Origin: Planctomycetota bacterium
Lineage (GTDB): Bacteria; Planctomycetota; Phycisphaerae; Phycisphaerales; SM1A02
NCBI GenBank assembly: GCA_022574595.1
Contig: JACZRS010000001.1
Location: 372,001 to 436,000, forward strand
Direction: 5' to 3'
Length of the DNA stretch: 64,000 nucleotides
Under the pieces are notes generated by a model that was not told where the DNA came from, searched no databases, and worked only from the letters and a program-made list of their open reading frames with translations. Shown here piece after piece: positions 1 through 64,000 of the stretch (positions are counted from its first letter, which is position 1; the number at the start of each line of letters is the position of its first letter). The translations under genes and the position numbers were made by a program.

Positions 1-1
1 G

Positions 2-982
2 AGAACACGATTTGGCGTTAACGCAACAGGTACCGGCGGGATGTTTTTCGTAAACCCATCCGGTACTTCTCTTGCATTCTGGACCGAAACCCTACCTCAG
101 AGGCGAATACTAGAAGTGCTGCAACACGAAGGATTCCATCAATTTGCCTACACCAGATTCGGCAGCGATCTTCCTGCCTGGGTAAACGAAGGACTCGCAG
201 AATTCTTCTCAGAATCCGTATTGGTAAACAAAACATTCATCATCGGCCAAAGTAAACCACGCGTAATTAACGCAGTAAAAAAAGCTATCGAACTTAACCA
301 ACATATTCCCCTTCGCCAAATGCTAATGATGACTCGGAAAACGTGGGGTGAGGCGCTAGTAAGCGGTACAGCGTCGCTGCAATACCACCAAGCGTGGTCC
401 ATGGTGCATTTTCTGGTATATGGCGACAACGGCAGATATACACAGAGCTTCGAAGCATACCTTCGCCTAATAAACTCAGGCGTCCAATCAGAACAAGCAT
501 TCATTCGCGCCTTTGAAACCGATGATATTGAAGCATTCGAAAACCGCTGGAAAATATACGCTCTCGCAGCCAATCCCAGCGGTTTTGTAACCGCGCTTGA
601 ACGCATTGAATTTCTAGCCCAGGGCGCTTTAGAGCTTAGCGGGCTAGGAATATCCCCTAAATCTGCGGATGAGCTTCAGCAGGAATTAATAAAGATCAAC
701 TTCAAATATATAGTTCAAAAGCATGGACGCGAATTTCAGCTAAGCGCAACTGATCCGCAAATGTTTCAAATCCCCGATGATGATCTGGCGCAAGACAAGC
801 CAATTTTTGTAATTGAGCCGGCTAAATTGCGAGGGTTATCCAGGCGTCAACTAAAATTCGAAGAAGTAAACCCAACTCCGCCCTCAATTAAGACAGAAAA
901 CCTTCGCCCCAAGTCACTGACAATCCGCTGGAAACGCGACCGCAAAACCGGCGACTTAAGATACGAAATAATCGTTAAGTGA
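2..982 (+). CDS. DUF1570-like zinc metalloprotease, 5' end outside window
   Basis: The reading frame is open to the left edge, so the N-terminus is missing; the first Met in the window is at 41. Early in the visible part sits HEGFHQF, an HExxH zinc motif, followed about 20 residues later by NEGLAEFFSE, whose Glu is a plausible third zinc ligand as in gluzincins. This matches the DUF1570-type peptidase-like proteins common in planctomycetes. The C-terminal 100 residues are charged and contain no motif I recognise. There is no visible signal peptide because the start is lost. Substrate unknown. The family call rests on the motif pair and its spacing; I am fairly sure of the metalloprotease fold and less sure of the exact family. 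Confidence 0.6.
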   Translation, partial: RTRFGVNATGTGGMFFVNPSGTSLAFWTETLPQRRILEVLQHEGFHQFAYTRFGSDLPAWVNEGLAEFFSESVLVNKTFIIGQSKPRVINAVKKAIELNQHIPLRQMLMMTRKTWGEALVSGTASLQYHQAWSMVHFLVYGDNGRYTQSFEAYLRLINSGVQSEQAFIRAFETDDIEAFENRWKIYALAANPSGFVTALERIEFLAQGALELSGLGISPKSADELQQELIKINFKYIVQKHGREFQLSATDPQMFQIPDDDLAQDKPIFVIEPAKLRGLSRRQLKFEEVNPTPPSIKTENLRPKSLTIRWKRDRKTGDLRYEIIVK

Positions 983-999
983 AGAAGGCTTCTCACCCC

Positions 1000-1094
1000 C
1001 GACGCCCACAGATAGCAATCCGTGAGTTATCATGAAGATGGCATCATGGCATCAAGATCAATCCGTTTAGCCGCGACCCGATAGGGGAGCGTTT
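1000..1094. repeat. Dispersed modular intergenic repeat, copy A
   Basis: Contains three modules also found elsewhere in the window. 1000-1026 (CGACGCCCACAGATAGCAAT onward) matches the reverse complement of about 42268-42295. 1040-1060 is a GGCATCA heptad run. 1064-1094 (GTTTAGCCGCGACCCGATAG...) recurs at about 36075-36106 and 36238-36268 and in altered form near 42227. All copies lie between genes. Function unknown. Confidence 0.75.
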
Positions 1095-1162
1095 AAAGCA
1101 GGTATCCTCGCAAATCGCTTCAATAACTAGAGCTTTGATCAACTTCTTGTCAGTAATTAGTT

Positions 1163-1247
1163 ACAGTTTTACGTACACTTTTACTGACGGTTTTACTGAC
1201 GGTTTTACTGACAGTTTTACTACAGTTTTATTGACAGTTTTCTTGAC
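1163..1247 (+). repeat. 12-bp tandem repeat array
   Basis: A run of imperfect 12-bp units with consensus RGTTTTACTGAC. Clear units are 1177-1188, 1189-1200, 1201-1212, 1213-1223 (one base short), 1224-1235 and 1236-1247, with a degenerate unit upstream. It lies about 190 bp before the start of the HAF/dockerin gene at 1437 and contains no open frame. The rest of the 983-1436 spacer is AT-rich with repeat copy A and no gene that I can see. Confidence 0.8.
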
Positions 1248-1436
1248 CAAACTGCCTTGTAGCCTTGTTAGCTTAAGATTGTATCACTGAGTATGGTTTT
1301 GCTTAGGTTTCTAGTGTTATCCCTGGTTAATGAGACAAAAATAAATACATCCATAAAAAAGTGTTTTTGTTAGCCTAATTAGCCTAGCTTCGCGTATACT
1401 AGTTAGTGCAATTCGCTATTTACCGGAGGACAAAGC

Positions 1437-2681
1437 ATGAAACTGAATTATCACAATCGCTTTATTGGCCTTTGCGCACTCATCATATTAATGATCTCAG
1501 TCCACGCAAAGGCGCAAGTTCCTTGTGAATATGATGTGACAGTCATCCAAGCTCCCGTCGATTGTGGGTTCGGGATTGTGATTACCACTGGCCTTGGTCT
1601 AAATGAGAATGGGGCGGTGGTTGGTAACTATTGGTGCTCAGCTTGGGAGCATACCGAGGCGTTTGTCTGGTCGGCTGAGGATGGCTTCATCACACTTGAT
1701 CGGCCAGCGGGTGTAAGTTCGGCCAACGCGGTGGATATCAACGATAACGGAGTGATCTGCGGCACGGTCGTCGTATCCGGCTTGGGCTTTAGGGGTTTTG
1801 TTTATGAAGATGGCAAATGGACAATTCTCGACCCCGTCGTGCCGAATGGCGGCTGGTCCAGCGCCAGCGCAATAAATAACGCTGGAATTGTAGTTGGTAA
1901 GCGCAGTATTTCAGAAAACCTCAGTCCACAAGTAGCATACATGTGGTCAGAGAAAGATGGCTTTAGCCATCTTGATGGACTCGAAAAATTGAGTTCAGCT
2001 ACAGCTATTAAAGGAGATATGATTACCGGCTGGACAGCAAATACCGGAGAAATGAAGGAAGGTTTTCTTTGGGATGATGAAAATATTTCGCTGCTCGGTC
2101 CTATTCCTGGCGGTTTTACAAGCGAACCGGCTGCTGTAACAAACCAAGGTGAGACCGTAGGATCAGGCGCTATCCCAATGGACGGATATCAGTTTGGTAT
2201 TCTTCGTGCATTCATGTGGCAAAAAGGAAAGTTCACCTTGCTAGGAACTCTCCCTAATCATCTCAGTAGCAGCGCTCAAGATATTCGTGCCAACCCACAG
2301 CAGATCGTGGGGAGATCTTCTAATGTTGATGGCAACTCCAGTATCGCGCATGGATTCCTGTGGGAAAATGGAGTTATTTATGACCTAAACGACTTGATCA
2401 TGTCAAATTCTCAAGTCTTGATTACCATCGCAGGCACGATTACGCAAATGCGAGGGGATATTCTCGCTCTTGGAACCGATGCCAAAGGAGACGTTGTTGC
2501 TTTTCTTCTAACCCCTGTTGAATATCCATTGGGAGACTTAGATAGCGACTGCGATGTGGACCTTGATGACTTGATTGCTCTACTGGAGGCTTGGGGGAAG
2601 CGCGATTCGCCCGCAGATCTGAATCAAGATGGCGTTGTCAGAACTGCCGACTTACTCATACTTTTTGCTAACTGGGGATGA
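1437..2681 (+). CDS. Exported HAF-repeat protein with C-terminal dockerin-like domain
   Basis: 414 residues. GGAGGA lies 6-7 bases before the ATG, which supports this start. Residues 1-26 form a signal peptide ending AKA-Q. The body has several repeats in which phrases such as EAFVWSAEDGFITL, RGFVYEDGKWTIL, VAYMWSEKDGFSHL and RAFMWQKGKFTLLG alternate with INDNGVICG-like turns; this is the HAF repeat pattern of secreted bacterial proteins. The last 55 residues hold two Ca-binding-type loops, GDLDSDCDVDLDDL and ADLNQDGVVRTADLL, ending LFANWG, like the other dockerin-bearing proteins here. Probably secreted or surface-attached; no enzymatic motif seen. Confidence 0.75.
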   Translation: MKLNYHNRFIGLCALIILMISVHAKAQVPCEYDVTVIQAPVDCGFGIVITTGLGLNENGAVVGNYWCSAWEHTEAFVWSAEDGFITLDRPAGVSSANAVDINDNGVICGTVVVSGLGFRGFVYEDGKWTILDPVVPNGGWSSASAINNAGIVVGKRSISENLSPQVAYMWSEKDGFSHLDGLEKLSSATAIKGDMITGWTANTGEMKEGFLWDDENISLLGPIPGGFTSEPAAVTNQGETVGSGAIPMDGYQFGILRAFMWQKGKFTLLGTLPNHLSSSAQDIRANPQQIVGRSSNVDGNSSIAHGFLWENGVIYDLNDLIMSNSQVLITIAGTITQMRGDILALGTDAKGDVVAFLLTPVEYPLGDLDSDCDVDLDDLIALLEAWGKRDSPADLNQDGVVRTADLLILFANWG

Positions 2682-2751
2682 GAGAACCTACAAAGAAAGG
2701 AGACGTCTATAAGAAGAAACTCAATTTCAGGCGCGGGAAGTGAGGAAAGGC

Positions 2752-2774
2752 CCATGCCCATTGTGCGGGCATGG
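2752..2774 (+). other. GC-rich hairpin between two exported-protein genes
   Basis: CCATGCCC (2752-2759) pairs perfectly with GGGCATGG (2767-2774) around a 7-base loop. No U-run follows, so it is not a typical intrinsic terminator. It lies 70 bp before the ATG at 2842 and may be a leader structure of that gene. Confidence 0.4.
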
Positions 2775-2841
2775 ACCGTGAGTAGCCCATCAGATTGTCT
2801 AATGCGCCATCAATGGCTTCTAGACATGAAGGAGAAAATTC

Positions 2842-4680
2842 ATGTTATTTGCTACGAACTTTATGCGCCATATTAGAATGGTGCTCATCGTCATTTCAAC
2901 TTTATTTCTACACCAATTTGCACTAGCTCAGACTATTCTCCATGTGGATGGAGATAATGGGCTCGCGGTACCAAATACTCCCAATCCAGGCGGCTCTTGG
3001 AACAATGCGTTTAAATACCTACCAGATGCCATAGCACTGGCTGAACAAAATGCAAACGGACTCAACCAGTATCAAATTTGGGTCGCGGCCACAATCCTGA
3101 GCAATCCCTATCGGCCCGATCGCAATGCCGCCAATCCAGGAGGATCAGGCGATGATGGTCTCTCATTTGAGATGGCATCAGCCGTTCAAGTCTACGGAGG
3201 TTTTGAAGGAGGTGAACTGGCGCTGGACGACCGCGATATCATCGCCTTCGAAACTATCCTTTCAGGCGAGATCGCCGATCCCGGCATCGCAGACAATTCT
3301 GGCCATGTCGTTGCCTTTGATTCTCTTACCGGATCCCCGGCAGTAATCGATGGTTTCACAATCTCAGATGGCAACGGAGATAATGCTTCGAACTTATCAG
3401 GTTTCGGCGGAGGCATATTCGTCAGCTACTCCAGCAATCTGTCGATTATCCGCAACTGCGCCATCAAGAACAACACCGGGACGTATGGTGGTGGGATGGC
3501 TGTTTTCGCTACTAATTCGGGCAGCATAGTGGAAATACGAAGCTGCAACTTCCAAGGCAACGATTCCAGCAGCTGGGGCGGCGGTCTGAACATGGAGACC
3601 ATCCTTGGCGAGATCAACATCATTACCACTCTATTCGTCGATAACAACGCATACGAGGGCGGAGCAATAAATGGCTACCAATGTGAATTAGAGAATCTAA
3701 AGCTGATCAACTGTGATTTTATTGATAACAGCGCTGTGGAAGGTGGTGCTATTCATACTGAGGAGGACTCTGGCGCTTTGCTTGTGAATTGCTTATTACA
3801 CGGGAACAACGCTAGTATTCACGGCGGCGCTATTGATCATGGGGGAAGCGCCATTGATGAGGTGTCTCTGATTAATTGTACGCTCGCCGATAACTCATCG
3901 CCTCAAGGCTCATTTTATCTTCACGGTGGAGCATTGGCAACGGTCGTTAACTCCATTCTCTGGAATAGTTCCGATGACGAATTCTTCTTCGGACCATTCG
4001 GTGGCACAACAGACGTAACTTACTCTGATGTAAAAGGCGATCCAGTTTGGGCCGGAACCGGCAACATCAACGTCGATCCCGAGTTCATCAACGCAGCCAT
4101 GGGCAACTATCGTCTTGCATTTGGTTCGCCTTGCATCGAGAAAGGTAATAATTCGGCTGTTCCATGTGATGAATTTGATGTTGATCAAGATGGTTTTAAT
4201 TGCAGTAACTCCGCTCAGCCTACACCCGATCTTGATCTACTTGATCGAATCGTAAACGGCCTCGTTGATATGGGTGGGTATGAATACCCAGATTTGCCTT
4301 GCCCATGGGATCTGGATGGCAATGGAGTTGTTGGTACTAGTGACCTATTAGAGCTATTTGCACAGTGGGGTACAGCTGGGCCTGCTGATTTTAATAATGA
4401 TGGAATCGTTAATACTGAAGACCTGTTGATCTTGTTCGCCAATTGGGGGCCGTGTCCAGCTTCAGGTTTGCCGGACCCACTGACAGTGGAAGAGGAACTC
4501 ATAGATGCGTGTCTGACTATGGATAATTGGAATGAATATGTGGGTGTGATGATGGGTTCAGCTAATCAAGCAACCAAGGATCGATATAAATGCTGGATGG
4601 AACACTACATCAACGATTGCAACAGATGCACATGCCTTGGCCCAGTCCCCTGTCCCAATCCTGATCCATTTGATGATTAG
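2842..4680 (+). CDS. Exported beta-helix (choice-of-anchor Q-like) protein with dockerin and Cys-rich tail
   Basis: 612 residues; AAGGAG is about 9 bases before the ATG. Signal peptide residues 1-30, cleavage after ALA. The first 440 residues are a right-handed beta-helix: GGG-rich rungs with recurring INCDFIDNSAVEGGAI and NCTLADNSS type turns, as in pectate-lyase-like and polymorphic membrane proteins. No catalytic residues are obvious, so adhesin or binding protein is as likely as lyase. At about 485-540 a dockerin-like double loop (WDLDGNGVVGTSDLLELF and ADFNNDGIVNTEDLLILF) ends FANWGPCP. Unlike its neighbours it continues for about 70 residues containing seven further Cys in its last 40 residues. 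A strong terminator follows. Confidence 0.75.
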   Translation: MLFATNFMRHIRMVLIVISTLFLHQFALAQTILHVDGDNGLAVPNTPNPGGSWNNAFKYLPDAIALAEQNANGLNQYQIWVAATILSNPYRPDRNAANPGGSGDDGLSFEMASAVQVYGGFEGGELALDDRDIIAFETILSGEIADPGIADNSGHVVAFDSLTGSPAVIDGFTISDGNGDNASNLSGFGGGIFVSYSSNLSIIRNCAIKNNTGTYGGGMAVFATNSGSIVEIRSCNFQGNDSSSWGGGLNMETILGEINIITTLFVDNNAYEGGAINGYQCELENLKLINCDFIDNSAVEGGAIHTEEDSGALLVNCLLHGNNASIHGGAIDHGGSAIDEVSLINCTLADNSSPQGSFYLHGGALATVVNSILWNSSDDEFFFGPFGGTTDVTYSDVKGDPVWAGTGNINVDPEFINAAMGNYRLAFGSPCIEKGNNSAVPCDEFDVDQDGFNCSNSAQPTPDLDLLDRIVNGLVDMGGYEYPDLPCPWDLDGNGVVGTSDLLELFAQWGTAGPADFNNDGIVNTEDLLILFANWGPCPASGLPDPLTVEEELIDACLTMDNWNEYVGVMMGSANQATKDRYKCWMEHYINDCNRCTCLGPVPCPNPDPFDD

Positions 4681-4709
4681 TCTGACTTAAAATTATACTG
4701 ATTTAACCA

Positions 4710-4742
4710 TAGCCCAGGCAGATAGCTGCCTGGGCTTTTTTG
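4710..4742 (+). terminator. Intrinsic terminator after the beta-helix/dockerin gene
   Basis: AGCCCAGGCAG / CTGCCTGGGCT, an 11-bp perfect stem with a short ATAG loop, followed by TTTTTTGTT. It lies 30 bp after the stop at 4680. Confidence 0.9.
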
Positions 4743-4752
4743 TTGGGAATAG

Positions 4753-4850
4753 AAGGCATCAGGAGTCAGGTTGCTCGGAATCCGCCTATGGCGGGAGTCA
4801 GGGGTCAGGGAAGAGAAGAAAGGCATCTAGGCCTCAAGGCATCAAGTTTA
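4753..4850. repeat. Dispersed modular intergenic repeat, degenerate copy
   Basis: The spacer between two convergent genes carries GGCATCA/GGCATCT/GGCATCA heptads and repeated GGAGTCAGG / GGGGTCAGGG phrases, resembling the heptad module at 1040-1060, 36115-36178 and 42120-42150. It lacks the GTTTAGCCGCGACCCG module. No gene seen here. Confidence 0.5.
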
Positions 4851-4893
4851 GCTGTAGGATTTTACCCTACGGGCAAAGGATTATTTAGCCAAA

Positions 4894-4926
4894 TGAAAAA
4901 GCCGCTTCGACAAGATCGAAGCGGCT
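4894..4926 (-). terminator. Intrinsic terminator of the minus-strand dockerin gene
   Basis: On the minus strand AGCCGCTTCGA pairs with TCGAAGCGGCT around a 5-base loop, and the stem is followed by TTTTTC. It sits 35 bp beyond the stop of the gene at 4961-6367. Confidence 0.85.
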
Positions 4927-4960
4927 GAATCTTTATCTTTTCTGCACTAATGCCTTCTTT

Positions 4961-6367
4961 TTAAGGGCAAGGTCCCCAATTTGCGAAGAGTACAAGAATA
5001 TCATTCGTGTTTACATCTCCATCGCCATCAAGGTCGGCTGGCCCTGCTGTACCCCATTGTGCGAAGAGCTCCAGCAGATCAGCTGTACTAACTTCCCCAT
5101 CGCCGTCGAGATCCGCAGCACAGGCAGCAGATTCCGGGCCTTCCGCCATTACCGTTACCGAATCAGGCGAACCTGGTTTAAACAAACCAATGTCGATTTC
5201 TATAAGAGATGGTGGCGAATTAGCCTGGAACCTGAAGTTGTAAAGTGTGCCCCAACGTACCGCATTGGCATTAGTGTTTTCGTTGAAGGCTTGTGACTGC
5301 CAAATCATTTCTGTAGAAGTTCGCGCAGATGCCCAATCGGTATCAACAAACGGTTCGCCGGAATGGTAATCAACATCGTGGAAACCAACGTTAATTATGT
5401 CCACAGACGCAGCGACAGGAATGCTAAAAGTGTGAGCCGATCTATCGCTGTTCATGTTGTAAAGCGCGTATTCATATTCCCAGTAACCGTTCCCGAGGTC
5501 GGTGACTCTGTAACCGATATACATTCGGCCATCGCTGGGGATATCAAATCCTTTGACCGAAACTGTCGGATCAGATTCTTGCCAGGCAAAGATCGCAGGT
5601 CTTTCCATAATAGTACCGCCGGGGAGTCCGGTGATTTGCCCTTGGCTTCCCAGATTCACAGCGCGATAGGAAACATTGTTGTACCCATTACCCGCTGCTG
5701 CATCATCTGGTGTTACGTAGTGGGCTTCTGCGAAGTATATTGCACCTGGATTCTGACTAGCAATAACATCACTGGTATGTACTTGCAGTCGGCCATCGAC
5801 AGTGCCGCTACCTGGGTGGGGATGTGGCCAGACAAATTCGCCGGTGTATGCGTTAACTTGATACTTAGGACCAAGGAAAGTTTGATTGCCATTAAGAGAA
5901 GCGCCATAGGGATCAGAACAATTTATGCCGAGCCAATCACAATTACCGTTGGATTGACAACTACCACAGGCGTTGCCATCCAAAGCGCAGAAGCCATGCT
6001 TAAGCCAAGTTTGTCCGATGTGTTCGAATTTGCCATCTTTGAGTCGGTACATATTTGCGCCGATGACCGGATGTTGATCAGCAAAAGTTCCGCTATCTCG
6101 CCAAGAAAGTTCCACATCACCTATATTGCAAGAAACAGTACCGAAGGAATAGGCACGAATATCTCCGACAACTCCCCAGTTGGCGTAATTGGAAATATTC
6201 CAAACCATAACATCCGGACCGATTCCGCCCGCAAGCGGATCACCCGTTCTATCTGCTGTGCTTCTAAAAGAATTACCTTTTTTGGATTGTGCATCGACAT
6301 TAATTTGGCCAACTACAACTATGGCGCTCGCCAAGCCTATACCTGCTAAAGCTACACGTGGGTTCAT
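4961..6367 (-). CDS. Exported protein of unknown function with dockerin-like C-terminus
   Basis: 468 residues from ATG 6367, chosen because AAGGAG lies 9 bases upstream and the N-terminus then is a normal signal peptide (MNPRVALAGIGLASAIVVVG). A longer frame to 6394 has no ribosome site. The large middle region is beta-rich and Gly/Asn/Tyr-rich, including a CGSC-x6-CDWLGINC cysteine cluster; I do not recognise the family. The end carries AADLDGDGEVSTADLLELF and ADLDGDGDVNTNDILVLF, closing FANWGPCP, the most canonical of the dockerin-like domains in the window. Probably secreted. A long open frame on the opposite strand is a shadow. Confidence 0.75.
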   Translation of the reverse strand: MNPRVALAGIGLASAIVVVGQINVDAQSKKGNSFRSTADRTGDPLAGGIGPDVMVWNISNYANWGVVGDIRAYSFGTVSCNIGDVELSWRDSGTFADQHPVIGANMYRLKDGKFEHIGQTWLKHGFCALDGNACGSCQSNGNCDWLGINCSDPYGASLNGNQTFLGPKYQVNAYTGEFVWPHPHPGSGTVDGRLQVHTSDVIASQNPGAIYFAEAHYVTPDDAAAGNGYNNVSYRAVNLGSQGQITGLPGGTIMERPAIFAWQESDPTVSVKGFDIPSDGRMYIGYRVTDLGNGYWEYEYALYNMNSDRSAHTFSIPVAASVDIINVGFHDVDYHSGEPFVDTDWASARTSTEMIWQSQAFNENTNANAVRWGTLYNFRFQANSPPSLIEIDIGLFKPGSPDSVTVMAEGPESAACAADLDGDGEVSTADLLELFAQWGTAGPADLDGDGDVNTNDILVLFANWGPCP

Positions 6368-6719
6368 TGAATGCTTCTCCTTAATCGCCGACACATACTG
6401 GATGTCCTAGTGAAGGCCTTCTAGTCTAAGTTGGTCCTCCTCTACCCTTTATCAATAGATTACGCCCTAATTGGCACAAAGGAAGTCTTTTGGGGACTAA
6501 TCGTTCCATCTAATTTAATGTTGAAGATTTAATAATTATGTTGGCGGTCCGATATCAGCCTATTTTGAGCCAATATAGGGGTGGGGCTCTTGCTCTGCAT
6601 AGGAATAGCGATCAGCTTTTTCGATTTTGCAAATACTGATCAGCCTTGCATTTACCCAAAAAAGGCTTTAATTGGCCAATTGAGAGGTTTGGAGCTATTT
6701 AGCATGAAGTAGAGGAAAG

Positions 6720-6756
6720 AGGCTGAGATGGGATTCGAATCCATGAATAGTGGATT
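6720..6756 (-). repeat. Decayed 3' fragment of tRNA-Cys (att-like direct repeat)
   Basis: 37 bp match the 3' end, T-arm and part of the anticodon arm of the tRNA-Cys at 13577-13650, in the same orientation, 33/37 identical. All four differences are transitions. The 5' half is absent, so this is not a functional tRNA. The geometry, intact tRNA at one end and a 3' copy in the same orientation 6.9 kb beyond its 3' end, is that of an integrative-element boundary. Confidence 0.7.
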
Positions 6757-7055
6757 AAAGCCTATCCCTTATAACCTGCAATCGTGGTTTACCGGATCGC
6801 TAGAACGGTTCTTACGTGAACGGAATCCAATTTGTCCTGTGTATGTGTTGTGCGATGGTCAGGCAATGACCGTGCTACAGCGATAATGTGGCCTATTCCA
6901 ATATGTCGAACCGATGGCGGTGAAGCTATGCAATAGCGCTGAAAACCTGCGCCATGACCACCGCGCATCGTTTGTCAGTCACGTATTTGATATTTATCAA
7001 TGGCTCTACATCGCCCTCGAATGGTCGTGCCAGAGGACGACAATAGGTAGAATGT
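6757..7055 (+). other. Spacer with possible gene relic
   Basis: No intact gene. One plus-strand frame from about 6713 runs to 7081 interrupted by a single TAA at 6884-6886. Its translation before the stop (NLQSWFTGSLERFLRERNP) and after it (ENLRHDHRASFVSHVFDIYQ) looks protein-like in composition, but I do not recognise a family. Either a decayed gene at the island edge or chance. The preceding 6395-6719 stretch is AT-rich and shows nothing beyond the leader of the minus-strand gene. Confidence 0.2.
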
Positions 7056-8669
7056 ATGGATCTTATGCTCAGAGGAGATGACTTTGCACATCGGATGCGA
7101 ACTGTTTTTAAGGGTGAATTGCCCTCTCACTCATTTGAAGGTCGCTGCTACCACCGAATATTGATACCTGGAATGACCGGTGGAGAAAACCAATGGGCCC
7201 TCATCGGCGTAATCGGTCAGGCAATGCGCACCCGTGGAGCTGAAGTTACAGCACTTATGTGTGATGCGCTTCTTCCTGCATGCACGTTACGAAAAATTGA
7301 CCATCATGAGAGCGCATGCACGCGTTGGTGTTACAAACACAGCGGCTTGTTCGCTGAAGCAGTCGGCCTGCCATATCGCTGGTACAGCCAGTACGTATCG
7401 AAGGACCGAATGATGTCAATTCGCCACGAAGTCGAAACGATTTCGCGCGAAGATTTGCTAAAGCATTCACATCAAGGAATCGAGCTTGGTGAACTTCTTC
7501 AGCGGTCACTGGAGTCGCATTACAAACTTGGTGCTTTGGATCTCGGCGAACCAGATGTTGAGCAAAAAGCACGTGACTTCACCGCAGCAGCTTGTGCGCT
7601 TGTTGAAATTGCCGACCAAGCGATGGACGAACTTGAGATAGACAAGGTGCTGCTTGACGATGGCGGTAAGATTGACTGGGGTGTGTTCCGCGCTGTGGCA
7701 CGCCGAAAGGGAATTCCCGTGGATGTTATTGGTGTTGGAATCCGTGGCACCAGCATCCGCTTTGAGGTAGATTGCCCTCCAGCTAATACAGCGATCATGG
7801 CAGGTTGGGAAACGTGGAAAAAGCAACCACTTACACAGGAGCAGAATCAACTCCTTGATTCCTATCTAGTTCGACGCGAATGTGTCCCCTATGAGTATCG
7901 TGATAGCGATTGGCAGGCGTCTCTTACCGATGCGACCAACCTTGCCGACATCCTTGGCATCTCGAATCGGGATCCGCAGAGCCTTGTCTTTTCCATGTTT
8001 CCGAATGTAGGTTTCGACGCAGGAAAAACTAAGGGGGCAACAGCGGCATTCCCAACCGCACAATCCTGGGTGCAAGCAACTGTCAAGGCTATCGCGCGCT
8101 TTCCTGACCACCATCTCCTTATCAAACAGCATCCAGCCGAACACCACCGCGAATCGCGAGATTCATCGCTTGATGGACTCGGCGATCTACCACCCAATAT
8201 CCATGTGATCCCCGGCAGTACCGAAGTTACCGCATCCGCAGTTGCTCGACTCTCCGACATCGTGCTAACGTACACTTCAACCGTAACTGCTGAAGCAGCG
8301 GCGCTTGGTTGCCCCGTTATTCTAGCGGGAGGCGGCTGGCACTCAGGTCGCGGCATCGCTTTCGAAGTAAAATCTCCCCAAGAGTACCATCAACTCATCG
8401 TTCGCATCTGCACAGGAGAGTTCATGCCGTCGGTCGATCGGGAGCTTGCTCGTCGGTATGCGTGGGCCTTGTTCTTCCGTAATGACATTCCAGTGACTCA
8501 CTTACGTCGCAATAATCTCAATATCACAGACATCTGCATCGAGAGTGCCGATGATCTTGCACCAGGTGTGAACCCGTCAATCGATGCTATTTGCCGCGGC
8601 GTGCTGTGTGGCGAACCGTTTGAGAACCCTGAATTTCAATGCCAGGCAGTTGCTGCTTCCGAAATGTAA
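7056..8669 (+). CDS. Capsule-type GT-B glycosyltransferase-like protein
   Basis: 537 residues. The C-terminal half has the layout of capsule polysaccharide biosynthesis and surface carbohydrate GT-B proteins: HHLLIKQHPAEHH, then NIHVIPGSTEV, then SDIVLTYTSTVTAEAAALG followed by CPVILAGGGWH, which corresponds to the nucleotide-sugar-binding face. The N-terminal half begins ILIPGMTGGENQWALIGVIG, a typical first beta strand and Gly loop, with a Cys/His-rich stretch at about 65-105. There is no signal peptide or membrane segment, so it is cytoplasmic. Donor and acceptor cannot be told. The ATG at 7056 lacks a convincing ribosome site; Met 4 is an alternative. It is the first gene of the tRNA-Cys island and is separated by about 120-165 bp from the coupled block downstream. 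Confidence 0.65.
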   Translation: MDLMLRGDDFAHRMRTVFKGELPSHSFEGRCYHRILIPGMTGGENQWALIGVIGQAMRTRGAEVTALMCDALLPACTLRKIDHHESACTRWCYKHSGLFAEAVGLPYRWYSQYVSKDRMMSIRHEVETISREDLLKHSHQGIELGELLQRSLESHYKLGALDLGEPDVEQKARDFTAAACALVEIADQAMDELEIDKVLLDDGGKIDWGVFRAVARRKGIPVDVIGVGIRGTSIRFEVDCPPANTAIMAGWETWKKQPLTQEQNQLLDSYLVRRECVPYEYRDSDWQASLTDATNLADILGISNRDPQSLVFSMFPNVGFDAGKTKGATAAFPTAQSWVQATVKAIARFPDHHLLIKQHPAEHHRESRDSSLDGLGDLPPNIHVIPGSTEVTASAVARLSDIVLTYTSTVTAEAAALGCPVILAGGGWHSGRGIAFEVKSPQEYHQLIVRICTGEFMPSVDRELARRYAWALFFRNDIPVTHLRRNNLNITDICIESADDLAPGVNPSIDAICRGVLCGEPFENPEFQCQAVAASEM

Positions 8670-8787
8670 TCCGCATTACTATTAGCTGCATACACAAGAC
8701 AACTCAATAATATGACCTTGTATAATTCCAGCATTATCACCAGCAAGCTTGGCTGTCATTGACGGACCAATCGCCGATCTTGACGAC

Positions 8788-10149
8788 ATGAACAAGTTAT
8801 ACCATCATATAGGCTTGATGCAGAAACTGTCGCCAATGAAGACTGACACCTTGCAGCCATTTGACTTTGAAGAGCTATTCGACGAACTTTGGCCGATTTG
8901 CCGTAGCATTACGGGAAATGGTCTCAGGCAGTCGCTAGAGATCCTTAAACGCGTGGTTCCCATTGATGTTCGTGAATATGAGACGGGGCTACGGTGCTTC
9001 GATTGGGAAGTGCCGCTTGAATGGAATATCAAAGAAGCTTGGATAAAGACTAATGATGGCCGAGTGCTTGTTAATTTTGCAGATAATAATCTCCATGTCC
9101 TGAACTACAGCCTTCCAAAGAAAGGCATCGTTTCAAAGGAAGAATTATTTAAGCACTTACATTCCCGTGCAGATCTGCCAGACGCAATTCCCTACCGCAC
9201 ATGCTATTACGCACCTGAATGGGGATTTTGCGTTGAGCATGCGCGATTGACTGAATTCAAAGACGATAAGTATGAAGTCTTTATTGACTCCACTCTTAAA
9301 CCAGGCGCAATGACAATCGGTGAGATGCGGCTCCAAGGTGAGAGCAATGACGAGATCGTCTTTACGACTTACCTCTGTCATCCATCCATGGCTAATAACG
9401 AGCTAAGTGGCCCGCTTGTGCAGACGGAATTGTTCAAGCGATTGCAACAACGATTGCAAAGACGCTACAGCTACCGATTTGTGTATGCACCTGAGACTAT
9501 TGGTGACATCGTTTTTCTAAGCAGGAACAGTGACGAGCTTAAAGAGAATATGGTTGGCGGAGCTGTACTTACTATGCTCGGTAATGATAGTCCCATGATG
9601 TTCGAGCCATCAGGCAAGCAGGACAGTATCTTTGATCGGGCAGCACGAAATGTCTTGGAGCATAGGTATCCAGGCTCATCGATCGGCTCAAGAAATCCCA
9701 AGGGCCGCGCTGCACAGCGACAATACTGTTCGCCCGGATTGAAACTTCCTTTGTCTGTCTTGAGCCGAGCCCTCGGTGGCAGTTATCCAGAGTATCATAC
9801 ATCACTGGATACAAAATCCGTTATTCATGTGGATCGTCATAGGCAGGCAGTTGGGATTCTCGAAGATATCATTGATGTCATCGAGCATAACGAAAAGTTC
9901 ATCAACCAACGTCCCTTCGGCGAGCCGTTTATGAGCAAGTACGATTTGAGTACGAGAATTGGAGGTGAACGGATCAAACCACAGAATTTGTACTATAAGT
10001 ATCTCCTGCAGATGTCAGATGGAGACTCCGACTTGCTCGACATTGCAACCGAACTCAATATATGCATGCTCGACCTTCTCACAGCCGCTCAGGATCTCGT
10101 GGCAGCCGGACTTCTCTCCCCAGCTCAAACTACGTGCAAAACACTATGA
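8788..10149 (+). CDS. DUF4910 aminopeptidase-like protein with C-terminal winged helix
   Basis: About 453 residues from ATG 8788; the frame extends to a TTG at 8749, and ATG 8836 just before the conserved FDFEELFDELWPICRSITG segment is also possible. Layout follows the DUF2172/DUF4910 proteins of polysaccharide clusters: N-terminal domain, M28-like peptidase core with YLCHPSMANNELSG, PETIGDI and YPEYHTSLDT, and a C-terminal winged helix (DLLDIATELNICMLDLL). The core position where I expect SDERQYCSPG reads AAQRQYCSPG, so two acidic residues of the usual metal site seem lost. The role in such clusters is not established. Its stop overlaps the next start (ATGA). Confidence 0.75.
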   Translation: MNKLYHHIGLMQKLSPMKTDTLQPFDFEELFDELWPICRSITGNGLRQSLEILKRVVPIDVREYETGLRCFDWEVPLEWNIKEAWIKTNDGRVLVNFADNNLHVLNYSLPKKGIVSKEELFKHLHSRADLPDAIPYRTCYYAPEWGFCVEHARLTEFKDDKYEVFIDSTLKPGAMTIGEMRLQGESNDEIVFTTYLCHPSMANNELSGPLVQTELFKRLQQRLQRRYSYRFVYAPETIGDIVFLSRNSDELKENMVGGAVLTMLGNDSPMMFEPSGKQDSIFDRAARNVLEHRYPGSSIGSRNPKGRAAQRQYCSPGLKLPLSVLSRALGGSYPEYHTSLDTKSVIHVDRHRQAVGILEDIIDVIEHNEKFINQRPFGEPFMSKYDLSTRIGGERIKPQNLYYKYLLQMSDGDSDLLDIATELNICMLDLLTAAQDLVAAGLLSPAQTTCKTL

Positions 10150-11330
10150 CTACAATAGATATCACACTACCCCGTGTGCTTAGCGTTGACGAACAAGAAG
10201 AGCTCAGCAAACAGTTGTACTGGGTCACAGATACCATCCGCTTAATTGAAGGGCGCGAGAACAAACCAGTCATGTGCGTTACCTTCGATGGCGAACCTGC
10301 GACTGAATTTGCAGAGGAACTTACAACCAAAGCAGCACAACTGATCGCCTCATTCAACGTAATCCCTCAGAAGATTGTTTACGAGCGCAAATCAACTCGC
10401 GGAAATGGTTGCCAGACTTCGTATGCAGATCTGCAAGCAATTGGTGATATCAAGGTCTTAGGTCACGGGCTGCACAGCTATGGGGGAATAATTGGAAAAC
10501 TATTTCGCGCGCTAGGCGAGTTGTTTCTCAATGAAGCGCGCACGCTCGGCGCTGAAGAGTTTCAATTTCCAGCATTGATCCGTTGCGACACTCTCCTGAA
10601 GACCGGTTACGTTCACAGCTTTCCGCAGCATTGTCATTTTGTATCTCATCTTGACTGCTGCTCATCGAACTTACGAGCTTTTCGCTCGGAAATCGATAGC
10701 GACCCAGATTCCATCGACATTGAAATTAAAAAAAGACAAGTAGCACCAGAGTATGCACTAACCCCCAATGTCTGCTATCACTGCTACGAGCACTTTGCAG
10801 GCCAGCGAATTCCTGACAACAGCAGTATCCTCGTAACCGCGGCCCAGTCTTGCTTTAGGCATGAAGGGCGAGCCACCGAAGGCTTGCGTCGGCTCCGCGA
10901 ATTTACAATGCGCGAGATCATCTGTATCGGCGAAGAGGACAGTGTCCTGTCTCAGCGCGAGCAGTTGCTTACAATGATGAAGCAGCTAATGGACCGTCTC
11001 GATCTACAGGGTGTGATCAAGTCCGCAAGCGATCCGTTCTTCTGCGATGACTACGATGCCAAGCGTATGTTTCAGATGGGCTTTGAACTCAAACAAGAAA
11101 TGTGTGCGAGCATGCCTGGCGAGCCAAGCCTTGCAATCGCATCGCTTAACTATCACCAGGATTACTTTGGTCGTGCGTTTAACATCGTCGATCCTTCAGG
11201 TGAGCCGGCGCATAGTTGTTGTGTTGGATTTGGTATTGATCGATGGTGCGCAGCGATTCTTGCTCAGCATGGCATTAACCATCAAGCCTGGCCTGAGCCT
11301 TTACTACAATTGATAAGCCATACAACCTAA
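10146..11330 (+). CDS. Stand-alone class II aaRS-like amino acid:[carrier protein] ligase
   Basis: 394 residues from ATG 10146, overlapping the upstream stop as ATGA. Class II synthetase signatures are present: motif 2 at 237-257 (SCFRHEGRAT..RLREFTMREI) and motif 3 at 357-367 (SCCVGFGIDRW). There is no tRNA-binding arm or anticodon domain. This is the structure of the seryl-tRNA-synthetase-derived aa:CP ligases (Bradyrhizobium-type), which adenylate a small amino acid and load it on a carrier protein. Several Cys (163, 171, 172, 210, 213, 236, 358, 359) and His residues could supply the zinc site of that family. The acyl carrier protein at 12573, two genes on, is the obvious partner. Amino acid specificity cannot be read from sequence by eye. 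Confidence 0.75.
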   Translation: MTTIDITLPRVLSVDEQEELSKQLYWVTDTIRLIEGRENKPVMCVTFDGEPATEFAEELTTKAAQLIASFNVIPQKIVYERKSTRGNGCQTSYADLQAIGDIKVLGHGLHSYGGIIGKLFRALGELFLNEARTLGAEEFQFPALIRCDTLLKTGYVHSFPQHCHFVSHLDCCSSNLRAFRSEIDSDPDSIDIEIKKRQVAPEYALTPNVCYHCYEHFAGQRIPDNSSILVTAAQSCFRHEGRATEGLRRLREFTMREIICIGEEDSVLSQREQLLTMMKQLMDRLDLQGVIKSASDPFFCDDYDAKRMFQMGFELKQEMCASMPGEPSLAIASLNYHQDYFGRAFNIVDPSGEPAHSCCVGFGIDRWCAAILAQHGINHQAWPEPLLQLISHTT

Positions 11331-12586
11331 TGACGAATATCGAAAACACAAACATTACGCGCGACGACCTTCTCTCTGCATTTATAGAAGTTGGTGTTGA
11401 ACACGGCGATACTGTTTATGTCGCGTCCTCACTGATGGCGCTGGGGCTGATGGATGACCCGATTGGTGGTGTCCTTTGGGCGCTTCAAGAAGCGGTAGGG
11501 CCGCGAGGCACATTGGTGATGCCAGCTTTTAATTTTGACTTCTGCAACGGCCAACCGTTCGATCGCGAAAATTCCCCTGCACAGACTGGTACTCTGCCCG
11601 AAGCATTTCGTAAACTATCTGGGACTCAACGCACTTGGTCACCTCCATTTCACAGCATAACAGCACTCGGAGCAAACTCGGGCGAGATTGCCAACATCCG
11701 CGCTATGACATCATTCGGGTCCGACTCGGTCTTCGAGCATCTATACAAGATCGACGCAAAGCATCTACTGATAGGTTGCGGGTACCAACAGGGCGTACCA
11801 CATTTTCATTGGTTGGAAGAGCGTTTTGAGGTTCCCTACCGCTATTGGAAGCGTTTCGAAGGCGACGTGATTGTCGATGGCCAATCGTTTCGGCGGGCGT
11901 TCTTCCAATATGTTCGATCCAGGACTCATGCAGTGAGTGGCGATGCAGAGCAACTTGGACTGCAGTTTGAAATAGCGGGTCATGTGCGTGAGACAAAACG
12001 TGGATTGTGTCGTATTCGTCAATTCAGCTTGCGCGATTTTGCGGAGTTCATGGATCCACTATTTGCAAATGACCGGTGCGTTCTGCTGCCTAGAGAGCAA
12101 GCCAAAGCATTTGAGCCAATAAAGTCACCGGTAATTGGAATTCACCATATAGGAATCACTTCTCGTTACGCGGACAATATTCGCGAGTTGATCCGTGCGA
12201 TCCCGTTGCAAATGCGCTATGAAGGGATCGTGCACGAATTAGGCGTCAATGTACAGTACTTCGAGGGGCAGAACGTTCGGATCGAAATCGTGGACCCAAT
12301 AACCCATTCCAGCACTGTAAGCCGATATCAACAGCAGTATCCAGCTTGCCCGCTCCACCACATTGCGTTTGAAGTTGAGAATATGGACGATGCTATCGCA
12401 TATTTCCAAAGTAAAGGGTATTTCCTAATGAACGGTGATCAATATCCGGGGCCAGTCCCACATCAGGTCGCAGTCTTTCTCTCACCTGCAGTAACAGGTG
12501 GCTTACTCACCGAGCTAATTGCAACCAACGCAACCGACCTTACTGTTTACCATGACATTCCGATTCGAGGGCATGAGTTTGTATGA
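11330..12586 (+). CDS. AAC(3)-family N-acyltransferase fused to a VOC domain
   Basis: 418 residues; its ATG overlaps the upstream TAA by one base. Residues 11-250 are an AAC(3) (antibiotic N-acetyltransferase) domain: VYVASSLMALG, GTLVMPAFNFDF, PPFHSITALG (candidate catalytic His108) and VPHFHWLEE. Residues 268-400 are a glyoxalase/VOC domain of the methylmalonyl-CoA epimerase type with all four expected metal ligands: IHHIGI (His272 or 273), RIEIVD (Glu319), LHHIAFEV (His343 or 344) and LLTELI (Glu395). In sugar clusters AAC(3) homologues usually acylate amino groups; here the donor may be the carrier-bound aminoacyl group rather than acetyl-CoA. The VOC fusion is unusual and suggests a coupled epimerisation or metal-dependent step on the same intermediate. 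Confidence 0.8.
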   Translation: MTNIENTNITRDDLLSAFIEVGVEHGDTVYVASSLMALGLMDDPIGGVLWALQEAVGPRGTLVMPAFNFDFCNGQPFDRENSPAQTGTLPEAFRKLSGTQRTWSPPFHSITALGANSGEIANIRAMTSFGSDSVFEHLYKIDAKHLLIGCGYQQGVPHFHWLEERFEVPYRYWKRFEGDVIVDGQSFRRAFFQYVRSRTHAVSGDAEQLGLQFEIAGHVRETKRGLCRIRQFSLRDFAEFMDPLFANDRCVLLPREQAKAFEPIKSPVIGIHHIGITSRYADNIRELIRAIPLQMRYEGIVHELGVNVQYFEGQNVRIEIVDPITHSSTVSRYQQQYPACPLHHIAFEVENMDDAIAYFQSKGYFLMNGDQYPGPVPHQVAVFLSPAVTGGLLTELIATNATDLTVYHDIPIRGHEFV

Positions 12587-12839
12587 CACTGATTTACTGA
12601 ACAGCGTTAAGGATGTTCTCGCAAGAGAATGGAATCTGCCGCTAAGTGAGATACCAGACGATGCAGCGCTGAACCATCACCCATCATGGGATTCACTTGG
12701 TCACATTCGGGTAATGCTGGCACTTCAATCGGAATTGGAGGTTAAGCTCAACGAGAAAACGATTCAATCGCTCTCATCGGTCTCACGGATTGTCGAACAT
12801 CTGAAGGCCAACAAATCAATGGAAGTGCCAGCAAGCTAA
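12573..12839 (+). CDS. Acyl carrier protein
   Basis: 88 residues from ATG 12573, which overlaps the upstream gene by 14 bases; a longer in-frame Met at 12519 lies inside that gene and is unlikely. The 4'-phosphopantetheine site is Ser41 in SWDSLGHIRVML, the DSL motif with the following helix. Helices I-III are as expected for an ACP. It is probably the acceptor of the amino acid activated by the aaRS-like ligase at 10146. No fatty acid or polyketide enzymes are nearby, so a dedicated carrier is more likely than the housekeeping ACP. Its TAA overlaps the next ATG. Confidence 0.85.
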   Translation: MSLYDTDLLNSVKDVLAREWNLPLSEIPDDAALNHHPSWDSLGHIRVMLALQSELEVKLNEKTIQSLSSVSRIVEHLKANKSMEVPAS

Positions 12840-13447
12840 TGGTTAATCAAACGAGCAATCTTCAGCAATCGTTAGATGTTCGAACGCAGTGGGAAGAGAT
12901 CTATTCCGACCCGCAAACCGCGCACAAAAACAAGTACCCAACCGAGCTGGTCGTAAGTACAGTTTTCCGAAATTTCAAGACACGATCTGGCCTCAAGGCA
13001 CTCGATCTTGGTTGTGGTTGGGGCAATAATCTTCGGTTTCTGCGGGATGTAGGATTTGACGCCTATGGTATAGAGATCAGCCAGACCGCAGTCGAGTCCA
13101 TGCGGGACGAGTTTGGTGACAAAGTTGTCCAAGGTACGTTCCTGGATCTTCCTTATCCGGATGATCATTTTTCATTTATCCTTGATCGCAGTTCGATACA
13201 GCATAATCCGATCCACGACATCCCCGCAGCAATCCAAGAAGCGAGACGAGTACTAAAATCGGGATGTATTTTTTTCTCAATGATGGTGGCAACACATACC
13301 AACGCGTATAACGCAACCGTGCTGTCCGAGCCAGAAGTTCGCTCCTTGCTGTCTGGTTTCAGCGAATTCTCAATAGATTTCGAAACTCGATCGTCCAACG
13401 AAGGCTCGCGGATTCACACTGTTCACCTTATTACCGCGCGAAAATGA
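12839..13447 (+). CDS. Class I SAM-dependent methyltransferase
   Basis: 202 residues. Motif I is LDLGCGWGNNLRFL (about 55-68), the acidic end of strand 2 is YGIEIS, and the motif IV region is FSFILDRSSIQH followed by the ARRVLKSGG-like ARRVLKSG. Short, single-domain, no membrane segment. The start overlaps the ACP stop by one base (TAATG), so it is co-translated with the carrier-protein block and is probably the last step of that pathway. O-, N- or C-methylation cannot be distinguished. A stem-loop and tRNA-Cys follow. Confidence 0.8.
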   Translation: MVNQTSNLQQSLDVRTQWEEIYSDPQTAHKNKYPTELVVSTVFRNFKTRSGLKALDLGCGWGNNLRFLRDVGFDAYGIEISQTAVESMRDEFGDKVVQGTFLDLPYPDDHFSFILDRSSIQHNPIHDIPAAIQEARRVLKSGCIFFSMMVATHTNAYNATVLSEPEVRSLLSGFSEFSIDFETRSSNEGSRIHTVHLITARK

Positions 13448-13535
13448 ACGCCTAGCCCATGTAAGCACCGCATGGCTGGCGCAACTTTCATGACGTGCCA
13501 GGACACACGCCACCACCACAATCAGCCTTATTCAA

Positions 13536-13568
13536 ACAAAAACCCTGCCAACACTATTGCTGGCAGGG
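13536..13568 (-). terminator. Terminator of tRNA-Cys (possibly bidirectional)
   Basis: CCCTGCCA (13543-13550) pairs with TGGCAGGG (13561-13568). On the minus strand the stem is followed by TTTTTGTTTG, a good U-run just beyond the tRNA-Cys 3' end. On the plus strand only CGTTT follows, but it may also end the methyltransferase transcript. Confidence 0.75.
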
Positions 13569-13576
13569 CGTTTAAA

Positions 13577-13650
13577 AGGCCGAGATGGGATTCGAACCCA
13601 TGAATAACGGATTTGCAATCCGTCCCCTTAGACCACTTGGGTACTCGGCC
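13577..13650 (-). tRNA. tRNA-Cys (GCA)
   Basis: 74 nt cloverleaf on the minus strand. Acceptor GGCCGAG pairs with CTCGGCC and the discriminator is U, as usual for tRNA-Cys. The anticodon stem encloses TTGCAAA, giving GCA. T-arm GGTTCGAATCC. CCA is not encoded. The 3' end faces the island to its left; a decayed 3' copy is at 6720-6756. Confidence 0.95.
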
Positions 13651-13850
13651 TGTTTGGACGTGAATCATTGTCACAGGCAGCATAAAGGTCAAATATCACC
13701 CAATTATGGGTTATTTGAAGGTTATATCGACAGCAACTCAATTCTGCCAAGCAGCAGACTAACAGACATTACGTCTATGCAAAAGCAAAGTCTTGCGATT
13801 ATTAGAATCTTGGTAGTTGTTTTTAGAAGGATAAATAAAGTGCAGAATAC

Positions 13851-14906
13851 TTATTTACCATCAGCTAATGTGGTACGTTCATCTGCAATGGAAGTTGTAT
13901 TTGTTGCGGGATCTTGGGGTAGATATCGCATTAATAGTGCACCATGCAAGTCTACTGTGGGTGGTTTTCTACCTAATAGCCAAGCTACTGATTTGTCCTT
14001 TTCTACGCGATGAATCTGTATACGCAAGGGTTGTTTGGTATCAGGATCCAAGACTACCTGGATAGGAGAAGTTTCATCGGTTTGCTGACAAACATAAAAC
14101 TGTTGCCCTTTTTTGATGCCCCAAGCCCAACCGCCACTAACAGTGATTTTGCGTTGTGCAAGGATATTAAGGATTCGTGGCTCCCCCATGTGAGTTGGGA
14201 GCGATTCTACAATGCGCTGAATTGTTTTATCGATGGCATTACGACTTGCTTTACCCAAAGGAGTCGACCAGAACAAGTACGAGCCAAACTCAAGGTTGTT
14301 GTATATTTCCTTGATAGGTGTATCAGAAGAACCAGCTGTGCCCATGACATGGTCCGCAGCTACAACTCTACCTCGCCGGAGATCAAAGATATTAAAGTCG
14401 ATAGCAACGATTGCTTCGTTTCGTTTTTTAAAGAATCCCCATCGAGACACTTCGCTTGGAAGTTCAGAAGTATGGTGAAAGTCAGTTACTTTCCCCACAA
14501 TGATAAAATGAACATCGGGGTAGTCAGCTTGGAGTTTGGAAAGATTATCGCCTCGCCGCGACAGCGATCGTTTGAGGTCACCTAGGACAGTATTTGAAAT
14601 TCGAGAATCGATCCAAACCTCAAACTCCTCACGATTTAGCAGTGAACGTGAAAGAGCATCTCTCATTCCGGAGCCAATATTTTTCCACCTAATTGGTGAG
14701 TTTGCGGGACTTTCGAATCTGCCGACCGCTATGACGGTTCGCTCGTTTGCGGTCCATTGGGCTTGGTGCGTTGATGATGTTGATACAGGTGGCTTACTAA
14801 ATGCAAAAGGGTTGGACCACGAGAAATTAGAGCAACCCGATGAGAAAGCTGCGAAAAGCATTATGAGAAACAGGCTAAGAATTGGGCCACAGGTACGGTT
14901 CATCAC
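13851..14906 (-). CDS. CsgG/HfaB-like outer-membrane lipoprotein
   Basis: 351 residues. A lipoprotein signal peptide ends FSSGC with Cys25 as the lipidated residue. The following text, TVIAVGRFESP, DALSRSLLNREEFEVWI, HFIIVGKVTDF and AIDFNIFDLRRGRVV, follows the CsgG-type pattern of curli-secretion and related trans-envelope proteins. The C-terminal third, GGWAWGIKKGQQFYVCQQTDE, looks like an added beta domain. Probably periplasm-facing at the outer membrane; partner unknown because no curli-like subunit is adjacent. The start codon could be either of two successive ATGs. Confidence 0.6.
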   Translation of the reverse strand: MMNRTCGPILSLFLIMLFAAFSSGCSNFSWSNPFAFSKPPVSTSSTHQAQWTANERTVIAVGRFESPANSPIRWKNIGSGMRDALSRSLLNREEFEVWIDSRISNTVLGDLKRSLSRRGDNLSKLQADYPDVHFIIVGKVTDFHHTSELPSEVSRWGFFKKRNEAIVAIDFNIFDLRRGRVVAADHVMGTAGSSDTPIKEIYNNLEFGSYLFWSTPLGKASRNAIDKTIQRIVESLPTHMGEPRILNILAQRKITVSGGWAWGIKKGQQFYVCQQTDETSPIQVVLDPDTKQPLRIQIHRVEKDKSVAWLLGRKPPTVDLHGALLMRYLPQDPATNTTSIADERTTLADGK

Positions 14907-15038
14907 AAACCCATCGGCCTAGAACTTTACTGGGCTTGAAATCCCTATAGAGTCTGTCATTGTAACTAAGGCATGGCGAGAACAGGCAACAATGGCCGAT
15001 TTTCCTAAAATCGGAGCAATCAATAGGAGCAAACTGTA

Positions 15039-15965
15039 ATGCAACCCTTCCAAGGCAACATTTACCGAAATATTGGGCTTGTCATAGCAATCCTACTGAT
15101 GATTGCAGCAGAGCATAGTAGCCAACCTTCCCAACAGCCGCCGGCAAGTACTACCCCAAAGGTTAAGGCTGGAGAAAGATCCTCTACAGAACAACTGCCA
15201 CGCAGTCCACTACTTCGCGAAGGGAGTTTTTTGGTCGAGGTCAAGGGGATAATGGGGTTTAACGATAAATCAAAGTGGTGGCGGTTTACCATTGATAGCG
15301 AAGATCCAAAGCATCCATCTTATGAGCTTTCATTTCTGCCTTGTACATTGATGTCTGACATGCGGCAAATAACCCAAAGCATGTCCAACCAACAAGTGAA
15401 ATTCGAAACTACCGGACAAGTTTTCGTGTACCACGGACGAAACTTTTTTCTTCCATCACATGCCCCCCGTGTCGTTGAAGTGCAACAAAAAAGTAGTATG
15501 CCAGATAAGGAAGAAACTGCATCCGATGATGTTGACGAAACTGATGCTGCAAACGAAATAGAAAATTCTGATCAACAAGATGATAGCGCAGAAGCAATAC
15601 TTCGTGGCTTAGAGCAAGGCGTTGGTCCCGTAGTACGCAGCACTGGTGGGGAAGCTAAGGAACAAAAAGCTGAATTAAAATTAACTCCTGAAGGTACTCA
15701 AGTCATTAATCGCCGCGGAAGAATGCACCGGGGTGCGCATGGAACATGGTGGTTTACCTTTGATGCGGACGCGTCTGGCTTAAGTGATCCACCAATGGTG
15801 ATCTTGCCTTGCTTGTTATTAGAGCGAATGGAGCGATACGCAGCCAGATCAGGCGCTTATACAGCTATGCTGTTAAGTGGACGCGTGTATGAGTACGAAG
15901 AACGTAACTACATCTTGCCCACCATGTTTCAGATCCCGCGCGAACGAACCACATTAAACCCATGA
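15039..15965 (+). CDS. Exported protein with an internally duplicated domain
   Basis: 308 residues; AGGAG lies 10 bases before the ATG. Residues 8-25 form a hydrophobic, signal-like or anchoring segment. Two copies of one domain, about 65-150 and 225-305, share the pattern G..G(x)n-WW.FT.D, then LPC.L...M, then G.V..Y..RN..LP. An acidic linker (about 155-195, DKEETASDDVDETDAANE) joins them. I do not recognise the domain. It is divergent from the CsgG-like gene with a 130-bp spacer, so the two may share regulation and an envelope role. Confidence 0.55.
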   Translation: MQPFQGNIYRNIGLVIAILLMIAAEHSSQPSQQPPASTTPKVKAGERSSTEQLPRSPLLREGSFLVEVKGIMGFNDKSKWWRFTIDSEDPKHPSYELSFLPCTLMSDMRQITQSMSNQQVKFETTGQVFVYHGRNFFLPSHAPRVVEVQQKSSMPDKEETASDDVDETDAANEIENSDQQDDSAEAILRGLEQGVGPVVRSTGGEAKEQKAELKLTPEGTQVINRRGRMHRGAHGTWWFTFDADASGLSDPPMVILPCLLLERMERYAARSGAYTAMLLSGRVYEYEERNYILPTMFQIPRERTTLNP

Positions 15966-15995
15966 TATGTAGCGCAATCACCAAGCTGCGCACAA

Positions 15996-16475
15996 TTACG
16001 ATTCGATTGGAGTCACACTATTCATCTTTGGCGGATCTGTTGGAGTTCCGGTACTTGGGTTTGATTTAACTCCTCCAAGCGCTTCAACGACATCCATTCC
16101 TTCTATGACTTGTCCAAATCCGGTGTACTCCCCATCGAGATGTTGGCATTTTTCGCGTGTTAAACAGATGAAGAATTGACTTCCCGCGGAGTCCGGATCT
16201 TGTGATCGAGCCATTGAGAGTGTGCCGGGATGGTGTGGGCGATCGTTAAATTCAGCATTAACTTGCCAATCGGGTCCGCCTGTCCCATCACCTTTTGGGC
16301 ATCCGCCTTGTACCACAAAGCCTGGTAGAATGCGGTGGAATATGAGGTCGTTATAGAACCCTTCTTTGCCGAGCTTCAAAAAATTCTCAACGTGGTTTGG
16401 AGCGACATCGTCCCACAATTCAACAGTCATGTCTCCCATGGAGGTTGAGATAACAGCTTTTGGATAGTCAGCCAT
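15996..16475 (-). CDS. Cyclophilin-type peptidyl-prolyl isomerase, cytoplasmic
   Basis: 159 residues, a complete single-domain bacterial cyclophilin of PpiB size. Catalytic and substrate-groove motifs are visible: FHRILPGFVVQGG (with the active-site Arg), SMARSQDPDSAGSQFFI and the late GFGQVIEGMDVV. There is no signal peptide, so it acts in the cytoplasm on proline cis-trans isomerisation. The next gene on the same strand is a larger, exported cyclophilin 60 bp upstream, probably a duplicated pair. Confidence 0.9.
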   Translation of the reverse strand: MADYPKAVISTSMGDMTVELWDDVAPNHVENFLKLGKEGFYNDLIFHRILPGFVVQGGCPKGDGTGGPDWQVNAEFNDRPHHPGTLSMARSQDPDSAGSQFFICLTREKCQHLDGEYTGFGQVIEGMDVVEALGGVKSNPSTGTPTDPPKMNSVTPIES

Positions 16476-16536
16476 GGTTTAGTGTTCCGTAATTAGAGCG
16501 TATTTAATGTTATTAAGTATCATACACTTTGCTGGT

Positions 16537-17766
16537 TCAACGAGGTACACGAAGTGGTCTTGGATCAACAGAATTTGATATTTCTGATAAGGGTTTGTCA
16601 GGCCGACCAACCTCAGGAGTTCTAGGCGGCGAATCTATTAATGTCGCACTGATTATTACAGGAGGATCGGTAGGCCTGCCACTTGAAACATCCGCAAGCT
16701 CAACGCTTGCTATAGCCTGGATCGTTTCTGATCCACTAATAGCATATCCAAAAGCGCAGTAACTCCCATCAAGCGCAGCAGTACCCGCACGTGACAGGCA
16801 AATAAAGAATTGGCTGCCTGCAGAGTCTGGCGGAGTATCCCTGGCCATGGAAATCACACCAAAGTCGTGTGGCAGCTGGCTAGGTTCAATGGGAAGCCAA
16901 TACCCTGGCCCACCATTACCGCTACCAGTTGGATCACCCGCTTGTATCACAAAGGGATCGCCTGCAATTGTCATTGGCACAACTCGATGAAACACTACGC
17001 CGTCATAGAAACCACCAGCACACAATTCAAGGAAATTCCAAGCTGTGTTGGGCGCTTGGTCGGGGCGCATCGCTAAGCGTATGTCGCCAAGACTGGTGTG
17101 CATGATTACATCTTGTTCTGGGTATATGCGAAATCCACTGAGAAGACGCTCAGGTTTAGTACTCTTATCAGATGAATAATTTACAGCAGGTTTTTCAGTC
17201 TTCTTTGAATCCTCCTTGTTGGCTGTCTTACTATTGTTGTCTTTAGGCGGATTACTTACGATGGGCTTCTCTGGTGGTTCTACAACTGGCGGATGAAGTT
17301 CATCGTACCAGTCGATAATGTGAGTTGTGATAGCTCCGCCAGGCCTAACCGGTTCAAGTTTCGTAACCGGTACCATGCGCGACAACATCGGCTGAATCAC
17401 CAAAGCTGGGCCGATAGGTTCAAGATCGATTATTAGTTGTAGGTAACTTGTGCTGCGCAATTCCCATAGCAAAGGGAAGTACTCAGCCAGATCGATTCTT
17501 CCCGGCCGAATAGATGCAGGCTCAGCCAAGAGAGCTGCATCAGCATCCATGAGAACTAATGTGGAGGATTGCGAGGCATTTGCTACGACTCGGATCATGA
17601 TCGGTCTATTTATGCCATTAAATAGCCGCTCAGGCAGCAATTTGCCTTCGTCCGCTGATGCGGTTTTGCAGCAAATAGCTACGATCAGGGGTGCTAGAAG
17701 CCCCAAAATCGTTCTCTTGGCTACCAGTCGAGAAGTTTGCTTGCTTATTTGAGTTGATCTATTCAT
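16537..17766 (-). CDS. Exported cyclophilin-type peptidyl-prolyl isomerase with N-terminal extension
   Basis: 409 residues from ATG 17766. The open frame runs further upstream to 18264 but that part is antisense to the diadenylate cyclase gene, so I use the Met before a signal peptide (residues 14-38, ending TASA). Residues 40-160 are a beta-rich domain I do not recognise, 165-205 a Lys/Pro linker, and 215-380 a cyclophilin domain with FHRVVPMT, VIQAGDPTGSGNGG, SMARDTPPDSAGSQFFI and AFGYAI. Compared with the small paralogue it has an insert after the catalytic Arg. Probably a periplasmic folding catalyst. Confidence 0.75.
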   Translation of the reverse strand: MNRSTQISKQTSRLVAKRTILGLLAPLIVAICCKTASADEGKLLPERLFNGINRPIMIRVVANASQSSTLVLMDADAALLAEPASIRPGRIDLAEYFPLLWELRSTSYLQLIIDLEPIGPALVIQPMLSRMVPVTKLEPVRPGGAITTHIIDWYDELHPPVVEPPEKPIVSNPPKDNNSKTANKEDSKKTEKPAVNYSSDKSTKPERLLSGFRIYPEQDVIMHTSLGDIRLAMRPDQAPNTAWNFLELCAGGFYDGVVFHRVVPMTIAGDPFVIQAGDPTGSGNGGPGYWLPIEPSQLPHDFGVISMARDTPPDSAGSQFFICLSRAGTAALDGSYCAFGYAISGSETIQAIASVELADVSSGRPTDPPVIISATLIDSPPRTPEVGRPDKPLSEISNSVDPRPLRVPR

Positions 17767-17851
17767 CACTCGATCCGATCTTCTTGTGGGAGCCATTACA
17801 TCTGTGCAATGGCCGATTTTTCTTGAAGATACTAAGACTATCGTATACCAG

Positions 17852-18718
17852 ATGAGCGAACCAACGCGAGTCTCACATTTGCTTTTAGAATCTGCATCGA
17901 CGTTGGCTCGTGTAAGCAACGCCAGAGCGATTATTGTGTGCATAGATGCCCTGCCCGAACTCAAAGCTGTCCCCGCTCGGACTGTGCTGGTTGTTCGTGA
18001 TAAACACGATAAACAAAGGGTAAAAGACTTAGCTGAAAGTAGCCCCACATTACTTGAGGTCCCAAGCGTAACTCTCAATCGCTTTGGACAAGTCAAACTA
18101 GCTGCGATCATGGCCCTCTCCAACAGAATCATAGATCTTGGGGATACAGTAATTTTTCTCACCGGGCCGTATCGCGCGCTGATCGATTCAGTCGTGGTGA
18201 TGACGATCGGATCTGAGTATGAGTTGTTTGACACCACCGAGCAGCCGAGTATTGATGAACACATTAAACGTGCTGTATTTCATCGTGTAATGGGGTTGGC
18301 ACTTGATATTGGTCAGCACGGTCGAGAAGGCAAACACACGGGAGCGTTGCTTGTTGTTGGCGATGCCAAGGAAGTGCTCAAGCAATCCGAACAAATGATT
18401 CTTAATCCCTTTAAGGGTTACGAAGAAAAGCAACGCAACGTTCTTGATGATCGAATGACAGAAACTATTAAGGAATACAGCTCACTAGATGGAGCATTCA
18501 TCATTCGAGGAAACGGCGTAATCGAAACCGCAGGAGCACGAATCAAAGCAGGTATAAGCGAAGGTCTACCCTCAGGCCTGGGCGCACGGCACGCAGCCGC
18601 AGCTGGAATTACTGCCAACTCAAGGTCGATCGCATTTACAGTCAGCGAATCAGATGGGGCGGTACGAGTCTGGCGTGCGGGTAAACTGCTGGCAGATTTC
18701 GAGCCTAGCGGTCGTTAA
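17852..18718 (+). CDS. Diadenylate cyclase (DisA-type DAC domain)
   Basis: 288 residues from ATG 17852; an in-frame GTG at 17786 is also possible and neither has a clear ribosome site. The C-terminal half is a DAC domain that joins two ATP into cyclic di-AMP: the DGA motif is Asp213-Ala215 (LDGAFIIRGNGVIETAG) and the second motif is GLGARHAAAAGIT (244-250), where the usual RHR reads RHA. The N-terminal 130 residues form an alpha/beta domain (ARAIIVCIDA, TVLVVRD), as in planctomycete and archaeal-type cyclases that lack the DNA-binding part of DisA. It is divergent from the exported cyclophilin gene. Confidence 0.8.
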   Translation: MSEPTRVSHLLLESASTLARVSNARAIIVCIDALPELKAVPARTVLVVRDKHDKQRVKDLAESSPTLLEVPSVTLNRFGQVKLAAIMALSNRIIDLGDTVIFLTGPYRALIDSVVVMTIGSEYELFDTTEQPSIDEHIKRAVFHRVMGLALDIGQHGREGKHTGALLVVGDAKEVLKQSEQMILNPFKGYEEKQRNVLDDRMTETIKEYSSLDGAFIIRGNGVIETAGARIKAGISEGLPSGLGARHAAAAGITANSRSIAFTVSESDGAVRVWRAGKLLADFEPSGR

Positions 18719-18960
18719 GCTACAAAAAATAGCTATTACCATCTTAAAAAGCTTCTATTTTGACCACCAAGGCTTGTTTTGTGCCTATTTACACTAAAAC
18801 TAAAATCACAAATATTCTTGCCTAGTCTGTCTTGGCATGGTAATTTAGATATATGTATCAAGAGAGAGTTGCTATAGGTTCTTTTTCCTAGCAGTTCTTG
18901 CTATGCTGCATAGAGTTAAAGAGATGAAGTGAATAGAGAGTGCTTGGAGAAGAGAATCTA

Positions 18961-19803
18961 ATGAACTTATCTGCTTTGTTGCGTCGTTTTGCACTATGTG
19001 TTGGTGCTGTTACGTTTTTGGGCGGTGCACCGATTGCTCTCGCTGATGGTACACTTTTTGATGTCGGTGAGTTGCAGTTTTTCTTCGGTGATGCCTCCGG
19101 CTTGACACCTATGTCTGCTGACAACGATGGCACGTGGATATATACAGTATCCGGTGGCAATATAAATGGTGATAGACTTGCACGATATTTCCAGGATGGA
19201 ACACTAGACCAGACCTTTGCGCCTGGCATCGACTTTAGATCCATTTTCACTGATAACAGTGGCAATCTGTTTGCTAAAGAGTGGGGGACAGGCAATGTCT
19301 ACAGCATGTCGCAAGATGGAATGCCAACGTTTCTTTATACGCTGAACGATCCTCAAGATCATTCATCTGCAAGTTTTAATGCAGACGATACCGAGCTTTA
19401 TACACGCGATGGTTCTACGATTCGACGTTATAACTCTAGCACTGGCATGTTCCTCGGATCATTTGAACTTATGGGATTGATTGGCGATGAGTTATCTACC
19501 CCAGCTGCCTGGCAGATGGAGACCAGCCGCTCAGGCCGAATTTTTACATACGCAGCCGGTATTGTCTCAGAATGGGACACGAAAGGCAATAGGATTGGCA
19601 CAGCCAACATAGCTATCTCAGGAGACCCAAGCGGTCTCGACACAACCTTTTCATTTGCCGTAGGTGGAGATGACGATATTTACCTTTACAGTGAAGCTAC
19701 CAATCAATGGAAAGTTTGGAATATAGGTATTCCTGCACCAGGAACATTGGCGCTTCTTGCAATCGGTGGCGTTGTTGGGCGAAGAAGAAGACGAAGAATC
19801 TAA
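18961..19803 (+). CDS. PEP-CTERM-like exported protein
   Basis: 280 residues from ATG 18961, with GGAG about 10 bases upstream; an in-frame codon at 18940 is less likely. Signal peptide residues 1-28 (ending ALADG). The body resembles a beta-propeller (NNDGTWIYTVSGGN, NLFAKEWGTGNVYSM, DIYLYSEATNQW). The C-terminus is PAPGTLALLAIGG followed by GRRRRRRI, i.e. a Pro-containing motif, a hydrophobic helix and an Arg cluster, which is the PEP-CTERM sorting layout with PAPG in place of PEP. Probably delivered to the cell surface through an exosortase-like system encoded elsewhere. The 18719-18960 spacer is AT-rich with nothing recognised. Confidence 0.75.
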   Translation: MNLSALLRRFALCVGAVTFLGGAPIALADGTLFDVGELQFFFGDASGLTPMSADNDGTWIYTVSGGNINGDRLARYFQDGTLDQTFAPGIDFRSIFTDNSGNLFAKEWGTGNVYSMSQDGMPTFLYTLNDPQDHSSASFNADDTELYTRDGSTIRRYNSSTGMFLGSFELMGLIGDELSTPAAWQMETSRSGRIFTYAAGIVSEWDTKGNRIGTANIAISGDPSGLDTTFSFAVGGDDDIYLYSEATNQWKVWNIGIPAPGTLALLAIGGVVGRRRRRRI

Positions 19804-19833
19804 CAACCACCTCAAATTTCAGTTTTATAATCA

Positions 19834-19867
19834 CAAGACCGCCCACTTAGAGCGGTCTTGTTCGTTT
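19834..19867 (+). terminator. Intrinsic terminator between the PEP-CTERM gene and gatB
   Basis: CAAGACCGC pairs with GCGGTCTTG around a 9-base loop, followed by TTCGTTT. It lies 30 bp after the PEP-CTERM stop, so gatB probably has its own promoter. Confidence 0.7.
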
Positions 19868-19897
19868 ATGTGCCGTCCTGGCAGCTATGATCCACCC

Positions 19898-21424
19898 ATG
19901 CCAGATGCCCAAATTACTTCAACTCACTTGAAGATCGGAATGGAAATCCACGTCGAACTGGCAACACGATCAAAGATGTTCAGCCGATCTGCTAGCACTG
20001 CTCATCCAGATCAATTTAACGTAAAGCCCAACTCCCTGGTTGATCCTGTTGTAATGGCTCTACCGGGAGCGCTTCCCGTCATGAATAAGCGCGCTGTTGA
20101 ACTGTCGATGATGGTGGGGATGGCACTTAACTGCACCATCGCAAACTTCAGCAGGTGGGACCGCAAGAACTATTTCTATCCGGACTTGCCTAAGGGGTAT
20201 CAAATAAGCCAATACGATTTGCCGCTTTGCTTTGATGGCGAACTTGAGATTACATCCTCAGATGGTTCGATAAAGCGCGTAGGTATTATTCGTGCGCACT
20301 TGGAAGAAGACACGGGCAAGCTCAGCCACGAATTACCCGGAGGTGGGAAATATAATGGCTCGCTTGTTGATCTAAACCGCGCCGGTACGCCCTTACTTGA
20401 AATTGTTACTAGTCCTGATCTGCAAAGTGCGGAAGATGCGGTTGTTTTCGCCAAAGAATTGCGCAACATTTGTCGTTTTCTTGGTGTAAGTGCAGGGATT
20501 ATGCAGCGCGGGCATATGCGATTTGAGCCAAATGTTAACGTAATTATTAAAACCGAAGATGGAAGCGAGAACGCTACACCAATTGTTGAACTAAAAAACC
20601 TTAATTCATTTCGAGCTGTGCATGATGCTATAGAGTTTGAACATGAGAGGCAGATAAATGCCTGGTCAGATGATGGTATAGTTCAAGCACCCGGGCTAAA
20701 AAGTACGCGAGGCTGGGACGATACTAAAAAAATAACAGTTCTTCAGCGAGCCAAAGAGGAAGCTAACGATTATCGTTATTTTCCTGATCCAGATTTATTG
20801 CCCGTTACCATTAGCGATCAATGGAAAAGTGAAGTTGCAGCTTCAATACCCCAATTGCCCATGCAGCTGCGCTTACGATACCAAAGTGAATACAGCTTAT
20901 CTGTGGTCGATGCACGGGCGCTTACTGAAGAACGTGATGTTTGCATGTTTTACGAACAGTGTGTGCAAGCAGTTGATTGCTCAAGCATAACCCAGGCAAA
21001 CGCTGGTCTTGCATGTGCGAAATTGCTTCTTAATGCTGGGGCGCGCCTGGCTAGAGAGCACAATTGTCAAATTCACGAGCTGGGTATTTCCGCAAAGCAA
21101 ATCGCTCAACTTGTTATTATGAGAATTGATAATCGCATCGGTTCAAGTGCTGCTGATGAACTATTTAGTTTGTTGTGTGCTACCCATGAGGAAGCCCAAG
21201 TCGTAGCAAAGTCGGCTGGATTGCTACAGGTTAGTGATGAAAAACAACTGAACGAATGGGTTGAAAAAGCCATCAGTGCCCAACCTCAAGCAGCTCAAGA
21301 GTATGCAAATGGTAAAGACGCAGCACTGGGAAGAATAGTCGGTGAAGTGATGAAACTAAGCCAAGGTCAAGCGGATGCAAGAGCCGTTGGGACTCTGCTA
21401 AGAAGCAAATTATGGGGCAGCTAA
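19898..21424 (+). CDS. gatB: Asp-tRNA(Asn)/Glu-tRNA(Gln) amidotransferase subunit B
   Basis: 508 residues from ATG 19898; the frame continues upstream but through the terminator. The opening GMEIHVELATRSKMFS is the GatB signature, followed by LPGALPVMNKRAVELSMMVG, NYFYPDLPKGYQISQYDLP, RAHLEEDTGKLSHE and YRYFPDPDLLP. The C-terminal 150 residues form the helical plus YqeY-like tRNA-binding tail. GatB, with GatA and GatC encoded elsewhere, transfers ammonia onto mischarged Glu-tRNA(Gln) or Asp-tRNA(Asn) in the cytoplasm. The second Cys of the usual GatB zinc site cannot be judged by eye. Convergent with the pseudopilin gene four bases beyond. Confidence 0.95.
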   Translation: MPDAQITSTHLKIGMEIHVELATRSKMFSRSASTAHPDQFNVKPNSLVDPVVMALPGALPVMNKRAVELSMMVGMALNCTIANFSRWDRKNYFYPDLPKGYQISQYDLPLCFDGELEITSSDGSIKRVGIIRAHLEEDTGKLSHELPGGGKYNGSLVDLNRAGTPLLEIVTSPDLQSAEDAVVFAKELRNICRFLGVSAGIMQRGHMRFEPNVNVIIKTEDGSENATPIVELKNLNSFRAVHDAIEFEHERQINAWSDDGIVQAPGLKSTRGWDDTKKITVLQRAKEEANDYRYFPDPDLLPVTISDQWKSEVAASIPQLPMQLRLRYQSEYSLSVVDARALTEERDVCMFYEQCVQAVDCSSITQANAGLACAKLLLNAGARLAREHNCQIHELGISAKQIAQLVIMRIDNRIGSSAADELFSLLCATHEEAQVVAKSAGLLQVSDEKQLNEWVEKAISAQPQAAQEYANGKDAALGRIVGEVMKLSQGQADARAVGTLLRSKLWGS

Positions 21425-21428
21425 TACG

Positions 21429-22166
21429 CTAATCGTCCTTATCTGTCGAAGTAGATGTATAAGCCTTAAACGGATCAAACTCTATCGATCCTGTAGTATC
21501 CTTTGGAACTATCGTTTCAAACCTAACAGAGCCATCAAGAAATAGGATATTCCCAGCATTTGCCACGGCGTGCCAATCCGCCTGTCTACCTGTTCGTTCA
21601 TGAACTTCGTACCAAACCGTATCTCCCATAAGCACAAACTTTGAGTGCGGAGTAGTGATTGTGCTTATTGAGATTCTACTCGCTGATTCTGCCAAGTCTG
21701 GATTAAGCCTTAAAAGTATGGCATTAGCTCGGTAACTTGTGCCAAATGCACGAAATGCAGAAATGGAGCCTGTACCCACACCCGCCACTTCGCCGTGGAT
21801 TCCGGTATCGCCCGGGCATTTGAATATCTCTTCACCATGCCTGATAAGGCTGCTTTGCGGTATGTATCGATTCAGAGGTCGATCGAAATCCAGAAAGGGC
21901 GAACCATCGATGGACGAGAACCTTAGCCCTCCATAGAACCACCCGGGCTCCACAGCAACGGTAGGAAATAGTCCATTGTTTACGTCCAGGCAAATCTGCC
22001 AGGCCTCGCCTATTAGCCTCTGGTTGTTGGCACAATCATCTCTGTAGCTAGCGATTCTGGCTGTGCTAAGCGTAGGTAATAAAATAGCTAGCAGAGCGCT
22101 AACAACTGCAAGAGCTATTAGCAGCTCCAAAAGCGTAAGACCATGCCCACAATATATTCTTTTCAT
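21429..22166 (-). CDS. Type II secretion pseudopilin-like protein (prepilin N-terminal methylation signal)
   Basis: 245 residues from the Met just before the pilin signal (MKRIYCGHGLTLLELLIALA). Gly followed by LTLLE with Glu at +5 and a long hydrophobic helix ending LLPTL is the prepilin peptidase cleavage and methylation site. The late motif HAVANAGNILFLDGSVRFE is the H..DG pattern of the DUF1559-like pseudopilins that are strongly expanded in planctomycetes. Probably assembled into a pseudopilus or inner-membrane anchored. The frame has an upstream in-frame codon at 22229 but that would put 21 polar residues before the signal. Confidence 0.8.
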   Translation of the reverse strand: MKRIYCGHGLTLLELLIALAVVSALLAILLPTLSTARIASYRDDCANNQRLIGEAWQICLDVNNGLFPTVAVEPGWFYGGLRFSSIDGSPFLDFDRPLNRYIPQSSLIRHGEEIFKCPGDTGIHGEVAGVGTGSISAFRAFGTSYRANAILLRLNPDLAESASRISISTITTPHSKFVLMGDTVWYEVHERTGRQADWHAVANAGNILFLDGSVRFETIVPKDTTGSIEFDPFKAYTSTSTDKDD

Positions 22167-22231
22167 GCCACCTGAATATACACTCACAACTGCCTTGGCG
22201 GATCCACTAAAATCTGAGCTATTAGCCAAAT

Positions 22232-23443
22232 CTATGCCTCTGCCCTCGTTCTGAGGCTGTCTAAAACGTTCATAAAGTTGATATATGAGTCGTAGGGGCT
22301 GTCATATGGGCTGAAATACTTATGGACATCTCCGTCTGCCCAATATTTTGTGCACATATAATATAGGTGATCTGAGGTTGTCAATTTCCGCCAATCCTCC
22401 AATATGTATTCATCCCCAGCTGCATATCTAGCCTTGATAGGCTCCTCCAAGCGGTAAAGCTCCGCCGCTGCTGCCTCCTGCATCGAATTTCCTAACCAAG
22501 CGGACAAATCCCGCTCCGTATCCGCCCAAGAGGTCATGTGCTTTACATCGTATTCGCCCACCGGTTCGTAGCGCTCAATGCACTCACTAGGAGTAGCGAA
22601 ATCATTTTGCCCCGGATTGACATCAAAGATTTTTTCCGGAAGCGAATCGAGAAATTCAAATATGCCAGTATCTTCCCATTGGTGTTCGCCAAAGGTTTCG
22701 TAGTCCATGAACAGATTGCATATATAACCCTCACCATTGATCTGATCCACCCACTTAGCAAACGTCTCTGCTTTCAATGGCCACTCTGACCAATTGCGAT
22801 CTGAAAACCGAAACGCAATATCATCACTTAAGCGGTGATTCTTAAGTAATAGCTTCACACGAGCGCCAGACAGATTTCCATGAGTGCCAGGCGGAACGTA
22901 AACATAGTTCGGCGAACGGTAACCAAGTAACTGATCCACGCCTTCACAAAGAATCCCTTTATATTTCCCTTGTGATGCGATATGTGAAGCCACTTCATTG
23001 GAATAAGTCAGCTCAGTATTACGAAAGACCTGCGGCTCATAGCCAAACAATCGTTTAACTAAATCATGGTGAATCGATACCTGCTCAATGAACTCTTCGC
23101 GCGATGATAGAAAACTCAATGAGTGGTGCGAAGTCTCTGCTAGAAACTCACATGCACCGGTTTCTTTGAGCTGTTGAAACAGATCAATAACATCCGGCCC
23201 CCAAGCTTCAAATTGCTCCAAAGCTACTCCTGAAATTGAATACGCAACCTTAAACCGCCCTTGGTGACGCTTAACCAGATCCAGAATCTTTTGTGTTGCC
23301 GGTCGATAGCACTTATTTGCCACCTTCTCAAAGATAGCTTTGTTGGCATCATTATCAAAGTAAAACGGATCGTTATCAAAGACCGAGTACCGCCTTAGCC
23401 TAAACGGCTGATGTACCTGGAAATATATACAGACAGAAGCCAT
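22232..23443 (-). CDS. Glycoside hydrolase family 57 alpha-amylase-like enzyme
   Basis: 403 residues from Met 23443. GH57 motifs are in order: VCIYFQVHQPFR at the N-terminus, FLAETSHHSLSFL (about 100-112), FRNTELTYSN with Glu144 as the expected nucleophile, and LFMDYETFGEHQW with Asp247 as the acid/base candidate. Length matches the short GH57 amylases that act on glycogen-type alpha-glucans in the cytoplasm; no signal peptide. It is divergent from the GT4 gene at 23591, with the two start codons about 150 bp apart. Confidence in the family is high, substrate is inferred. Confidence 0.9.
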   Translation of the reverse strand: MASVCIYFQVHQPFRLRRYSVFDNDPFYFDNDANKAIFEKVANKCYRPATQKILDLVKRHQGRFKVAYSISGVALEQFEAWGPDVIDLFQQLKETGACEFLAETSHHSLSFLSSREEFIEQVSIHHDLVKRLFGYEPQVFRNTELTYSNEVASHIASQGKYKGILCEGVDQLLGYRSPNYVYVPPGTHGNLSGARVKLLLKNHRLSDDIAFRFSDRNWSEWPLKAETFAKWVDQINGEGYICNLFMDYETFGEHQWEDTGIFEFLDSLPEKIFDVNPGQNDFATPSECIERYEPVGEYDVKHMTSWADTERDLSAWLGNSMQEAAAAELYRLEEPIKARYAAGDEYILEDWRKLTTSDHLYYMCTKYWADGDVHKYFSPYDSPYDSYINFMNVLDSLRTRAEA

Positions 23444-23590
23444 AGACCCCAATCGTAGCGTGAAAGACGATGCGTGTCTTGGGGCAGTTGTATCTTAACT
23501 GACAGTGGTTGCAAAAGGCTTGTAGACTGTTATTGGCATTACACAAGTGTTGCCTCATTAGCTCTATCTAATTTGGCTTGAGAGTTTTCC

Positions 23591-24799
23591 TTGAAGATAC
23601 TTCACGTTAATGATTATCGCGATGCAGGTGGATGCGAAGTTGTCATGCAATTAACCGTGTCGCTACTTAATAGTCACGGAATGGATGTTGATACATTTAC
23701 TTCCGATGATGTGCCTGGGTATCGCAGAACTGCTCTTGGGTATATCAATTCAAACCTGTGCAGAAAAAAACTTGCGGAGGTTCTTCATAGTCAGCAGCCT
23801 GATGTGGTGCATTTACATAATTTCTATCACGAGCTTTCGCCTGGGATTCTTAAAACTCTAGCTGATTACAAACACAGTCACGATATGTTGGTAGTGATGA
23901 CGGCTCACGATTATCACTTGGTTTGTCCAAATTCCGGTTTAAGCTTTTATAAAAACGGCAAATTGCAAATTGCGGATGTTTCTCGATTGAAGAATATCAG
24001 TTATCTATTTTCGAGGAGTTGGGACAATAGATCAATTGCACATTCTTTACTCAAACTAGCGCAGCATATTTATAACTATCGTTTGCTTAAACGCCACAGT
24101 GTGATTGATTGCATAATTTGCCCCAGCAAATTTATGCGAAGTGCACTAAGTAGTCTTGATATACATACGACACACATTCCACTTCCAGTTCCAAATATCT
24201 GTAACCGTTCTATTCGCACAAATTCTCCTTTAACTTTTGTATTTGCAGGCCGCGTCGAACCAGAAAAGGGGCTTGCGCAATTTTTAGCAAGTGTCCCAGA
24301 TGACATGCAAGGCAAATTTATAGTTATAGGTGAAGGTAGCGAGCTTCAACTCTGTAGAGATATATCTGAGCAAAGGCAATTGCAGATGGAAGTTGATTTC
24401 ATAGGCAAGCGCCCACGAGATGAAACATTAGAAATAATTAACAGAAGCCACATTTTGGTTCTGCCTTCAGTTTGGGTTGAAAATTCGCCCGTAAGTTTGC
24501 TGGAAGCACTTGCAGTTGGAACCAATGTTCTTGTTTCAGATTTAGGGGGCATGAAGGAAATAGTTGAAAATGCTGGCGTTGGTTTTACATTCTCGCCCGG
24601 TGGCGCGCAAAGTATTGTTCAAACCCTTGATTGTGTAATAGAGTGTTTCAATCAAGGAACTTTGAACAAATTTGATGTGTCAGAATTTCTCAGCAAGCGC
24701 ACTGAACAGGAATATCTCGATCGTTTGATCAGCGTATATAAAGGCCATTCGCCTATTTCAGATGAAGCAAACGAAAGCGTCGAGGTGGCGGTGGTATGA
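23591..24799 (+). CDS. GT4 family glycosyltransferase
   Basis: 402 residues. The start is TTG at 23591: the peptide MKILHVNDYRDAGGCEVV is the standard GT4 N-terminus and there is no ATG or GTG nearby. DVVHLHNFYHELSP gives the first-domain loop. The C-terminal donor domain reads TFVFAGRVEPEKGLAQFL, VIGEGSELQL and HILVLPSVWVENSPVSLLEA, where the Glu-x7-Glu signature ends at EAL. Cytoplasmic transfer of a sugar from a nucleotide donor, probably in surface glycan assembly. Stop and next start overlap as ATGA, so it is an operon with the next GT4. Confidence 0.88.
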   Translation: MKILHVNDYRDAGGCEVVMQLTVSLLNSHGMDVDTFTSDDVPGYRRTALGYINSNLCRKKLAEVLHSQQPDVVHLHNFYHELSPGILKTLADYKHSHDMLVVMTAHDYHLVCPNSGLSFYKNGKLQIADVSRLKNISYLFSRSWDNRSIAHSLLKLAQHIYNYRLLKRHSVIDCIICPSKFMRSALSSLDIHTTHIPLPVPNICNRSIRTNSPLTFVFAGRVEPEKGLAQFLASVPDDMQGKFIVIGEGSELQLCRDISEQRQLQMEVDFIGKRPRDETLEIINRSHILVLPSVWVENSPVSLLEALAVGTNVLVSDLGGMKEIVENAGVGFTFSPGGAQSIVQTLDCVIECFNQGTLNKFDVSEFLSKRTEQEYLDRLISVYKGHSPISDEANESVEVAVV

Positions 24800-26091
24800 G
24801 GCTTCTACTTATTTCGCCTTACTTCCCCCCTCAAAATGCCATCGCTTCGTTGCGAGCATACGCGTTTGCGCAGCACTGGTCAGAGCAGGGCGTGGATTTG
24901 ACAGTGCTTACAACACGCAAGCGCGAAGATCAGCGTGGGCTTGAGAAGTGTTGTGATGAATTTGAGATGGTTGAGATTCCCTATGAAATACCTCGGATAT
25001 TTGAGGTATTAAGACGAAAGCACAAATTCAGCCAAATAGAAGGCAAAAGCAAGCAAGCGAGTTCTTCAGCTTCTGGAAGGTCAATGCGCGCTCTAGATAA
25101 ATTACGGGGCTGGACAGGAATTTTAGGTTCAGTACGGATGCCTGACCTTACAGACTACTGGGTAAAACCGGCCGTTAGTTGGTGTAAGGAGCAGCAACAC
25201 TGGGATGTAGTAGTCAGTAGCTGCGGCCCATACACAGCGCACTTAGTAGCGTTAACACTTAAAAAGCAACTACACGCAAAACGGTGGGTAGCAGATTTCC
25301 GAGACTTGTGGGTGGGTAACCACATCTATCGAGGATTATTTCCCTTTACACTCAGAGAACGCGCGTTACAAAAGCGTTGTCTTGCCGAATCAGATTTTGT
25401 AACCACAGTCAGTGAAGAATTGGCTAAGAATCTGCGCCCACGAACAAGGGCGCAAGTCAAAATAGTGTACAATGGCTTTGACCCGCGTGATTTTAAATCA
25501 CTAAATAAGGAGCGGATTTTCCCTGATGATGATCTTGTGCGCATGGTTTATACAGGCACACTTTATAAGGAAGGTCAGGATCCTTCGCCCATACTTAACG
25601 CATTACGAGCTTTGAAGAAAAACCATCCAAAGCTCGCTTCCAAGTTAAAACTGGTTACTGCAGGGCATGGCTGCGAGCGCTGGCAACAACTCGCAAAGCA
25701 ATTTGAAGTAACCGATTTTGTTGAGATTAACGATGTGGTTGAGCGCAGTGATGCGCTTAGAATGCAGCGCGATGCAGATGCTCTACTTTTAATAGATTGG
25801 CGCGATTCATCAGCGGGTGTGCTTACCGGCAAACTCTTTGAATACCTGGGCCAGCGCGCTCCGATTCTAGTAGTAGGTGGTCAAGGCGATTCAGCAATTA
25901 CACAGGTGATAAAAAAAACATGCAGAGGCAGATGCTTTGCTAGCGATGAAAAGCGTATTGCAGATGCACTTGTGCAGTTAGTTGATTCGCCGCAGAGTTT
26001 ATGTGATACGCCAAATCATGAAGTGATTTCATCTTTTACACGTGAATCTCAATCAATGCGGCTATTAGAGATGATTAAGAATTTAAAATAA
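24796..26091 (+). CDS. GT4-like glycosyltransferase
   Basis: 431 residues, coupled to the upstream GT4 by a 4-bp overlap. N-terminus MRLLLISPYFPPQNAIASLR is typical of GT4/WbuB-like enzymes; the first domain continues with VVVSSCGPYTAHLVAL and WVADFRDLWVGN, where the DFRDLW phrase is common in this subgroup. The donor domain shows MVYTGTLYKEGQDPSPIL and VLTGKLFEYLGQRAPIL, in which Lys-Leu-Phe-Glu-Tyr replaces the more usual PxxxxEA signature. No membrane segment. Acceptor unknown. Ends convergently with, and overlaps by 17 bp, the MBL hydrolase gene. Confidence 0.82.
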   Translation: MRLLLISPYFPPQNAIASLRAYAFAQHWSEQGVDLTVLTTRKREDQRGLEKCCDEFEMVEIPYEIPRIFEVLRRKHKFSQIEGKSKQASSSASGRSMRALDKLRGWTGILGSVRMPDLTDYWVKPAVSWCKEQQHWDVVVSSCGPYTAHLVALTLKKQLHAKRWVADFRDLWVGNHIYRGLFPFTLRERALQKRCLAESDFVTTVSEELAKNLRPRTRAQVKIVYNGFDPRDFKSLNKERIFPDDDLVRMVYTGTLYKEGQDPSPILNALRALKKNHPKLASKLKLVTAGHGCERWQQLAKQFEVTDFVEINDVVERSDALRMQRDADALLLIDWRDSSAGVLTGKLFEYLGQRAPILVVGGQGDSAITQVIKKTCRGRCFASDEKRIADALVQLVDSPQSLCDTPNHEVISSFTRESQSMRLLEMIKNLK

Positions 26092-26902
26092 ATCGCCCTT
26101 TACGATTTGGATCATGTTTTACAACGACAACAGCTTCGCCCGATTCATGATCAAGCACAATCCGCCAACCATCATCCGCTGCGCGCTCTAACAATTGCTG
26201 TTTGGAAATCATGTTCTGATGGGGAAGCATGTCGTAACCCATATTAAATGATGGCCCAACATGATTGATGGTCGGCATAACATCGCCAGGAAAACAAACG
26301 GTCCCTTTATCATCAGAAAAACGCAGAGCTTGCTGTCCCCAGGTGTGGCCAACCATGGGCCAGGCAATAATCCCCGGAAGTATCTCCTTCTCGCCATCAA
26401 CTAGCTGTAAGCGATCAGCTATGGGATCCAGATGATTGCGCAAATATGTCCGCGTCATGGTTGATTTATTTGCTAACGCATCTTCCCATTCCGTTTGCTG
26501 CACGAAGACCTTTGCGTTAGGAAATGTTGCAACAGCCTCACCTGATTCATTAAAACGCGATAATCCAGCTGCGTGATCAAAGTGCAGGTGAGTAACTATG
26601 ACGGTATTAATATCTTCAGGGGCGCAGCCAACTTCACTAAGTGCATCAACTATCCATCGCTTCTCCATATCGTAAAGGCTGCGCTCTTTTTCAGTCCACT
26701 TATCCCCGAAGCCAGTCTCGATTAGCACCTTCTGCGAGCCATCATCCAAGAGCAGGCAATTTGTTTGCATGCGAATGCGGTTGTTTTCATCGGGTTTGAT
26801 GAGTTTGGACCAGATGGCTTTAGGCACTACGCCGAACATACTGCCACCATCAAGGCTAAATGAGCCCGCTCGAAGAAGTTGCCACGACCATTGATGATTC
26901 AT
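26075..26902 (-). CDS. MBL-fold metallo-hydrolase
   Basis: 275 residues. The metal motif THLHFDHAAG holds His105, His107, Asp109 and His110; further ligands are the His of MVGHTWGQQAL and the Asp of VCFPGDVMP, with a late His in IVLDHESG. The layout is the generic metallo-beta-lactamase-like hydrolase close to N-acyl homoserine lactonase-type proteins, but substrate cannot be deduced. It overlaps the dehydrogenase gene upstream by 4 bp (start inside its stop), so the two are co-transcribed. Confidence 0.85.
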   Translation of the reverse strand: MNHQWSWQLLRAGSFSLDGGSMFGVVPKAIWSKLIKPDENNRIRMQTNCLLLDDGSQKVLIETGFGDKWTEKERSLYDMEKRWIVDALSEVGCAPEDINTVIVTHLHFDHAAGLSRFNESGEAVATFPNAKVFVQQTEWEDALANKSTMTRTYLRNHLDPIADRLQLVDGEKEILPGIIAWPMVGHTWGQQALRFSDDKGTVCFPGDVMPTINHVGPSFNMGYDMLPHQNMISKQQLLERAADDGWRIVLDHESGEAVVVVKHDPNRKGRFILNS

Positions 26903-28272
26903 GCTTTGATGATCGGTGCGGTTGGATTTGGTACGCGCGACATTGCGTTTCTCGTATCGATAATGAGCTGCGCGTGTTTGCCGATTAGGCCATAATCAAT
27001 GGAAGTATGATCGGTGATGATTAATACGCAATCGTGGTCCTTGATCACTTGTTCTGTTAATGGCGTAGATGTCAGATCAATATCATGTCGGCGCATCTTG
27101 GGGAACATCGGAACATGTGGATCGTGATAGGAAACTTGTGCGCCTCCCGACCAAAGCAATTCAATAATCACAGCAGCGGGACTCTCACGTACATCATCTA
27201 TATCAGGTTTGTAGGCAATACCGATCACCAGAATTTTGGCATTATGCAAGGCTTTTTTGCCAATATTTAGTGCGGACATCAGCTGCGAAACTACATATGA
27301 AGGCATTTGAGCGTTTACTTCGCCCGCAAGTTCTATGAACTTGGTGTTGCGACCAATCTCTTTGGCTTTCCATGTCAAGTAAAACGGATCGATGGGAATG
27401 CAGTGTCCGCCAAGCCCAGGCCCGGGGTAAAACGGCTGATATCCAAAGGGCTTGGTAGAAGCAGCTTCGATAACTTCCCAAATATCAATTCCCATTTCCG
27501 CTAATAAAGTTTTAAGCTCGTTAACCATTGCGATATTTACTGCACGATAAATGTTCTCCACCAGCTTGGCCGCTTCCGCAACTTCCGCAGATGACACCGC
27601 ATGAACTTCTGTAATCAGATTTTCGTACATTGCAACCGCAAGATCAGTGCTTATGGCATCAACTCCGCCAACGAGTTTTGGGATTGTTGAAGTATCGTAA
27701 TTTGCGCGTCCGGGATCTTCACGTTCAGGACTATAAGCCACAAAGAAATCGCGACCACACTTTAATCCAGTCTTTTCGAGAATGGGCAGCATCTCATCGC
27801 GAGTAGTGCCCGGGTAAGTCGTAGATTCGAGAACAATAAGTTGTCCTGGTTTTAGTAGTGATGCAACCATCTTTGTGCTATCTAAAACAAAGCTCAAATC
27901 GGGTTCACGGTGGGGGCCTAGCGGGGTGGGTACACAAAGCAAAATCGCATCTGCATCCTCAAGCGATGATGCATCAGAAGTCGCTATAAATTTTTCAGAT
28001 GCAGCTAACTTTGGAGCGAGATCATCGCCAAGATGCTTTAGATATGACTCGCCTTTATTTAGCATGTCGATTTTTGATTGATCACAGTCGTAGCCTATGA
28101 CTTTGTAGCCCGCATCATGGGCGGTACGGGCCATGGGCAGGCCCACGTAACCAAGCCCGACTATGCCGATGGTTGCGGTCTTATTCTCCAGCCGCTCCCT
28201 TAGAGTGGTCGCAGCTTCACAGGAGGAGAAATCTGCCATCAAGCTTTTAGTCTGTTTAGTTATCATTGTCAT
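26899..28272 (-). CDS. UDP-N-acetylglucosamine 6-dehydrogenase-like (WbpA/UDP-GlcNAcA type)
   Basis: 457 residues; start may be Met 12 (28239). NAD-binding site GIVGLGYVGLPMARTA at about 36-51. The central and C-terminal UDPGDH domains show ESTTYPGTTRD, KLVENIYRAVNIAMVNEL and the active-site GPGLGGHCIPIDPFYLTW with the catalytic Cys. The GHCIPIDP form favours the UDP-GlcNAc/UDP-ManNAc group over UDP-glucose dehydrogenase. It oxidises C6 to the uronic acid with two NAD. Products could feed the WbpB/E/D-like enzymes at 42.3-45.2 kb, although these lie 14 kb away. Confidence 0.85.
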   Translation of the reverse strand: MTMITKQTKSLMADFSSCEAATTLRERLENKTATIGIVGLGYVGLPMARTAHDAGYKVIGYDCDQSKIDMLNKGESYLKHLGDDLAPKLAASEKFIATSDASSLEDADAILLCVPTPLGPHREPDLSFVLDSTKMVASLLKPGQLIVLESTTYPGTTRDEMLPILEKTGLKCGRDFFVAYSPEREDPGRANYDTSTIPKLVGGVDAISTDLAVAMYENLITEVHAVSSAEVAEAAKLVENIYRAVNIAMVNELKTLLAEMGIDIWEVIEAASTKPFGYQPFYPGPGLGGHCIPIDPFYLTWKAKEIGRNTKFIELAGEVNAQMPSYVVSQLMSALNIGKKALHNAKILVIGIAYKPDIDDVRESPAAVIIELLWSGGAQVSYHDPHVPMFPKMRRHDIDLTSTPLTEQVIKDHDCVLIITDHTSIDYGLIGKHAQLIIDTRNAMSRVPNPTAPIIKA

Positions 28273-28335
28273 AGTGAAATTGTACTACTTAACCGCGGGA
28301 TATTTAGTTCTGTCAGCCTAACATTTCTCAAATAA

Positions 28336-29655
28336 CTACGAAACCAGCTTGCTGGGATCTTGCAATAGCTCTATCAGAGTGTTGAGGAATCTTGCGCCTT
28401 CCGCACCATCAACAACTCGATGATCACAGCTAAGACTCAGAGGCATAACTCTGCCCGCATAAAATTTACCGTCCTTTGTCAGTACCTGCTCTCGTACTCG
28501 ACCCACGCCAAGGATCGCAACCTCTGGATAGTTGATGATAGGCGTGGAGAAGATTCCGCCATAGCTGCCAACATTGCTTATGCTAAATGTGCCTCCAATT
28601 AACTCTTCACGTGAAATAGATCTATCACGACATCGACTTGCAACATCCGCAACATATCCATCAAGCTGCGCTAGTGTTAATGAATCTGCGTTACTGATAA
28701 CCGGTACCATCAAGCCATGATCCGTATCCACCGCTATGCCGAGATTGATAACGCTTTTGATTAGGATCTCTTCTTTTTGGTCATCAACATTAGCGTTTAC
28801 GCTCGGATGCTGTTTGAGAGCGCGGCAAACTGCGTTAATTACAAAGGGCAAGAAGCTGAGTTTGTTGCCGGTGACTGCTGCGTATTCCTTGCGTTTTGCT
28901 GCAAGTAAAGATACATCCGCTTCATCGACAACGGTATAGTGAACTGCGGTTCTTACTGAGCGCTCCAGTGCTTGAGCGATTTTTCTGCGAACGCCACGCA
29001 TGGGTATTCGCTGGGCTATGCCATCACCGCTAATTGTTGGAGCAGGCATGGGAGTTGATGGGCTAGCTTGTGTTGGAGCAGCAGGTGCAACACCACTTGT
29101 TAATGAGTGGATATCACTTGCGGTAACTCTGCCTCCTCTACCTGACCCAGGCACGTTATTAATATCAACGCCTAGCTCGCGCGCTACTCGTCTTACCGCA
29201 GGGGTTGCCAGCGCTTTATTAGATGTTGTTTGATGTTCACCATCGGGCTTTCGCGCAAAACGATCGGAAATTGAGACCGAAGCCCCAACAGTCCCTACCA
29301 CCGTGCCTGCATCTTCATTATCATCATCAGTCGCAGCTTCAACAGGTTGCGCTACTTTTGTAGCAGAACTTGGCGCACTGATTGCTTTACTGTTACTACT
29401 TGATTCGTAGCTTACAAGTGCGCTACCAACCATAATAATATCCCCTTCTTTACCGTGAAGTTGTTGGATCACGCCACTCCATGGGCTGGGCACTTCAACA
29501 AGGGCTTTATCTGTTTCCATCTCCGCAAGTGTCTGATGTTCATCAACGTGATCGCCAGGTTTTACCTTCCAGCTAATGATCTCAGCTTCGTGAACACCCT
29601 CACCTAGATCGGGCAAGATGAATTGTGATTTATCAATTGGTTGCTTAATGGTCAT
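28336..29655 (-). CDS. 2-oxoacid dehydrogenase complex E2 (dihydrolipoyl acyltransferase)
   Basis: 439 residues in the usual order: one lipoyl domain (lipoylated Lys in EMETDKALVEVPSP), an Ala/Pro-rich linker, a peripheral-subunit-binding domain (LATPAVRRVARELGVDI..VPGSGRGGRVTASDI), a second linker, and the catalytic domain ending LSCDHRVVDGAEGARFL with the active-site HxxxDG. It transfers the acyl group to CoA in the cytoplasmic complex. Position after E1 genes and next to a leucine dehydrogenase-like gene favours the branched-chain 2-oxoacid complex, though pyruvate cannot be excluded. No E3 (dihydrolipoyl dehydrogenase) is present in the window. Confidence 0.9.
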   Translation of the reverse strand: MTIKQPIDKSQFILPDLGEGVHEAEIISWKVKPGDHVDEHQTLAEMETDKALVEVPSPWSGVIQQLHGKEGDIIMVGSALVSYESSSNSKAISAPSSATKVAQPVEAATDDDNEDAGTVVGTVGASVSISDRFARKPDGEHQTTSNKALATPAVRRVARELGVDINNVPGSGRGGRVTASDIHSLTSGVAPAAPTQASPSTPMPAPTISGDGIAQRIPMRGVRRKIAQALERSVRTAVHYTVVDEADVSLLAAKRKEYAAVTGNKLSFLPFVINAVCRALKQHPSVNANVDDQKEEILIKSVINLGIAVDTDHGLMVPVISNADSLTLAQLDGYVADVASRCRDRSISREELIGGTFSISNVGSYGGIFSTPIINYPEVAILGVGRVREQVLTKDGKFYAGRVMPLSLSCDHRVVDGAEGARFLNTLIELLQDPSKLVS

Positions 29656-29663
29656 GGCAATTC

Positions 29664-30632
29664 TTAATAGGCTGCGACTTCTGCTAGGGCTTTGCCAATA
29701 CGCTCAGCTTCGGGCAGATACTCGAGTTCCTTTTTGTAATAAGGCATTGTCATATCAAATCCAGTTACACGCTGAATCGGTGCTTCAAGATATAAGAAAC
29801 AATGTTCCATAATGCGGCTGGCGATTTCTGCACCTAAGCCGCAATTCTTAGGTGCTTCGTGAACAATTACCGCTCGGCCAGTCTTACGTACCGACTGAAC
29901 TATAGTCTGTGTATCAATGGGATAGATAGTGCGCAGATCAATCAGTTCAATAGATTTGCCGGATGCTTCAATGGCTGTCATGCACTGCACAACCGGAGCG
30001 CCCCAGGATATCACAGTTACTTCATCACCTTCAGCAACAACGCGAGCTTTACCCAAGGGAATCGTGTACTCATCCTCGGGAACCTCTTCACGAAATGCGC
30101 GATACAAACGCTTGGGCTCAAAGAATATTACCGGATCTGGATCACGAATTGCTGAGATAAGTAAACCCTTAGCGTCATAGGGTGAGGATGGCATTACAAC
30201 CTTAATACCAGGCTGATGTGCGTACACTGCTTCAGGAGAATCGCTATGGAGTTCCGGAGCGTGTATTCCTCCACCAATAGGTACGCGAACCGTTAATGGC
30301 ACAGTTAGCGCACCTCTTGTTCGTGAGCGCATTCGAGCTGCATGTGTGCAAATCTGGTCATACGCAGGTGCCAGGAAACCTTCAAATTGGATTTCAGGTA
30401 TGGGTCGAAGGCCGGCCATTGCTAGTCCAATTGCTGTACCAAGTATTCCAGATTCTGCGAGTGGTGTATCAACAACGCGTTTTTCCCCGAAGCGCTTATG
30501 CAGACCTTCGGTAACTCGAAATACACCGCCGTTTACGCCAATATCTTCGCCTAGGATAATGATGCGATCATCTCGCTCCATTTCCTGGATCAAGGCAAGG
30601 TTAATAGCTTGTACAAGTGTTAGGTTAGCCAT
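29664..30632 (-). CDS. 2-oxoacid dehydrogenase E1 component, beta subunit
   Basis: 322 residues. Typical E1beta text: LTLVQAINLALIQEMERDD, ILGEDIGVNGGVFRVTEGL, FGEKRVVDTPLAESGILG and the C-terminal transketolase half with VIVHEAPKNCGLGAEIASRI. It pairs with the E1alpha gene 12 bp upstream to bind thiamine diphosphate at the subunit interface and decarboxylate the 2-oxoacid. Eight bases separate it from the E2 gene, so E1alpha-E1beta-E2 is one transcript. Confidence 0.92.
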   Translation of the reverse strand: MANLTLVQAINLALIQEMERDDRIIILGEDIGVNGGVFRVTEGLHKRFGEKRVVDTPLAESGILGTAIGLAMAGLRPIPEIQFEGFLAPAYDQICTHAARMRSRTRGALTVPLTVRVPIGGGIHAPELHSDSPEAVYAHQPGIKVVMPSSPYDAKGLLISAIRDPDPVIFFEPKRLYRAFREEVPEDEYTIPLGKARVVAEGDEVTVISWGAPVVQCMTAIEASGKSIELIDLRTIYPIDTQTIVQSVRKTGRAVIVHEAPKNCGLGAEIASRIMEHCFLYLEAPIQRVTGFDMTMPYYKKELEYLPEAERIGKALAEVAAY

Positions 30633-30644
30633 AGTCGTGATCTT

Positions 30645-31784
30645 TTAGTTAACGGTTTCCTCAATGCCTTGCTTGGTTGGTGTTTCGACTCCTTGCGCGA
30701 AGCCTTCCTGGCCCAGGCTTGATGTACGCAGGGTGTCGCGTTGTCTTCTTAATTCCTCAGGAATATCCGCATACATCGCATCAAAGTACTCTTCGATGGG
30801 AGTATCTGCAATTTCCTCAGCCCTTTTTACCGCATCAGCAACTTCAGCCTTGGCGCGCTCTTGCAATGCGTCTTCCTTAGATCTATCCCAGAGTTTTAGC
30901 TCTTTTAAGTAATTGCCAAGTCTAATGATGGGATCACGTTGCATCCACATTTGAAGCTCAGCCTCATCGCGGTATCTGCGTGCATCATCAGCAGTAGTGT
31001 GGTCGCCTAACCTATAGGTCAGGGCTTCGATGAAGGTTGGTCGATTGGTTTCTCTGGCACGCTGCGACGCTTCTTTCATCACACGAACTACTGCGAATAT
31101 ATCATTGCCATCGCACTGAATGCAGTCCATGCCATAGGCTATTCCACGTTGGGCCAGAGTCGGTGCAGAGCATTGTTTGTTTGTAGGAACTGAAATCGCC
31201 CAACCGTTATTTTGGCAGAAGAAAACAATAGGCAGATCGAGGTTTGCTGCGAAGTTCATAGCTTCGTGAAAATCGCCTTCGCTGGTTGCGCCATCGCCAA
31301 AGAACGTGCAGGCAATGCGTTTTTCTTCACGATACTTAGCTGCCCAGGCTAAGCCGGCGGCGTGCAGCATCTGCGTTCCAATAGGTATTGCAAGAGGGGT
31401 AATGCAAAGACCATCTGGTATTTTGTTGCCACGCTCATCACCCATCCAGTGCAGGAGGATGTATTCCATAGGCAGGCCGCGCCAAAATAAGCCTGTATTT
31501 TCACGGTAACAAGTGACCAGCCAATCATCTTTATTTAGTACGTACGCTGCTCCGAGAGAAGTTGCTTCCTGTCCGCGGTTTTCCGGATAGGTTCCCATTC
31601 GACCTGATCGCTGCAGCTTAAAAGCAATTTCATCAAAGCGACGGGATATAGCCATCTGCTCATAGAGCTTTACGAGATCATCGTTAGGGATAAGGTCCGC
31701 TCCGAGCTGCGCATCAAAGCGCCCATGCTCATCCAAGATGGAAACGGATTCAATACTTGCGGTATAAACTGTTCTAGCGGGCAT
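30645..31784 (-). CDS. 2-oxoacid dehydrogenase E1 component, alpha subunit
   Basis: 379 residues. The thiamine diphosphate motif is CTFFGDGATSEGDFHEAMNFA followed by the closing FFCQNNGWAIS, and the YRLGDHTTADDARRYRD loop resembles the phosphorylation-loop region of branched-chain E1alpha. That region (GDHTTADDA rather than GHSMSDP) supports a branched-chain over a pyruvate complex. It overlaps the end of the leucine dehydrogenase-like gene by 11 bp. Confidence 0.92.
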   Translation of the reverse strand: MPARTVYTASIESVSILDEHGRFDAQLGADLIPNDDLVKLYEQMAISRRFDEIAFKLQRSGRMGTYPENRGQEATSLGAAYVLNKDDWLVTCYRENTGLFWRGLPMEYILLHWMGDERGNKIPDGLCITPLAIPIGTQMLHAAGLAWAAKYREEKRIACTFFGDGATSEGDFHEAMNFAANLDLPIVFFCQNNGWAISVPTNKQCSAPTLAQRGIAYGMDCIQCDGNDIFAVVRVMKEASQRARETNRPTFIEALTYRLGDHTTADDARRYRDEAELQMWMQRDPIIRLGNYLKELKLWDRSKEDALQERAKAEVADAVKRAEEIADTPIEEYFDAMYADIPEELRRQRDTLRTSSLGQEGFAQGVETPTKQGIEETVN

Positions 31785-32946
31785 GAACCTGCTCCTGAGT
31801 TGCCATGGGGCCAGCGGCGATTCGCTCGTTTGCCAGCGCTACCGCAGCGGCATGAGTCGACGACATAGATTCTGAGCTTTTTAGAACTTGTGTTGTCGTA
31901 ATTTCAATATCGGCAATCTTACGTTCAATCTGAGCCTCCGTAAGGCCCAGATAAGTACCTGAAAGCTGAATCACTCCGCCGGCGTTTGCTATAAAGTCAG
32001 GCACATACAAAATGCCTTGATTTTTTAGCGCAGCTGCATCCTCATCTGGATCATCCAGCACATTGTTAGCAGCGCCCGCAATAATCGAACACTTCAGCGT
32101 TCTAGCGCGGTTGGCATCAATTACGCCACCTAAGGCACACGGCGCAAGGATGTCGCAAACACTTGCAAATAATGCTTTGTCGTTTTCCACAAATTCTAAA
32201 CCAAGTTCGCTACTTGCGTGTTTACGTGTGTTTTCATTTATTTCAGCAGCAATAACTTTAGCACCTGCATCAAGGAGAATCTTTGCCAGGATATAACCAA
32301 CGTGACCTATACCTTGAATTGCCACGGTAAGTCCGCTGAAATCTACAGGCTTGCCAAGGTGTTCCAGCGCAGCTTTCATTGCATTTAGTGTTCCATGGGC
32401 TGTGTGCGGCGATGGGTCTCCGCCAACTGACACTTTTTCGCCGCCCATTACATGCTTGGTTTCAAGAGCCATCCAGTCTATGTACTGTGGATTAACTCCA
32501 ACATCTTCCGCTGCGATATAGTCGCCATCAAATTTTTCTACAAAACGCCCCATTGCTCGTGCTTCGGATTCGCTACCGGCAAGACCCGGCCTAGGTAATA
32601 GAACAACACTCTTAGCGCCGCCCATAGCCAGACCAGCAACCGCTGCTTTGTAGGTCATCCCCTCAGATAAACGCAGAACATCATAAATTGCATCAGCTTC
32701 AGTTGCGTAATGCCAACGCCTTGTTCCGCCAAGTGCGTTACCTAACTTGGTGGAGTGGATCGCAATAATTGCGCGCAGACCCGACTGGGGATCTTGGTGG
32801 AAGCAGATCCGTTCATGTCCGCGTTCAATCATTTGCTCAAAGGTATTCATGGCTAACTCATTAGGAATCGAGATCATCTTTCCCAGCTTACTTTTACGCT
32901 GAGGCATTGACAGAAAACGCTTCGCCACATCATTTGGGCTCTGCAA
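31774..32946 (-). CDS. Glu/Leu/Phe/Val dehydrogenase, probably leucine dehydrogenase
   Basis: Up to 390 residues from a TTG at 32946; ATG 32907 or 32877 (MISIPNELAM) would give a more usual family length of about 365. Substrate domain has RRWHYATEADAIYDVLRLS and the catalytic Lys in MTYKAAVAGLAMGGAKSV; NAD-binding site VAIQGIGHVGYILAKIL. Late PDFIANAGGVIQLS is characteristic. Deaminates Leu, Val or Ile to the 2-oxoacid that the adjoining E1-E2 complex uses. It follows the acyl-CoA dehydrogenase gene closely and precedes E1alpha with overlap, so the operon matches a branched-chain degradation route. Confidence 0.85.
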   Translation of the reverse strand: MQSPNDVAKRFLSMPQRKSKLGKMISIPNELAMNTFEQMIERGHERICFHQDPQSGLRAIIAIHSTKLGNALGGTRRWHYATEADAIYDVLRLSEGMTYKAAVAGLAMGGAKSVVLLPRPGLAGSESEARAMGRFVEKFDGDYIAAEDVGVNPQYIDWMALETKHVMGGEKVSVGGDPSPHTAHGTLNAMKAALEHLGKPVDFSGLTVAIQGIGHVGYILAKILLDAGAKVIAAEINENTRKHASSELGLEFVENDKALFASVCDILAPCALGGVIDANRARTLKCSIIAGAANNVLDDPDEDAAALKNQGILYVPDFIANAGGVIQLSGTYLGLTEAQIERKIADIEITTTQVLKSSESMSSTHAAAVALANERIAAGPMATQEQVHAR

Positions 32947-32949
32947 GTA

Positions 32950-34959
32950 TTATAGGTGCGGCACATCCGAAGTCTGGACCGTTGAACCTGATCCAAACTG
33001 AGGAATATGAGTCTGATCAGGTGTTCTGCCCGTGCCCGCAGCTGACTTATCCGGCGTCTTCTCTGGAATAACGTAGTCTGAATTGGGAGCTAAATCCATC
33101 TGCTTCATCGCCGCACTAGCGCATCGGACCATTGTTCGGTCGGTGTTCTGCCTTAATGCCCTAATACTGGCGTTAAATTCATCTTCAGCTATGGCACAAA
33201 TATGATCGACGGTTCTAATATCTTGCTCCATCTGCTGGCCGTTGACTCTATCTCGAAGCGCTTTATCCAGTTTCGCAAGGCTGCAGACAATCGCGTGTAT
33301 CCACATCACTGACCAGCTAAGGCGATACTGAATCATCTGAAGCGTAACTAGCTGCTCCTTATGAATCTTAAACATCTGCTTAACCTGATAGCTGAATTCC
33401 TGAATCATATTTTCAAGGCGGCTTTGAAAATGTGCAAGCTCCGGCCTTAAGCGCGTGATCCTTGGCTTGGCCCGCTTGATCCCCAGGAATAGTTCAAGCG
33501 CAACACGAATACCTGCGCCAATATGGGAAGCAGGGTTATTCTTAATTGATAATAGATATTCGCCTAATTGTTTCGAGCCATAGGCAAAGACAAAGCTGTG
33601 CATGACTTCATTAGCGCCTTCGACGATGATGTTAATTCTGCTATCGCGCCAAAGTCGTTCGACTTCGTTTTCGGTCATGTAGCCTTCGCCGCCCATTATT
33701 TGAAGGGCCATGTCTGTGCAGCGGAACCCCATCTCCGAACAGAAGATTTTGCAGATTGCGGTTTCGAGCATGATGTCTTCATCACCACGATCAAGAAAAC
33801 CTGTGGTTGAATAAAGCATGGCATCCATTGCGTAGTAGTAGGCGCTCATCTTTGCGATCTTTTCTTGTATCAACTCGAAGTCGCAAATCGGTCGATCAAA
33901 CTGGTGGCGGTATTGTGCCCACTTAATACCCTGCTCCATTGCCACCTTGCCAGCACCGACCATTCCCGCTGAAAGTGTGCAGCGTCCAATATTCAGGCAA
34001 GTTAATGCTACGTTTAAACCTTTGCCTTCTTTATGCAGCAGATTTTCGCGCGGAACTTTCACGTTGGTAAAACGAAGTCGTCCCTGCCAAGTGCCACGAA
34101 TTCCACATTTTGCCCTATTTCTGCTGAATATATCCACGCCTGGCATATCTGGCGTGCAGATAAGTGCGGTGATACTTTCCTTTTCTTTACCAGTCTTGGG
34201 ATCCTTGATTTTTTGCTTTGCCATAACTGTAAATAAGCCAGCCATGGAAGCAGAGGTCGCCCATTTCTTTTCGCCGTTAAGAATGTAATGCGTGCCATCA
34301 TCTGATAATTCGCAATGTGTTTCCTGACCGCCCGCATCACAGCCTACGTTGGGTTCAGACAAACAGAACGCGCTGAGCATGTTATTAGCCATGCGTGGTA
34401 GATAAAGCTTCTTTTGTTCTTCGGTTCCAAACAGCTTTATGGCTCCACACCCGATAGATTGGTGTGCGGAAACCATTACTGCGGTCGAACCGCAACTGCA
34501 ACCAATGCGCTCTAATACACGGTTGTAGCTGGTGATTCCAAAACCTCCGCCCCCATATTCCTGTGGGATGATCATACCCATCACGCCTAATTCAAATAGA
34601 CGCTTAATTGCCGACTCAGGAATCTCTTGCTCTTGATCAATCTGGATTGTTGGGTGTTCGTTCTTAAAGTAATCATCAAGCGCTGCTAAAAGTTGATCGC
34701 AGCGCGCTACTTCTTCAGGACTAACTTCCGGGTAAGGAAATACTAAATCTTCGCGCAGCGATCCCCAGAAAATGTTCTTAATGAAACCCATTCGCTCGGG
34801 ATCAGGGCCCAGCATCTCCTGAGCCTTTTGGATTTGCTTGCGGTCTCTCTCTGAGAGGTTCTTTAGATCGGCTGCGAGGTCGGGCTTGGACACGACTTGG
34901 ATCTCCATAAATGGCGCAAGGCCTGGGAAGTTGATTCTAGACGATGGTTGCCATTGCAT
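32950..34959 (-). CDS. Acyl-CoA dehydrogenase, long (VLCAD/ACAD9-like) form
   Basis: 669 residues, or 652 from Met 18 (34908). Longer than the normal 380-residue enzyme. The core has MIIPQEYGGGGFGITSYNRV, FCLSEPNVGCDAGG, EKKWATSASMAGLFTVMAK, and the FAD/substrate end ALQIMGGEGYMTENEVERLW with RDSRINIIVEGANEVM carrying the expected catalytic Glu. A helical extension of about 180 residues after the core resembles the C-terminal domain of very-long-chain and ACAD9 enzymes. It probably oxidises acyl-CoA from the adjacent complex or fatty acids. The final 35 residues are Pro/Thr/Ser-rich and unlike the family. Confidence 0.85.
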   Translation of the reverse strand: MQWQPSSRINFPGLAPFMEIQVVSKPDLAADLKNLSERDRKQIQKAQEMLGPDPERMGFIKNIFWGSLREDLVFPYPEVSPEEVARCDQLLAALDDYFKNEHPTIQIDQEQEIPESAIKRLFELGVMGMIIPQEYGGGGFGITSYNRVLERIGCSCGSTAVMVSAHQSIGCGAIKLFGTEEQKKLYLPRMANNMLSAFCLSEPNVGCDAGGQETHCELSDDGTHYILNGEKKWATSASMAGLFTVMAKQKIKDPKTGKEKESITALICTPDMPGVDIFSRNRAKCGIRGTWQGRLRFTNVKVPRENLLHKEGKGLNVALTCLNIGRCTLSAGMVGAGKVAMEQGIKWAQYRHQFDRPICDFELIQEKIAKMSAYYYAMDAMLYSTTGFLDRGDEDIMLETAICKIFCSEMGFRCTDMALQIMGGEGYMTENEVERLWRDSRINIIVEGANEVMHSFVFAYGSKQLGEYLLSIKNNPASHIGAGIRVALELFLGIKRAKPRITRLRPELAHFQSRLENMIQEFSYQVKQMFKIHKEQLVTLQMIQYRLSWSVMWIHAIVCSLAKLDKALRDRVNGQQMEQDIRTVDHICAIAEDEFNASIRALRQNTDRTMVRCASAAMKQMDLAPNSDYVIPEKTPDKSAAGTGRTPDQTHIPQFGSGSTVQTSDVPHL

Positions 34960-35228
34960 GGCTGATACTTAGTTAGGACGGCAGAAATAGCGTAAACACC
35001 CACTAAGATCCCCAAAATACATCGTCAAGGCAGCACCTGACCTTGCGGCCAGGTCTTATGCAGCTGCGAAAACCCTATTCTCACCCACCACTGCACCTTG
35101 TGAAATAATACCTAAAGAGCCTTACATAGTACCACTTAATTGTTTGTGAATTATTGTACGAAGTTAACTTCAATCAGACCACCGCCAATGGTTGTTAGAA
35201 GCTGCATAGAGCACATTTATGATTCATT
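34960..35228. other. Spacer without recognised gene
   Basis: 269 bp between the acyl-CoA dehydrogenase start and the enoyl-CoA hydratase stop, both on the minus strand. AT-rich in its left-hand part, with no open frame or strong stem-loop that I can see; it probably holds the promoter of the operon that runs from 34959 down to 28336. Confidence 0.3.
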
Positions 35229-35975
35229 TTACTTAGCCATTTGTGCTTTTAAGCGGGTCTGAGCTTCATCAGTAGCGATTACATCTGCTGAGAGGTCTGC
35301 TGCTCGATCAAAAATGTCATCAGTTAGCGAGCCATCCAGCTCGTTTAGCCAGGTTTTTGTTGTAGTTGCTGCGAGTTTGCCGCCGGTTACGAGTTGCTCT
35401 GCCAGCTCTTGCGTTGCTGAATTGAGCTTATCTAGCTCTACCAGATGAGTTGCCAATCCTTTGTTGAAGGATTCTTCGCCTGAGATTGTTCCGCCAAGTA
35501 AAAGCATGGCTCGGGCCGGACCTGGGCCGATTTTGCGCATCAGCCAGGGTGCAACGACTGCTGGGCAAAGTCCCAGGCGAACTTCGGGATAGCCTACTTT
35601 CGCCTCGGGATGAGTAATGGCGAAGTCGGTGACGACCATCAGACCGCATCCGCCACCTATCGCTGCACCATTAATCTTTGCGATTGTGGGAAAAGGCAGC
35701 CTTCGTATAGCACGTGCAACTCTAGATAAGCCATGGAGCATCCTTCTCATCCCAACCGCATCAGACATGACACCTTCCAGATCCATCCCAGCACAAAACG
35801 ATTTTCCTTCGCCTGCAAGGATCATCACGCGCACAGATTCATCGTGCTTGACAGTTTCGATAGTCTGCTCAAGTGAATCAATAAGATCATTAGAAAGCGC
35901 GTTGCGCTTGTCAGGCCGATTCATGACGACGGTAGCAATGCCATCAGTAACAGAGCTATAAGAAATATCAGACAT
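35229..35975 (-). CDS. Enoyl-CoA hydratase/isomerase family protein
   Basis: 248 residues, normal crotonase length. N-terminus GIATVVMNRPDKRNALSNDL and the oxyanion-hole segments AGEGKSFCAGMDLEG and KINGAAIGGGCGLMVVTDFA are clear. The expected catalytic Glu positions around EVRLGLCPAVVAPWLM contain one Glu, so hydratase rather than thioesterase or isomerase is plausible but not certain. It adds water to 2-enoyl-CoA, following the acyl-CoA dehydrogenase encoded 270 bp downstream on the same strand. Confidence 0.87.
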   Translation of the reverse strand: MSDISYSSVTDGIATVVMNRPDKRNALSNDLIDSLEQTIETVKHDESVRVMILAGEGKSFCAGMDLEGVMSDAVGMRRMLHGLSRVARAIRRLPFPTIAKINGAAIGGGCGLMVVTDFAITHPEAKVGYPEVRLGLCPAVVAPWLMRKIGPGPARAMLLLGGTISGEESFNKGLATHLVELDKLNSATQELAEQLVTGGKLAATTTKTWLNELDGSLTDDIFDRAADLSADVIATDEAQTRLKAQMAK

Positions 35976-36002
35976 GTCGTTACTGTAGCATCAATTTGGA
36001 CA

Positions 36003-36298
36003 AGCCGGACCTGAGGCTTTGCGAAGGTCCGGGTCTGAATGGGCTAACCATAAGCCATGAGCAAACTACGCCCCTGTTTAGCCGCGACCCGACAGGGGAG
36101 CGTTTGGGCAAGGCACTAGGCACTAGGCATTAGTGAAGAAGGCATCAAGGCATCAAGGCATCATGGCATCGTGGCATAAAGCCGCGACCGCCGGTCGCGT
36201 CGGAACTGAGACAATCTCCATTCAGCAAACCACACCCCGTTTAGCCGCGACCCGATAGGGGAGCGTTTGGGAAGCACTAGGCACTTGGTTTTAGGGCA
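36003..36298. repeat. Dispersed modular intergenic repeat, double copy
   Basis: Two copies of GTTTAGCCGCGACCCGAYAGGGGAGCGTTTGGG (36075-36108 and 36238-36270), each followed by CACTAGG units; a GGCATCA heptad run at 36131-36175; and TCGCGTCGGAACTGAGACAA onward at 36194-36238, which recurs at 42181-42228. 36005-36032 also forms an 8-bp stem-loop (CCGGACCT/AGGTCCGG). No gene in this stretch. Confidence 0.8.
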
Positions 36299-36334
36299 TG
36301 ATGATGAGCGGAAGTAACGGTTCGATGGCGGGGT

Positions 36335-38719
36335 TTAGTCCGTGGGGTTTACGAGTTCCGCGCGCCACTGCCGCGCCTGTTCGGGTTCTTCGCGCTTGTC
36401 GTAGAGCACAACCAGGCGCTCGATCGCGCGTTGAGTGCGAAAGTGCTCCTCGCCCAGCCCATCGACGAGAGATTGCCAGGCGGCAAGCAACTCCAGCTCG
36501 GCCTCGTCATAGTGCCCCAGTTTCATCAAGCAGTAGCCCAAGTGACAGCGTGTGTCGCCGGTCCACCACGCGTCCGGTCCTTGCAGCCGAATACGCATGT
36601 CCAGCGCTTCGCGCAACGACGGTTCAGCACGGGCGTAGTGGCCCTGCTCAGCCCAGATGGCCGCCAGGTTGCTCAGGCTGGCCGCCACGCGCGGATGGTC
36701 GTCGCCGAACAGTCGGCGGCGCATCTCTATCGCTTCGGTGGTGGGCGCGATCGCCGCGGCGTGATCTCCGGCGTTCCAGAGCAGAACGCCCAGATTGTGC
36801 AGGTAGGTTGCGACATCGCGGTGTTCGGGGCCGCGAATTCGCCGCAACATACCCAGCGCATTCCTAAGGATGGGCTCGGCAGCATCGAAATCCCCTCTGG
36901 CCCAAAGGACAGCTGAGAGGATATTACGCGCTTCGGCGAGATTCAGATGGTCAGCGTTGTACAGAGTGCCTTCGTGTGACAAAACGCCGAGGGCAAGCGG
37001 CTCGGCTTGGTCATATTCGCCGCTCTCAAAGTACATCAGTCCCAGAGCGTTGGCAGCTTCGTCAACTGACGCGTGCTCCGCCCCGAACAGCTTGCTGCGG
37101 ACATCCAACGAGCGGCGAAGATGCAGCTCGGCGGCGTCGTAGCGCCCGAGCTCATTATATGTGCGGCCGAATGTCAGGCGCACAGCCGCTTCGATCTCCG
37201 GGTTTTCGCGAAACGAAGAGTCGATCTGTTGGGAGGCCGCGTCGAGAACATCTTCGACGGTAGCCTGCGCGCCGTGCATATGTTCGCCCGGACTAGCCTC
37301 CATCAGCATATCATTGAGAAAGTCGTTGACGGCCGTGGCAATTCGGGCTTGGTGCATCGCATCGGTGCGGGCCTCGACCGCCTGCATCAGTCCGACCGTC
37401 AGCCCGATAGCACCAGCGATCAACATCAGTCCGCCGACGCCGCAGGCCAGGACGCCGGCGCGATGGCGGCGCACAAACTTGCGCATTCGATACGCCGTGC
37501 TAGGCGAGCCGGCTGAAATGGGCTCGTGGCTCAGGTGTCGGCGAACATCGGCGGCGAACTGCTCGACGGACGAGTAGCGCTGTTCGGGGTCTTTGTGAAG
37601 AGCCTTGAGTACGATCAGGTCCAGGTCGCCGGCAATGCGGCCGCGGAGTCGCTTCGGGTTGTCAAGACAGCGCATCCGGCTTATCGCGTCCGACGTCGGT
37701 GGAATCTGTGAAGCGCCCTTGGCAGCGATCTCATTTGCCGTACGGATGACGGCGGTGCTGGGCTTCTCTGGTTCATGCTCGCAGATGAGGCGAGTCAGCA
37801 CTTGTGCGGAGCTGCTATCAGCCGGATACGGCGAACGCCCGCTCAGCAATTCATAGAGCAGCACGCCGAGTGAGTACACATCGCTAGTCGTGGCAACTGG
37901 CTCGCCGCGCACCTGTTCGGGGCTGGCGTAGCGTGGGGTCAGCACGCGCTGACCGACCGCGGTCATCTCTGCTGTATGCTCGCTTCCTTCGCTGCTTAGC
38001 ACCTTGGCGATACCAAAGTCCAGCAGCTTGGGATCGCCCTCGCGCGTGACCATGATGTTGCCCGGCTTCAGGTCGCGGTGAATGACCAGGTTCTGATGTG
38101 CGTGTTGCACGGCGGAACAAACTCGGATGAATAGTTCGAGTCGCTCGGAGATGTTCAGGTGATTCTCGTCGCAGAATCGATCGATCGGCACACCGTCAAC
38201 GTGTTCCATTACCAGGTACGGGCGACCGTCGTCGGTGGCCGCGCCATCGAGCAGGCGGGCGATGTAAGGATGCTCCAGATTGGCCAGCATCTGGCGTTCG
38301 TTGCGAAAGCGGCGCAGGATGTCGTCGGTGTCCATGCCGCGTTTGATGAGTTTGATGGCAACTTGCTTGTCGTACTGCGCATCGGCGCGCTCCGCCAACC
38401 AAACCGTGCCCATACCCCCGGTACCCAGCAGGCGCTGCAGGCGGTAAGGACCGACAAGCTGATTGCTCATTTCGTCCTGTGTTAAACTTTCCGGAGAGGG
38501 CGTGGAGAAGCCCGGACACCATGCTGGTTCATCAAGTAGTGCACAGGTGTTCTCATCGCGTGCTAGCAGGCGTTCGATCTTGCCGCGAATCGCGATGTCG
38601 CCTCCACACTCCCTGTCGAGAAACCTACTGCGTTCATCGGGGGGGTACTCAAGCGCCGCGTGAAACAGGTCTTCCACTTTTCGCAAGAACTTAAATTGAA
38701 CAGAGGTATCATCACTCAT
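36335..38719 (-). CDS. Membrane-anchored Ser/Thr protein kinase with TPR sensor region
   Basis: 794 residues from Met 38719. An N-terminal 90-residue helical segment precedes a PknB-like kinase: LLGTGGMGTVWLAE, VAIKLIKRG (ATP Lys), VIHRDLKPGNIM, LLDFGIAK and SPEQVRGEPV. A single membrane helix (AGVLACGVGGLMLIAGAIG) follows, then about 350 residues of tetratricopeptide repeats of the kinesin-light-chain type, e.g. EAANALGLMYFESGEYDQAE, rich in LGxxH..EPSLREAL turns. The kinase is inside, the TPRs outside. The gene is clearly GC-richer than its left neighbours. The ECF sigma factor lies 90 bp upstream on the same strand, a common planctomycete pairing. Confidence 0.9.
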   Translation of the reverse strand: MSDDTSVQFKFLRKVEDLFHAALEYPPDERSRFLDRECGGDIAIRGKIERLLARDENTCALLDEPAWCPGFSTPSPESLTQDEMSNQLVGPYRLQRLLGTGGMGTVWLAERADAQYDKQVAIKLIKRGMDTDDILRRFRNERQMLANLEHPYIARLLDGAATDDGRPYLVMEHVDGVPIDRFCDENHLNISERLELFIRVCSAVQHAHQNLVIHRDLKPGNIMVTREGDPKLLDFGIAKVLSSEGSEHTAEMTAVGQRVLTPRYASPEQVRGEPVATTSDVYSLGVLLYELLSGRSPYPADSSSAQVLTRLICEHEPEKPSTAVIRTANEIAAKGASQIPPTSDAISRMRCLDNPKRLRGRIAGDLDLIVLKALHKDPEQRYSSVEQFAADVRRHLSHEPISAGSPSTAYRMRKFVRRHRAGVLACGVGGLMLIAGAIGLTVGLMQAVEARTDAMHQARIATAVNDFLNDMLMEASPGEHMHGAQATVEDVLDAASQQIDSSFRENPEIEAAVRLTFGRTYNELGRYDAAELHLRRSLDVRSKLFGAEHASVDEAANALGLMYFESGEYDQAEPLALGVLSHEGTLYNADHLNLAEARNILSAVLWARGDFDAAEPILRNALGMLRRIRGPEHRDVATYLHNLGVLLWNAGDHAAAIAPTTEAIEMRRRLFGDDHPRVAASLSNLAAIWAEQGHYARAEPSLREALDMRIRLQGPDAWWTGDTRCHLGYCLMKLGHYDEAELELLAAWQSLVDGLGEEHFRTQRAIERLVVLYDKREEPEQARQWRAELVNPTD

Positions 38720-38809
38720 TGCACACCTATAGCCAAATGCCATATTTCCATCCCAGGAGTTTCCGTACTACATAGCAGAAATCGGGGCAGGATTCCGCCA
38801 CGAAAAACT

Positions 38810-39451
38810 TCAATTCTCTTCACTAGCGAGTTCGTCCTGTAGCCACGCACGGCAAAAACGCCAATGGCGCTCCACGCTTCTTGTCGAGATGCCGAGCGCC
38901 TCAGCGGTCATGTCCGTGGTGCATCCACCAAAGAAACGCAACTCAACTATGCTGGCTTTCTGCGGGTCTATCTCTGCCAAGCGGTTGAGCACCTCGTTCA
39001 GGGTGATCAAGTCGATGTCCTGGCCAGGGAGCGCAACGGTGACTTCAGTCAACGACAGGGTGTTGCGTCCTCCACCTCGCTTCAGAGCGCGATGTTCAAG
39101 TGCGTGGTTGACCAGGATTCGTCGCATGATCTTGGCGGCAACACGATAGAAGTGCTTGCGGTCCGTCCAGACTGGATTGCAGTCCGCGAGTCGCAAGTAC
39201 GCTTCGTGCACCAGTGTAGTGGTCTGCAAAGTGTGATCGGCTCGTTCGCGGTGGAGATAGCCATCGGCTATACCCCTCAATTCGTCGTAAACGAGAGGGA
39301 GCAATTTGGCCAATCCGTCGTCTTGACCACCTTTACGCAGGTCGGCCAAAACCTGAGTGATTTCGTCGTTAGCGGAAGTCTTCACCGTCTTTCTCACAAA
39401 AAATTCTGTCCTTTTTGGCGGAGTCTGGTCCTGATTCCTGCCTTGTCTCAT
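38810..39451 (-). CDS. ECF-family RNA polymerase sigma factor
   Basis: 213 residues of the planctomycete/Gemmata-type ECF group. Region 2 begins around LLPLVYDELRGIADGYLHRE and contains HTLQTTTLVHEAYLRLAD; the linker WTDRKHFYRVAAKIMRRILV is diagnostic. Region 4 has a helix-turn-helix (TTDMTAEALGISTRSVERHW). It probably directs transcription of its own operon and other targets under control of the kinase encoded next to it. The first 25 residues are not conserved in such proteins, so the true start may be later. Confidence 0.88.
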   Translation of the reverse strand: MRQGRNQDQTPPKRTEFFVRKTVKTSANDEITQVLADLRKGGQDDGLAKLLPLVYDELRGIADGYLHRERADHTLQTTTLVHEAYLRLADCNPVWTDRKHFYRVAAKIMRRILVNHALEHRALKRGGGRNTLSLTEVTVALPGQDIDLITLNEVLNRLAEIDPQKASIVELRFFGGCTTDMTAEALGISTRSVERHWRFCRAWLQDELASEEN

Positions 39452-39576
39452 GAGTGAGTCGGACTGTCCGCCTCATGCTTTCAGTATAGCAGTTTCGCTT
39501 TAGAAACCCTCAGGAAATCTGCATCGCACAAACCGCCGCTTTGAGGCGACAAACCCGGTTTCGCCAAAGAAAAAAC

Positions 39577-39789
39577 ATGCGACATCTCATTTCACATCTA
39601 ATCGTTGCGAGCATCATCCTCAGTATCACTATGACAACCTCTGCCCGAGAGGCGAGCTTTGAAGGGCTTGGCGACTATGTTACGTGCAAGATTTCGCAGC
39701 CAGATCCGGGGTGGCGCCGCGCGGGCATCACTGTGCTACCACTTTGTCACAAGGAGGCAGATAAATGTATGCATACTCACATTCAATGA
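39577..39789 (+). pseudogene. Truncated HAF-repeat protein relic (signal peptide plus first repeat)
   Basis: From ATG 39577 the peptide begins with a signal sequence (MRHLISHLIVASIILSITMT, ending TSARE) directly followed by ASFEGLGD, the phrase with which many HAF-repeat secreted proteins begin. After that the text is no longer HAF-like and the frame ends at 39789, inside the start of the FG-GAP gene. I infer a relic whose remainder was lost; a genuine small exported protein is the alternative. Confidence 0.35.
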
Positions 39790-41267
39790 ATTGTTCTCTC
39801 GCTATCACCATATTAGCGATTACAGTCGTCTTGAGCGGACAGTGCGCCCATGCCCAGCCGGGCACGGTGCTGTCGCATCAGAAGATCAGCGACACCCAAG
39901 GCGGCTTCAAAGGCGTCCTGAATAATGACGATTTGTTTGGCGCTTCGGTGGCTTCGCTAGGAGATCTCGACGATGACGGGGTTACCGACCTGGCCGTGGG
40001 AGCACACTTCGATAGCGACGGGGGTTTTAGACGTGGTGCGGTGTGGATTCTGTTCCTCAACGCAGATGGGTCTGTCAAGTCCAACCAGAAGATAAGCGAC
40101 ACACAAGGCGGCTTCACCGGCATTCTGGATAATGAGGATTTCTTCGGCATTTCGATGTCCGCACTGGGTGATCTCGACGGCGATGGTGTGGAGGATTTGG
40201 CCGTGGGTGCGCGCCGTGATGACGACGGCGGGACGGACCGTGGTGCGGTTTGGATTTTGTTCCTGAATACCGATGGCACGGTCAAGTCGCACCAGAAGAT
40301 AAGCGATACCGCAGGCCACTTCGGCGGATCGCTGGATAATGGGGATCGCTTAGGCGCTTCGGTAGCATCACTAGGAGATCTGGACGGCGACGGTGTGGGC
40401 GACCTGGCAGTGGGGGCAGATCGGGATGACGATGGGGGTTTCAACCGCGGCGCGGTGTGGGTGCTGTTTCTCAACACGAACGGTAGCGTCAAGTCCCACC
40501 AGAAAATCAGCGACACACAAGGCGGCTTCAGCGGCATCTTGGATAATCAAGATCTATTCGGCTGGTCAGCAGGGTCGCTGGGAGATATCGACGGTGACGG
40601 CACTAACGACCTGGCCGTGGGGACACGCTTGGATGACGACGGGGGGGCCAACCGCGGCGCGGTGTGGGTGCTGTTCCTAAATACGGACGGCACGGTCAAG
40701 TTGCACCAGAAGATCAGCGACACGCAGGGCGAGTTCACCGGGACGCTGGATAATGAGGATCAGTTCGCCGTCTCGGCGGCTTCCGTTGGTGATCTGGACG
40801 GCGACGGTGTCGGCGACCTGGCCGTGGGGGCATGGGGTGATGACGATGGAGGTCCCGAGCGTGGTGCGGTGTGGATACAGTTTCTTAACACCGACGGTAC
40901 AGTCAAGTCGCACCAGAAGATCAGCGATACCCAAGGTGGCTTCACCGGTACGCTGGATAATTTAGATATCTTCGGCGTCTCGACGGTCTCGCTGGGTGAT
41001 CTCAACGGCGATGGCGTGGGCGATCTTGCCGTGGGGGCAGCCTGGGATGACGACGGGGGAAACCGCCGCGGCGCGGTGTGGATTCTGTTCCTCGAAGGCA
41101 ACCCCTGCCCGTGGGATCTAGACAACTCCGGCTCCGTCGGCACAAGCGATCTGCTGGCTCTCTTTGCTCAATGGGGTACTGATGGTCCTGCCGATTTTGA
41201 CGGAAGCGGCGCTGTAGGCACAAGTGATCTGCTCATCCTCTTCGCCAATTGGGGGCCGTGCTCGTAG
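39765..41267 (+). CDS. Exported FG-GAP (integrin-like propeller) protein with dockerin-like domain
   Basis: 500 residues; AAGGAGG lies 8 bases before ATG 39765. Signal peptide to about residue 31 (CAHAQ). Six near-identical units of about 69 residues follow, each with HQKISDTQGGF, a SLGDLDGDGVGDLAVGA calcium-binding FG-GAP loop and RGAVWILFLNTDG. Six or seven such units would close a beta-propeller. The C-terminus is WDLDNSGSVGTSDLLALF and ADFDGSGAVGTSDLLILF, ending FANWGPCS, a dockerin-like pair. Likely secreted, Ca-stabilised, surface or matrix protein. The 207-bp DNA periodicity suggests recent expansion. Confidence 0.85.
   Translation: MYAYSHSMNCSLAITILAITVVLSGQCAHAQPGTVLSHQKISDTQGGFKGVLNNDDLFGASVASLGDLDDDGVTDLAVGAHFDSDGGFRRGAVWILFLNADGSVKSNQKISDTQGGFTGILDNEDFFGISMSALGDLDGDGVEDLAVGARRDDDGGTDRGAVWILFLNTDGTVKSHQKISDTAGHFGGSLDNGDRLGASVASLGDLDGDGVGDLAVGADRDDDGGFNRGAVWVLFLNTNGSVKSHQKISDTQGGFSGILDNQDLFGWSAGSLGDIDGDGTNDLAVGTRLDDDGGANRGAVWVLFLNTDGTVKLHQKISDTQGEFTGTLDNEDQFAVSAASVGDLDGDGVGDLAVGAWGDDDGGPERGAVWIQFLNTDGTVKSHQKISDTQGGFTGTLDNLDIFGVSTVSLGDLNGDGVGDLAVGAAWDDDGGNRRGAVWILFLEGNPCPWDLDNSGSVGTSDLLALFAQWGTDGPADFDGSGAVGTSDLLILFANWGPCS
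39870..41095 (+). repeat. Six tandem 207-bp coding repeats (FG-GAP units)
   Basis: The phrase CACCAGAAGATAAGCGACAC or a close variant recurs about every 207 bp (near 39877, 40084, 40291, 40498, 40705 and 40912), encoding HQKISDT each time. The repeats are in frame and account for most of the gene at 39765-41267. They also create long shadow frames on the other strand. Confidence 0.85.
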
Positions 41268-41453
41268 TATCGCAAAACTGGCAAACCTCGGAGCAAAACA
41301 TGCAACATCTCTATCCACTTTTTAAAGCGTCATTGGCAATCCTGAGCACTTGGCCAACTGACGAGCCCTAATGCATAGTCAATCTACATTCACAATGACC
41401 GGTTGTGTATGCCGGTTATTCGACGTTTTATAATCAGCACAGGAGGAGACATC

Positions 41454-41957
41454 ATGTGCAACAAGAGATTCATGGTCTTGGTATTCCCAGCGCTTGTTGG
41501 GGCGATGTTCTTGGTATTCTTGCTTGGCCAGACGGCATCGCCAGCGAATGGTCCGGAGGGAACATATATTCTTACCGTGACCCCAATAGGAGCGCCGCAG
41601 TTTCAAGAACTGATCACCCTTCATAAGGGTGGATCTATTTCAGAAACCAATACAACACTCCACTCCAACAGCTCCAACCCGTTCTTTGCCTTTAACGGAA
41701 GCGAAGGGTTTGGGTCGTGGGAGCGCGGTCACGGCGGCACCGTCATTCTGAAGATCGTCAAATTTGTATTTGACGGAGATACCAATGAGCTATTCGGGTA
41801 CCTGGTGGTCGATGCGACAGCTCTCATTGACGGCGACACATTCACAAACTTGGAATCCGATGTCAACATTCTCATCGGACCTGACCTTTTTAATCCGTTT
41901 GGCATCATCCCGCTAGGCCCAACCGATGCTGTCGGCACGCGCATCACTGTCGACTAG
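41454..41957 (+). CDS. Small exported protein of unknown function
   Basis: 167 residues from ATG 41454, chosen because AGGAGGA lies 7-8 bases upstream. Residues 1-27 are a signal peptide or anchor (KRFMVLVFPALVGAMFLVFL). The mature part is beta-rich: GTYILTVTPIGAPQFQELIT, GSEGFGSWERGHGGTVILKI and DGDTNELFGYLVVDATALID read like a small lipocalin-like or beta-barrel fold. No family recognised and no dockerin. GC-rich like its left neighbours. Confidence 0.6.
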   Translation: MCNKRFMVLVFPALVGAMFLVFLLGQTASPANGPEGTYILTVTPIGAPQFQELITLHKGGSISETNTTLHSNSSNPFFAFNGSEGFGSWERGHGGTVILKIVKFVFDGDTNELFGYLVVDATALIDGDTFTNLESDVNILIGPDLFNPFGIIPLGPTDAVGTRITVD

Positions 41958-42018
41958 AACGACGATTATGATAATTGAACGCGCGGGTACAACTCCAGTT
42001 CCCTATACAACAATCACA

Positions 42019-42047
42019 CCCCGGCCGTCACCGGCCGGGGGTTTTGT
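42019..42047 (+). terminator. Intrinsic terminator after the small exported protein gene
   Basis: CCCCGGCCG pairs with CGGCCGGGG around TCAC, followed by GTTTTGTT. About 60 bp after the stop at 41957. Confidence 0.85.
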
Positions 42048-42050
42048 TCG

Positions 42051-42113
42051 GACGGCAACGTCGGTACCAGCGACTTTCTCATTCTTCTGAGCAACTGGTG
42101 GCCATGTGGGTGA
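42051..42113 (+). pseudogene. Orphan C-terminal half of a dockerin-like domain
   Basis: Translating 42051-42113 gives DGNVGTSDFLILLSNWWPCG and a stop, which matches the last loop of the dockerin-like domains in this window (GVVGTSDLL..LFANWGPC). There is no start codon or upstream gene body; a terminator immediately precedes it. It is the tail of a lost dockerin-bearing gene. Confidence 0.6.
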
Positions 42114-42116
42114 AGA

Positions 42117-42300
42117 TGGCACTAGGCACTAGGCATCATGGCATCATGGTAAGAAGCCGTCCCGATTCAATCGGGATTGGTCGCGTCGGAACTGAGATAA
42201 TGTCTGTTCAACAAACCACGCCCCGTTTAGCCGGCGGGCTTGACCCGCTGCATTGTGCAATAAGAACCCCACGGATTGCTATCCGTGGGCGTCGATATGG
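42117..42300. repeat. Dispersed modular intergenic repeat, copy near the wbp-like genes
   Basis: CACTAGGCACTAGGCATCAT and GGCATCATGG units, a TCCCGAT-TCA-ATCGGGA hairpin at 42160-42176, then TCGCGTCGGAACTGAGATAA onward and CACGCCCCGTTTAGCCGGCG, both matching 36194-36250, and finally a module at 42268-42295 that matches 1000-1026 in the opposite orientation. Confidence 0.75.
42262..42289 (-). terminator. Possible terminator of the wbp-like minus-strand operon
   Basis: On the minus strand CCCACGGAT-AGCA-ATCCGTGGG is followed by GTTCTTATT, a weak U-run, 28 bp past the aminotransferase stop. The hairpin is also part of the dispersed repeat (compare 1000-1026), so it may be a repeat feature co-opted as a terminator. 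Confidence 0.45.
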
Positions 42301-42316
42301 CTCATGGCATCTTGCT

Positions 42317-43513
42317 TTACGCTTTTGCTACGCAGGCTTTTTCGTTTATGAATGTCGTTACTGTACTTGCAACGTATTCCTGTTGCTCGATTGTTAGCTC
42401 GGGATAGATCGGCAGAGCTAGGGTTTCGTTGGCTGCGGCTTCGGAGTTGGGTAGATCGCCTTGGGAATATCCCAGGTAGGCAAAGCATTCTTGAAGATGA
42501 AGTGAAACTGGATAGTAAATCTCTGAGCCGATTTTCTTTTCTGTTAGCTGAGCGCGCAGATCATCACGAATTTCTGAAGGCACGCGAATTACATATTGAT
42601 TGTAAATATGTGTTGCAGATCCACTCGCTGGCTGAGGCGTTTTCAATGGGAAACCATCATCAGTCAATGGAGTAGCAGATGTTTTTGCACCGGCATCGGT
42701 AAACATCTTGTCATAACGAGCTGCATTTTCAGCGCGAGCTTTGTGCCAATCTGGTAGATGTCGCAGCTTTACGCGGAGGATTGCTGCTTGCATGGCATCG
42801 AGTCGTGAGTTTATGCCCACCATTTTGTGGTAATACTTTGGCTTAGATCCGTGCTGCCTTAGCTTGGCTAATTTCTCTGCAAGTTCTTCATCGTTGGTAG
42901 TGATAATTCCCGCATCGCCACATGCGCCCAGGTTTTTAGAAGGGAAGAAGCTGAAGCAGCCGATGTTTCCGCGAGAACCTGCGGGCTTGCCGGTTTCATC
43001 ACAAGCGCCGATGGCTTGTGCTGCATCTTCGATTAGTGGCACGCCTAGTTCATACGCCAACTTTAAGTAAGCAGTCATGTCCACGGTTTGGCCGAACAGA
43101 TGCACGGGCATGATGGCTTTTAAGCGTTTACATTTCGCAGCCGCTTGTCGAACGCAATTTAAATCCATGTTGTATGTAACAGGATCGATATCTGCATAGA
43201 CTGGTACTGCGCCAAGCCGGGCTATTGATCCGCCGGTTGCGAAGAAGGTATAGGCTGGGCAGATGATTTCATCGCCGGGTTTAATATCAATAGCCATGAA
43301 TGCAAGAAGCAAAGCATCAGAACCAGAAGCGCAGCCGATGGCAAACTTAGCATGGCAATATTGAGCGATTTCTTCTTCGAGGCTTTTAACCTCCGGCCCC
43401 ATGATGAACCACTGGCTTTCTAGCACTGCAGCGACAGCATCATCGACCTCGTTCTTGATTGTCGCATACTGAGCTTTTAGATCTAGTAGCGGTACTGTGA
43501 TTTGGCTAGCCAT
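42317..43513 (-). CDS. DegT/DnrJ/EryC1/StrS aminotransferase, WbpE-like
   Basis: 398 residues. PLP motifs of the family: ASGSDALLLAFMA, ICPAYTFFATGGSIARLG, PLIEDAAQAIGA (Asp holding the pyridine N) and SFFPSKNLGACGDAG with the Schiff-base Lys. Late HIYNQYVIRV and SLHLQECFAYLGY are typical. In WbpE-type pathways it aminates C3 of UDP-GlcNAc-3-keto-uronic acid using glutamate. It overlaps the acyltransferase gene by 8 bp and forms one operon with it and the oxidoreductase upstream. Confidence 0.88.
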   Translation of the reverse strand: MASQITVPLLDLKAQYATIKNEVDDAVAAVLESQWFIMGPEVKSLEEEIAQYCHAKFAIGCASGSDALLLAFMAIDIKPGDEIICPAYTFFATGGSIARLGAVPVYADIDPVTYNMDLNCVRQAAAKCKRLKAIMPVHLFGQTVDMTAYLKLAYELGVPLIEDAAQAIGACDETGKPAGSRGNIGCFSFFPSKNLGACGDAGIITTNDEELAEKLAKLRQHGSKPKYYHKMVGINSRLDAMQAAILRVKLRHLPDWHKARAENAARYDKMFTDAGAKTSATPLTDDGFPLKTPQPASGSATHIYNQYVIRVPSEIRDDLRAQLTEKKIGSEIYYPVSLHLQECFAYLGYSQGDLPNSEAAANETLALPIYPELTIEQQEYVASTVTTFINEKACVAKA

Positions 43514-44123
43514 GGCCTTGCACCTCTTTGAGCGGACTCACGCTTTCATTACTTTGTTGATACTCGTTGTTGCACGCTGGGCATGTGAATTGGTGAGTCC
43601 CAATATCCGGGAGCCTGATACCACATCTGCACATCCACCCGATGCGCTTAGCCGGCACTCCGACCACCAGAGCATAGTCCAGCACATCCTTTGCGACGAC
43701 CGCACCCGCTCCAACAAATGCAAATCGTCCTATTTCCACGGGACAGACGATTGTGGAGTTAGCCCCCATACTTGCGCCGCGTTTGACGAGGGTTTGTTGA
43801 TATTCGCCTCGCCTGATAATCTCGCTTCGGGGCGTTGACACATTTGTAAACACCATGGATGGGCCACAAAAAACATCGTCTTCAAGGATGACGCCGGTAT
43901 AAATCGAAACGTTGTTTTGTACTTTTACGTTATTGCCAAGGATGACATCAGGCGAGATCACGACGTTTTGGCCTATGTTGCACTTTAGGCCTAGTTTACT
44001 GTTTGCCATGATGTGCGAAAAATGCCAAATCTTCGTTCCTGCACCGATCTCGCAAGGCTCATCTACATAAGCCGACTCATGGACCGTTACATCCGGATGC
44101 TTTTGCTGGTCAAATCGAGACAT
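43506..44123 (-). CDS. WbpD-like left-handed beta-helix N-acetyltransferase
   Basis: 205 residues. Hexapeptide repeats run from IGAGTKIWHFSHIMANSKLG through IGQNVVISPDVILGNNVKVQ to VGAGAVVAKDVLDYALVVG. The segment FTNVSTPRSEIIRRGEYQQT is characteristic of WbpD/WlbB, which acetylate the 3-amino group of UDP-GlcNAc3NA. The end carries CRCG..(20)..CPACNNEY, a short Cys4 zinc-ribbon-like tail, seen in some homologues. It overlaps the neighbouring genes by 8 and 14 bp, so translation is coupled. Confidence 0.87.
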   Translation of the reverse strand: MSRFDQQKHPDVTVHESAYVDEPCEIGAGTKIWHFSHIMANSKLGLKCNIGQNVVISPDVILGNNVKVQNNVSIYTGVILEDDVFCGPSMVFTNVSTPRSEIIRRGEYQQTLVKRGASMGANSTIVCPVEIGRFAFVGAGAVVAKDVLDYALVVGVPAKRIGWMCRCGIRLPDIGTHQFTCPACNNEYQQSNESVSPLKEVQGHG

Positions 44124-45204
44124 GCGGCTGAGTAATAGTCTCTACTTTCGCAGTAGCGTCAGGATCCGCTTTGCCTGGAAGTGGTGTCGTTATTGTTTGC
44201 ATATCAGCGGTCAAACGAACCGGATTGCCGTTGGTGGATAATGATCTTTGAGCAGCGTGCAAGACTTGAAGCACGCGCAAACCGTTCTCGCCATCGGTTA
44301 GTGGGCGCTCATGTTTAGCAACACAGTTTACAAAATGCTCACACTCCTGACGCAGCGGTTCATCATCAGGGTATTGTACTTCGACTCCTTCACCCTTAAC
44401 TGGAACAGGTTGGCCTTGTTGCCAATCTACACGTTGGTCATAGAGAAGTAGTTTCTTATTCACATCATCGAAGCTGGCCATCTTTTTGGAACCAACCACG
44501 ACTAGTTTTTGTTCTTTATATGGGTGTAACCAGGAAACGAATACGTGCGATCGGATGCCGTTATCGAAAAGCAGTTGTGTAACGGTTACATCCGCGATAT
44601 TTGGCGAGACATAGCACCCACCAGTTGCGACGACTTCAAAGGGCATCGCACCGACGAGTCTTAGGATTACCGCAATATCATGTGGCGCGAACGACCAGAG
44701 TGCGTTTTCCTCGGTCCTGATTTTTCCCAGGTTTAAGCGATTGGAAATTATGTAATAAATTTTGCCCAGCTCACCGCTGGTGATTAATTCTCGCAGTTTA
44801 AGGATTGCAGGGTGATATTCCAGCAGGTGGCCAACCATCAGGATGCGATCAGCTAACTTTGCCTGTGCGACAAGATCCTGAGCATCATTAACTTGGACAG
44901 TTAAAGGCTTTTCTACAAATACATCCTTGCCGGCCGCAATCGCAGCAGAAGCAATGGAGTAATGCGTCTCCGCTGGCGTGGCGATCATCACCGCTTGGAT
45001 TTCGTGGTCTGCCAGTACCTGATCAAAGCTACTGAGTACCTTTGCATCAGGCGCAAGAGTACGGGCTTTTTTCTGCCCAGCTGGACTTGGGTCAACTACA
45101 GATCTCAAGCAGCCTATGGTATTGAGCGTTCGCACGATATTCCCGCCCCACGCCCCGCAACCGATCACAGCTATTTGCGGTTCATTATCCACAACCAACT
45201 CCAT
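44110..45204 (-). CDS. Gfo/Idh/MocA oxidoreductase, WbpB-like
   Basis: 364 residues. The NAD-binding start is IAVIGCGAWGGNIVRTLNTI; MIATPAETHYSIASAAIAAG and DVFVEKPLTVQVNDAQDLV carry the EKP motif; MVGHLLEYHPAILKL follows. In the WbpA-B-E-D series it oxidises C3 of UDP-GlcNAcA before transamination. First gene of the minus-strand trio; the 45205-45406 spacer to the divergent gene presumably holds its promoter. The assignment to the WbpB role leans on the two neighbours. Confidence 0.85.
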   Translation of the reverse strand: MELVVDNEPQIAVIGCGAWGGNIVRTLNTIGCLRSVVDPSPAGQKKARTLAPDAKVLSSFDQVLADHEIQAVMIATPAETHYSIASAAIAAGKDVFVEKPLTVQVNDAQDLVAQAKLADRILMVGHLLEYHPAILKLRELITSGELGKIYYIISNRLNLGKIRTEENALWSFAPHDIAVILRLVGAMPFEVVATGGCYVSPNIADVTVTQLLFDNGIRSHVFVSWLHPYKEQKLVVVGSKKMASFDDVNKKLLLYDQRVDWQQGQPVPVKGEGVEVQYPDDEPLRQECEHFVNCVAKHERPLTDGENGLRVLQVLHAAQRSLSTNGNPVRLTADMQTITTPLPGKADPDATAKVETITQPHVSI

Positions 45205-45406
45205 TTACTCGTATTATCGTAATCATATAACCATATATTTAAAGGCTATTTGCAGACTACCAGTGCTGACTTGCTACGATCTTAGATACAAGCTACCAAC
45301 GGCCAAGTGAGTGGTCAAATAATCATCTTGGCGATTTAGTTTGGCAATAGCGATATGATGCCTTTAATTGGCCTTGAATACCTACACTCTCCATTCGAAG
45401 CTGGAC

Positions 45407-45742
45407 ATGGCAAACGAGATATATCAAACGGCTGATGAAGCGCGACAAGCGACTGATGTGTTCTATGCAGATCAAGGATTTGAGTACACCCCCGAGCAGG
45501 TAAACCAATGGCTAAATATCTATTTGCCACGCGGTTTGGGGTCCGTGGCTGTGCTGGATCTTTGCTGCGGCGATGGTATTTGGTCTAAGGGTATTAAAAG
45601 CTACAGCGACAATGCACAGATGTATGGGATTGATATCTCAGCAGGTGCGATAGAGAAAGCTAATAATGTAAAGCTGGAAGAATATCGCTTTGTTCGCAAC
45701 ACGCATATTCTAGAAACACGAATGGAAACAGCAAACGATTGA
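45407..45742 (+). pseudogene. 5' fragment of a SAM-dependent methyltransferase
   Basis: From ATG 45407 (MANEIYQTADEARQATDVFY) the peptide reaches motif I, AVLDLCCGDGIWSKGI, and the strand-2 acidic end MYGIDISAGAIEKAN, then stops at 45742 after about 110 residues. The second half of a Rossmann methyltransferase, including motifs IV-VI, is missing. The downstream 45743-46160 has no recognisable continuation. I read it as truncated, probably by the recombination that brought in the GC-rich segment. A working short protein is unlikely. Confidence 0.55.
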
Positions 45743-46162
45743 TTTCGAATATCGGTAAACGAATAAATATGTATTCCTACAACCCTGATCGCCGCGGACT
45801 AAGTGAAGTAAAGCTGCTTAAGCTTGAGCCTTGGAGGCTATATCCAAAAGGAGAGGCGATCGGTGTCGAGTTGCTAGAGCAGCGCCGATATGACAGGTGC
45901 GAACCGCTCACCAACCTAACAAATGACGAGAGGTCTGCAAAGTCAATCTGTCCCAACCGCCGTCCAAGCAGCCCGGCGCAGCCTCCAGAACGCCATTCTC
46001 TGCCACGACTCGGCCTCTCGACCCCGTCCCCGCACCCAAGTTCGACATCAGGGCTTGCGACTCAAGGGGCGGAGGTTATCCTGTTGCTCGAATGGCCAGG
46101 CAGTGGAGTCGGGCGAGAGACATATGGAAAATGTCGGCCTCTTACATTAGAATGTCCCTTCG

Positions 46163-46744
46163 ATGGGTGAGCAGAAAGGACCGGACTATTACGATGTCCA
46201 GCTCGCGCGGGTGTGCGAGCCGCTGGAGACCAGTCCGTGGCGCAGACTCTACGAGACGGTCCTGTCGATCATGCCGCCACCGGCTCAAGCGGAGCCGGTG
46301 GCCGATCTCGGCTGCGGGACGGGGCGCTTCGCCCGGCTGCTCCAACAGAATGGATACACCGACTACTGGGGGGTCGATTTCTCGACGAAGCGTATCGAGG
46401 AAGCGCGCCGGTACGTTCCCGGGTTCGAGTTCACCGTGGCCGATCTTCTCTCACCCGAAGTCCACGAGCGTCTCCGGCGTTACCAGGTGTTCGTGCTCAC
46501 CGAGGTGCTCGAGCATGTCACGGATGACCTGGACATCCTCTCGCGGCTGCCGTCCGGCGGTCACGTAATTGTCTCGGTGCCGAACTTCGACTCCGCGGGG
46601 CATGTCCGGTATTTCGAGAGCGTGGACAAAGTGATCGAGCGGTTCGAGACGCTGATCGACTTTGCCGGCCAGCCCCGGCTGACCCTGCCGCTTCCGAGCC
46701 GGCCCGAAAAAAAGATCTTCGTGGTGCGCGGGGTGCGAAAGTAA
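46163..46744 (+). CDS. SAM-dependent methyltransferase in a GC-rich insert
   Basis: 193 residues. Motif I VADLGCGTGRFARLLQ (about 47-62), YWGVDFSTKRIEEARR, and motif IV-like FVLTEVLEHVTDDLDILSRL. A complete class I methyltransferase of the UbiG/methyltransferase-11 type. Its base composition is strikingly GC-richer than the flanking methyltransferase and GSCFA fragments, and the high-GC block runs from about 45950 to 46790. The surrounding genes make polysaccharide, so an O-methylated sugar target is plausible but unproven. Confidence 0.7.
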   Translation: MGEQKGPDYYDVQLARVCEPLETSPWRRLYETVLSIMPPPAQAEPVADLGCGTGRFARLLQQNGYTDYWGVDFSTKRIEEARRYVPGFEFTVADLLSPEVHERLRRYQVFVLTEVLEHVTDDLDILSRLPSGGHVIVSVPNFDSAGHVRYFESVDKVIERFETLIDFAGQPRLTLPLPSRPEKKIFVVRGVRK

Positions 46745-46794
46745 TCGGGAGAGCGACGACTGAAGCCCAGGGTCGCGAGGCTCACGTTCTCATC

Positions 46795-47265
46795 ATGACG
46801 ATTGGGCAAGCAGAGATTTGGTATAACAAAGCTGATAATTATGTTTACCCTCTTGTGCCTCCCGAACAGGTATTTGATGAAAATCGCCTCAGCTTTCGTA
46901 TGACGAGCTTCCAGGAAAATCTCGCCAATATCGAGCGGGTTTATGAGTTGTTTGCGGCTAACAATTCTAAGGGCCATGTTGTTATTTCCTTTTCATCTGT
47001 CCCGCTGCGCGCCACGTTTAGAGATATGAATGCTGTAACAGCAAACACCGCAAGCAAATCAATGCTTCGTGCGGTAATCGATGCTTTTGCGGAAGCGCAT
47101 AGTGATCGCGTTACGTATTTTCCAGCTTATGAAATTGTTACAGTTCTCCAGGGCACACCGTTTGAAGATGACAATCGACACGTAAAACCCGAAGCTGTTG
47201 ATAAGATTATGCTGCTGTTTGAATGTTGGTTTGTGGCTCAGCAACCGATAGCAGCATTGGATTAA
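46795..47265 (+). pseudogene. 3' half of a GSCFA-domain protein
   Basis: 156 residues that match only the C-terminal half of the GSCFA family: TIGQAEIWYNKADNYVYPL, SFRMTSFQENLANIERVYEL, VISFSSVPLRATFRDMNAVT and TYFPAYEIVTV with late EDDNRHVKPEAVDKIM. The defining N-terminal GSCFA segment is absent. In the same frame upstream EAHVLI is also GSCFA-like back to about 46777, then sequence becomes unrelated and GC-rich, so the join lies near 46760-46780. Likely inactive. Confidence 0.6.
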
Positions 47266-47279
47266 AAACTATACGAATA

Positions 47280-48212
47280 TCATGTATTAGCATTTTCAGG
47301 TAATACCTGCAAATTGTGGCTCATATAACCTAAGTCGTCCAAGAGATAGCCTGCAACTAGACAAAACTCATCAACTTGCTTTGCAGTCAGGTCTCGTTTC
47401 CATCTGCCTATGGTGTTTGCGTTAAGTCCTTTTGCAATTTGTTTGTGTGATAAGTGGCCATAGGGGTTTCGAAATAGTGACATGTCTTGCTCATGGAAAG
47501 ATAACATCTTAGGTGAATATTCGACTCCGATTATCTCACATACTTTGGTTAGTACTTGTTCTGGTTGGTATACAAGTTCTTCGTAAGAAATCTCAGTAGC
47601 ATGAACACCAGTTGCTAAAGCAAAATCACGGAAGTCGCTTAACATGCCTACCCATTCTTTAGCGACTGCAGTTGGATCGGTATCGAACTTTCCCGTGTTT
47701 AATCTGCTAGCAAGAATATCTCTTCCATCTCGGATCATGATGAAAAACTTTGCATGGGGATTTCGTTTGTGCAGTGCTCTGGGATCTACAGCAGCTTTCC
47801 CACCCCAGATTTTTTTCCCGAGGAGCTGCATTTTGTAGACCATTAGCATTTCGATGAGCTCAAGTCTTCCATCTAACGTGTCCAATTTCTTTTTTGCATC
47901 ATTAAACAAGCTAACCTGTTCAAGTACTTGCTGAACATCAAGCCCAGCTCTACAGGCGCGCCATATAAAGACTTGTAAGTTGCGATCTGCGAGTGCTCTA
48001 ATCCACGCGTCCTGATTACCATCAGCAGGACGAACATTTTTGAGTTCGTTAACTATAGCACCAGCTTCCATTGGCGTTCCTTTGGTATCTATCAGCCGAT
48101 CCTCGTAGATCTCGTAGGACATCGCCAATTCTGGATGTGCATCAAGCATCGTGACAAAAAGAGTTCCGCCACTTCGTCCAATAGGACGTAAAAATACAGG
48201 AGGCAAGTTCAT
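47280..48212 (-). CDS. Sulfotransferase-family protein
   Basis: 310 residues. N-terminal PAPS 5'-phosphosulfate loop FLRPIGRSGGTLFVTMLDAH, then the 3'-phosphate motif FFIMIRDGRDILASRLNTG with Arg and Ser. YEELVYQPEQVLTKVCEIIG and IGRWKRDLTAKQVDEFCLVA complete the family. No membrane segment. It probably sulfates a glycan made by this locus. It overlaps the upstream 673-residue gene by 4 bp and is paralogous to the sulfotransferase at 50227. Last gene of the operon. Confidence 0.8.
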   Translation of the reverse strand: MNLPPVFLRPIGRSGGTLFVTMLDAHPELAMSYEIYEDRLIDTKGTPMEAGAIVNELKNVRPADGNQDAWIRALADRNLQVFIWRACRAGLDVQQVLEQVSLFNDAKKKLDTLDGRLELIEMLMVYKMQLLGKKIWGGKAAVDPRALHKRNPHAKFFIMIRDGRDILASRLNTGKFDTDPTAVAKEWVGMLSDFRDFALATGVHATEISYEELVYQPEQVLTKVCEIIGVEYSPKMLSFHEQDMSLFRNPYGHLSHKQIAKGLNANTIGRWKRDLTAKQVDEFCLVAGYLLDDLGYMSHNLQVLPENANT

Positions 48213-50230
48213 CTTGGTAGTTTCCTTCTACACACAACAAACCAGTATTGTGAGAAGTTCTCGATTACGACATCCTGCCAGGATTCAAACAGATCAGCAA
48301 GACAATTTTGGTCAAACGACCAAAGATTTCCTTTTAATCCTATATTGTCTAAAGGCTCAAGATGTTTTCGCCAACTCGGGCGATGAACCGGATCCCACAT
48401 TGCTCCACGTCTAGGATGTGTATCATCGGGGAATCCAAATAGACCAACTCCATCATCCTTTACCAGATCGTAGCACGCGTCGATGGCTTTATGTGGTGAT
48501 TGAATATATGCAAGATCCATCAACAACACACCTGTAAAACGATTTCGCAATTGATCGGATGGATCGGTAATATCTGCAAGAATATGAGGCTCGTGAGTTG
48601 GATCTATATCCATCTCAATTACTTTAACATCTTGCGATAAGAAATCAGTGGTTTCTTTTCTGCGGTCTGGCGGCAGTGCACCAACATTTAAAATCTCGCC
48701 TTGCCTTGGTGTGTACCTATTTAGAAGTCGCCACCAGAAAACGCGAGGATCGCCATCCGCAGCAGGATACTCCCTGGTGAAAACTGCTTTACGCTGAGAT
48801 CGATGATTAGTGATCAATTTCTCAACTTCAGGCGTGGATTGGAAGTTTCGACTAATAGCTTTATCAGGCCCAGCGTGTGAAAGGCGTCCTTGTAATCTAT
48901 GTTGAATTCTATATTCCAGCCAACGATTTTGTTTGTTAGTTTCATTACTTATCCAGGTTTTTAGCTGTGGTGTAGATTGAACACCACGCTGGATCGCGTC
49001 GTCTATTACAAGCGGAGGGAAATCCCACGGCTCGTAACAGTTGGCATATTTGACCGGATGAATCCTAAAAAAGTGTAAGCCGGCATCAAGTTTTTCTACG
49101 CGCTGGCCTAATGGTGCTGGGCGGGCCGTGAAACCACCATCGCTGAACATTTTATTGATTGGTTTCCAAAGCTCAGCGTTTGTCCGATCCACACAAATGA
49201 TATTTGCTTCAGTCGGGGGATCAAGGCGGTGGTTCAAAACATTTCCGCCATGGTTTGTAAAGGTACGAATATCAAAGTGCTGTCTCAAAGAATCAACGTC
49301 AGCGATAAAGCACTCGGCTGCTTCGGCAAAAACTTCATTGCTGTAATCGCCAAAGCGATCTAGTCGCTGCACATTATTAAGTGCGTTGTTGTGATATCCT
49401 ATGCACCAGCCAGCAGCTTCAGCGCGCTTTAGAGCATCTAGATCAAGATCTTGAATATTATATTCATACCAGTCATGAGCTTGGTTGTGAATCATTATGG
49501 ATCCGCAAACGCCTAGTTTGATTAGTGGATCGATCAAGCGGACCATCGAATTTGGTCCGCCATCCACATCGAATTGAATTAGCGCGCGTTTTACTTTACC
49601 ACTGCATTTTCCATCGATGAGGTCGTGCCAGGTAATAAATCCGAACCCGCGATCTACAAGGCGTTTTATGCTATTTAGAAAATAGGTTTTGGGATCACGA
49701 TAAAAATCAGAGCATTCGTTGAATAGTGTAGGTGAGCCTTCATAAACAGGGGCACGGAACCAACGCGTTTGTTCGCCAACCGGATAAGATGGGGGGAAAG
49801 CCAAAGGATCGTTCATCATTCCCACGCCGTTGACATCACGATCTACTATCAACGATAGTCGATGCTCCCATTCACGCTGTTGCTGAATCTTGCGCGCTTG
49901 ATTTTTATCATGTACTTCTAAAGCCAAGCGTATCGACCAATCGGAGAAGTTATGCGATGTATCGCAAATATCCAGAGCAAAGCGAACACTTATTTCAAAT
50001 CGGCCAAGGTCAAGACCCTTTTTTAACACAAGCCGATTACTTGTTTGTCGTTGGCGAACCACTTCTCCTTTACCGATCTGAATGATCCTAAAGTCATAAA
50101 GTGCAGCATTTGGGGGATGTACTAGAACCTCTATAGTCTCTCCTTGAAGGTATTGCGCATCTGGTGTAGCCAAACGCACAAAAGGGCGAGAGGGATTTTC
50201 AATTTCTACAGCTGCGCTTGGCAAGTTCAA
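48209..50230 (-). CDS. Three-domain protein: beta-sandwich, NodB-like deacetylase, methyltransferase-like
   Basis: 673 residues. Residues about 12-105 look like a beta-sandwich (PFVRLATPDAQYLQGETIEV). Residues about 165-430 resemble a polysaccharide deacetylase: ALIQFDVDGGPNSMVRLIDP, GSIMIHNQAHDWYEY, WCIGYHNNALNNV and FTNHGGNV. The usual HxxxxH zinc pair is not intact. Residues about 520-670 read as a degraded Rossmann methyltransferase (ILNVGALPPDRRKETTDFL, VIEMDIDPTHEPHILADI, LVKDDGVGLFGFPDD). Coupled by 4-bp overlaps to the sulfotransferase genes on both sides. It is the second of three deacetylase-like proteins in this operon. Confidence 0.55.
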   Translation of the reverse strand: MNLPSAAVEIENPSRPFVRLATPDAQYLQGETIEVLVHPPNAALYDFRIIQIGKGEVVRQRQTSNRLVLKKGLDLGRFEISVRFALDICDTSHNFSDWSIRLALEVHDKNQARKIQQQREWEHRLSLIVDRDVNGVGMMNDPLAFPPSYPVGEQTRWFRAPVYEGSPTLFNECSDFYRDPKTYFLNSIKRLVDRGFGFITWHDLIDGKCSGKVKRALIQFDVDGGPNSMVRLIDPLIKLGVCGSIMIHNQAHDWYEYNIQDLDLDALKRAEAAGWCIGYHNNALNNVQRLDRFGDYSNEVFAEAAECFIADVDSLRQHFDIRTFTNHGGNVLNHRLDPPTEANIICVDRTNAELWKPINKMFSDGGFTARPAPLGQRVEKLDAGLHFFRIHPVKYANCYEPWDFPPLVIDDAIQRGVQSTPQLKTWISNETNKQNRWLEYRIQHRLQGRLSHAGPDKAISRNFQSTPEVEKLITNHRSQRKAVFTREYPAADGDPRVFWWRLLNRYTPRQGEILNVGALPPDRRKETTDFLSQDVKVIEMDIDPTHEPHILADITDPSDQLRNRFTGVLLMDLAYIQSPHKAIDACYDLVKDDGVGLFGFPDDTHPRRGAMWDPVHRPSWRKHLEPLDNIGLKGNLWSFDQNCLADLFESWQDVVIENFSQYWFVVCRRKLPR

Positions 50231-51129
50231 CTCCGTTTGTAACCGAAATCTACAAGTGCAGATCCAGCTACAGTTTCAAATTCATCTATTTCTGCAGCGC
50301 TAAGATCATTCTGCCAACGTCCTACACTCTGTGTATTGATTGGTTGATTCACTTGAGAAGCAGAAAGATGCCCGGTCTCTTTACGATAGATTGAAAGATC
50401 CTGAGTGTGGTAAGATAATAATCGGTCGTCCCATGGTAACTCTAGGAAATCCATCAGCTCTTTCAGTTCAGTTTCAGGTGATTTCGTCAGCCGCTCGTAA
50501 TGCACGAACCGCGCTCGAACATTATTTCCCTCTGAGAATTGTTGGAAATTCTGCGCTTGGGTAAACCAATTCTTTGCGATACTGGTAATCTGCTGATTAA
50601 AGTTACCAACATTTTTCCGTGATGCTGCGACGTCACGTCCATCACGTAGCATGTAAAGAAAATATGCGGAATCAGGATACAAATCCGATAATTCAGTGTA
50701 TACGGATGTGATCTTTACCCCCCAATGGTCCTTTTGTTCTCGCTGCATTTTCTCCAAAGCAATTTGTTCGATAAATCTCATGCGATCGGCAAAGGTTGAA
50801 AAATCATTTCCAGCATCAATGTGATTCTTAAGAATCTCTATCAGCACATCCGTTTCAAGCCCGCTACGAATTGTTCGAGCTGCAAATGTTCGTAGATTAC
50901 GATCTTTTATTTGAGTAGGCGCTGAGCGGGTTAAGCTGAATTTTCGATGCTTATTAATACCATCAAGCTCGGCTAAAAATTCTAAAGCCTGATTCTTGTT
51001 ATCGCTTTGAGGAGCAAGCAGATGCTGATATATCTCATAGCACATTGCAACCTGTGGATGTGCATCCAGAACGGTTGCCAATAGCGTTCCCCCAGATCTG
51101 CTTATACCTCGAACAAAAATCTGTTTCAT
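50227..51129 (-). CDS. Sulfotransferase-family protein
   Basis: 300 residues, paralogue of the 47280 gene: IFVRGISRSGGTLLATVLDA (5'-phosphosulfate loop), YFLYMLRDGRDVAASRKNVG (3'-phosphate motif), VHYERLTKSPETELKELMDF and SVGRWQNDLSAAEIDEFETV. The 4-bp overlap with the 673-residue gene shows coupling. Probably a PAPS-dependent sulfation step on the locus polysaccharide. The two sulfotransferases differ enough to have different acceptor positions. Confidence 0.8.
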   Translation of the reverse strand: MKQIFVRGISRSGGTLLATVLDAHPQVAMCYEIYQHLLAPQSDNKNQALEFLAELDGINKHRKFSLTRSAPTQIKDRNLRTFAARTIRSGLETDVLIEILKNHIDAGNDFSTFADRMRFIEQIALEKMQREQKDHWGVKITSVYTELSDLYPDSAYFLYMLRDGRDVAASRKNVGNFNQQITSIAKNWFTQAQNFQQFSEGNNVRARFVHYERLTKSPETELKELMDFLELPWDDRLLSYHTQDLSIYRKETGHLSASQVNQPINTQSVGRWQNDLSAAEIDEFETVAGSALVDFGYKRS

Positions 51130-51483
51130 TTTATGGTTGGCCTCTTTAGCAATCTACTCGAAATAGCGATGAACGAAATTTACTATAGACAATCAATGTT
51201 TGCTTGGCATCTGCACTGCCCAAACCAAGGCTTTGGATATGGGGTTGGCACATTACTGATAATTCCGTGCCATTTGGACCACTCACATTAGTCAGTTTGT
51301 ATCCGAACTATCCATATTCTTCAATCGCCTGGGCCTGAGCAACTACTAACTCCTGTTTGTTCCGGTCTTACCAAATTTGCCCAGGTAGGTCGCTGAAAGA
51401 GTAATCTACCGTTAGCCTGTAGTCTATAACATTAGGATCTTTTAATATAGGTAAAATATTTGATTATTCTTCTAATCAATTAG
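51130..51483. other. 354-bp spacer inside the polysaccharide operon
   Basis: No open frame of note on either strand and no clear tRNA, stem-loop or repeat. GCCTGGGCC-type short palindromes near 51330 are weak. It breaks the otherwise tight minus-strand gene run and may hold a promoter for the 50227-47280 genes or a lost gene. Confidence 0.3.
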
Positions 51484-52410
51484 TCATGAGATTAGGCGTG
51501 ATTGGTCACGCGGATTTGGGATCGAGTACTTTGAGCAGACTTGCTTGTACCACGCTTGCTCAGCAAGCATTAGATTCTGTTGCGGATCTACATTGTAACC
51601 CCATCTCTGCGGATGAATCAGGCAGAAATTTCGTGTGCCTGGTTTAAGTGAAGGCAGGAATTTACCAACAAGATCAAAGCCTTCAATACGCTTGGGATCT
51701 CGGGTTTTGCGAAGCCCTCCGTCACTCCAGCGCTTTGTGAATTTTGCTCCGTATCGATTGTAAACCCAGCGTAGATTTCCCTCGTACTCGGGAGGCATGG
51801 GCACATCCAGGTTGTGGATCTTTCTGCCGTCTCGCTCCACACCAACTCCTCCGTGCGGAACGACGAACTCGATGTCGTAAAGTTGACGAAGATGAAGGAC
51901 ATCCGAGCCATAGCGTTCGATCGCCTTCTTCACGTCGAAACCAGCCAGCGGCAACGCGTTCTGGTGATACCCAATTACAAACTCGCGTTTCTGAGCCTCC
52001 TGGAAAAACTCGTGATCGATCTCGTAGGGCGGGTCATCGCACACACTGGAATACCGATGCCGAAATATGAAAATGTTGGATCGAATACCGTATACCGCTT
52101 CCATCGCCACCATACGTTTTGTGAAGAACGGATGATTATCGACATCATGCTGAATCAGAAGATAGCGTTTGTTTGGGTCGCATACCGTCTTACTCCAGTT
52201 GATGAATTCCCGTTTATAGTTTGACCGGTAATTCCAATCATCACTGCCGTCGAAAAGGTCGCGGTAAGTGATGACCTCGATTTCCAAATCGATGAGACGC
52301 TGAAGAAACTCCTCATACCACTTAAGCGGGAAATTCGATATTGGCTCGTCTGAGATATGCTCAGGAGGAGAATAGATTTCAGCAGGATTGTATTTACTAT
52401 TAAATATCAT
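51484..52410 (-). CDS. NodB/polysaccharide deacetylase-like protein
   Basis: 308 residues. The first acidic motif is RYLLIQHDVDNHPFFTKRMV, followed by IRSNIFIFRHRYSSV, FVIGYHQNALPLAGF and FVVPHGGVGVERDG. These correspond to the (beta/alpha) barrel of carbohydrate esterase 4-like proteins, but the canonical HxxxxH after the first motif is replaced by single His residues, as in the related domain at 48209-50230. A catalytic role in removing N-acetyl groups is therefore uncertain. Its start is 62 bp from the stop of the 1311-residue gene. Confidence 0.6.
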   Translation of the reverse strand: MIFNSKYNPAEIYSPPEHISDEPISNFPLKWYEEFLQRLIDLEIEVITYRDLFDGSDDWNYRSNYKREFINWSKTVCDPNKRYLLIQHDVDNHPFFTKRMVAMEAVYGIRSNIFIFRHRYSSVCDDPPYEIDHEFFQEAQKREFVIGYHQNALPLAGFDVKKAIERYGSDVLHLRQLYDIEFVVPHGGVGVERDGRKIHNLDVPMPPEYEGNLRWVYNRYGAKFTKRWSDGGLRKTRDPKRIEGFDLVGKFLPSLKPGTRNFCLIHPQRWGYNVDPQQNLMLAEQAWYKQVCSKYSIPNPRDQSRLIS

Positions 52411-52472
52411 GGCTTGCTTGATAATATCTAATTACAAATGGATTCTTCTCCAATATCTACCTGGCAATACTA

Positions 52473-55400
52473 CTAATCGTCAAAATCTAAATCGTCCTCA
52501 TCATCTTGTATATCACCAAGCACGGACATGAATTCCTTTTTCCCAGTTGCTGATTCACTGAACTGATTATACCAGAGTTGATCACCGATTCCTCTTACAG
52601 CTGTTTCGTCCATGACTACCACAAGCGAAGCAACTGAGACTAGTGGTCCTTGTCCATTAAGTGAAACAAGTACTACTACACGATCAGACAAAGCATCCAA
52701 TATTCTTTTTCGCTCAGCTTCTTGGAGGCGAGCTAGAGGTTTCCAATCAAGTACTACGTATTTTCGCGAGCATATTAGTGCGGAAGACAAACATATCGCA
52801 TATCGACAAATAGGCGATAATCCCTCTACCACGGATTTGCAAAGTACTGTATCCATCCCCTTATGTAGATTTTGTATTTCGCTCAGTACACTCATACGCT
52901 TCAAAGCGGATTCCGCTTGCTTGATGTAGGTAGAGTCAGGTTTGATTTGGCCAGTAATTAACTCACAAATACGCAACTGCGGAATGTACTGCACATCACC
53001 ACAGTAAACAATATCCTGGACCAAACAGCGAGACTGTTTAGAATTGCCCATCAATTTTTTGCAGAAGTTACTCACATGATATGAATCGACATCTACTGCT
53101 CCTATGCATGCGATGACCTCTCCCACTTGCGGAGATGCACTATTCATTGATCCATCAAGCTTGGGCTCAATAGCTTTTATACACAAGGGTTTAGTGATGT
53201 CCTTTTCAGGAAGAGTTGAGGCAGTTGGAATGTCTATTGTTATAAATTCTTTTAGCCGTTTTATTTGTGGGGCAAATCTATTTAGAGCGATTACTAACGT
53301 TGCTAATATACTCATTCCTCCCATGACAAATCGTAACGCAACTAGATAAAACAATAAGTCAACCCACGCAACTTTATCTGCTGCTAAGAAAGAACCAAAC
53401 ACAATCAGCAGCACACACAAGATCACTCCATACAAGATATCCTGGAGCATAGCCATTTTGCGTTTTGATAAGATGATCTCTCTAAAAGAATCGATGGCAT
53501 CATGTGCGCTAGGATCGGATTGAAAGTGATCCGCCCATGAGGGTCGCAAGATCCCTGGATACTGTGTTTGTGATGCGAAATCCAGAATTTTCTGAAATGT
53601 ACGTGATCGAACTTGTCGCCTCTGCTCATAATCACGCGAGGCTATGGCAACCCCGCGATTAAGCATATAAAAAGGGATTGTGTATATCACGATTGCAGGT
53701 AATAGGAACAATGTTAGCTTTGAATTTAGCCAAAGCAGAATTATCGAAAATATGCAAAAGGTAATAAGCGGTACAGGTAAACGACCAAGTCTAAGCACAG
53801 ATCGCATCAGCATCATTGAGTCGCTCATCATTGCCTTACGGCTGGTCATCTTCATTCCGCCATTAGACCAAAGCGGTAATGAACGAGATTGTCCTGCTGC
53901 AATTACAGTAATCGCGCGATCAGAAGTTCGTTCCATCGCTCCTCGCGCCAACTTAAAAGTAAGGGCTTCAGCTGAGTAAGTTATTAAGCCTGTTGCAACT
54001 GCAAGTAAAAGAACACAACCACCCCATAGAGCTAGCGTTGAAAGGCTGGTATCTGATGGTATTTCATAACCGCGCACAATAATTGGTTTGTCTTCTGTTT
54101 GAGCTTTAACGAATATCATCAATAGCCCAAGTATCCCCAAACGAGTGATGACACTTGCGATACTAAAACTAATTATAATAAATGATAAACGCTTTGCGTT
54201 ACGCTTTAAATCAGCCAACATCCAAAAGAAAATATCGCAGAACATTCGAAACTTTTGCACTGCAATCGCAAGCTGAGCTCTCATTGATTTTAAAGCCATT
54301 TTGATTTGACCCCACATCGGATCAATTGCTGATTGATTCACCACTGGTTCTAGAATCTCCGTACTCTTTATGTTGTAACGAACATGATAGTTATCGCTTA
54401 ATGTTACCGCATTCACAAGAACTTTACTAAGCACGAATTGGTGTTCGGGCGATGCAAACCCAAGAAGTAGGCCTAACGCAAAATGATTGGCATCAGGATG
54501 GGTTGTAAACGAAAGATTCAACTGCTCAGAACCGCTTCGCAAGACAGCAAGTTGGCGCTTAAAGATCTGCCTGCCTCGTTTACAATAAAGCAGCAAAAAG
54601 ACTCGTACTGTCATCCCCGGATCAACTTTGAAATTCAACTGCACGCTGTAATAAACATTTGACTCGCTCTCGCAACCATCATCCTGCTTAACCTTGGCCC
54701 ATTTGCCACGACATAATAGTACATGTGCGTTTGAGTGCTTGTCATCAATTGTTGTGATGCTTAGGCCAGTATTTGTTGTAATACAATTCGTATGAACCGC
54801 AGAGACTAGCGGATCGTTGTTTGCTGCTAAATCCATTTGCAAGATTGGCTCTACAATTGACTCGTTGCAATCGCTTTTAATTTCAATATCTTTGAGATGT
54901 TTCGCTTGCGCATCTTTATCTATTTCATATCCCAACTCTTGCTGAACTTCGCCGCAGATTTGCCCAAACGCAGATTTGTATTGTTTATCCCACTGCTCAA
55001 AAGGTGGCATTGATGTGTTGCGATTAGGATCTATGTGCTTGGCAAATTCCTCCTGAGCAAGTAAAGGGTGAACGATTATCCCTAGTTCCCTTAATACTTC
55101 AGTGATATAGCCAAGATCGCTGACCATCTTTTCAAAGCTTATTCTACTATTTGTAGCTTTGATAGCAGTCTCTTGTGTCCAACGGACATACCAACACGCC
55201 CGTTCAAATTGGTTAAGCTTATCCCATTGCAAATTTGGAACAGCAAAATGTCTTCGATCAATCGGTGTGTCGTACCAACCTCGATTCAAAATCGAACGGA
55301 CAACATCCTTGGCATCTCTATGAAGATGAATAAATTCAACATTAGGCTCCTCTGCTTTTATGTAGTCAAGGAATGGTTGGATATAGACATTAGCTTCAAG

Positions 55401-56408
55401 TACATCGCCTCGAACAATCGCACGGTGATGAGCGAGGGCTTGGCGTATTAGTGCAGCCGCTATATGCTGCGATTCAACCAACTCCATAAAATCATCACTT
55501 GTACGTTTATCATGTTCATAACCATCCGGAACTCGCTTATTATTAAGTGTCCATTCATGCAACCCCCTGAATGATGTGGCATTTTCCACAAAATTTGCCA
55601 GCCATTTCGAGCCGCTTCTTGCAGTTGAAAGTGCGAAAATTATGCGTTTTTTGTCACGCCACCAATGTGGATGAACTAGTATTTGATGCCGCCCTGTTTT
55701 AAGGTCTTCTTCTAGTGGATCGCCTGTACGTGTCCACTTGCCCCCGGTATCCGACCAATAATTAGTATGAGGCACATGAACCGCATCGTAAGTCAAGCCA
55801 TGTGCTCTTAGGGATGATTGCCAAAGCTTTAGCTTACTTTTATCATCTCGGATTATCTGATGGTCTGCGGGATATTGTACTTGCCAATTTGCATCATCGA
55901 CTTTGATGCCTTCCGCAGACATCTCCCCTTCTGTGCTAGTTGGATCATTGCTGCGCAGCTCTTTCCATAACCAATAGTTGATAAATCTGTGTGTGTAACA
56001 AGCGGTATCCCCATGGGCGCTGGTTCCGACAATCTCTAAGCCGGACGACCTTAAATGTGTAAGCAATTCGCGAATGTGATTGTCAACGTCATCAATTTCG
56101 CCGTGCATCCATTGTGTTAGTACATTTAAGTGTAAACCTATTTCGTGACCATACTCTTGTAGCTGCCTGCATTTTAATAAAAATCGTGCATCGTCCCAAT
56201 ACTCATTTGTATGAAGCAGAAAATAAGTAGCGCGAATACCTCGCTCGTATTCATAGTGTGCCATTTCAAGCGCAAGATCAATGTCATGATCAATATCATG
56301 GCGAAGCGCGATCATGTTAGGATTGTCAGGCTGCTGCGCAAGCTCACGCATCGTTACTGATGATCCAATATGATCTAAATAACGAAAATATTGTTCCTTG
56401 ATACTCAT
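52473..56408 (-). CDS. Giant fusion: NodB-like deacetylase, sulfotransferase, beta-sandwich, degenerate ABC transporter
   Basis: 1311 residues. Domain 1, about 30-245: deacetylase-like, NMIALRHDIDHDIDLALEMA, YFLLHTNEYW, HEIGLHLNVL, HVPHTNYWSD. Domain 2, about 253-500: sulfotransferase with RIIFALSTARSGSKWLANFV (5' loop) and HLHRDAKDVVRSILNRGW (3'-phosphate motif). Domain 3, about 545-675: beta-sandwich resembling a carbohydrate-binding module. Domain 4, about 740-1045: five or six membrane helices with ABC-exporter-like spacing. Domain 5, about 1070-1280: NBD-like, but the Walker A place reads GEVIACIGAVDVDSYHV without GKS/T, the signature is GLSPICRYAICLSSALI and Walker B is YVVLDWKPL without Glu. 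ATP hydrolysis looks lost. An acidic tail (DDEDDLDFDD) ends it. Overlaps the GT4 gene by 4 bp. Confidence 0.7.
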   Translation of the reverse strand: MSIKEQYFRYLDHIGSSVTMRELAQQPDNPNMIALRHDIDHDIDLALEMAHYEYERGIRATYFLLHTNEYWDDARFLLKCRQLQEYGHEIGLHLNVLTQWMHGEIDDVDNHIRELLTHLRSSGLEIVGTSAHGDTACYTHRFINYWLWKELRSNDPTSTEGEMSAEGIKVDDANWQVQYPADHQIIRDDKSKLKLWQSSLRAHGLTYDAVHVPHTNYWSDTGGKWTRTGDPLEEDLKTGRHQILVHPHWWRDKKRIIFALSTARSGSKWLANFVENATSFRGLHEWTLNNKRVPDGYEHDKRTSDDFMELVESQHIAAALIRQALAHHRAIVRGDVLEANVYIQPFLDYIKAEEPNVEFIHLHRDAKDVVRSILNRGWYDTPIDRRHFAVPNLQWDKLNQFERACWYVRWTQETAIKATNSRISFEKMVSDLGYITEVLRELGIIVHPLLAQEEFAKHIDPNRNTSMPPFEQWDKQYKSAFGQICGEVQQELGYEIDKDAQAKHLKDIEIKSDCNESIVEPILQMDLAANNDPLVSAVHTNCITTNTGLSITTIDDKHSNAHVLLCRGKWAKVKQDDGCESESNVYYSVQLNFKVDPGMTVRVFLLLYCKRGRQIFKRQLAVLRSGSEQLNLSFTTHPDANHFALGLLLGFASPEHQFVLSKVLVNAVTLSDNYHVRYNIKSTEILEPVVNQSAIDPMWGQIKMALKSMRAQLAIAVQKFRMFCDIFFWMLADLKRNAKRLSFIIISFSIASVITRLGILGLLMIFVKAQTEDKPIIVRGYEIPSDTSLSTLALWGGCVLLLAVATGLITYSAEALTFKLARGAMERTSDRAITVIAAGQSRSLPLWSNGGMKMTSRKAMMSDSMMLMRSVLRLGRLPVPLITFCIFSIILLWLNSKLTLFLLPAIVIYTIPFYMLNRGVAIASRDYEQRRQVRSRTFQKILDFASQTQYPGILRPSWADHFQSDPSAHDAIDSFREIILSKRKMAMLQDILYGVILCVLLIVFGSFLAADKVAWVDLLFYLVALRFVMGGMSILATLVIALNRFAPQIKRLKEFITIDIPTASTLPEKDITKPLCIKAIEPKLDGSMNSASPQVGEVIACIGAVDVDSYHVSNFCKKLMGNSKQSRCLVQDIVYCGDVQYIPQLRICELITGQIKPDSTYIKQAESALKRMSVLSEIQNLHKGMDTVLCKSVVEGLSPICRYAICLSSALICSRKYVVLDWKPLARLQEAERKRILDALSDRVVVLVSLNGQGPLVSVASLVVVMDETAVRGIGDQLWYNQFSESATGKKEFMSVLGDIQDDEDDLDFDD

Positions 56409-58018
56409 GATGTGAGCAGTTGCGTTGTGGGAGTAGCCGACTGACTCTCAATTGGCGAGTTTTCAATCATGTTTTCGTGATTGCTCGGGGATCGTTCACC
56501 TAATAATTCACCAAAGATATTGCGAAGCTTTTTTTGTTCATGCTCCCAGTTCAATTTCTTTGCAGCATCAAAGCAATTTTGACGCATTATAGAATAATGG
56601 TCTTGATCCGCCAAGGCTTCATTAACTGCACTTGCGATTGTTCTTGGATTTGTTTCATCAAACAATACGCCTATATCATATTGTTCAACTAACAAGCGTT
56701 TTTCATAATGATCGCTCATTGCAAGTGGAACCCCAGCCATCATGCAATGGAAAATCTTGTTGCTTGATTCAAAGAAATAACTCAAACATACGTTTTGTGT
56801 AGGAACAATTCCCAGATCTGCAGATGAAACGTAACGTGTTACATGGTTGATTGGTACTGCTTCACGGAAGAATACTTTCGTTGACAATAAGCCTTGTTCA
56901 GAAGCGCGTGTTTTCAGCGATTGCAAATAAGCTGCGTTTCGTGCGTATCCCATGATGACATAAACAGAGTTTTCAAGATGTTCAGCTGAATCAATCATCG
57001 CTTCCAGGCCACGATTGATAGTTATGGCACCGGCATAGATAACTATCTTTTTGTCCTTAGGGATCTTTAACTCATCAGCAAGGATTGTGGTTTTCGGCTG
57101 AGGTGATTCATATGGTTGCACATTGCGAATAAGATACGGCTTTTTGATCTCGTATTGCTTGGCTAAGTGTTCGCAAATGCCATTTGCGACCGAAAGAACA
57201 GCATCGCATTTCCCAATGAACGCCCATTCAATTGGCGCCCAGATTATGTTATCTCTTGCACGTGATTTATTGCCTATGTTGCGCCTTAAATACAGTTCAT
57301 GTGAATCGTAAACCAGGTGTACGCCACTTAAGCGTTTCACCAGTGCCCCGCCAAGCAGCATATTCAGATCATGTGATTGAATTATGTCAGGTTCAAGGCT
57401 TAATGCCTTACGCGCAAATTGCAAGTTTAGTGCAACTAATCTGAGCGATGAAGGAGCAAGTCGTTTGATTATTCCAATGGCAAAATTAATGCATCGCCTT
57501 ATTAAGTGCACTGTTCTTCGAATGCTTCGTAGCTCAAGACGTGCGACTTTCATTACCATCCTTGCCACATGTCGAATCCCAGGCAGCTTCATTATTCCTT
57601 GATTGAAAGATGACAATATCTTTCGAGAAAACGTTCCTGATTCAAATTTTTGATCCTCAGCCCAATCTGCAGTCTTAGGAGATTTATATGTACCAAGTGC
57701 CAAGCGCGCAATCGGTTTGCACCACCAACCAAAAACAACTACACCCAGTCGCAGTACATCACCTGGTCTAAAGCAAAGTCGGTGGACCTGAATGGAGTCG
57801 TTGTCTTCTTCAAGCGGCAAAGCAGTGCCAGTCATTGCAAGAACGTGAACTTCGCATCCCCATTCGATGAGACTGCGCGCTTCTTTGTAAACGCGCGTGT
57901 CGTGCTCAAAGCTATTTGCCAACAGCATCACAATCCGTGGCCGACCCTTTTCAGACTGCTGAATTTGTTCTTGCAAAATAGTGGCTCCGATTAAATAGAC
58001 CAATTGCGGAGGCGTCAA
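56405..58018 (-). CDS. GT4 family glycosyltransferase
   Basis: 537 residues; an in-frame Met about 10-30 codons in could be the true start because RPRIVMLLANSFEHDTRVYK is the typical N-terminal strand. DIIQSHDLNMLLGGALVKRL is the first-domain acceptor loop, and VHLVYDSHELYLRRNIGN is typical of GT4 enzymes in exopolysaccharide clusters. Donor domain: KIVIYAGAITINRGLEAMID, SADLGIVPTQNVCLSYFFES and SNKIFHCMMAGVPLAMSD. A basic insertion (about 130-200) separates the halves. First gene of the operon, 36 bp from tRNA-Leu, overlapping the fusion gene as ATGA. Confidence 0.85.
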   Translation of the reverse strand: MTPPQLVYLIGATILQEQIQQSEKGRPRIVMLLANSFEHDTRVYKEARSLIEWGCEVHVLAMTGTALPLEEDNDSIQVHRLCFRPGDVLRLGVVVFGWWCKPIARLALGTYKSPKTADWAEDQKFESGTFSRKILSSFNQGIMKLPGIRHVARMVMKVARLELRSIRRTVHLIRRCINFAIGIIKRLAPSSLRLVALNLQFARKALSLEPDIIQSHDLNMLLGGALVKRLSGVHLVYDSHELYLRRNIGNKSRARDNIIWAPIEWAFIGKCDAVLSVANGICEHLAKQYEIKKPYLIRNVQPYESPQPKTTILADELKIPKDKKIVIYAGAITINRGLEAMIDSAEHLENSVYVIMGYARNAAYLQSLKTRASEQGLLSTKVFFREAVPINHVTRYVSSADLGIVPTQNVCLSYFFESSNKIFHCMMAGVPLAMSDHYEKRLLVEQYDIGVLFDETNPRTIASAVNEALADQDHYSIMRQNCFDAAKKLNWEHEQKKLRNIFGELLGERSPSNHENMIENSPIESQSATPTTQLLTS

Positions 58019-58053
58019 GGAACGGATAGCGCCTAAGTTGATGTATAAATAAA

Positions 58054-58139
58054 TGGGCCCAGAGGGACTCGAACCCTCACTCCCGATAAAGGGAAACGGA
58101 TTTTAAGTCCGTCGCGTCTACCAATTCCGCCACAGGCCC
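58054..58139 (-). tRNA. tRNA-Leu (UAA)
   Basis: 86 nt with a long variable arm, as required for tRNA-Leu. Acceptor GGGCCTG pairs with TGGGCCC through two wobble pairs; discriminator A. The anticodon loop CTTAAAA gives UAA. T-arm GGTTCGAGTCC. Its 3' end faces the polysaccharide operon. I looked for a second 3' copy to the left and found none. Confidence 0.94.
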
Positions 58140-58448
58140 CTATGCAGGGGATGTAATTGTAACTTCACGCCCCCCTAATTGCTCGTGATTGCCCAAGTCT
58201 AGGCCTCTTTTTGGCCCAATAGAGCCTTTTCATTGAGATTTTCAATATTCAATGACTTAAATGAATGAGCCTAAGATTCAGCTATTTGTAGCCTTGAATA
58301 CGGATCGATGACACGTCAATAGCTTATTTTCAACAAGGCGTCACTAACCAAATCTGCATAAAATACCTGGTTTTAGGCATTTACAGGCTATATTGCTCAT
58401 GTGTTAAATAAAAAATTGCTAAGCCTAGGGGAAAAATACGATAACCAC

Positions 58449-58476
58449 TTGATGTATTCGTAGCATATGCTACAAT
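58449..58476 (+). promoter_or_regulatory. Promoter of mntR with palindromic operator (58460-58473)
   Basis: TTGATG (58449-58454) and TACAAT (58471-58476) with a 16-bp spacer form a good sigma-70-type promoter. The 14-bp perfect palindrome GTAGCATATGCTAC lies across the spacer and the first bases of the -10 box. The gene downstream is an MntR-like repressor, so metal-dependent autorepression is the natural reading. Confidence 0.65.
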
Positions 58477-58506
58477 TATCGCGTCTATTTAAGAGAGATT
58501 TGTCCG

Positions 58507-58983
58507 ATGAAGATGCGTTCACAGACTAAGGCAAGGCCAGCAATAAAGACTGCACCAACAGGCGGGACGTTCAACAAGGTTCGGTCTGATCATGCTTCTG
58601 AGACGGCTGAGGATTATGTAGAAGCTGTCTCGGATATTGTGCATAGGTACGGCGAGTGCAGAGTTCAGCATCTTGCGGACTTAATGGGTGTTTCGCACGT
58701 AACCATAAGCAGAGCAGTCGCTCGTTTGCAACAGCACCGCTTGGTAGTAACCGAGCCATATAAACCCATTCGTCTGACCGCAAAGGGTGAGCGATTGGCA
58801 GCAGAAAGTCGTCGTCGCCACGAGATCGTACTTTTATTCTTGCAAATGCTAGGCGTACCTGATGAGGAATCGCAGCGAGATGCGGAAGGTATTGAGCATC
58901 ATGTGGGCAAAGCGACCCTTAAATGTATGCAGCAATATATAGAGCGAAATGCAGACTCTAAACAAAGTAAAGGTACGCACTAA
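58507..58983 (+). CDS. mntR: MntR-like DtxR-family manganese-dependent regulator
   Basis: 158 residues. After a basic 30-residue lead comes the DtxR/MntR winged helix: EDYVEAVSDIVHRYGECRVQ, HLADLMGVSHVTISRAVARL (recognition helix), RLVVTEPYKPIRLTAKGERL. The dimerisation part RRRHEIVLLFLQMLG and RDAEGIEHHVGKATL holds the metal-binding Glu/His residues; its EGIEHHV is the MntR signature and there is no SH3-like third domain, as in MntR rather than DtxR/IdeR. A Mn(II)- or Fe(II)-activated repressor. AAGAGAGA precedes the ATG. The palindrome in its promoter is a likely operator. Confidence 0.85.
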   Translation: MKMRSQTKARPAIKTAPTGGTFNKVRSDHASETAEDYVEAVSDIVHRYGECRVQHLADLMGVSHVTISRAVARLQQHRLVVTEPYKPIRLTAKGERLAAESRRRHEIVLLFLQMLGVPDEESQRDAEGIEHHVGKATLKCMQQYIERNADSKQSKGTH

Positions 58984-59088
58984 TGAGTTTGCTAACTAGT
59001 GGAAGCGAATTCATCATGGAGCACAGCTGACAGTCAGCCGTGTCAAGTTGAACCATCAAACGGGAATACGGGTATAAGAGGCAGTTTA

Positions 59089-60387
59089 GTGGAAACACGT
59101 GACATCACCAACAATACCGTTCAATCAGCCGGCAGCGCCGATGCAGATAAGCGCGCGTCATTGCAACGCTTGACTCGCAGGGCGTTCCTAGGTTCGGGTG
59201 CCGTCGCCGGGACGGGCGTAGTGCTGACGGCACCGCTACTGCGAAACACCCCATCGGAGAGTCGCTCCGTGATCCTCGCTGACCACAGTGACTCGCACCA
59301 AGCGCATTCTGCAGACTCTCACAGGATGGGGACCGTGGGTACGATCGGCGAGGATCGGCAGCCGGTTCGTCCAATGCATTTTCTCGGGGCATTCAATGAA
59401 ACCGAATTCCCGGAGCTGCTGCCGAGCGATTTTCATCGGGAATCAAAGCTGCCCAATGGTACGACACTACACGAATACTTCTTTATTGCCTCGGACAAAG
59501 AAATTGAGATAGCTCCCGGCGTTTACTTCCCTGCCTGGACATACAACGGTCAAGTCCCTGCCCCAACGTTGCGGGCAACCAAAGGCGATCGAATTCGCAT
59601 CTGGTTCATCAACGAGGGTTCCCACCCGCACACGATTCACTTCCATGGTTGGCATCCGTTCGAACAGGATGGATCGATGTTGCACCAGTTCGTGTATCCA
59701 ACCACGAAGAAAGCTCTTGAGTACCCCTTCGGGCCGGGTGAGGATCCGACACCCTGGTTAAAAATGGATCCAATGAAAAGGCGTCGACAAGGCCTGGAGA
59801 TTTACGAATTCGAGGCCGATCCCGTCGGACTGCATCTGTACCACTGTCACTCCTTGCCACTGAAGCGCCACATACACAAGGGCCTGTACGGCACGTTCAT
59901 TGTGGATCCACCGGGAGGGAGACCAAAGATCGATCCCCACACGAATAAAGCTTTGCCACCAAACCATCCACTCCACGAAATGGTGATGGTGATGAACGGA
60001 TTCGACACGAACTTCGACGGTGACAACGAGGTCTACGCCATCAACTCGGTGGCGTTCCACTACCAGGTGAACCCGATCCCGGTACAGATCGGTGATCTGG
60101 TGCGCATATACCTGGTCAACATCACCGAGTTCGACCCGATCAACTCGTTCCATCTGCATGCGGGTTTCTTTCGCGTGTATCGGACCGGGACAAACCTGCG
60201 GTCCGACGAATACACCGACATGGCCATGTTCTGCCAGGGTGAACGCGCGATCCTGGAGATGCGTTTCCGCAAGGGCTGGCCGGGCAAGTATATGTTCCAC
60301 GCCCACCAGAGCGAGTTCGCCGAGCTGGGATGGATGGCGCTGTTCGATGCGCAGGAAAACGCGCAGGAAAGGGAGACGTCCGTATGA
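59089..60387 (+). CDS. Tat-exported multicopper oxidase
   Basis: 432 residues from GTG 59089, chosen so that the Tat signal (LTRRAFLGSGAVAGTGVVLT) falls at about residues 28-47; an in-frame GTG at 58999 would add 30 residues. Two cupredoxin domains carry the copper motifs HTIHFHGWHPF, LHLYHCHSLPLKRHIH, SFHLHAGFF and MFHAHQSEFAELGWM, so type 1 and the trinuclear cluster seem complete. The size fits small two-domain or related oxidases in metal operons. Likely periplasmic or outer-surface oxidation of Mn(II), Fe(II) or Cu(I). Its stop overlaps the next start (ATGA) and an mntR lies upstream. Much GC-richer than mntR. Confidence 0.88.
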   Translation: METRDITNNTVQSAGSADADKRASLQRLTRRAFLGSGAVAGTGVVLTAPLLRNTPSESRSVILADHSDSHQAHSADSHRMGTVGTIGEDRQPVRPMHFLGAFNETEFPELLPSDFHRESKLPNGTTLHEYFFIASDKEIEIAPGVYFPAWTYNGQVPAPTLRATKGDRIRIWFINEGSHPHTIHFHGWHPFEQDGSMLHQFVYPTTKKALEYPFGPGEDPTPWLKMDPMKRRRQGLEIYEFEADPVGLHLYHCHSLPLKRHIHKGLYGTFIVDPPGGRPKIDPHTNKALPPNHPLHEMVMVMNGFDTNFDGDNEVYAINSVAFHYQVNPIPVQIGDLVRIYLVNITEFDPINSFHLHAGFFRVYRTGTNLRSDEYTDMAMFCQGERAILEMRFRKGWPGKYMFHAHQSEFAELGWMALFDAQENAQERETSV

Positions 60388-61301
60388 CTGAGCAAGCTCA
60401 AATTTGGCGGTGCGTTCCCACGCTCGTTTTAGCGATACCTCTTCTTGCAGTTCGTGTAGTTGCAATCGGGCTAATGTTGAGTACTGGCTGCGACGCCTTT
60501 GCGCAACAGGGTGCGGAGGACAAGAGCGCTTATAACCTGTTCAACCCGACGCCGCGGCATCTGATGCGAGACCTCAGCGCCGATCGGCCGGACGTGACGG
60601 AAAGCCCGATCACCGTTGACGCTGGCCACATTCAGGTCGAACTGAGCTTCCTCGACTATCGCCACGACGATCGCAACAACAACAATACTGAATTCGAAGC
60701 GTGGACAGTCGGGGCGACGAACATCAAGTTTGGCCTGCTGCACAACGTCGATCTTCAATTCGTGTTCGATGCCTACACGGATGAGGACACTGACGACAAA
60801 GCCGCCGGCACCACCAGCAACGCCAAAGGGTTCAACGACATCCAGTTTCGGCTGAAAATAAACCTGTGGGGCAACGACGGCGGCGAAACCGCCTTCGCCG
60901 TGATGCCGTTCATCCAGTTGCCGGCTGGGTCGGACGAGTTGAGCAGCGATCATGTCCAAGGCGGGCTGATTTTTCCGTTCTCGACGGAGCTTAGCGAAGG
61001 GTGGGGCCTGGGGCTGATGGCGGAAGTCGATTGGGTGTTTGACGAAGACGATGACGATTACGACACCGAGTTTGTTCACACCGCAGTACTGGGCCACGAC
61101 ATCTTGGGGTCGCTAGGCGGATACGTCGAGTACGTCGGCATTATCAGTGGCGACGGCGACAGTGACTACCAGGCCCTGATCGGTACCGGCCTGACCTACA
61201 CGCTGAGCGACGACATGGTGCTGGACGTAGGAGCGAATTTCGGCGTGACGAAAGCAGCCGAGGACGTGAACTTGTTCGCAGGTATGACAGTGCGGTTCTG
61301 A
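60384..61301 (+). CDS. Phenol_MetA_deg-type outer-membrane barrel protein
   Basis: 305 residues from ATG 60384, overlapping the oxidase stop. Residues 12-40 are a signal peptide with hydrophobic core (LVLAIPLLAVRVVAIGLML) ending AFAQ. The mature start SADRPDVTESPITVDAGHIQ is the hallmark of the MetA-pathway/transporter barrel family, followed by alternating amphipathic strands (NIKFGLLHNVDLQFVFDAYT, GLGLMAEVDWVFDEDDDDYD) and a terminal aromatic VRF. Probably an outer-membrane channel. In this operon it may carry metal ions across the outer membrane, by inference from the ZIP gene that follows. Confidence 0.75.
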   Translation: MTEQAQIWRCVPTLVLAIPLLAVRVVAIGLMLSTGCDAFAQQGAEDKSAYNLFNPTPRHLMRDLSADRPDVTESPITVDAGHIQVELSFLDYRHDDRNNNNTEFEAWTVGATNIKFGLLHNVDLQFVFDAYTDEDTDDKAAGTTSNAKGFNDIQFRLKINLWGNDGGETAFAVMPFIQLPAGSDELSSDHVQGGLIFPFSTELSEGWGLGLMAEVDWVFDEDDDDYDTEFVHTAVLGHDILGSLGGYVEYVGIISGDGDSDYQALIGTGLTYTLSDDMVLDVGANFGVTKAAEDVNLFAGMTVRF

Positions 61302-61348
61302 GAAGGAGTGACGGTGACCAGACGGCTGGATAGATTAGGAGTGCAACG

Positions 61349-62557
61349 ATGACGATGAACGGAACAGGACAGCAACAGCGAGCATCCCGACCTGTGCCTG
61401 CGCTCGTTCTTGCCCTGTTACCGCTGGTGCTACTGGGCGGGCTGGTCTTAGTGTTTCTCAAGACCGACCCTACCAAACCCTTGAAAGCATCGTTCCCCCC
61501 AATCGAGGAACTTGCGTTCCAACGAGTAACCCTTGAGCCCGGCATGATCACGCTCGCCGTGAGCAACGACGGGCCTGATCCGCTGACCATCGCCCAGGTC
61601 ATGGTGGACGACGCGTATTGGAATTTCACCATCGAGCCGGATGCAACGATCGACCGCCTGGGCAACGCCACGGTTAAGATCCCGTATTCATGGGTGAAAG
61701 ACGATACCCACGTGGTGAAGTTCATCACCTCCACCGGAGTGACGTTCGAGCATGAAATTGCAGTAGCGGTTGAGTCGCCGAGACCGACGGCTGCGCTGTT
61801 TGGATTGTTCGCGATGCTGGGGATCTATGTTGGGGTGCTTCCCGTGGCGATGGGAATGATGTGGCTGCCTGCGTTACGCCGCACGCGGCAGAAGTGGATC
61901 AACGTCCTCCTGTTCCTGACCATCGGATTGCTAGTGTTCCTCGGGTTCGATGCGCTGGAGGAGGCGCTGGAAGTCGTCGAGGGCTTCCCCCGGGTCTACC
62001 AGGGGATGGGATTGTTAGTGATCGGTGGGATTGGAAGCTTTGCTTTGCTGACCGCGCTAAACAACGAACTGGAGGCACGTCGGGGGGATGCCGCAGATAG
62101 CTCGGCAACTCTGTCCTACATGATCGCTAGCGGCATCGGACTCCACAACCTGGCGGAGGGGCTGGCCATCGGAGCTGCCTATGCACTGGGCGAGATCACC
62201 CTGGGCTCGATGCTGGTGCTGGGCTTCATGTTGCACAACATCACCGAAGGACTAGCGGTCGTGGCACCGCTCGCCAAGTCCGGGGCAGCGCTGCGCCGCT
62301 TGGTTTGTCTGGGCGCCATAGCCGGCGGGCCCACCATCATCGGCGCCTGGATCGGCGGTTTCACCTATTCGCCGTTGTGGTCACTTCTGTTTCTGGCAAT
62401 TGGGGCTGGGGCGATCTTCCAGGTGGCCTGGCAGATCCTGGCGCAGATGTCGCGACAGCACGAGCAGCGCTCGCCGCTGTTCGATTTCGCTAACTTTGGC
62501 GGGTTAATGGCCGGTTTCCTGATAATGTACACAACCGGATTGCTGGTGGCGGTATGA
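61349..62557 (+). CDS. ZIP-family metal transporter with extracytoplasmic N-terminal domain
   Basis: 402 residues. After a signal/anchor helix (VLALLPLVLLGGLVLVFL) comes an about 110-residue beta-sandwich (LEPGMITLAVSNDGPDPLTI..IPYSWVKDDTHVVKF), which resembles a cupredoxin fold without copper ligands. The ZIP domain follows, with the metal motifs IASGIGLHNLAEGLAIGAAY and LVLGFMLHNITEGLAVVAPL, i.e. HNxxEG twice, and eight or so helices. It imports or buffers divalent Mn, Fe or Zn. The start of the next gene overlaps its stop (ATGA). ZIP beside a multicopper oxidase and cupredoxin recurs in bacterial operons. Confidence 0.87.
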   Translation: MTMNGTGQQQRASRPVPALVLALLPLVLLGGLVLVFLKTDPTKPLKASFPPIEELAFQRVTLEPGMITLAVSNDGPDPLTIAQVMVDDAYWNFTIEPDATIDRLGNATVKIPYSWVKDDTHVVKFITSTGVTFEHEIAVAVESPRPTAALFGLFAMLGIYVGVLPVAMGMMWLPALRRTRQKWINVLLFLTIGLLVFLGFDALEEALEVVEGFPRVYQGMGLLVIGGIGSFALLTALNNELEARRGDAADSSATLSYMIASGIGLHNLAEGLAIGAAYALGEITLGSMLVLGFMLHNITEGLAVVAPLAKSGAALRRLVCLGAIAGGPTIIGAWIGGFTYSPLWSLLFLAIGAGAIFQVAWQILAQMSRQHEQRSPLFDFANFGGLMAGFLIMYTTGLLVAV

Positions 62558-62979
62558 AACATATAGATTCTAGAAAGGATTGGACCGTGAAACGGATTGG
62601 ATTGCTCATCTCGTTAATGATCGTTGTGGTTAGCGCCACCGGCGTGGTGCTCGCCTCCATGTCCCAAGGTGTGGTGAGTCGCGAGATCACAATGGTTGCC
62701 AGGAACATGGTCTTCAGTGTCCAGTCTTCTGAATCGTCGGGCGCGGCAAACCCCACGATCACCGTTAAGCGGGGGCAAAAGGTTACGATTATCTTGCGCA
62801 ACGACGACGCAGGCATGCTCCACGACCTGGTCATCGAAGGGTTGGACGTTAGCCTTGAATCAGTATCCTGCGGCGAGGCCACGCGATTGACGTTCACCGC
62901 ACCTAGCGAACCGGGCGAGTATGTTTATCTTTGCAGCTTCCATCCCAGAAGAATGCGCGGCGTGTTCATCGTCGAATGA
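62554..62979 (+). CDS. Cupredoxin (plastocyanin/azurin-like) protein
   Basis: 141 residues, start overlapping the ZIP stop by 4 bp. Signal or anchor helix RIGLLISLMIVVVSATGVVL. The blue-copper site is complete: His in GMLHDLVIEG, Cys, His and Met in YLCSFHPRRMRGVF (C-x2-H-x4-M). RGQKVTIILRNDDAG is the typical strand. A soluble or anchored periplasmic electron carrier that could accept electrons from or donate to the multicopper oxidase encoded three genes upstream. A second GTG/ATG choice (62587 region) may be the true start. Confidence 0.87.
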   Translation: MKHIDSRKDWTVKRIGLLISLMIVVVSATGVVLASMSQGVVSREITMVARNMVFSVQSSESSGAANPTITVKRGQKVTIILRNDDAGMLHDLVIEGLDVSLESVSCGEATRLTFTAPSEPGEYVYLCSFHPRRMRGVFIVE

Positions 62980-63339
62980 ACGAGGCATCACTCGCACTCA
63001 TTCTTTTAGCTGCTTGGAAATATCCATGTCGCGGATCAATCGCTAGCTCAGCAATACGATTATGACTGAAGAACTCACTTCAAATGAAGGTTGGCGATAG
63101 CCACTTCATGCCGCTTGCGATAGCGTTTGGCGTAGCTTAAAGCGGATAATGTCCTTCAGATAGCTAGAACGCCATTATATTACATTCAGAACCATGCATT
63201 TGCAGAATAACCTTGGTGTAATAAGGCTGGCGCGTTAGTATGGCGGCGGTTGCTCGGGTGACACTTGGCTCCGGGGGCGGCCATAAACTTGTTGCAGGCG
63301 CTACCACTGTGCGGCCTTTTCCTTTAAGGAGGTTAAGCG
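62980..63339. other. 360-bp spacer without recognised gene
   Basis: Between the cupredoxin and the beta-helix gene. No open frame over 60 codons with recognisable content, no strong terminator, no repeat found. GC rises sharply after about 63240. The final bases include AAGGAGG, the ribosome site of the next gene. Confidence 0.3.
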
Positions 63340-64000
63340 ATGTGGTTCAAATCGAGTTTCACAATCCCAGCGGTCGCTGCGATTAGTTTCTGCCTCATTG
63401 GCGGGACAGCCCCAGCCGCGGCCGACATACTACACGTCCCGGGTGACTACCCGACAATTCAGGAGGCCATCGACACCGCAGTTGATGGTGACGAGGTGGA
63501 GGTCCATCCGGGCACCTATAACGAGACCATCAACTTCCTCGGCAAGGCCATCAGGGTGTACAGCACTGACGGCCCTGACGTGACGATCATCGACGCTCAA
63601 CAAACGGGAACGGTGGTAACCTGCTTCAGTGCAGAGGGGCCGGATACAGTCCTCGACGGCTTCACCATCACCGGTGGCATTTCCGGCAACGGCGGAGGGA
63701 TGCGCAACATCAACAGCTCCCCGACGGTGATCAACTGCACGTTCAGCGGGAACTCGGCCGGCGGCGGCGGCGGGATGTACAACGTCGGCGGCAGCAGCCC
63801 AACGGTGAGCGACTGCTCGTTCAGCCAGAACACCGCCGCTGATGGCTGGGGCGGCGGGATGCTCAACACGCACGGCGCCAGCCCCATTGTCACCAACTGC
63901 ACGTTCAGCGGCAACACGGCGAACTTCGGCGGCGGGATGTTCAGCGGTGACTACAAGGGCGGCGCCTTCCCGACGGTGACCAACTGCACGTTCGTCGGGA
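63340..64000 (+). CDS. Exported right-handed beta-helix protein, 3' end outside window
   Basis: 220 residues visible; the frame is open to the edge. ATG 63340 with a perfect AAGGAGG 7 bases upstream. Signal peptide to about residue 29 (IPAVAAISFCLIGGTAPAAA). Mature start LHVPGDYPTIQEAIDTAVDG is the classic opening of parallel beta-helix and pectate-lyase-like proteins; then rungs repeat NCTFSGN and GGGM(Y/F/L)N every 25-30 residues. Resembles the helix in the 2842-4680 protein, so a dockerin tail beyond the edge would not be surprising. No catalytic residues seen. Surface or secreted. Confidence 0.8.
   Translation, partial: MWFKSSFTIPAVAAISFCLIGGTAPAAADILHVPGDYPTIQEAIDTAVDGDEVEVHPGTYNETINFLGKAIRVYSTDGPDVTIIDAQQTGTVVTCFSAEGPDTVLDGFTITGGISGNGGGMRNINSSPTVINCTFSGNSAGGGGGMYNVGGSSPTVSDCSFSQNTAADGWGGGMLNTHGASPIVTNCTFSGNTANFGGGMFSGDYKGGAFPTVTNCTFVG

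Follow-up and report, generated by a model that had tools for sequence, protein, structure and literature searches.

A NodB-like sulfotransferase protein joined to a member of a putatively ATPase-dead ABC exporter family at a planctomycete locus

The window, i.e. the whole 64,000-nucleotide stretch of Planctomycetota DNA that was analysed, carries at 52473-56408 on its minus strand an open reading frame of 1311 uninterrupted codons; the plus strand of the same interval has stop codons throughout. The product consists of a NodB-like domain, a PAPS-type sulfotransferase domain and a CBM-like sandwich (together part A), followed by an ABC exporter that begins at M704 and ends in an acidic tail (part B). 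The genes around it are listed with its domains in Table 1; a GT4-type glycosyltransferase gene adjoins part A in three other genomes as well (G065, G030 and G513).

Table 1. Features of the 1311-codon reading frame and its neighbours (positions are those of the window)
Feature	Position	Strand	Basis or remark
GT4-type glycosyltransferase, upstream	56405..58018	-	Pfam; 4-base overlap with part A
NodB-like (polysaccharide deacetylase-like) domain, part A residues 1-250	55659..56408	-	RHDxD, GHEIGLH and LxH motifs
PAPS-dependent sulfotransferase domain, part A residues 253-499	54912..55652	-	PF13469, VIA, invariant residues
CBM-type beta-sandwich, part A residues 516-670	54399..54863	-	VIA
A-B junction, residues 682-703	54300..54365	-	without clear homology; part A stop and part B start at the matching site in G065
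Six-helix ABC exporter membrane domain, part B residues 704-1060	53229..54299	-	model, Foldseek, VIA, hhalign
Pseudo nucleotide-binding domain, part B residues 1072-1295	52524..53195	-	ATP-site motifs lost
Acidic C-terminal tail, part B residues 1296-1311	52476..52523	-	family hallmark; usual in members
NodB-like protein by eye (QHDVDNHP)	51484..52410	-	no Pfam match; in part A's single-linkage BLAST cluster
Sulfotransferase	50227..51129	-	PF13469, 68 bits
673-aa protein, NodB-like motif (QFDVDGGP) and methyltransferase-like C-terminal part, by eye	48209..50230	-	no Pfam or NCBIfam match
Sulfotransferase	47280..48212	-	PF13469, 53 bits
Sugar-nucleotide trio: DegT aminotransferase, hexapeptide acetyltransferase, Gfo/Idh oxidoreductase	42317..45204	-	Pfam

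The NodB-like domain, which an earlier note on this DNA had proposed, was recognised from motifs and weak profile matches and is a more weakly supported assignment. An Asp-His-His metal site followed by LxH is present in the right order (D38/D40, H88/H93, L244xH246) as a sequence pattern, which we take to be that of the CE4/NodB motifs, and D38, D40, H88, H93 and H246 are invariant in all 16 aligned sequences, including that of the window. Putative catalytic residues of part A are invariant across several phyla, and the structural model of part A is confident (pLDDT 88). The best PDB profile match of the domain is a polysaccharide deacetylase (E 0.078). The window domain gave no Pfam match to PF01522 at E up to 1, and two relatives (from loci L107 and L108) touch this profile at 18.4 and 14.9 bits, both below the cut-off of 23.1.

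The PAPS-type sulfotransferase read in the earlier note was recovered with PF13469 (Sulfotransfer_3; 30 bits against a cut-off of 27) and by fold with VIA (Z 14.7 to 4gox and 14.5 to TPST1), and R264, G266, W269, R364 and S372 are invariant positions in alignment A3. The beta-sandwich could be specified as CBM-like (VIA Z 14.0 to the CBM 4mgs, about 13 to CBM29 and CBM22 chains), with Eph receptor domains matching it about as well as the CBMs do. Part A as a single profile has no clear PDB relative by sequence. When the 1311-residue protein was searched against the PDB as a single sequence there were six matches with a best E of 0.36, one of them the NBD of MsbA (E 0.76), and scanning the genome contigs with this protein alone gave six pattern-matching stretches, none of which was confirmed.

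By fold and by profile, part B is an ABC exporter. The type IV exporter fold spans residues 18-594 in part B numbering and was found by Foldseek (E 7.8e-13), by VIA (Z 15.0 to ABCB10) and by hhalign against intact exporters (probability 98.7), so the membrane part previously described as exporter-like does have the ABC fold. Its pseudo-NBD matches the NBDs of CFTR, TM287 and TAP1. The loss of key residues from Walker A, signature and Walker B, seen before in the window alone, proved to be family-wide over 27 relatives. The Walker A lysine is absent from all 27 (20 have arginine there), as are the sixth-position glycine and the GxxxxGK[ST] pattern. Within the LSGGQ signature the first G is present in 0/26, the second in 1/26 and the Q in 0/26. 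A Walker B D followed by E occurs in two of the 27 proteins (the window has D-W), and the H-loop histidine in none of them at either candidate column (the window has S-L), two proteins having an H one column before the candidate position. The 27 rows exclude same-locus duplicates (L081-L084, L088, L097, L103), truncated or partial copies in L125, L131, L050, L032 and L036, NBD-less proteins, and the later finds L132-L134 and L118, whose B proteins were checked for Walker A only; they include four partial ORFs (L129, L047, L130, L038). Alignment A1 was made without the fragments in L047 and L050.

On these sequences part B is a member of a putatively ATPase-dead ABC exporter family that occurs in several bacterial groups and phyla, and in which the number of pseudo-ATPase domains per protein ranges from none to two. 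A tail with at least eight D/E in the last 15 residues was found in 19 of the 627 locus ORFs, all 19 being B proteins (14 of them distinct, with five loci present twice). W312, NRFYPQ and the arginine at the Walker A lysine position are conserved specifically in this family. Conservation along the chain is reversed relative to intact exporters: in 5/5 B pairs compared, the NBD-like part shows less similarity than the membrane domain, whereas the NBD is the more alike in 9/10 pairs of intact exporters. A tree of the membrane domain placed nine intact exporters on one side and 33 ATPase-less proteins on the other (support 100/99), with the intact set being small, picked by B-profile match or nearness, and with long branches present. 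The eight proteins without a recognisable pseudo-NBD did not group together in this tree. The B profile scores the 457-residue NBD-less proteins of loci L087 and L093 no higher than ordinary exporters, so they count as related to B by tree and locus only.

The earlier note had read the 1311 residues as one fusion protein. The single open reading frame stands, but the physical join is not conserved: in the nearest relative, G065, A and B are two genes overlapping as TGATG, so that their frames differ by one, and at all of the loci read outside the window where both were seen they are separate genes. Fusion to B was seen in no other part A ORF among those examined. The fusion is therefore local, i.e. 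a single event or an assembly error, and a conserved architecture is unconfirmed. A one-base indel, either genuine or made in assembly, could have joined A to B, and we give nearly even weight to the possibility that an assembly or sequencing error of this kind near the junction masks the part A stop codon. Besides the separate genes in other genomes, runs of four A adjoin M704 and each alternative frame has a stop no more than about ten codons away from it. Against this, the frame is open from end to end and most Pfam domains in the other genes of the window have nearly their full length, which gives no sign that indels are generally too frequent; a genuine indel would leave an identical picture. 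Separate homologous genes together with a frame error had been named beforehand as grounds for abandoning the fusion; the former exist in G065, and the latter may be the cause. This doubt touches nothing but the join and leaves room for the explanation given below, for which the fusion is unnecessary.

The genes near part B bear out the glycan-modification setting suggested earlier. Of 27 B loci, 22 have a sulfotransferase no more than 10 kb away, as against one of 20 control windows; the controls were drawn from 12 genomes, which include one (G018) lacking a B match. Because several loci had been chosen through part A, the 17 loci without it were counted separately, and 12 of these have a sulfotransferase near B. 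In 5/27 B loci there was no sulfotransferase match, and in 3/27 none of the three gene types was found. Genes of the window, L120 and L126 went into the generic sulfotransferase profile, and these loci together with L099 supplied the glycosyltransferase profile; part A rows were the source of both the NodB profile and a second sulfotransferase profile. A match at these source loci is therefore given by construction. In a Denitrovibrio locus (L094), A and B occur with APS kinase, CysD-type, CysNC-type and inositol-phosphatase-family genes, a glycosyltransferase and two further sulfotransferases; this gene set, which could supply PAPS, fits the use of PAPS. At a given locus B is often present without A, and A without B. 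The nearest Wzx-type match to B was about 29 kb away (in G009), among 12 B genomes as far as their contigs reach.

An intact ABC ATPase that could pair with part B, as the earlier note had envisaged, is unsupported near the gene. No ORF with both Walker A and ABC signature was present in the B-holding loci scanned; a wider signature pattern covering Wzt-type ATPases picked out one ORF, at a locus without B (L049). Within the reach of the contigs in 12 genomes, the closest further match to a curated ABC exporter is about 72 kb from B (in G030), and there is none within 70 kb. On this evidence, a heterodimeric exporter in which B is the inactive subunit and the intact one is encoded elsewhere is improbable. 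Exporters with one degenerate site are common (PMC7756269), and the G000 genome contains two further ABC exporter matches (contigs C31 and C18); however, with Walker A and signature both missing from B, each of the two composite sites would be incomplete, and B relatives without any NBD exist.

From the domain content, folds, motif loss across the family, tail and locus association, all of which were computed directly, we infer with more confidence than doubt that A and B are neighbours in a sulfated-glycan locus and that B serves a sulfated lipid-linked glycan as its membrane partner without using ATP. The enzymatic activities, the substrate, the direction and transport itself are predicted. 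The reading frame would unite two proteins that normally act as neighbours at a sulfated-glycan locus. Part A would be a soluble cytosolic enzyme in which the NodB-like domain removes an acyl group (probably N-acetyl), the sulfotransferase domain adds sulfate from PAPS and the CBM-like domain holds the sugar chain. Part B would have descended from an ATP-driven exporter, ATP hydrolysis having been lost probably once, in the family ancestor, and the nucleotide-binding domain having later been dropped entirely in several lineages. It would handle the sulfated lipid-linked glycan at the inner membrane face independently of ATP, and its acidic tail may regulate this handling.

How B would do so can be read in different ways, and a link of the two parts to glycan export or flipping, as raised in the earlier note, is a reasonable guess. 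Within this explanation our first choice, held tentatively and with slightly less than even confidence, is that B carries the sulfated lipid-linked glycan across the membrane; ATP-free transport would need another driving force. That B only docks the enzymes to the glycan is rather unlikely, and we rate no higher the related proposal that it is an anchor or scaffold which holds sulfotransferases and NodB enzymes at the membrane and moves nothing. An anchor would be consistent with the lost ATP site, with an NBD-like part that diverges faster and is at times missing, with modifying enzymes as the neighbours of B and with the fusion of the window's B to one such enzyme, but conservation is higher in the membrane domain, whose full six-helix exporter fold exceeds an anchor's needs. 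The lost ATP motifs and a truncated copy in G087 could also be expected of a functionless, decaying pseudogene family; this is extremely improbable, since full-length B ORFs occur in many genomes of different phyla, with the family-specific residues and the tail retained.

ABC exporters are textbook ATP machines, and family B, which keeps the exporter shape, has lost the ATP-site motifs and displays stages from pseudo-ATPase to no ATPase, may represent a natural experiment on a primary transporter turning into something else. The discovery lies in the two halves and not in their fusion. Like the type IV (type I exporter) ABC transporters MsbA, BmrA, ABCB10 and PCAT1, B has membrane domain and NBD in one chain; unlike them, its 27 counted proteins are without ATP-site motifs, the tail is acidic and the NBD is at times absent or doubled. 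The degenerate-site exporters TM287/288, TmrAB and Pdr5 (PMC7756269) have lost NBD catalytic residues as B has (in ABCG5/G8 the Walker A lysine is replaced by arginine), but they keep one canonical site, whereas B has neither Walker A nor signature, and no intact partner was found in its loci. The SbmA/BacA (SLiPT) transporters (PMC13316013) resemble B in having an ABC-type membrane domain without an ATPase motor; they import peptides and have no NBD, whereas the window's B keeps a pseudo-NBD in a setting of glycan sulfation. SbmA is proton-driven via a glutamate ladder (PMC13316013), and no glutamate was found among the columns of the B membrane domain conserved at >=55%. Given the retained NBD-like domain and the missing ladder, membership of B in the SbmA type is rated low.

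Part A could be a natural bacterial counterpart of NDST, in which a deacetylase domain is likewise followed by a PAPS sulfotransferase in one chain with a non-catalytic accessory domain. The order of domains in part A would be the same, with the deacetylase assigned from motifs. The accessory domain differs, being a C-terminal CBM-like sandwich in part A and an N-terminal Rossmann-like domain in NDST; part A is also bacterial, unlike NDST, and glucosamine-N-sulfate would be its product if it acted as an NDST. NDST was not among the sequence and structure matches listed for part A, the structure lists being taken up by sulfotransferase and CBM chains. No description of part A or family B was found in the listed titles and abstract openings of open-licence PMC papers on NDST in bacteria, on ABC proteins with a dead ATPase and on sulfated-glycan loci of planctomycetes or anammox organisms. 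A bolder combination, which we consider unlikely as a whole, would make part A a natural bacterial N-deacetylase/N-sulfotransferase and B a new carrier class that gave up ATP once, dropped its motor domain repeatedly and moves sulfated lipid-linked glycans by another force, with conserved arginines of the membrane domain holding the anionic sugar and the acidic tail mimicking the substrate and plugging the empty site. The expression of active NDST in bacteria is a key bottleneck for heparin biosynthesis according to PMC13353177, which also describes an artificial, man-made NDST in E. coli that joins a deacetylase to a sulfotransferase; part A would be a natural fusion on the same general plan.

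The 1311-residue protein is encoded by an uninterrupted ORF, in a genome (4.09 Mb, 31 contigs, completeness 96%) whose closest named relatives are Planctomycetota, including Phycisphaerales. Across 151 genomes (its own included), long matches outside the window covered either residues 1 to ~680 (part A, the enzymatic part) or ~704-1308 (part B, the exporter-like part), in separate rows. A and B are separate genes within one locus in genomes G020, G030, G005, G088 and G513, in loci from named genomes (e.g. L087, L096 and L099), and in G065, where TGATG holds both the stop codon of A and the start codon of B, and the start methionine of B aligns by BLAST with M704 of the window protein. The fusion is local. 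A one-base shift is required to join A to B and, as both other frames contain a stop near M704 and runs of four A adjoin it, the assembly may contain a homopolymer error at this point. Four-base overlaps also occur between other genes of the cluster, so closely packed, overlapping genes are usual in this region. In G087 the B after A is truncated: its first ~60 codons run directly into a stretch resembling the part A beta-sandwich, through deletion, recombination or misassembly. In G005 a 147-aa ORF immediately after part A matches only the last portion of the pseudo-NBD (nucleotide-binding domain) and the acidic tail, and a full B is present elsewhere in the same locus.

Positions of features (in the window, or in a locus, L, fetched from another genome or contig)
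Location	Strand	Feature
52473-56408	minus	1311-residue ORF
56405/56408, 50227/50230, 48209/48212		Four-base overlaps between other cluster genes
48209-50230, 51484-52410		NodB-like motifs by eye, without Pfam or NCBIfam match; two sulfotransferases adjoin
58507-62979	plus	Metal-dependent regulator, multicopper oxidase, ZIP-like transporter and cupredoxin in a row (by eye)
L032:3795-4157 (G087)		Truncated B
L036:2659-3102 (G005)		147-aa ORF
L094:1276-5676 (Denitrovibrio, same contig as L134)		APS kinase, PAPS-reductase-family gene, GTPase-APS kinase fusion, inositol-phosphatase-family gene
L099:13812-15836 (Halochromatium glycolicum)		Reverse-order fusion: sulfotransferase (99-323), then NodB-like domain (457-672)
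L120:3613-4509 (G469)		Flagellin gene
L134:1504-4119 (Denitrovibrio MAG, G602)		871-aa B

The earlier note had proposed an ABC exporter fold with degenerate Walker A, signature and Walker B motifs, and both proposals held. The structure model of part B (pLDDT 78, pTM 0.74) is that of a complete type IV ABC exporter, in agreement with a profile comparison against intact exporters of other genomes, in which both domains aligned with the lost motifs in register. Walker A reads GPNGSGKTTL in the intact exporters and GAVDVDSYHV in B, the signature LSGGQRQRI versus LSPICRYAI, Walker B ILILDEAT versus YVVLDWKP, and the H-loop histidine is a leucine. Among 27 B proteins none has the Walker A lysine (20 have arginine there) or the H-loop histidine, none of 26 has the signature glutamine, and the D-E pair occurs in two; 20 retain none of the five key residues and seven retain one, the glutamate. 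In ordinary exporters the NBD is more conserved than the membrane domain (9 of 10 pairs by identity), and in B proteins the order is reversed (5 of 5 pairs). B scores far below the cut-offs of NCBIfam exporter models; its matches to Pfam ABC_membrane fall below the cut-off in the ten B proteins scanned, with the G087 protein passing when its pieces are summed.

Loss of the NBD has gone further in some relatives. B lacks any NBD in L099 (Halochromatium, 410 aa) and L104 (Phycisphaerales MAG, 368 aa), and in the more distant relatives G046, G004 and G216 the membrane domain is followed only by a shorter, unmatched stretch. The 871-aa B of L134 has one membrane domain and two tandem pseudo-NBDs, neither with a Walker A. 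The membrane-domain tree (maximum likelihood) separated nine intact exporters (100/99) from 33 ATPase-less proteins, among which the eight lacking a recognisable pseudo-NBD are scattered (five changes, at least two forced by well supported branches). This pattern fits a scenario in which ATPase function was lost once and the domain itself several times, to be read with caution given the small intact set, the uncertain root and long branches.

The acidic tail is kept where the NBD is absent (e.g. DDEE in L099). The final 15 residues contain 5-10 acidic residues (D or E) in 25 B proteins, 3-9 in eight NBD-less ones and 0-4 in nine intact exporters. Among 627 non-overlapping ORFs of at least 150 aa in the loci, 19 reached at least eight, all of them B (14 distinct, five being loci under two names). 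Arginine is the commonest residue (15-21 of 25) at B positions 119, 128, 162, 166, 275, 323, 341 and 348, with the window protein deviating at 162 (M) and 275 (I), and an NRFYPQ motif ends the membrane domain. Our guess is that the tail may occupy an arginine-lined site.

Part A carries the three domains that had been proposed, the NodB-like one on weaker evidence. Its AlphaFold model is confident (pLDDT 88, pTM 0.85), and VIA structure searches matched residues 253-499 to PAPS sulfotransferases (4gox, Z 14.7; TPST1, Z 14.5) and residues 516-670 to carbohydrate-binding modules (4mgs, Z 14.0), to which Eph receptor domains came close in score. PF13469 sulfotransferase (30 bits) is the only Pfam match above cut-off in the whole protein, and part A matched no NCBIfam model. 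The putative NodB-like domain is supported by motifs and by weak profile matches; D38, D40, H88, H93, H132, D220 and H246 do not vary among 16 aligned sequences, and the 21 A proteins, some partial, align well overall. No signal peptide was evident by eye, which fits use of PAPS in the cytosol. A structural study (PMC10864358) describes animal N-deacetylase/N-sulfotransferase (NDST) as starting with a non-catalytic domain, followed by a deacetylase whose triad is His-His-Asp and then by a sulfotransferase. Part A shares the order deacetylase then sulfotransferase, but its accessory domain lies at the opposite end and has a different fold, and the listed matches included no NDST; part A may thus be called NDST-like by analogy at most. 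In Halochromatium glycolicum a fusion has the two domains reversed. In a 2026 paper an artificial NDST was built because active bacterial expression of the natural enzyme is a bottleneck (PMC13353177).

Scanning named genomes for part A gave 29 loci, 21 of which matched at least 450 residues, in Phycisphaerales and other Planctomycetota, Candidatus Brocadia, Thermodesulfovibrionia, Denitrovibrio, Hyphomicrobiales, Halochromatium glycolicum, a Rhodobacteraceae MAG, a Methylophilaceae chromosome, and Verrucomicrobia and Coleofasciculus MAGs, the last two possibly misbinned. Identical ORF lengths and nearly equal scores in L103 (Verrucomicrobia MAG) and L088 (Planctomycetota MAG) suggest that one of the two was misbinned.

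Within 10 kb of B, 22 of 27 loci had a sulfotransferase, 20 a glycosyltransferase and 13 a NodB-like gene, whereas the 20 control windows, drawn from 12 genomes, gave counts of one, none and none; loci without part A had a sulfotransferase in 12 of 17 cases. On one contig of G513 an oxidoreductase, an acetyltransferase, a sulfotransferase, two unassigned ORFs, a methyltransferase and B precede A, two glycosyltransferases and an initiating sugar transferase. The most telling setting is that of Denitrovibrio, where sulfate-donor supply genes (an APS kinase, a PAPS-reductase-family gene that by position is CysD, a CysNC-type GTPase-APS kinase fusion and an inositol-phosphatase-family gene, CysQ type in our naming) lie within the same 22 kb as A and B. 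After them come a glycosyltransferase and A, then a pair of sulfotransferases, an asparagine synthase-like gene, a methyltransferase and finally B.

The most economical reading would be that part A is a cytosolic modifying enzyme for a lipid-linked glycan, and that part B, as an exporter no longer using ATP, carries the product across or docks the enzymes. We favour transport because conservation is higher in the membrane domain and because, in 12 genomes, no Wzx-type flippase (PF13440, PF01943) or ABC exporter (PF00664) was found near B; as far as contigs allow (they are short above all in G065, G087 and G020), the nearest Wzx-type match is partial and ~29 kb away (G009), and the nearest other above-cut-off exporter match ~72 kb away (G030). 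The intact ATPase partner that had been envisaged did not appear, with no ABC ATPase of exporter or Wzt type in the B loci scanned. An unrecognised transporter within these loci is possible, since only part of their ORFs are annotated, and the main rival to transport is that B solely docks enzymes. SbmA shows that an ABC-type membrane domain can work on a proton gradient (PMC13316013), but its glutamate ladder was not seen in B. Titles and opening lines of abstracts in the open-licence literature on bacterial NDST, ATPase-dead ABC proteins and sulfated-glycan loci of planctomycetes or anammox bacteria yielded no description of part A or family B (the relatives of part B); since exporters with single degenerate sites and NBD-free ABC-type carriers are already known, we do not rate the finding as categorically new. 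In G469 four sulfotransferases and glycosyltransferases surround B, with a flagellin gene at a distance of ~5 kb; conceivably, flagellin carries a sulfated glycan there.
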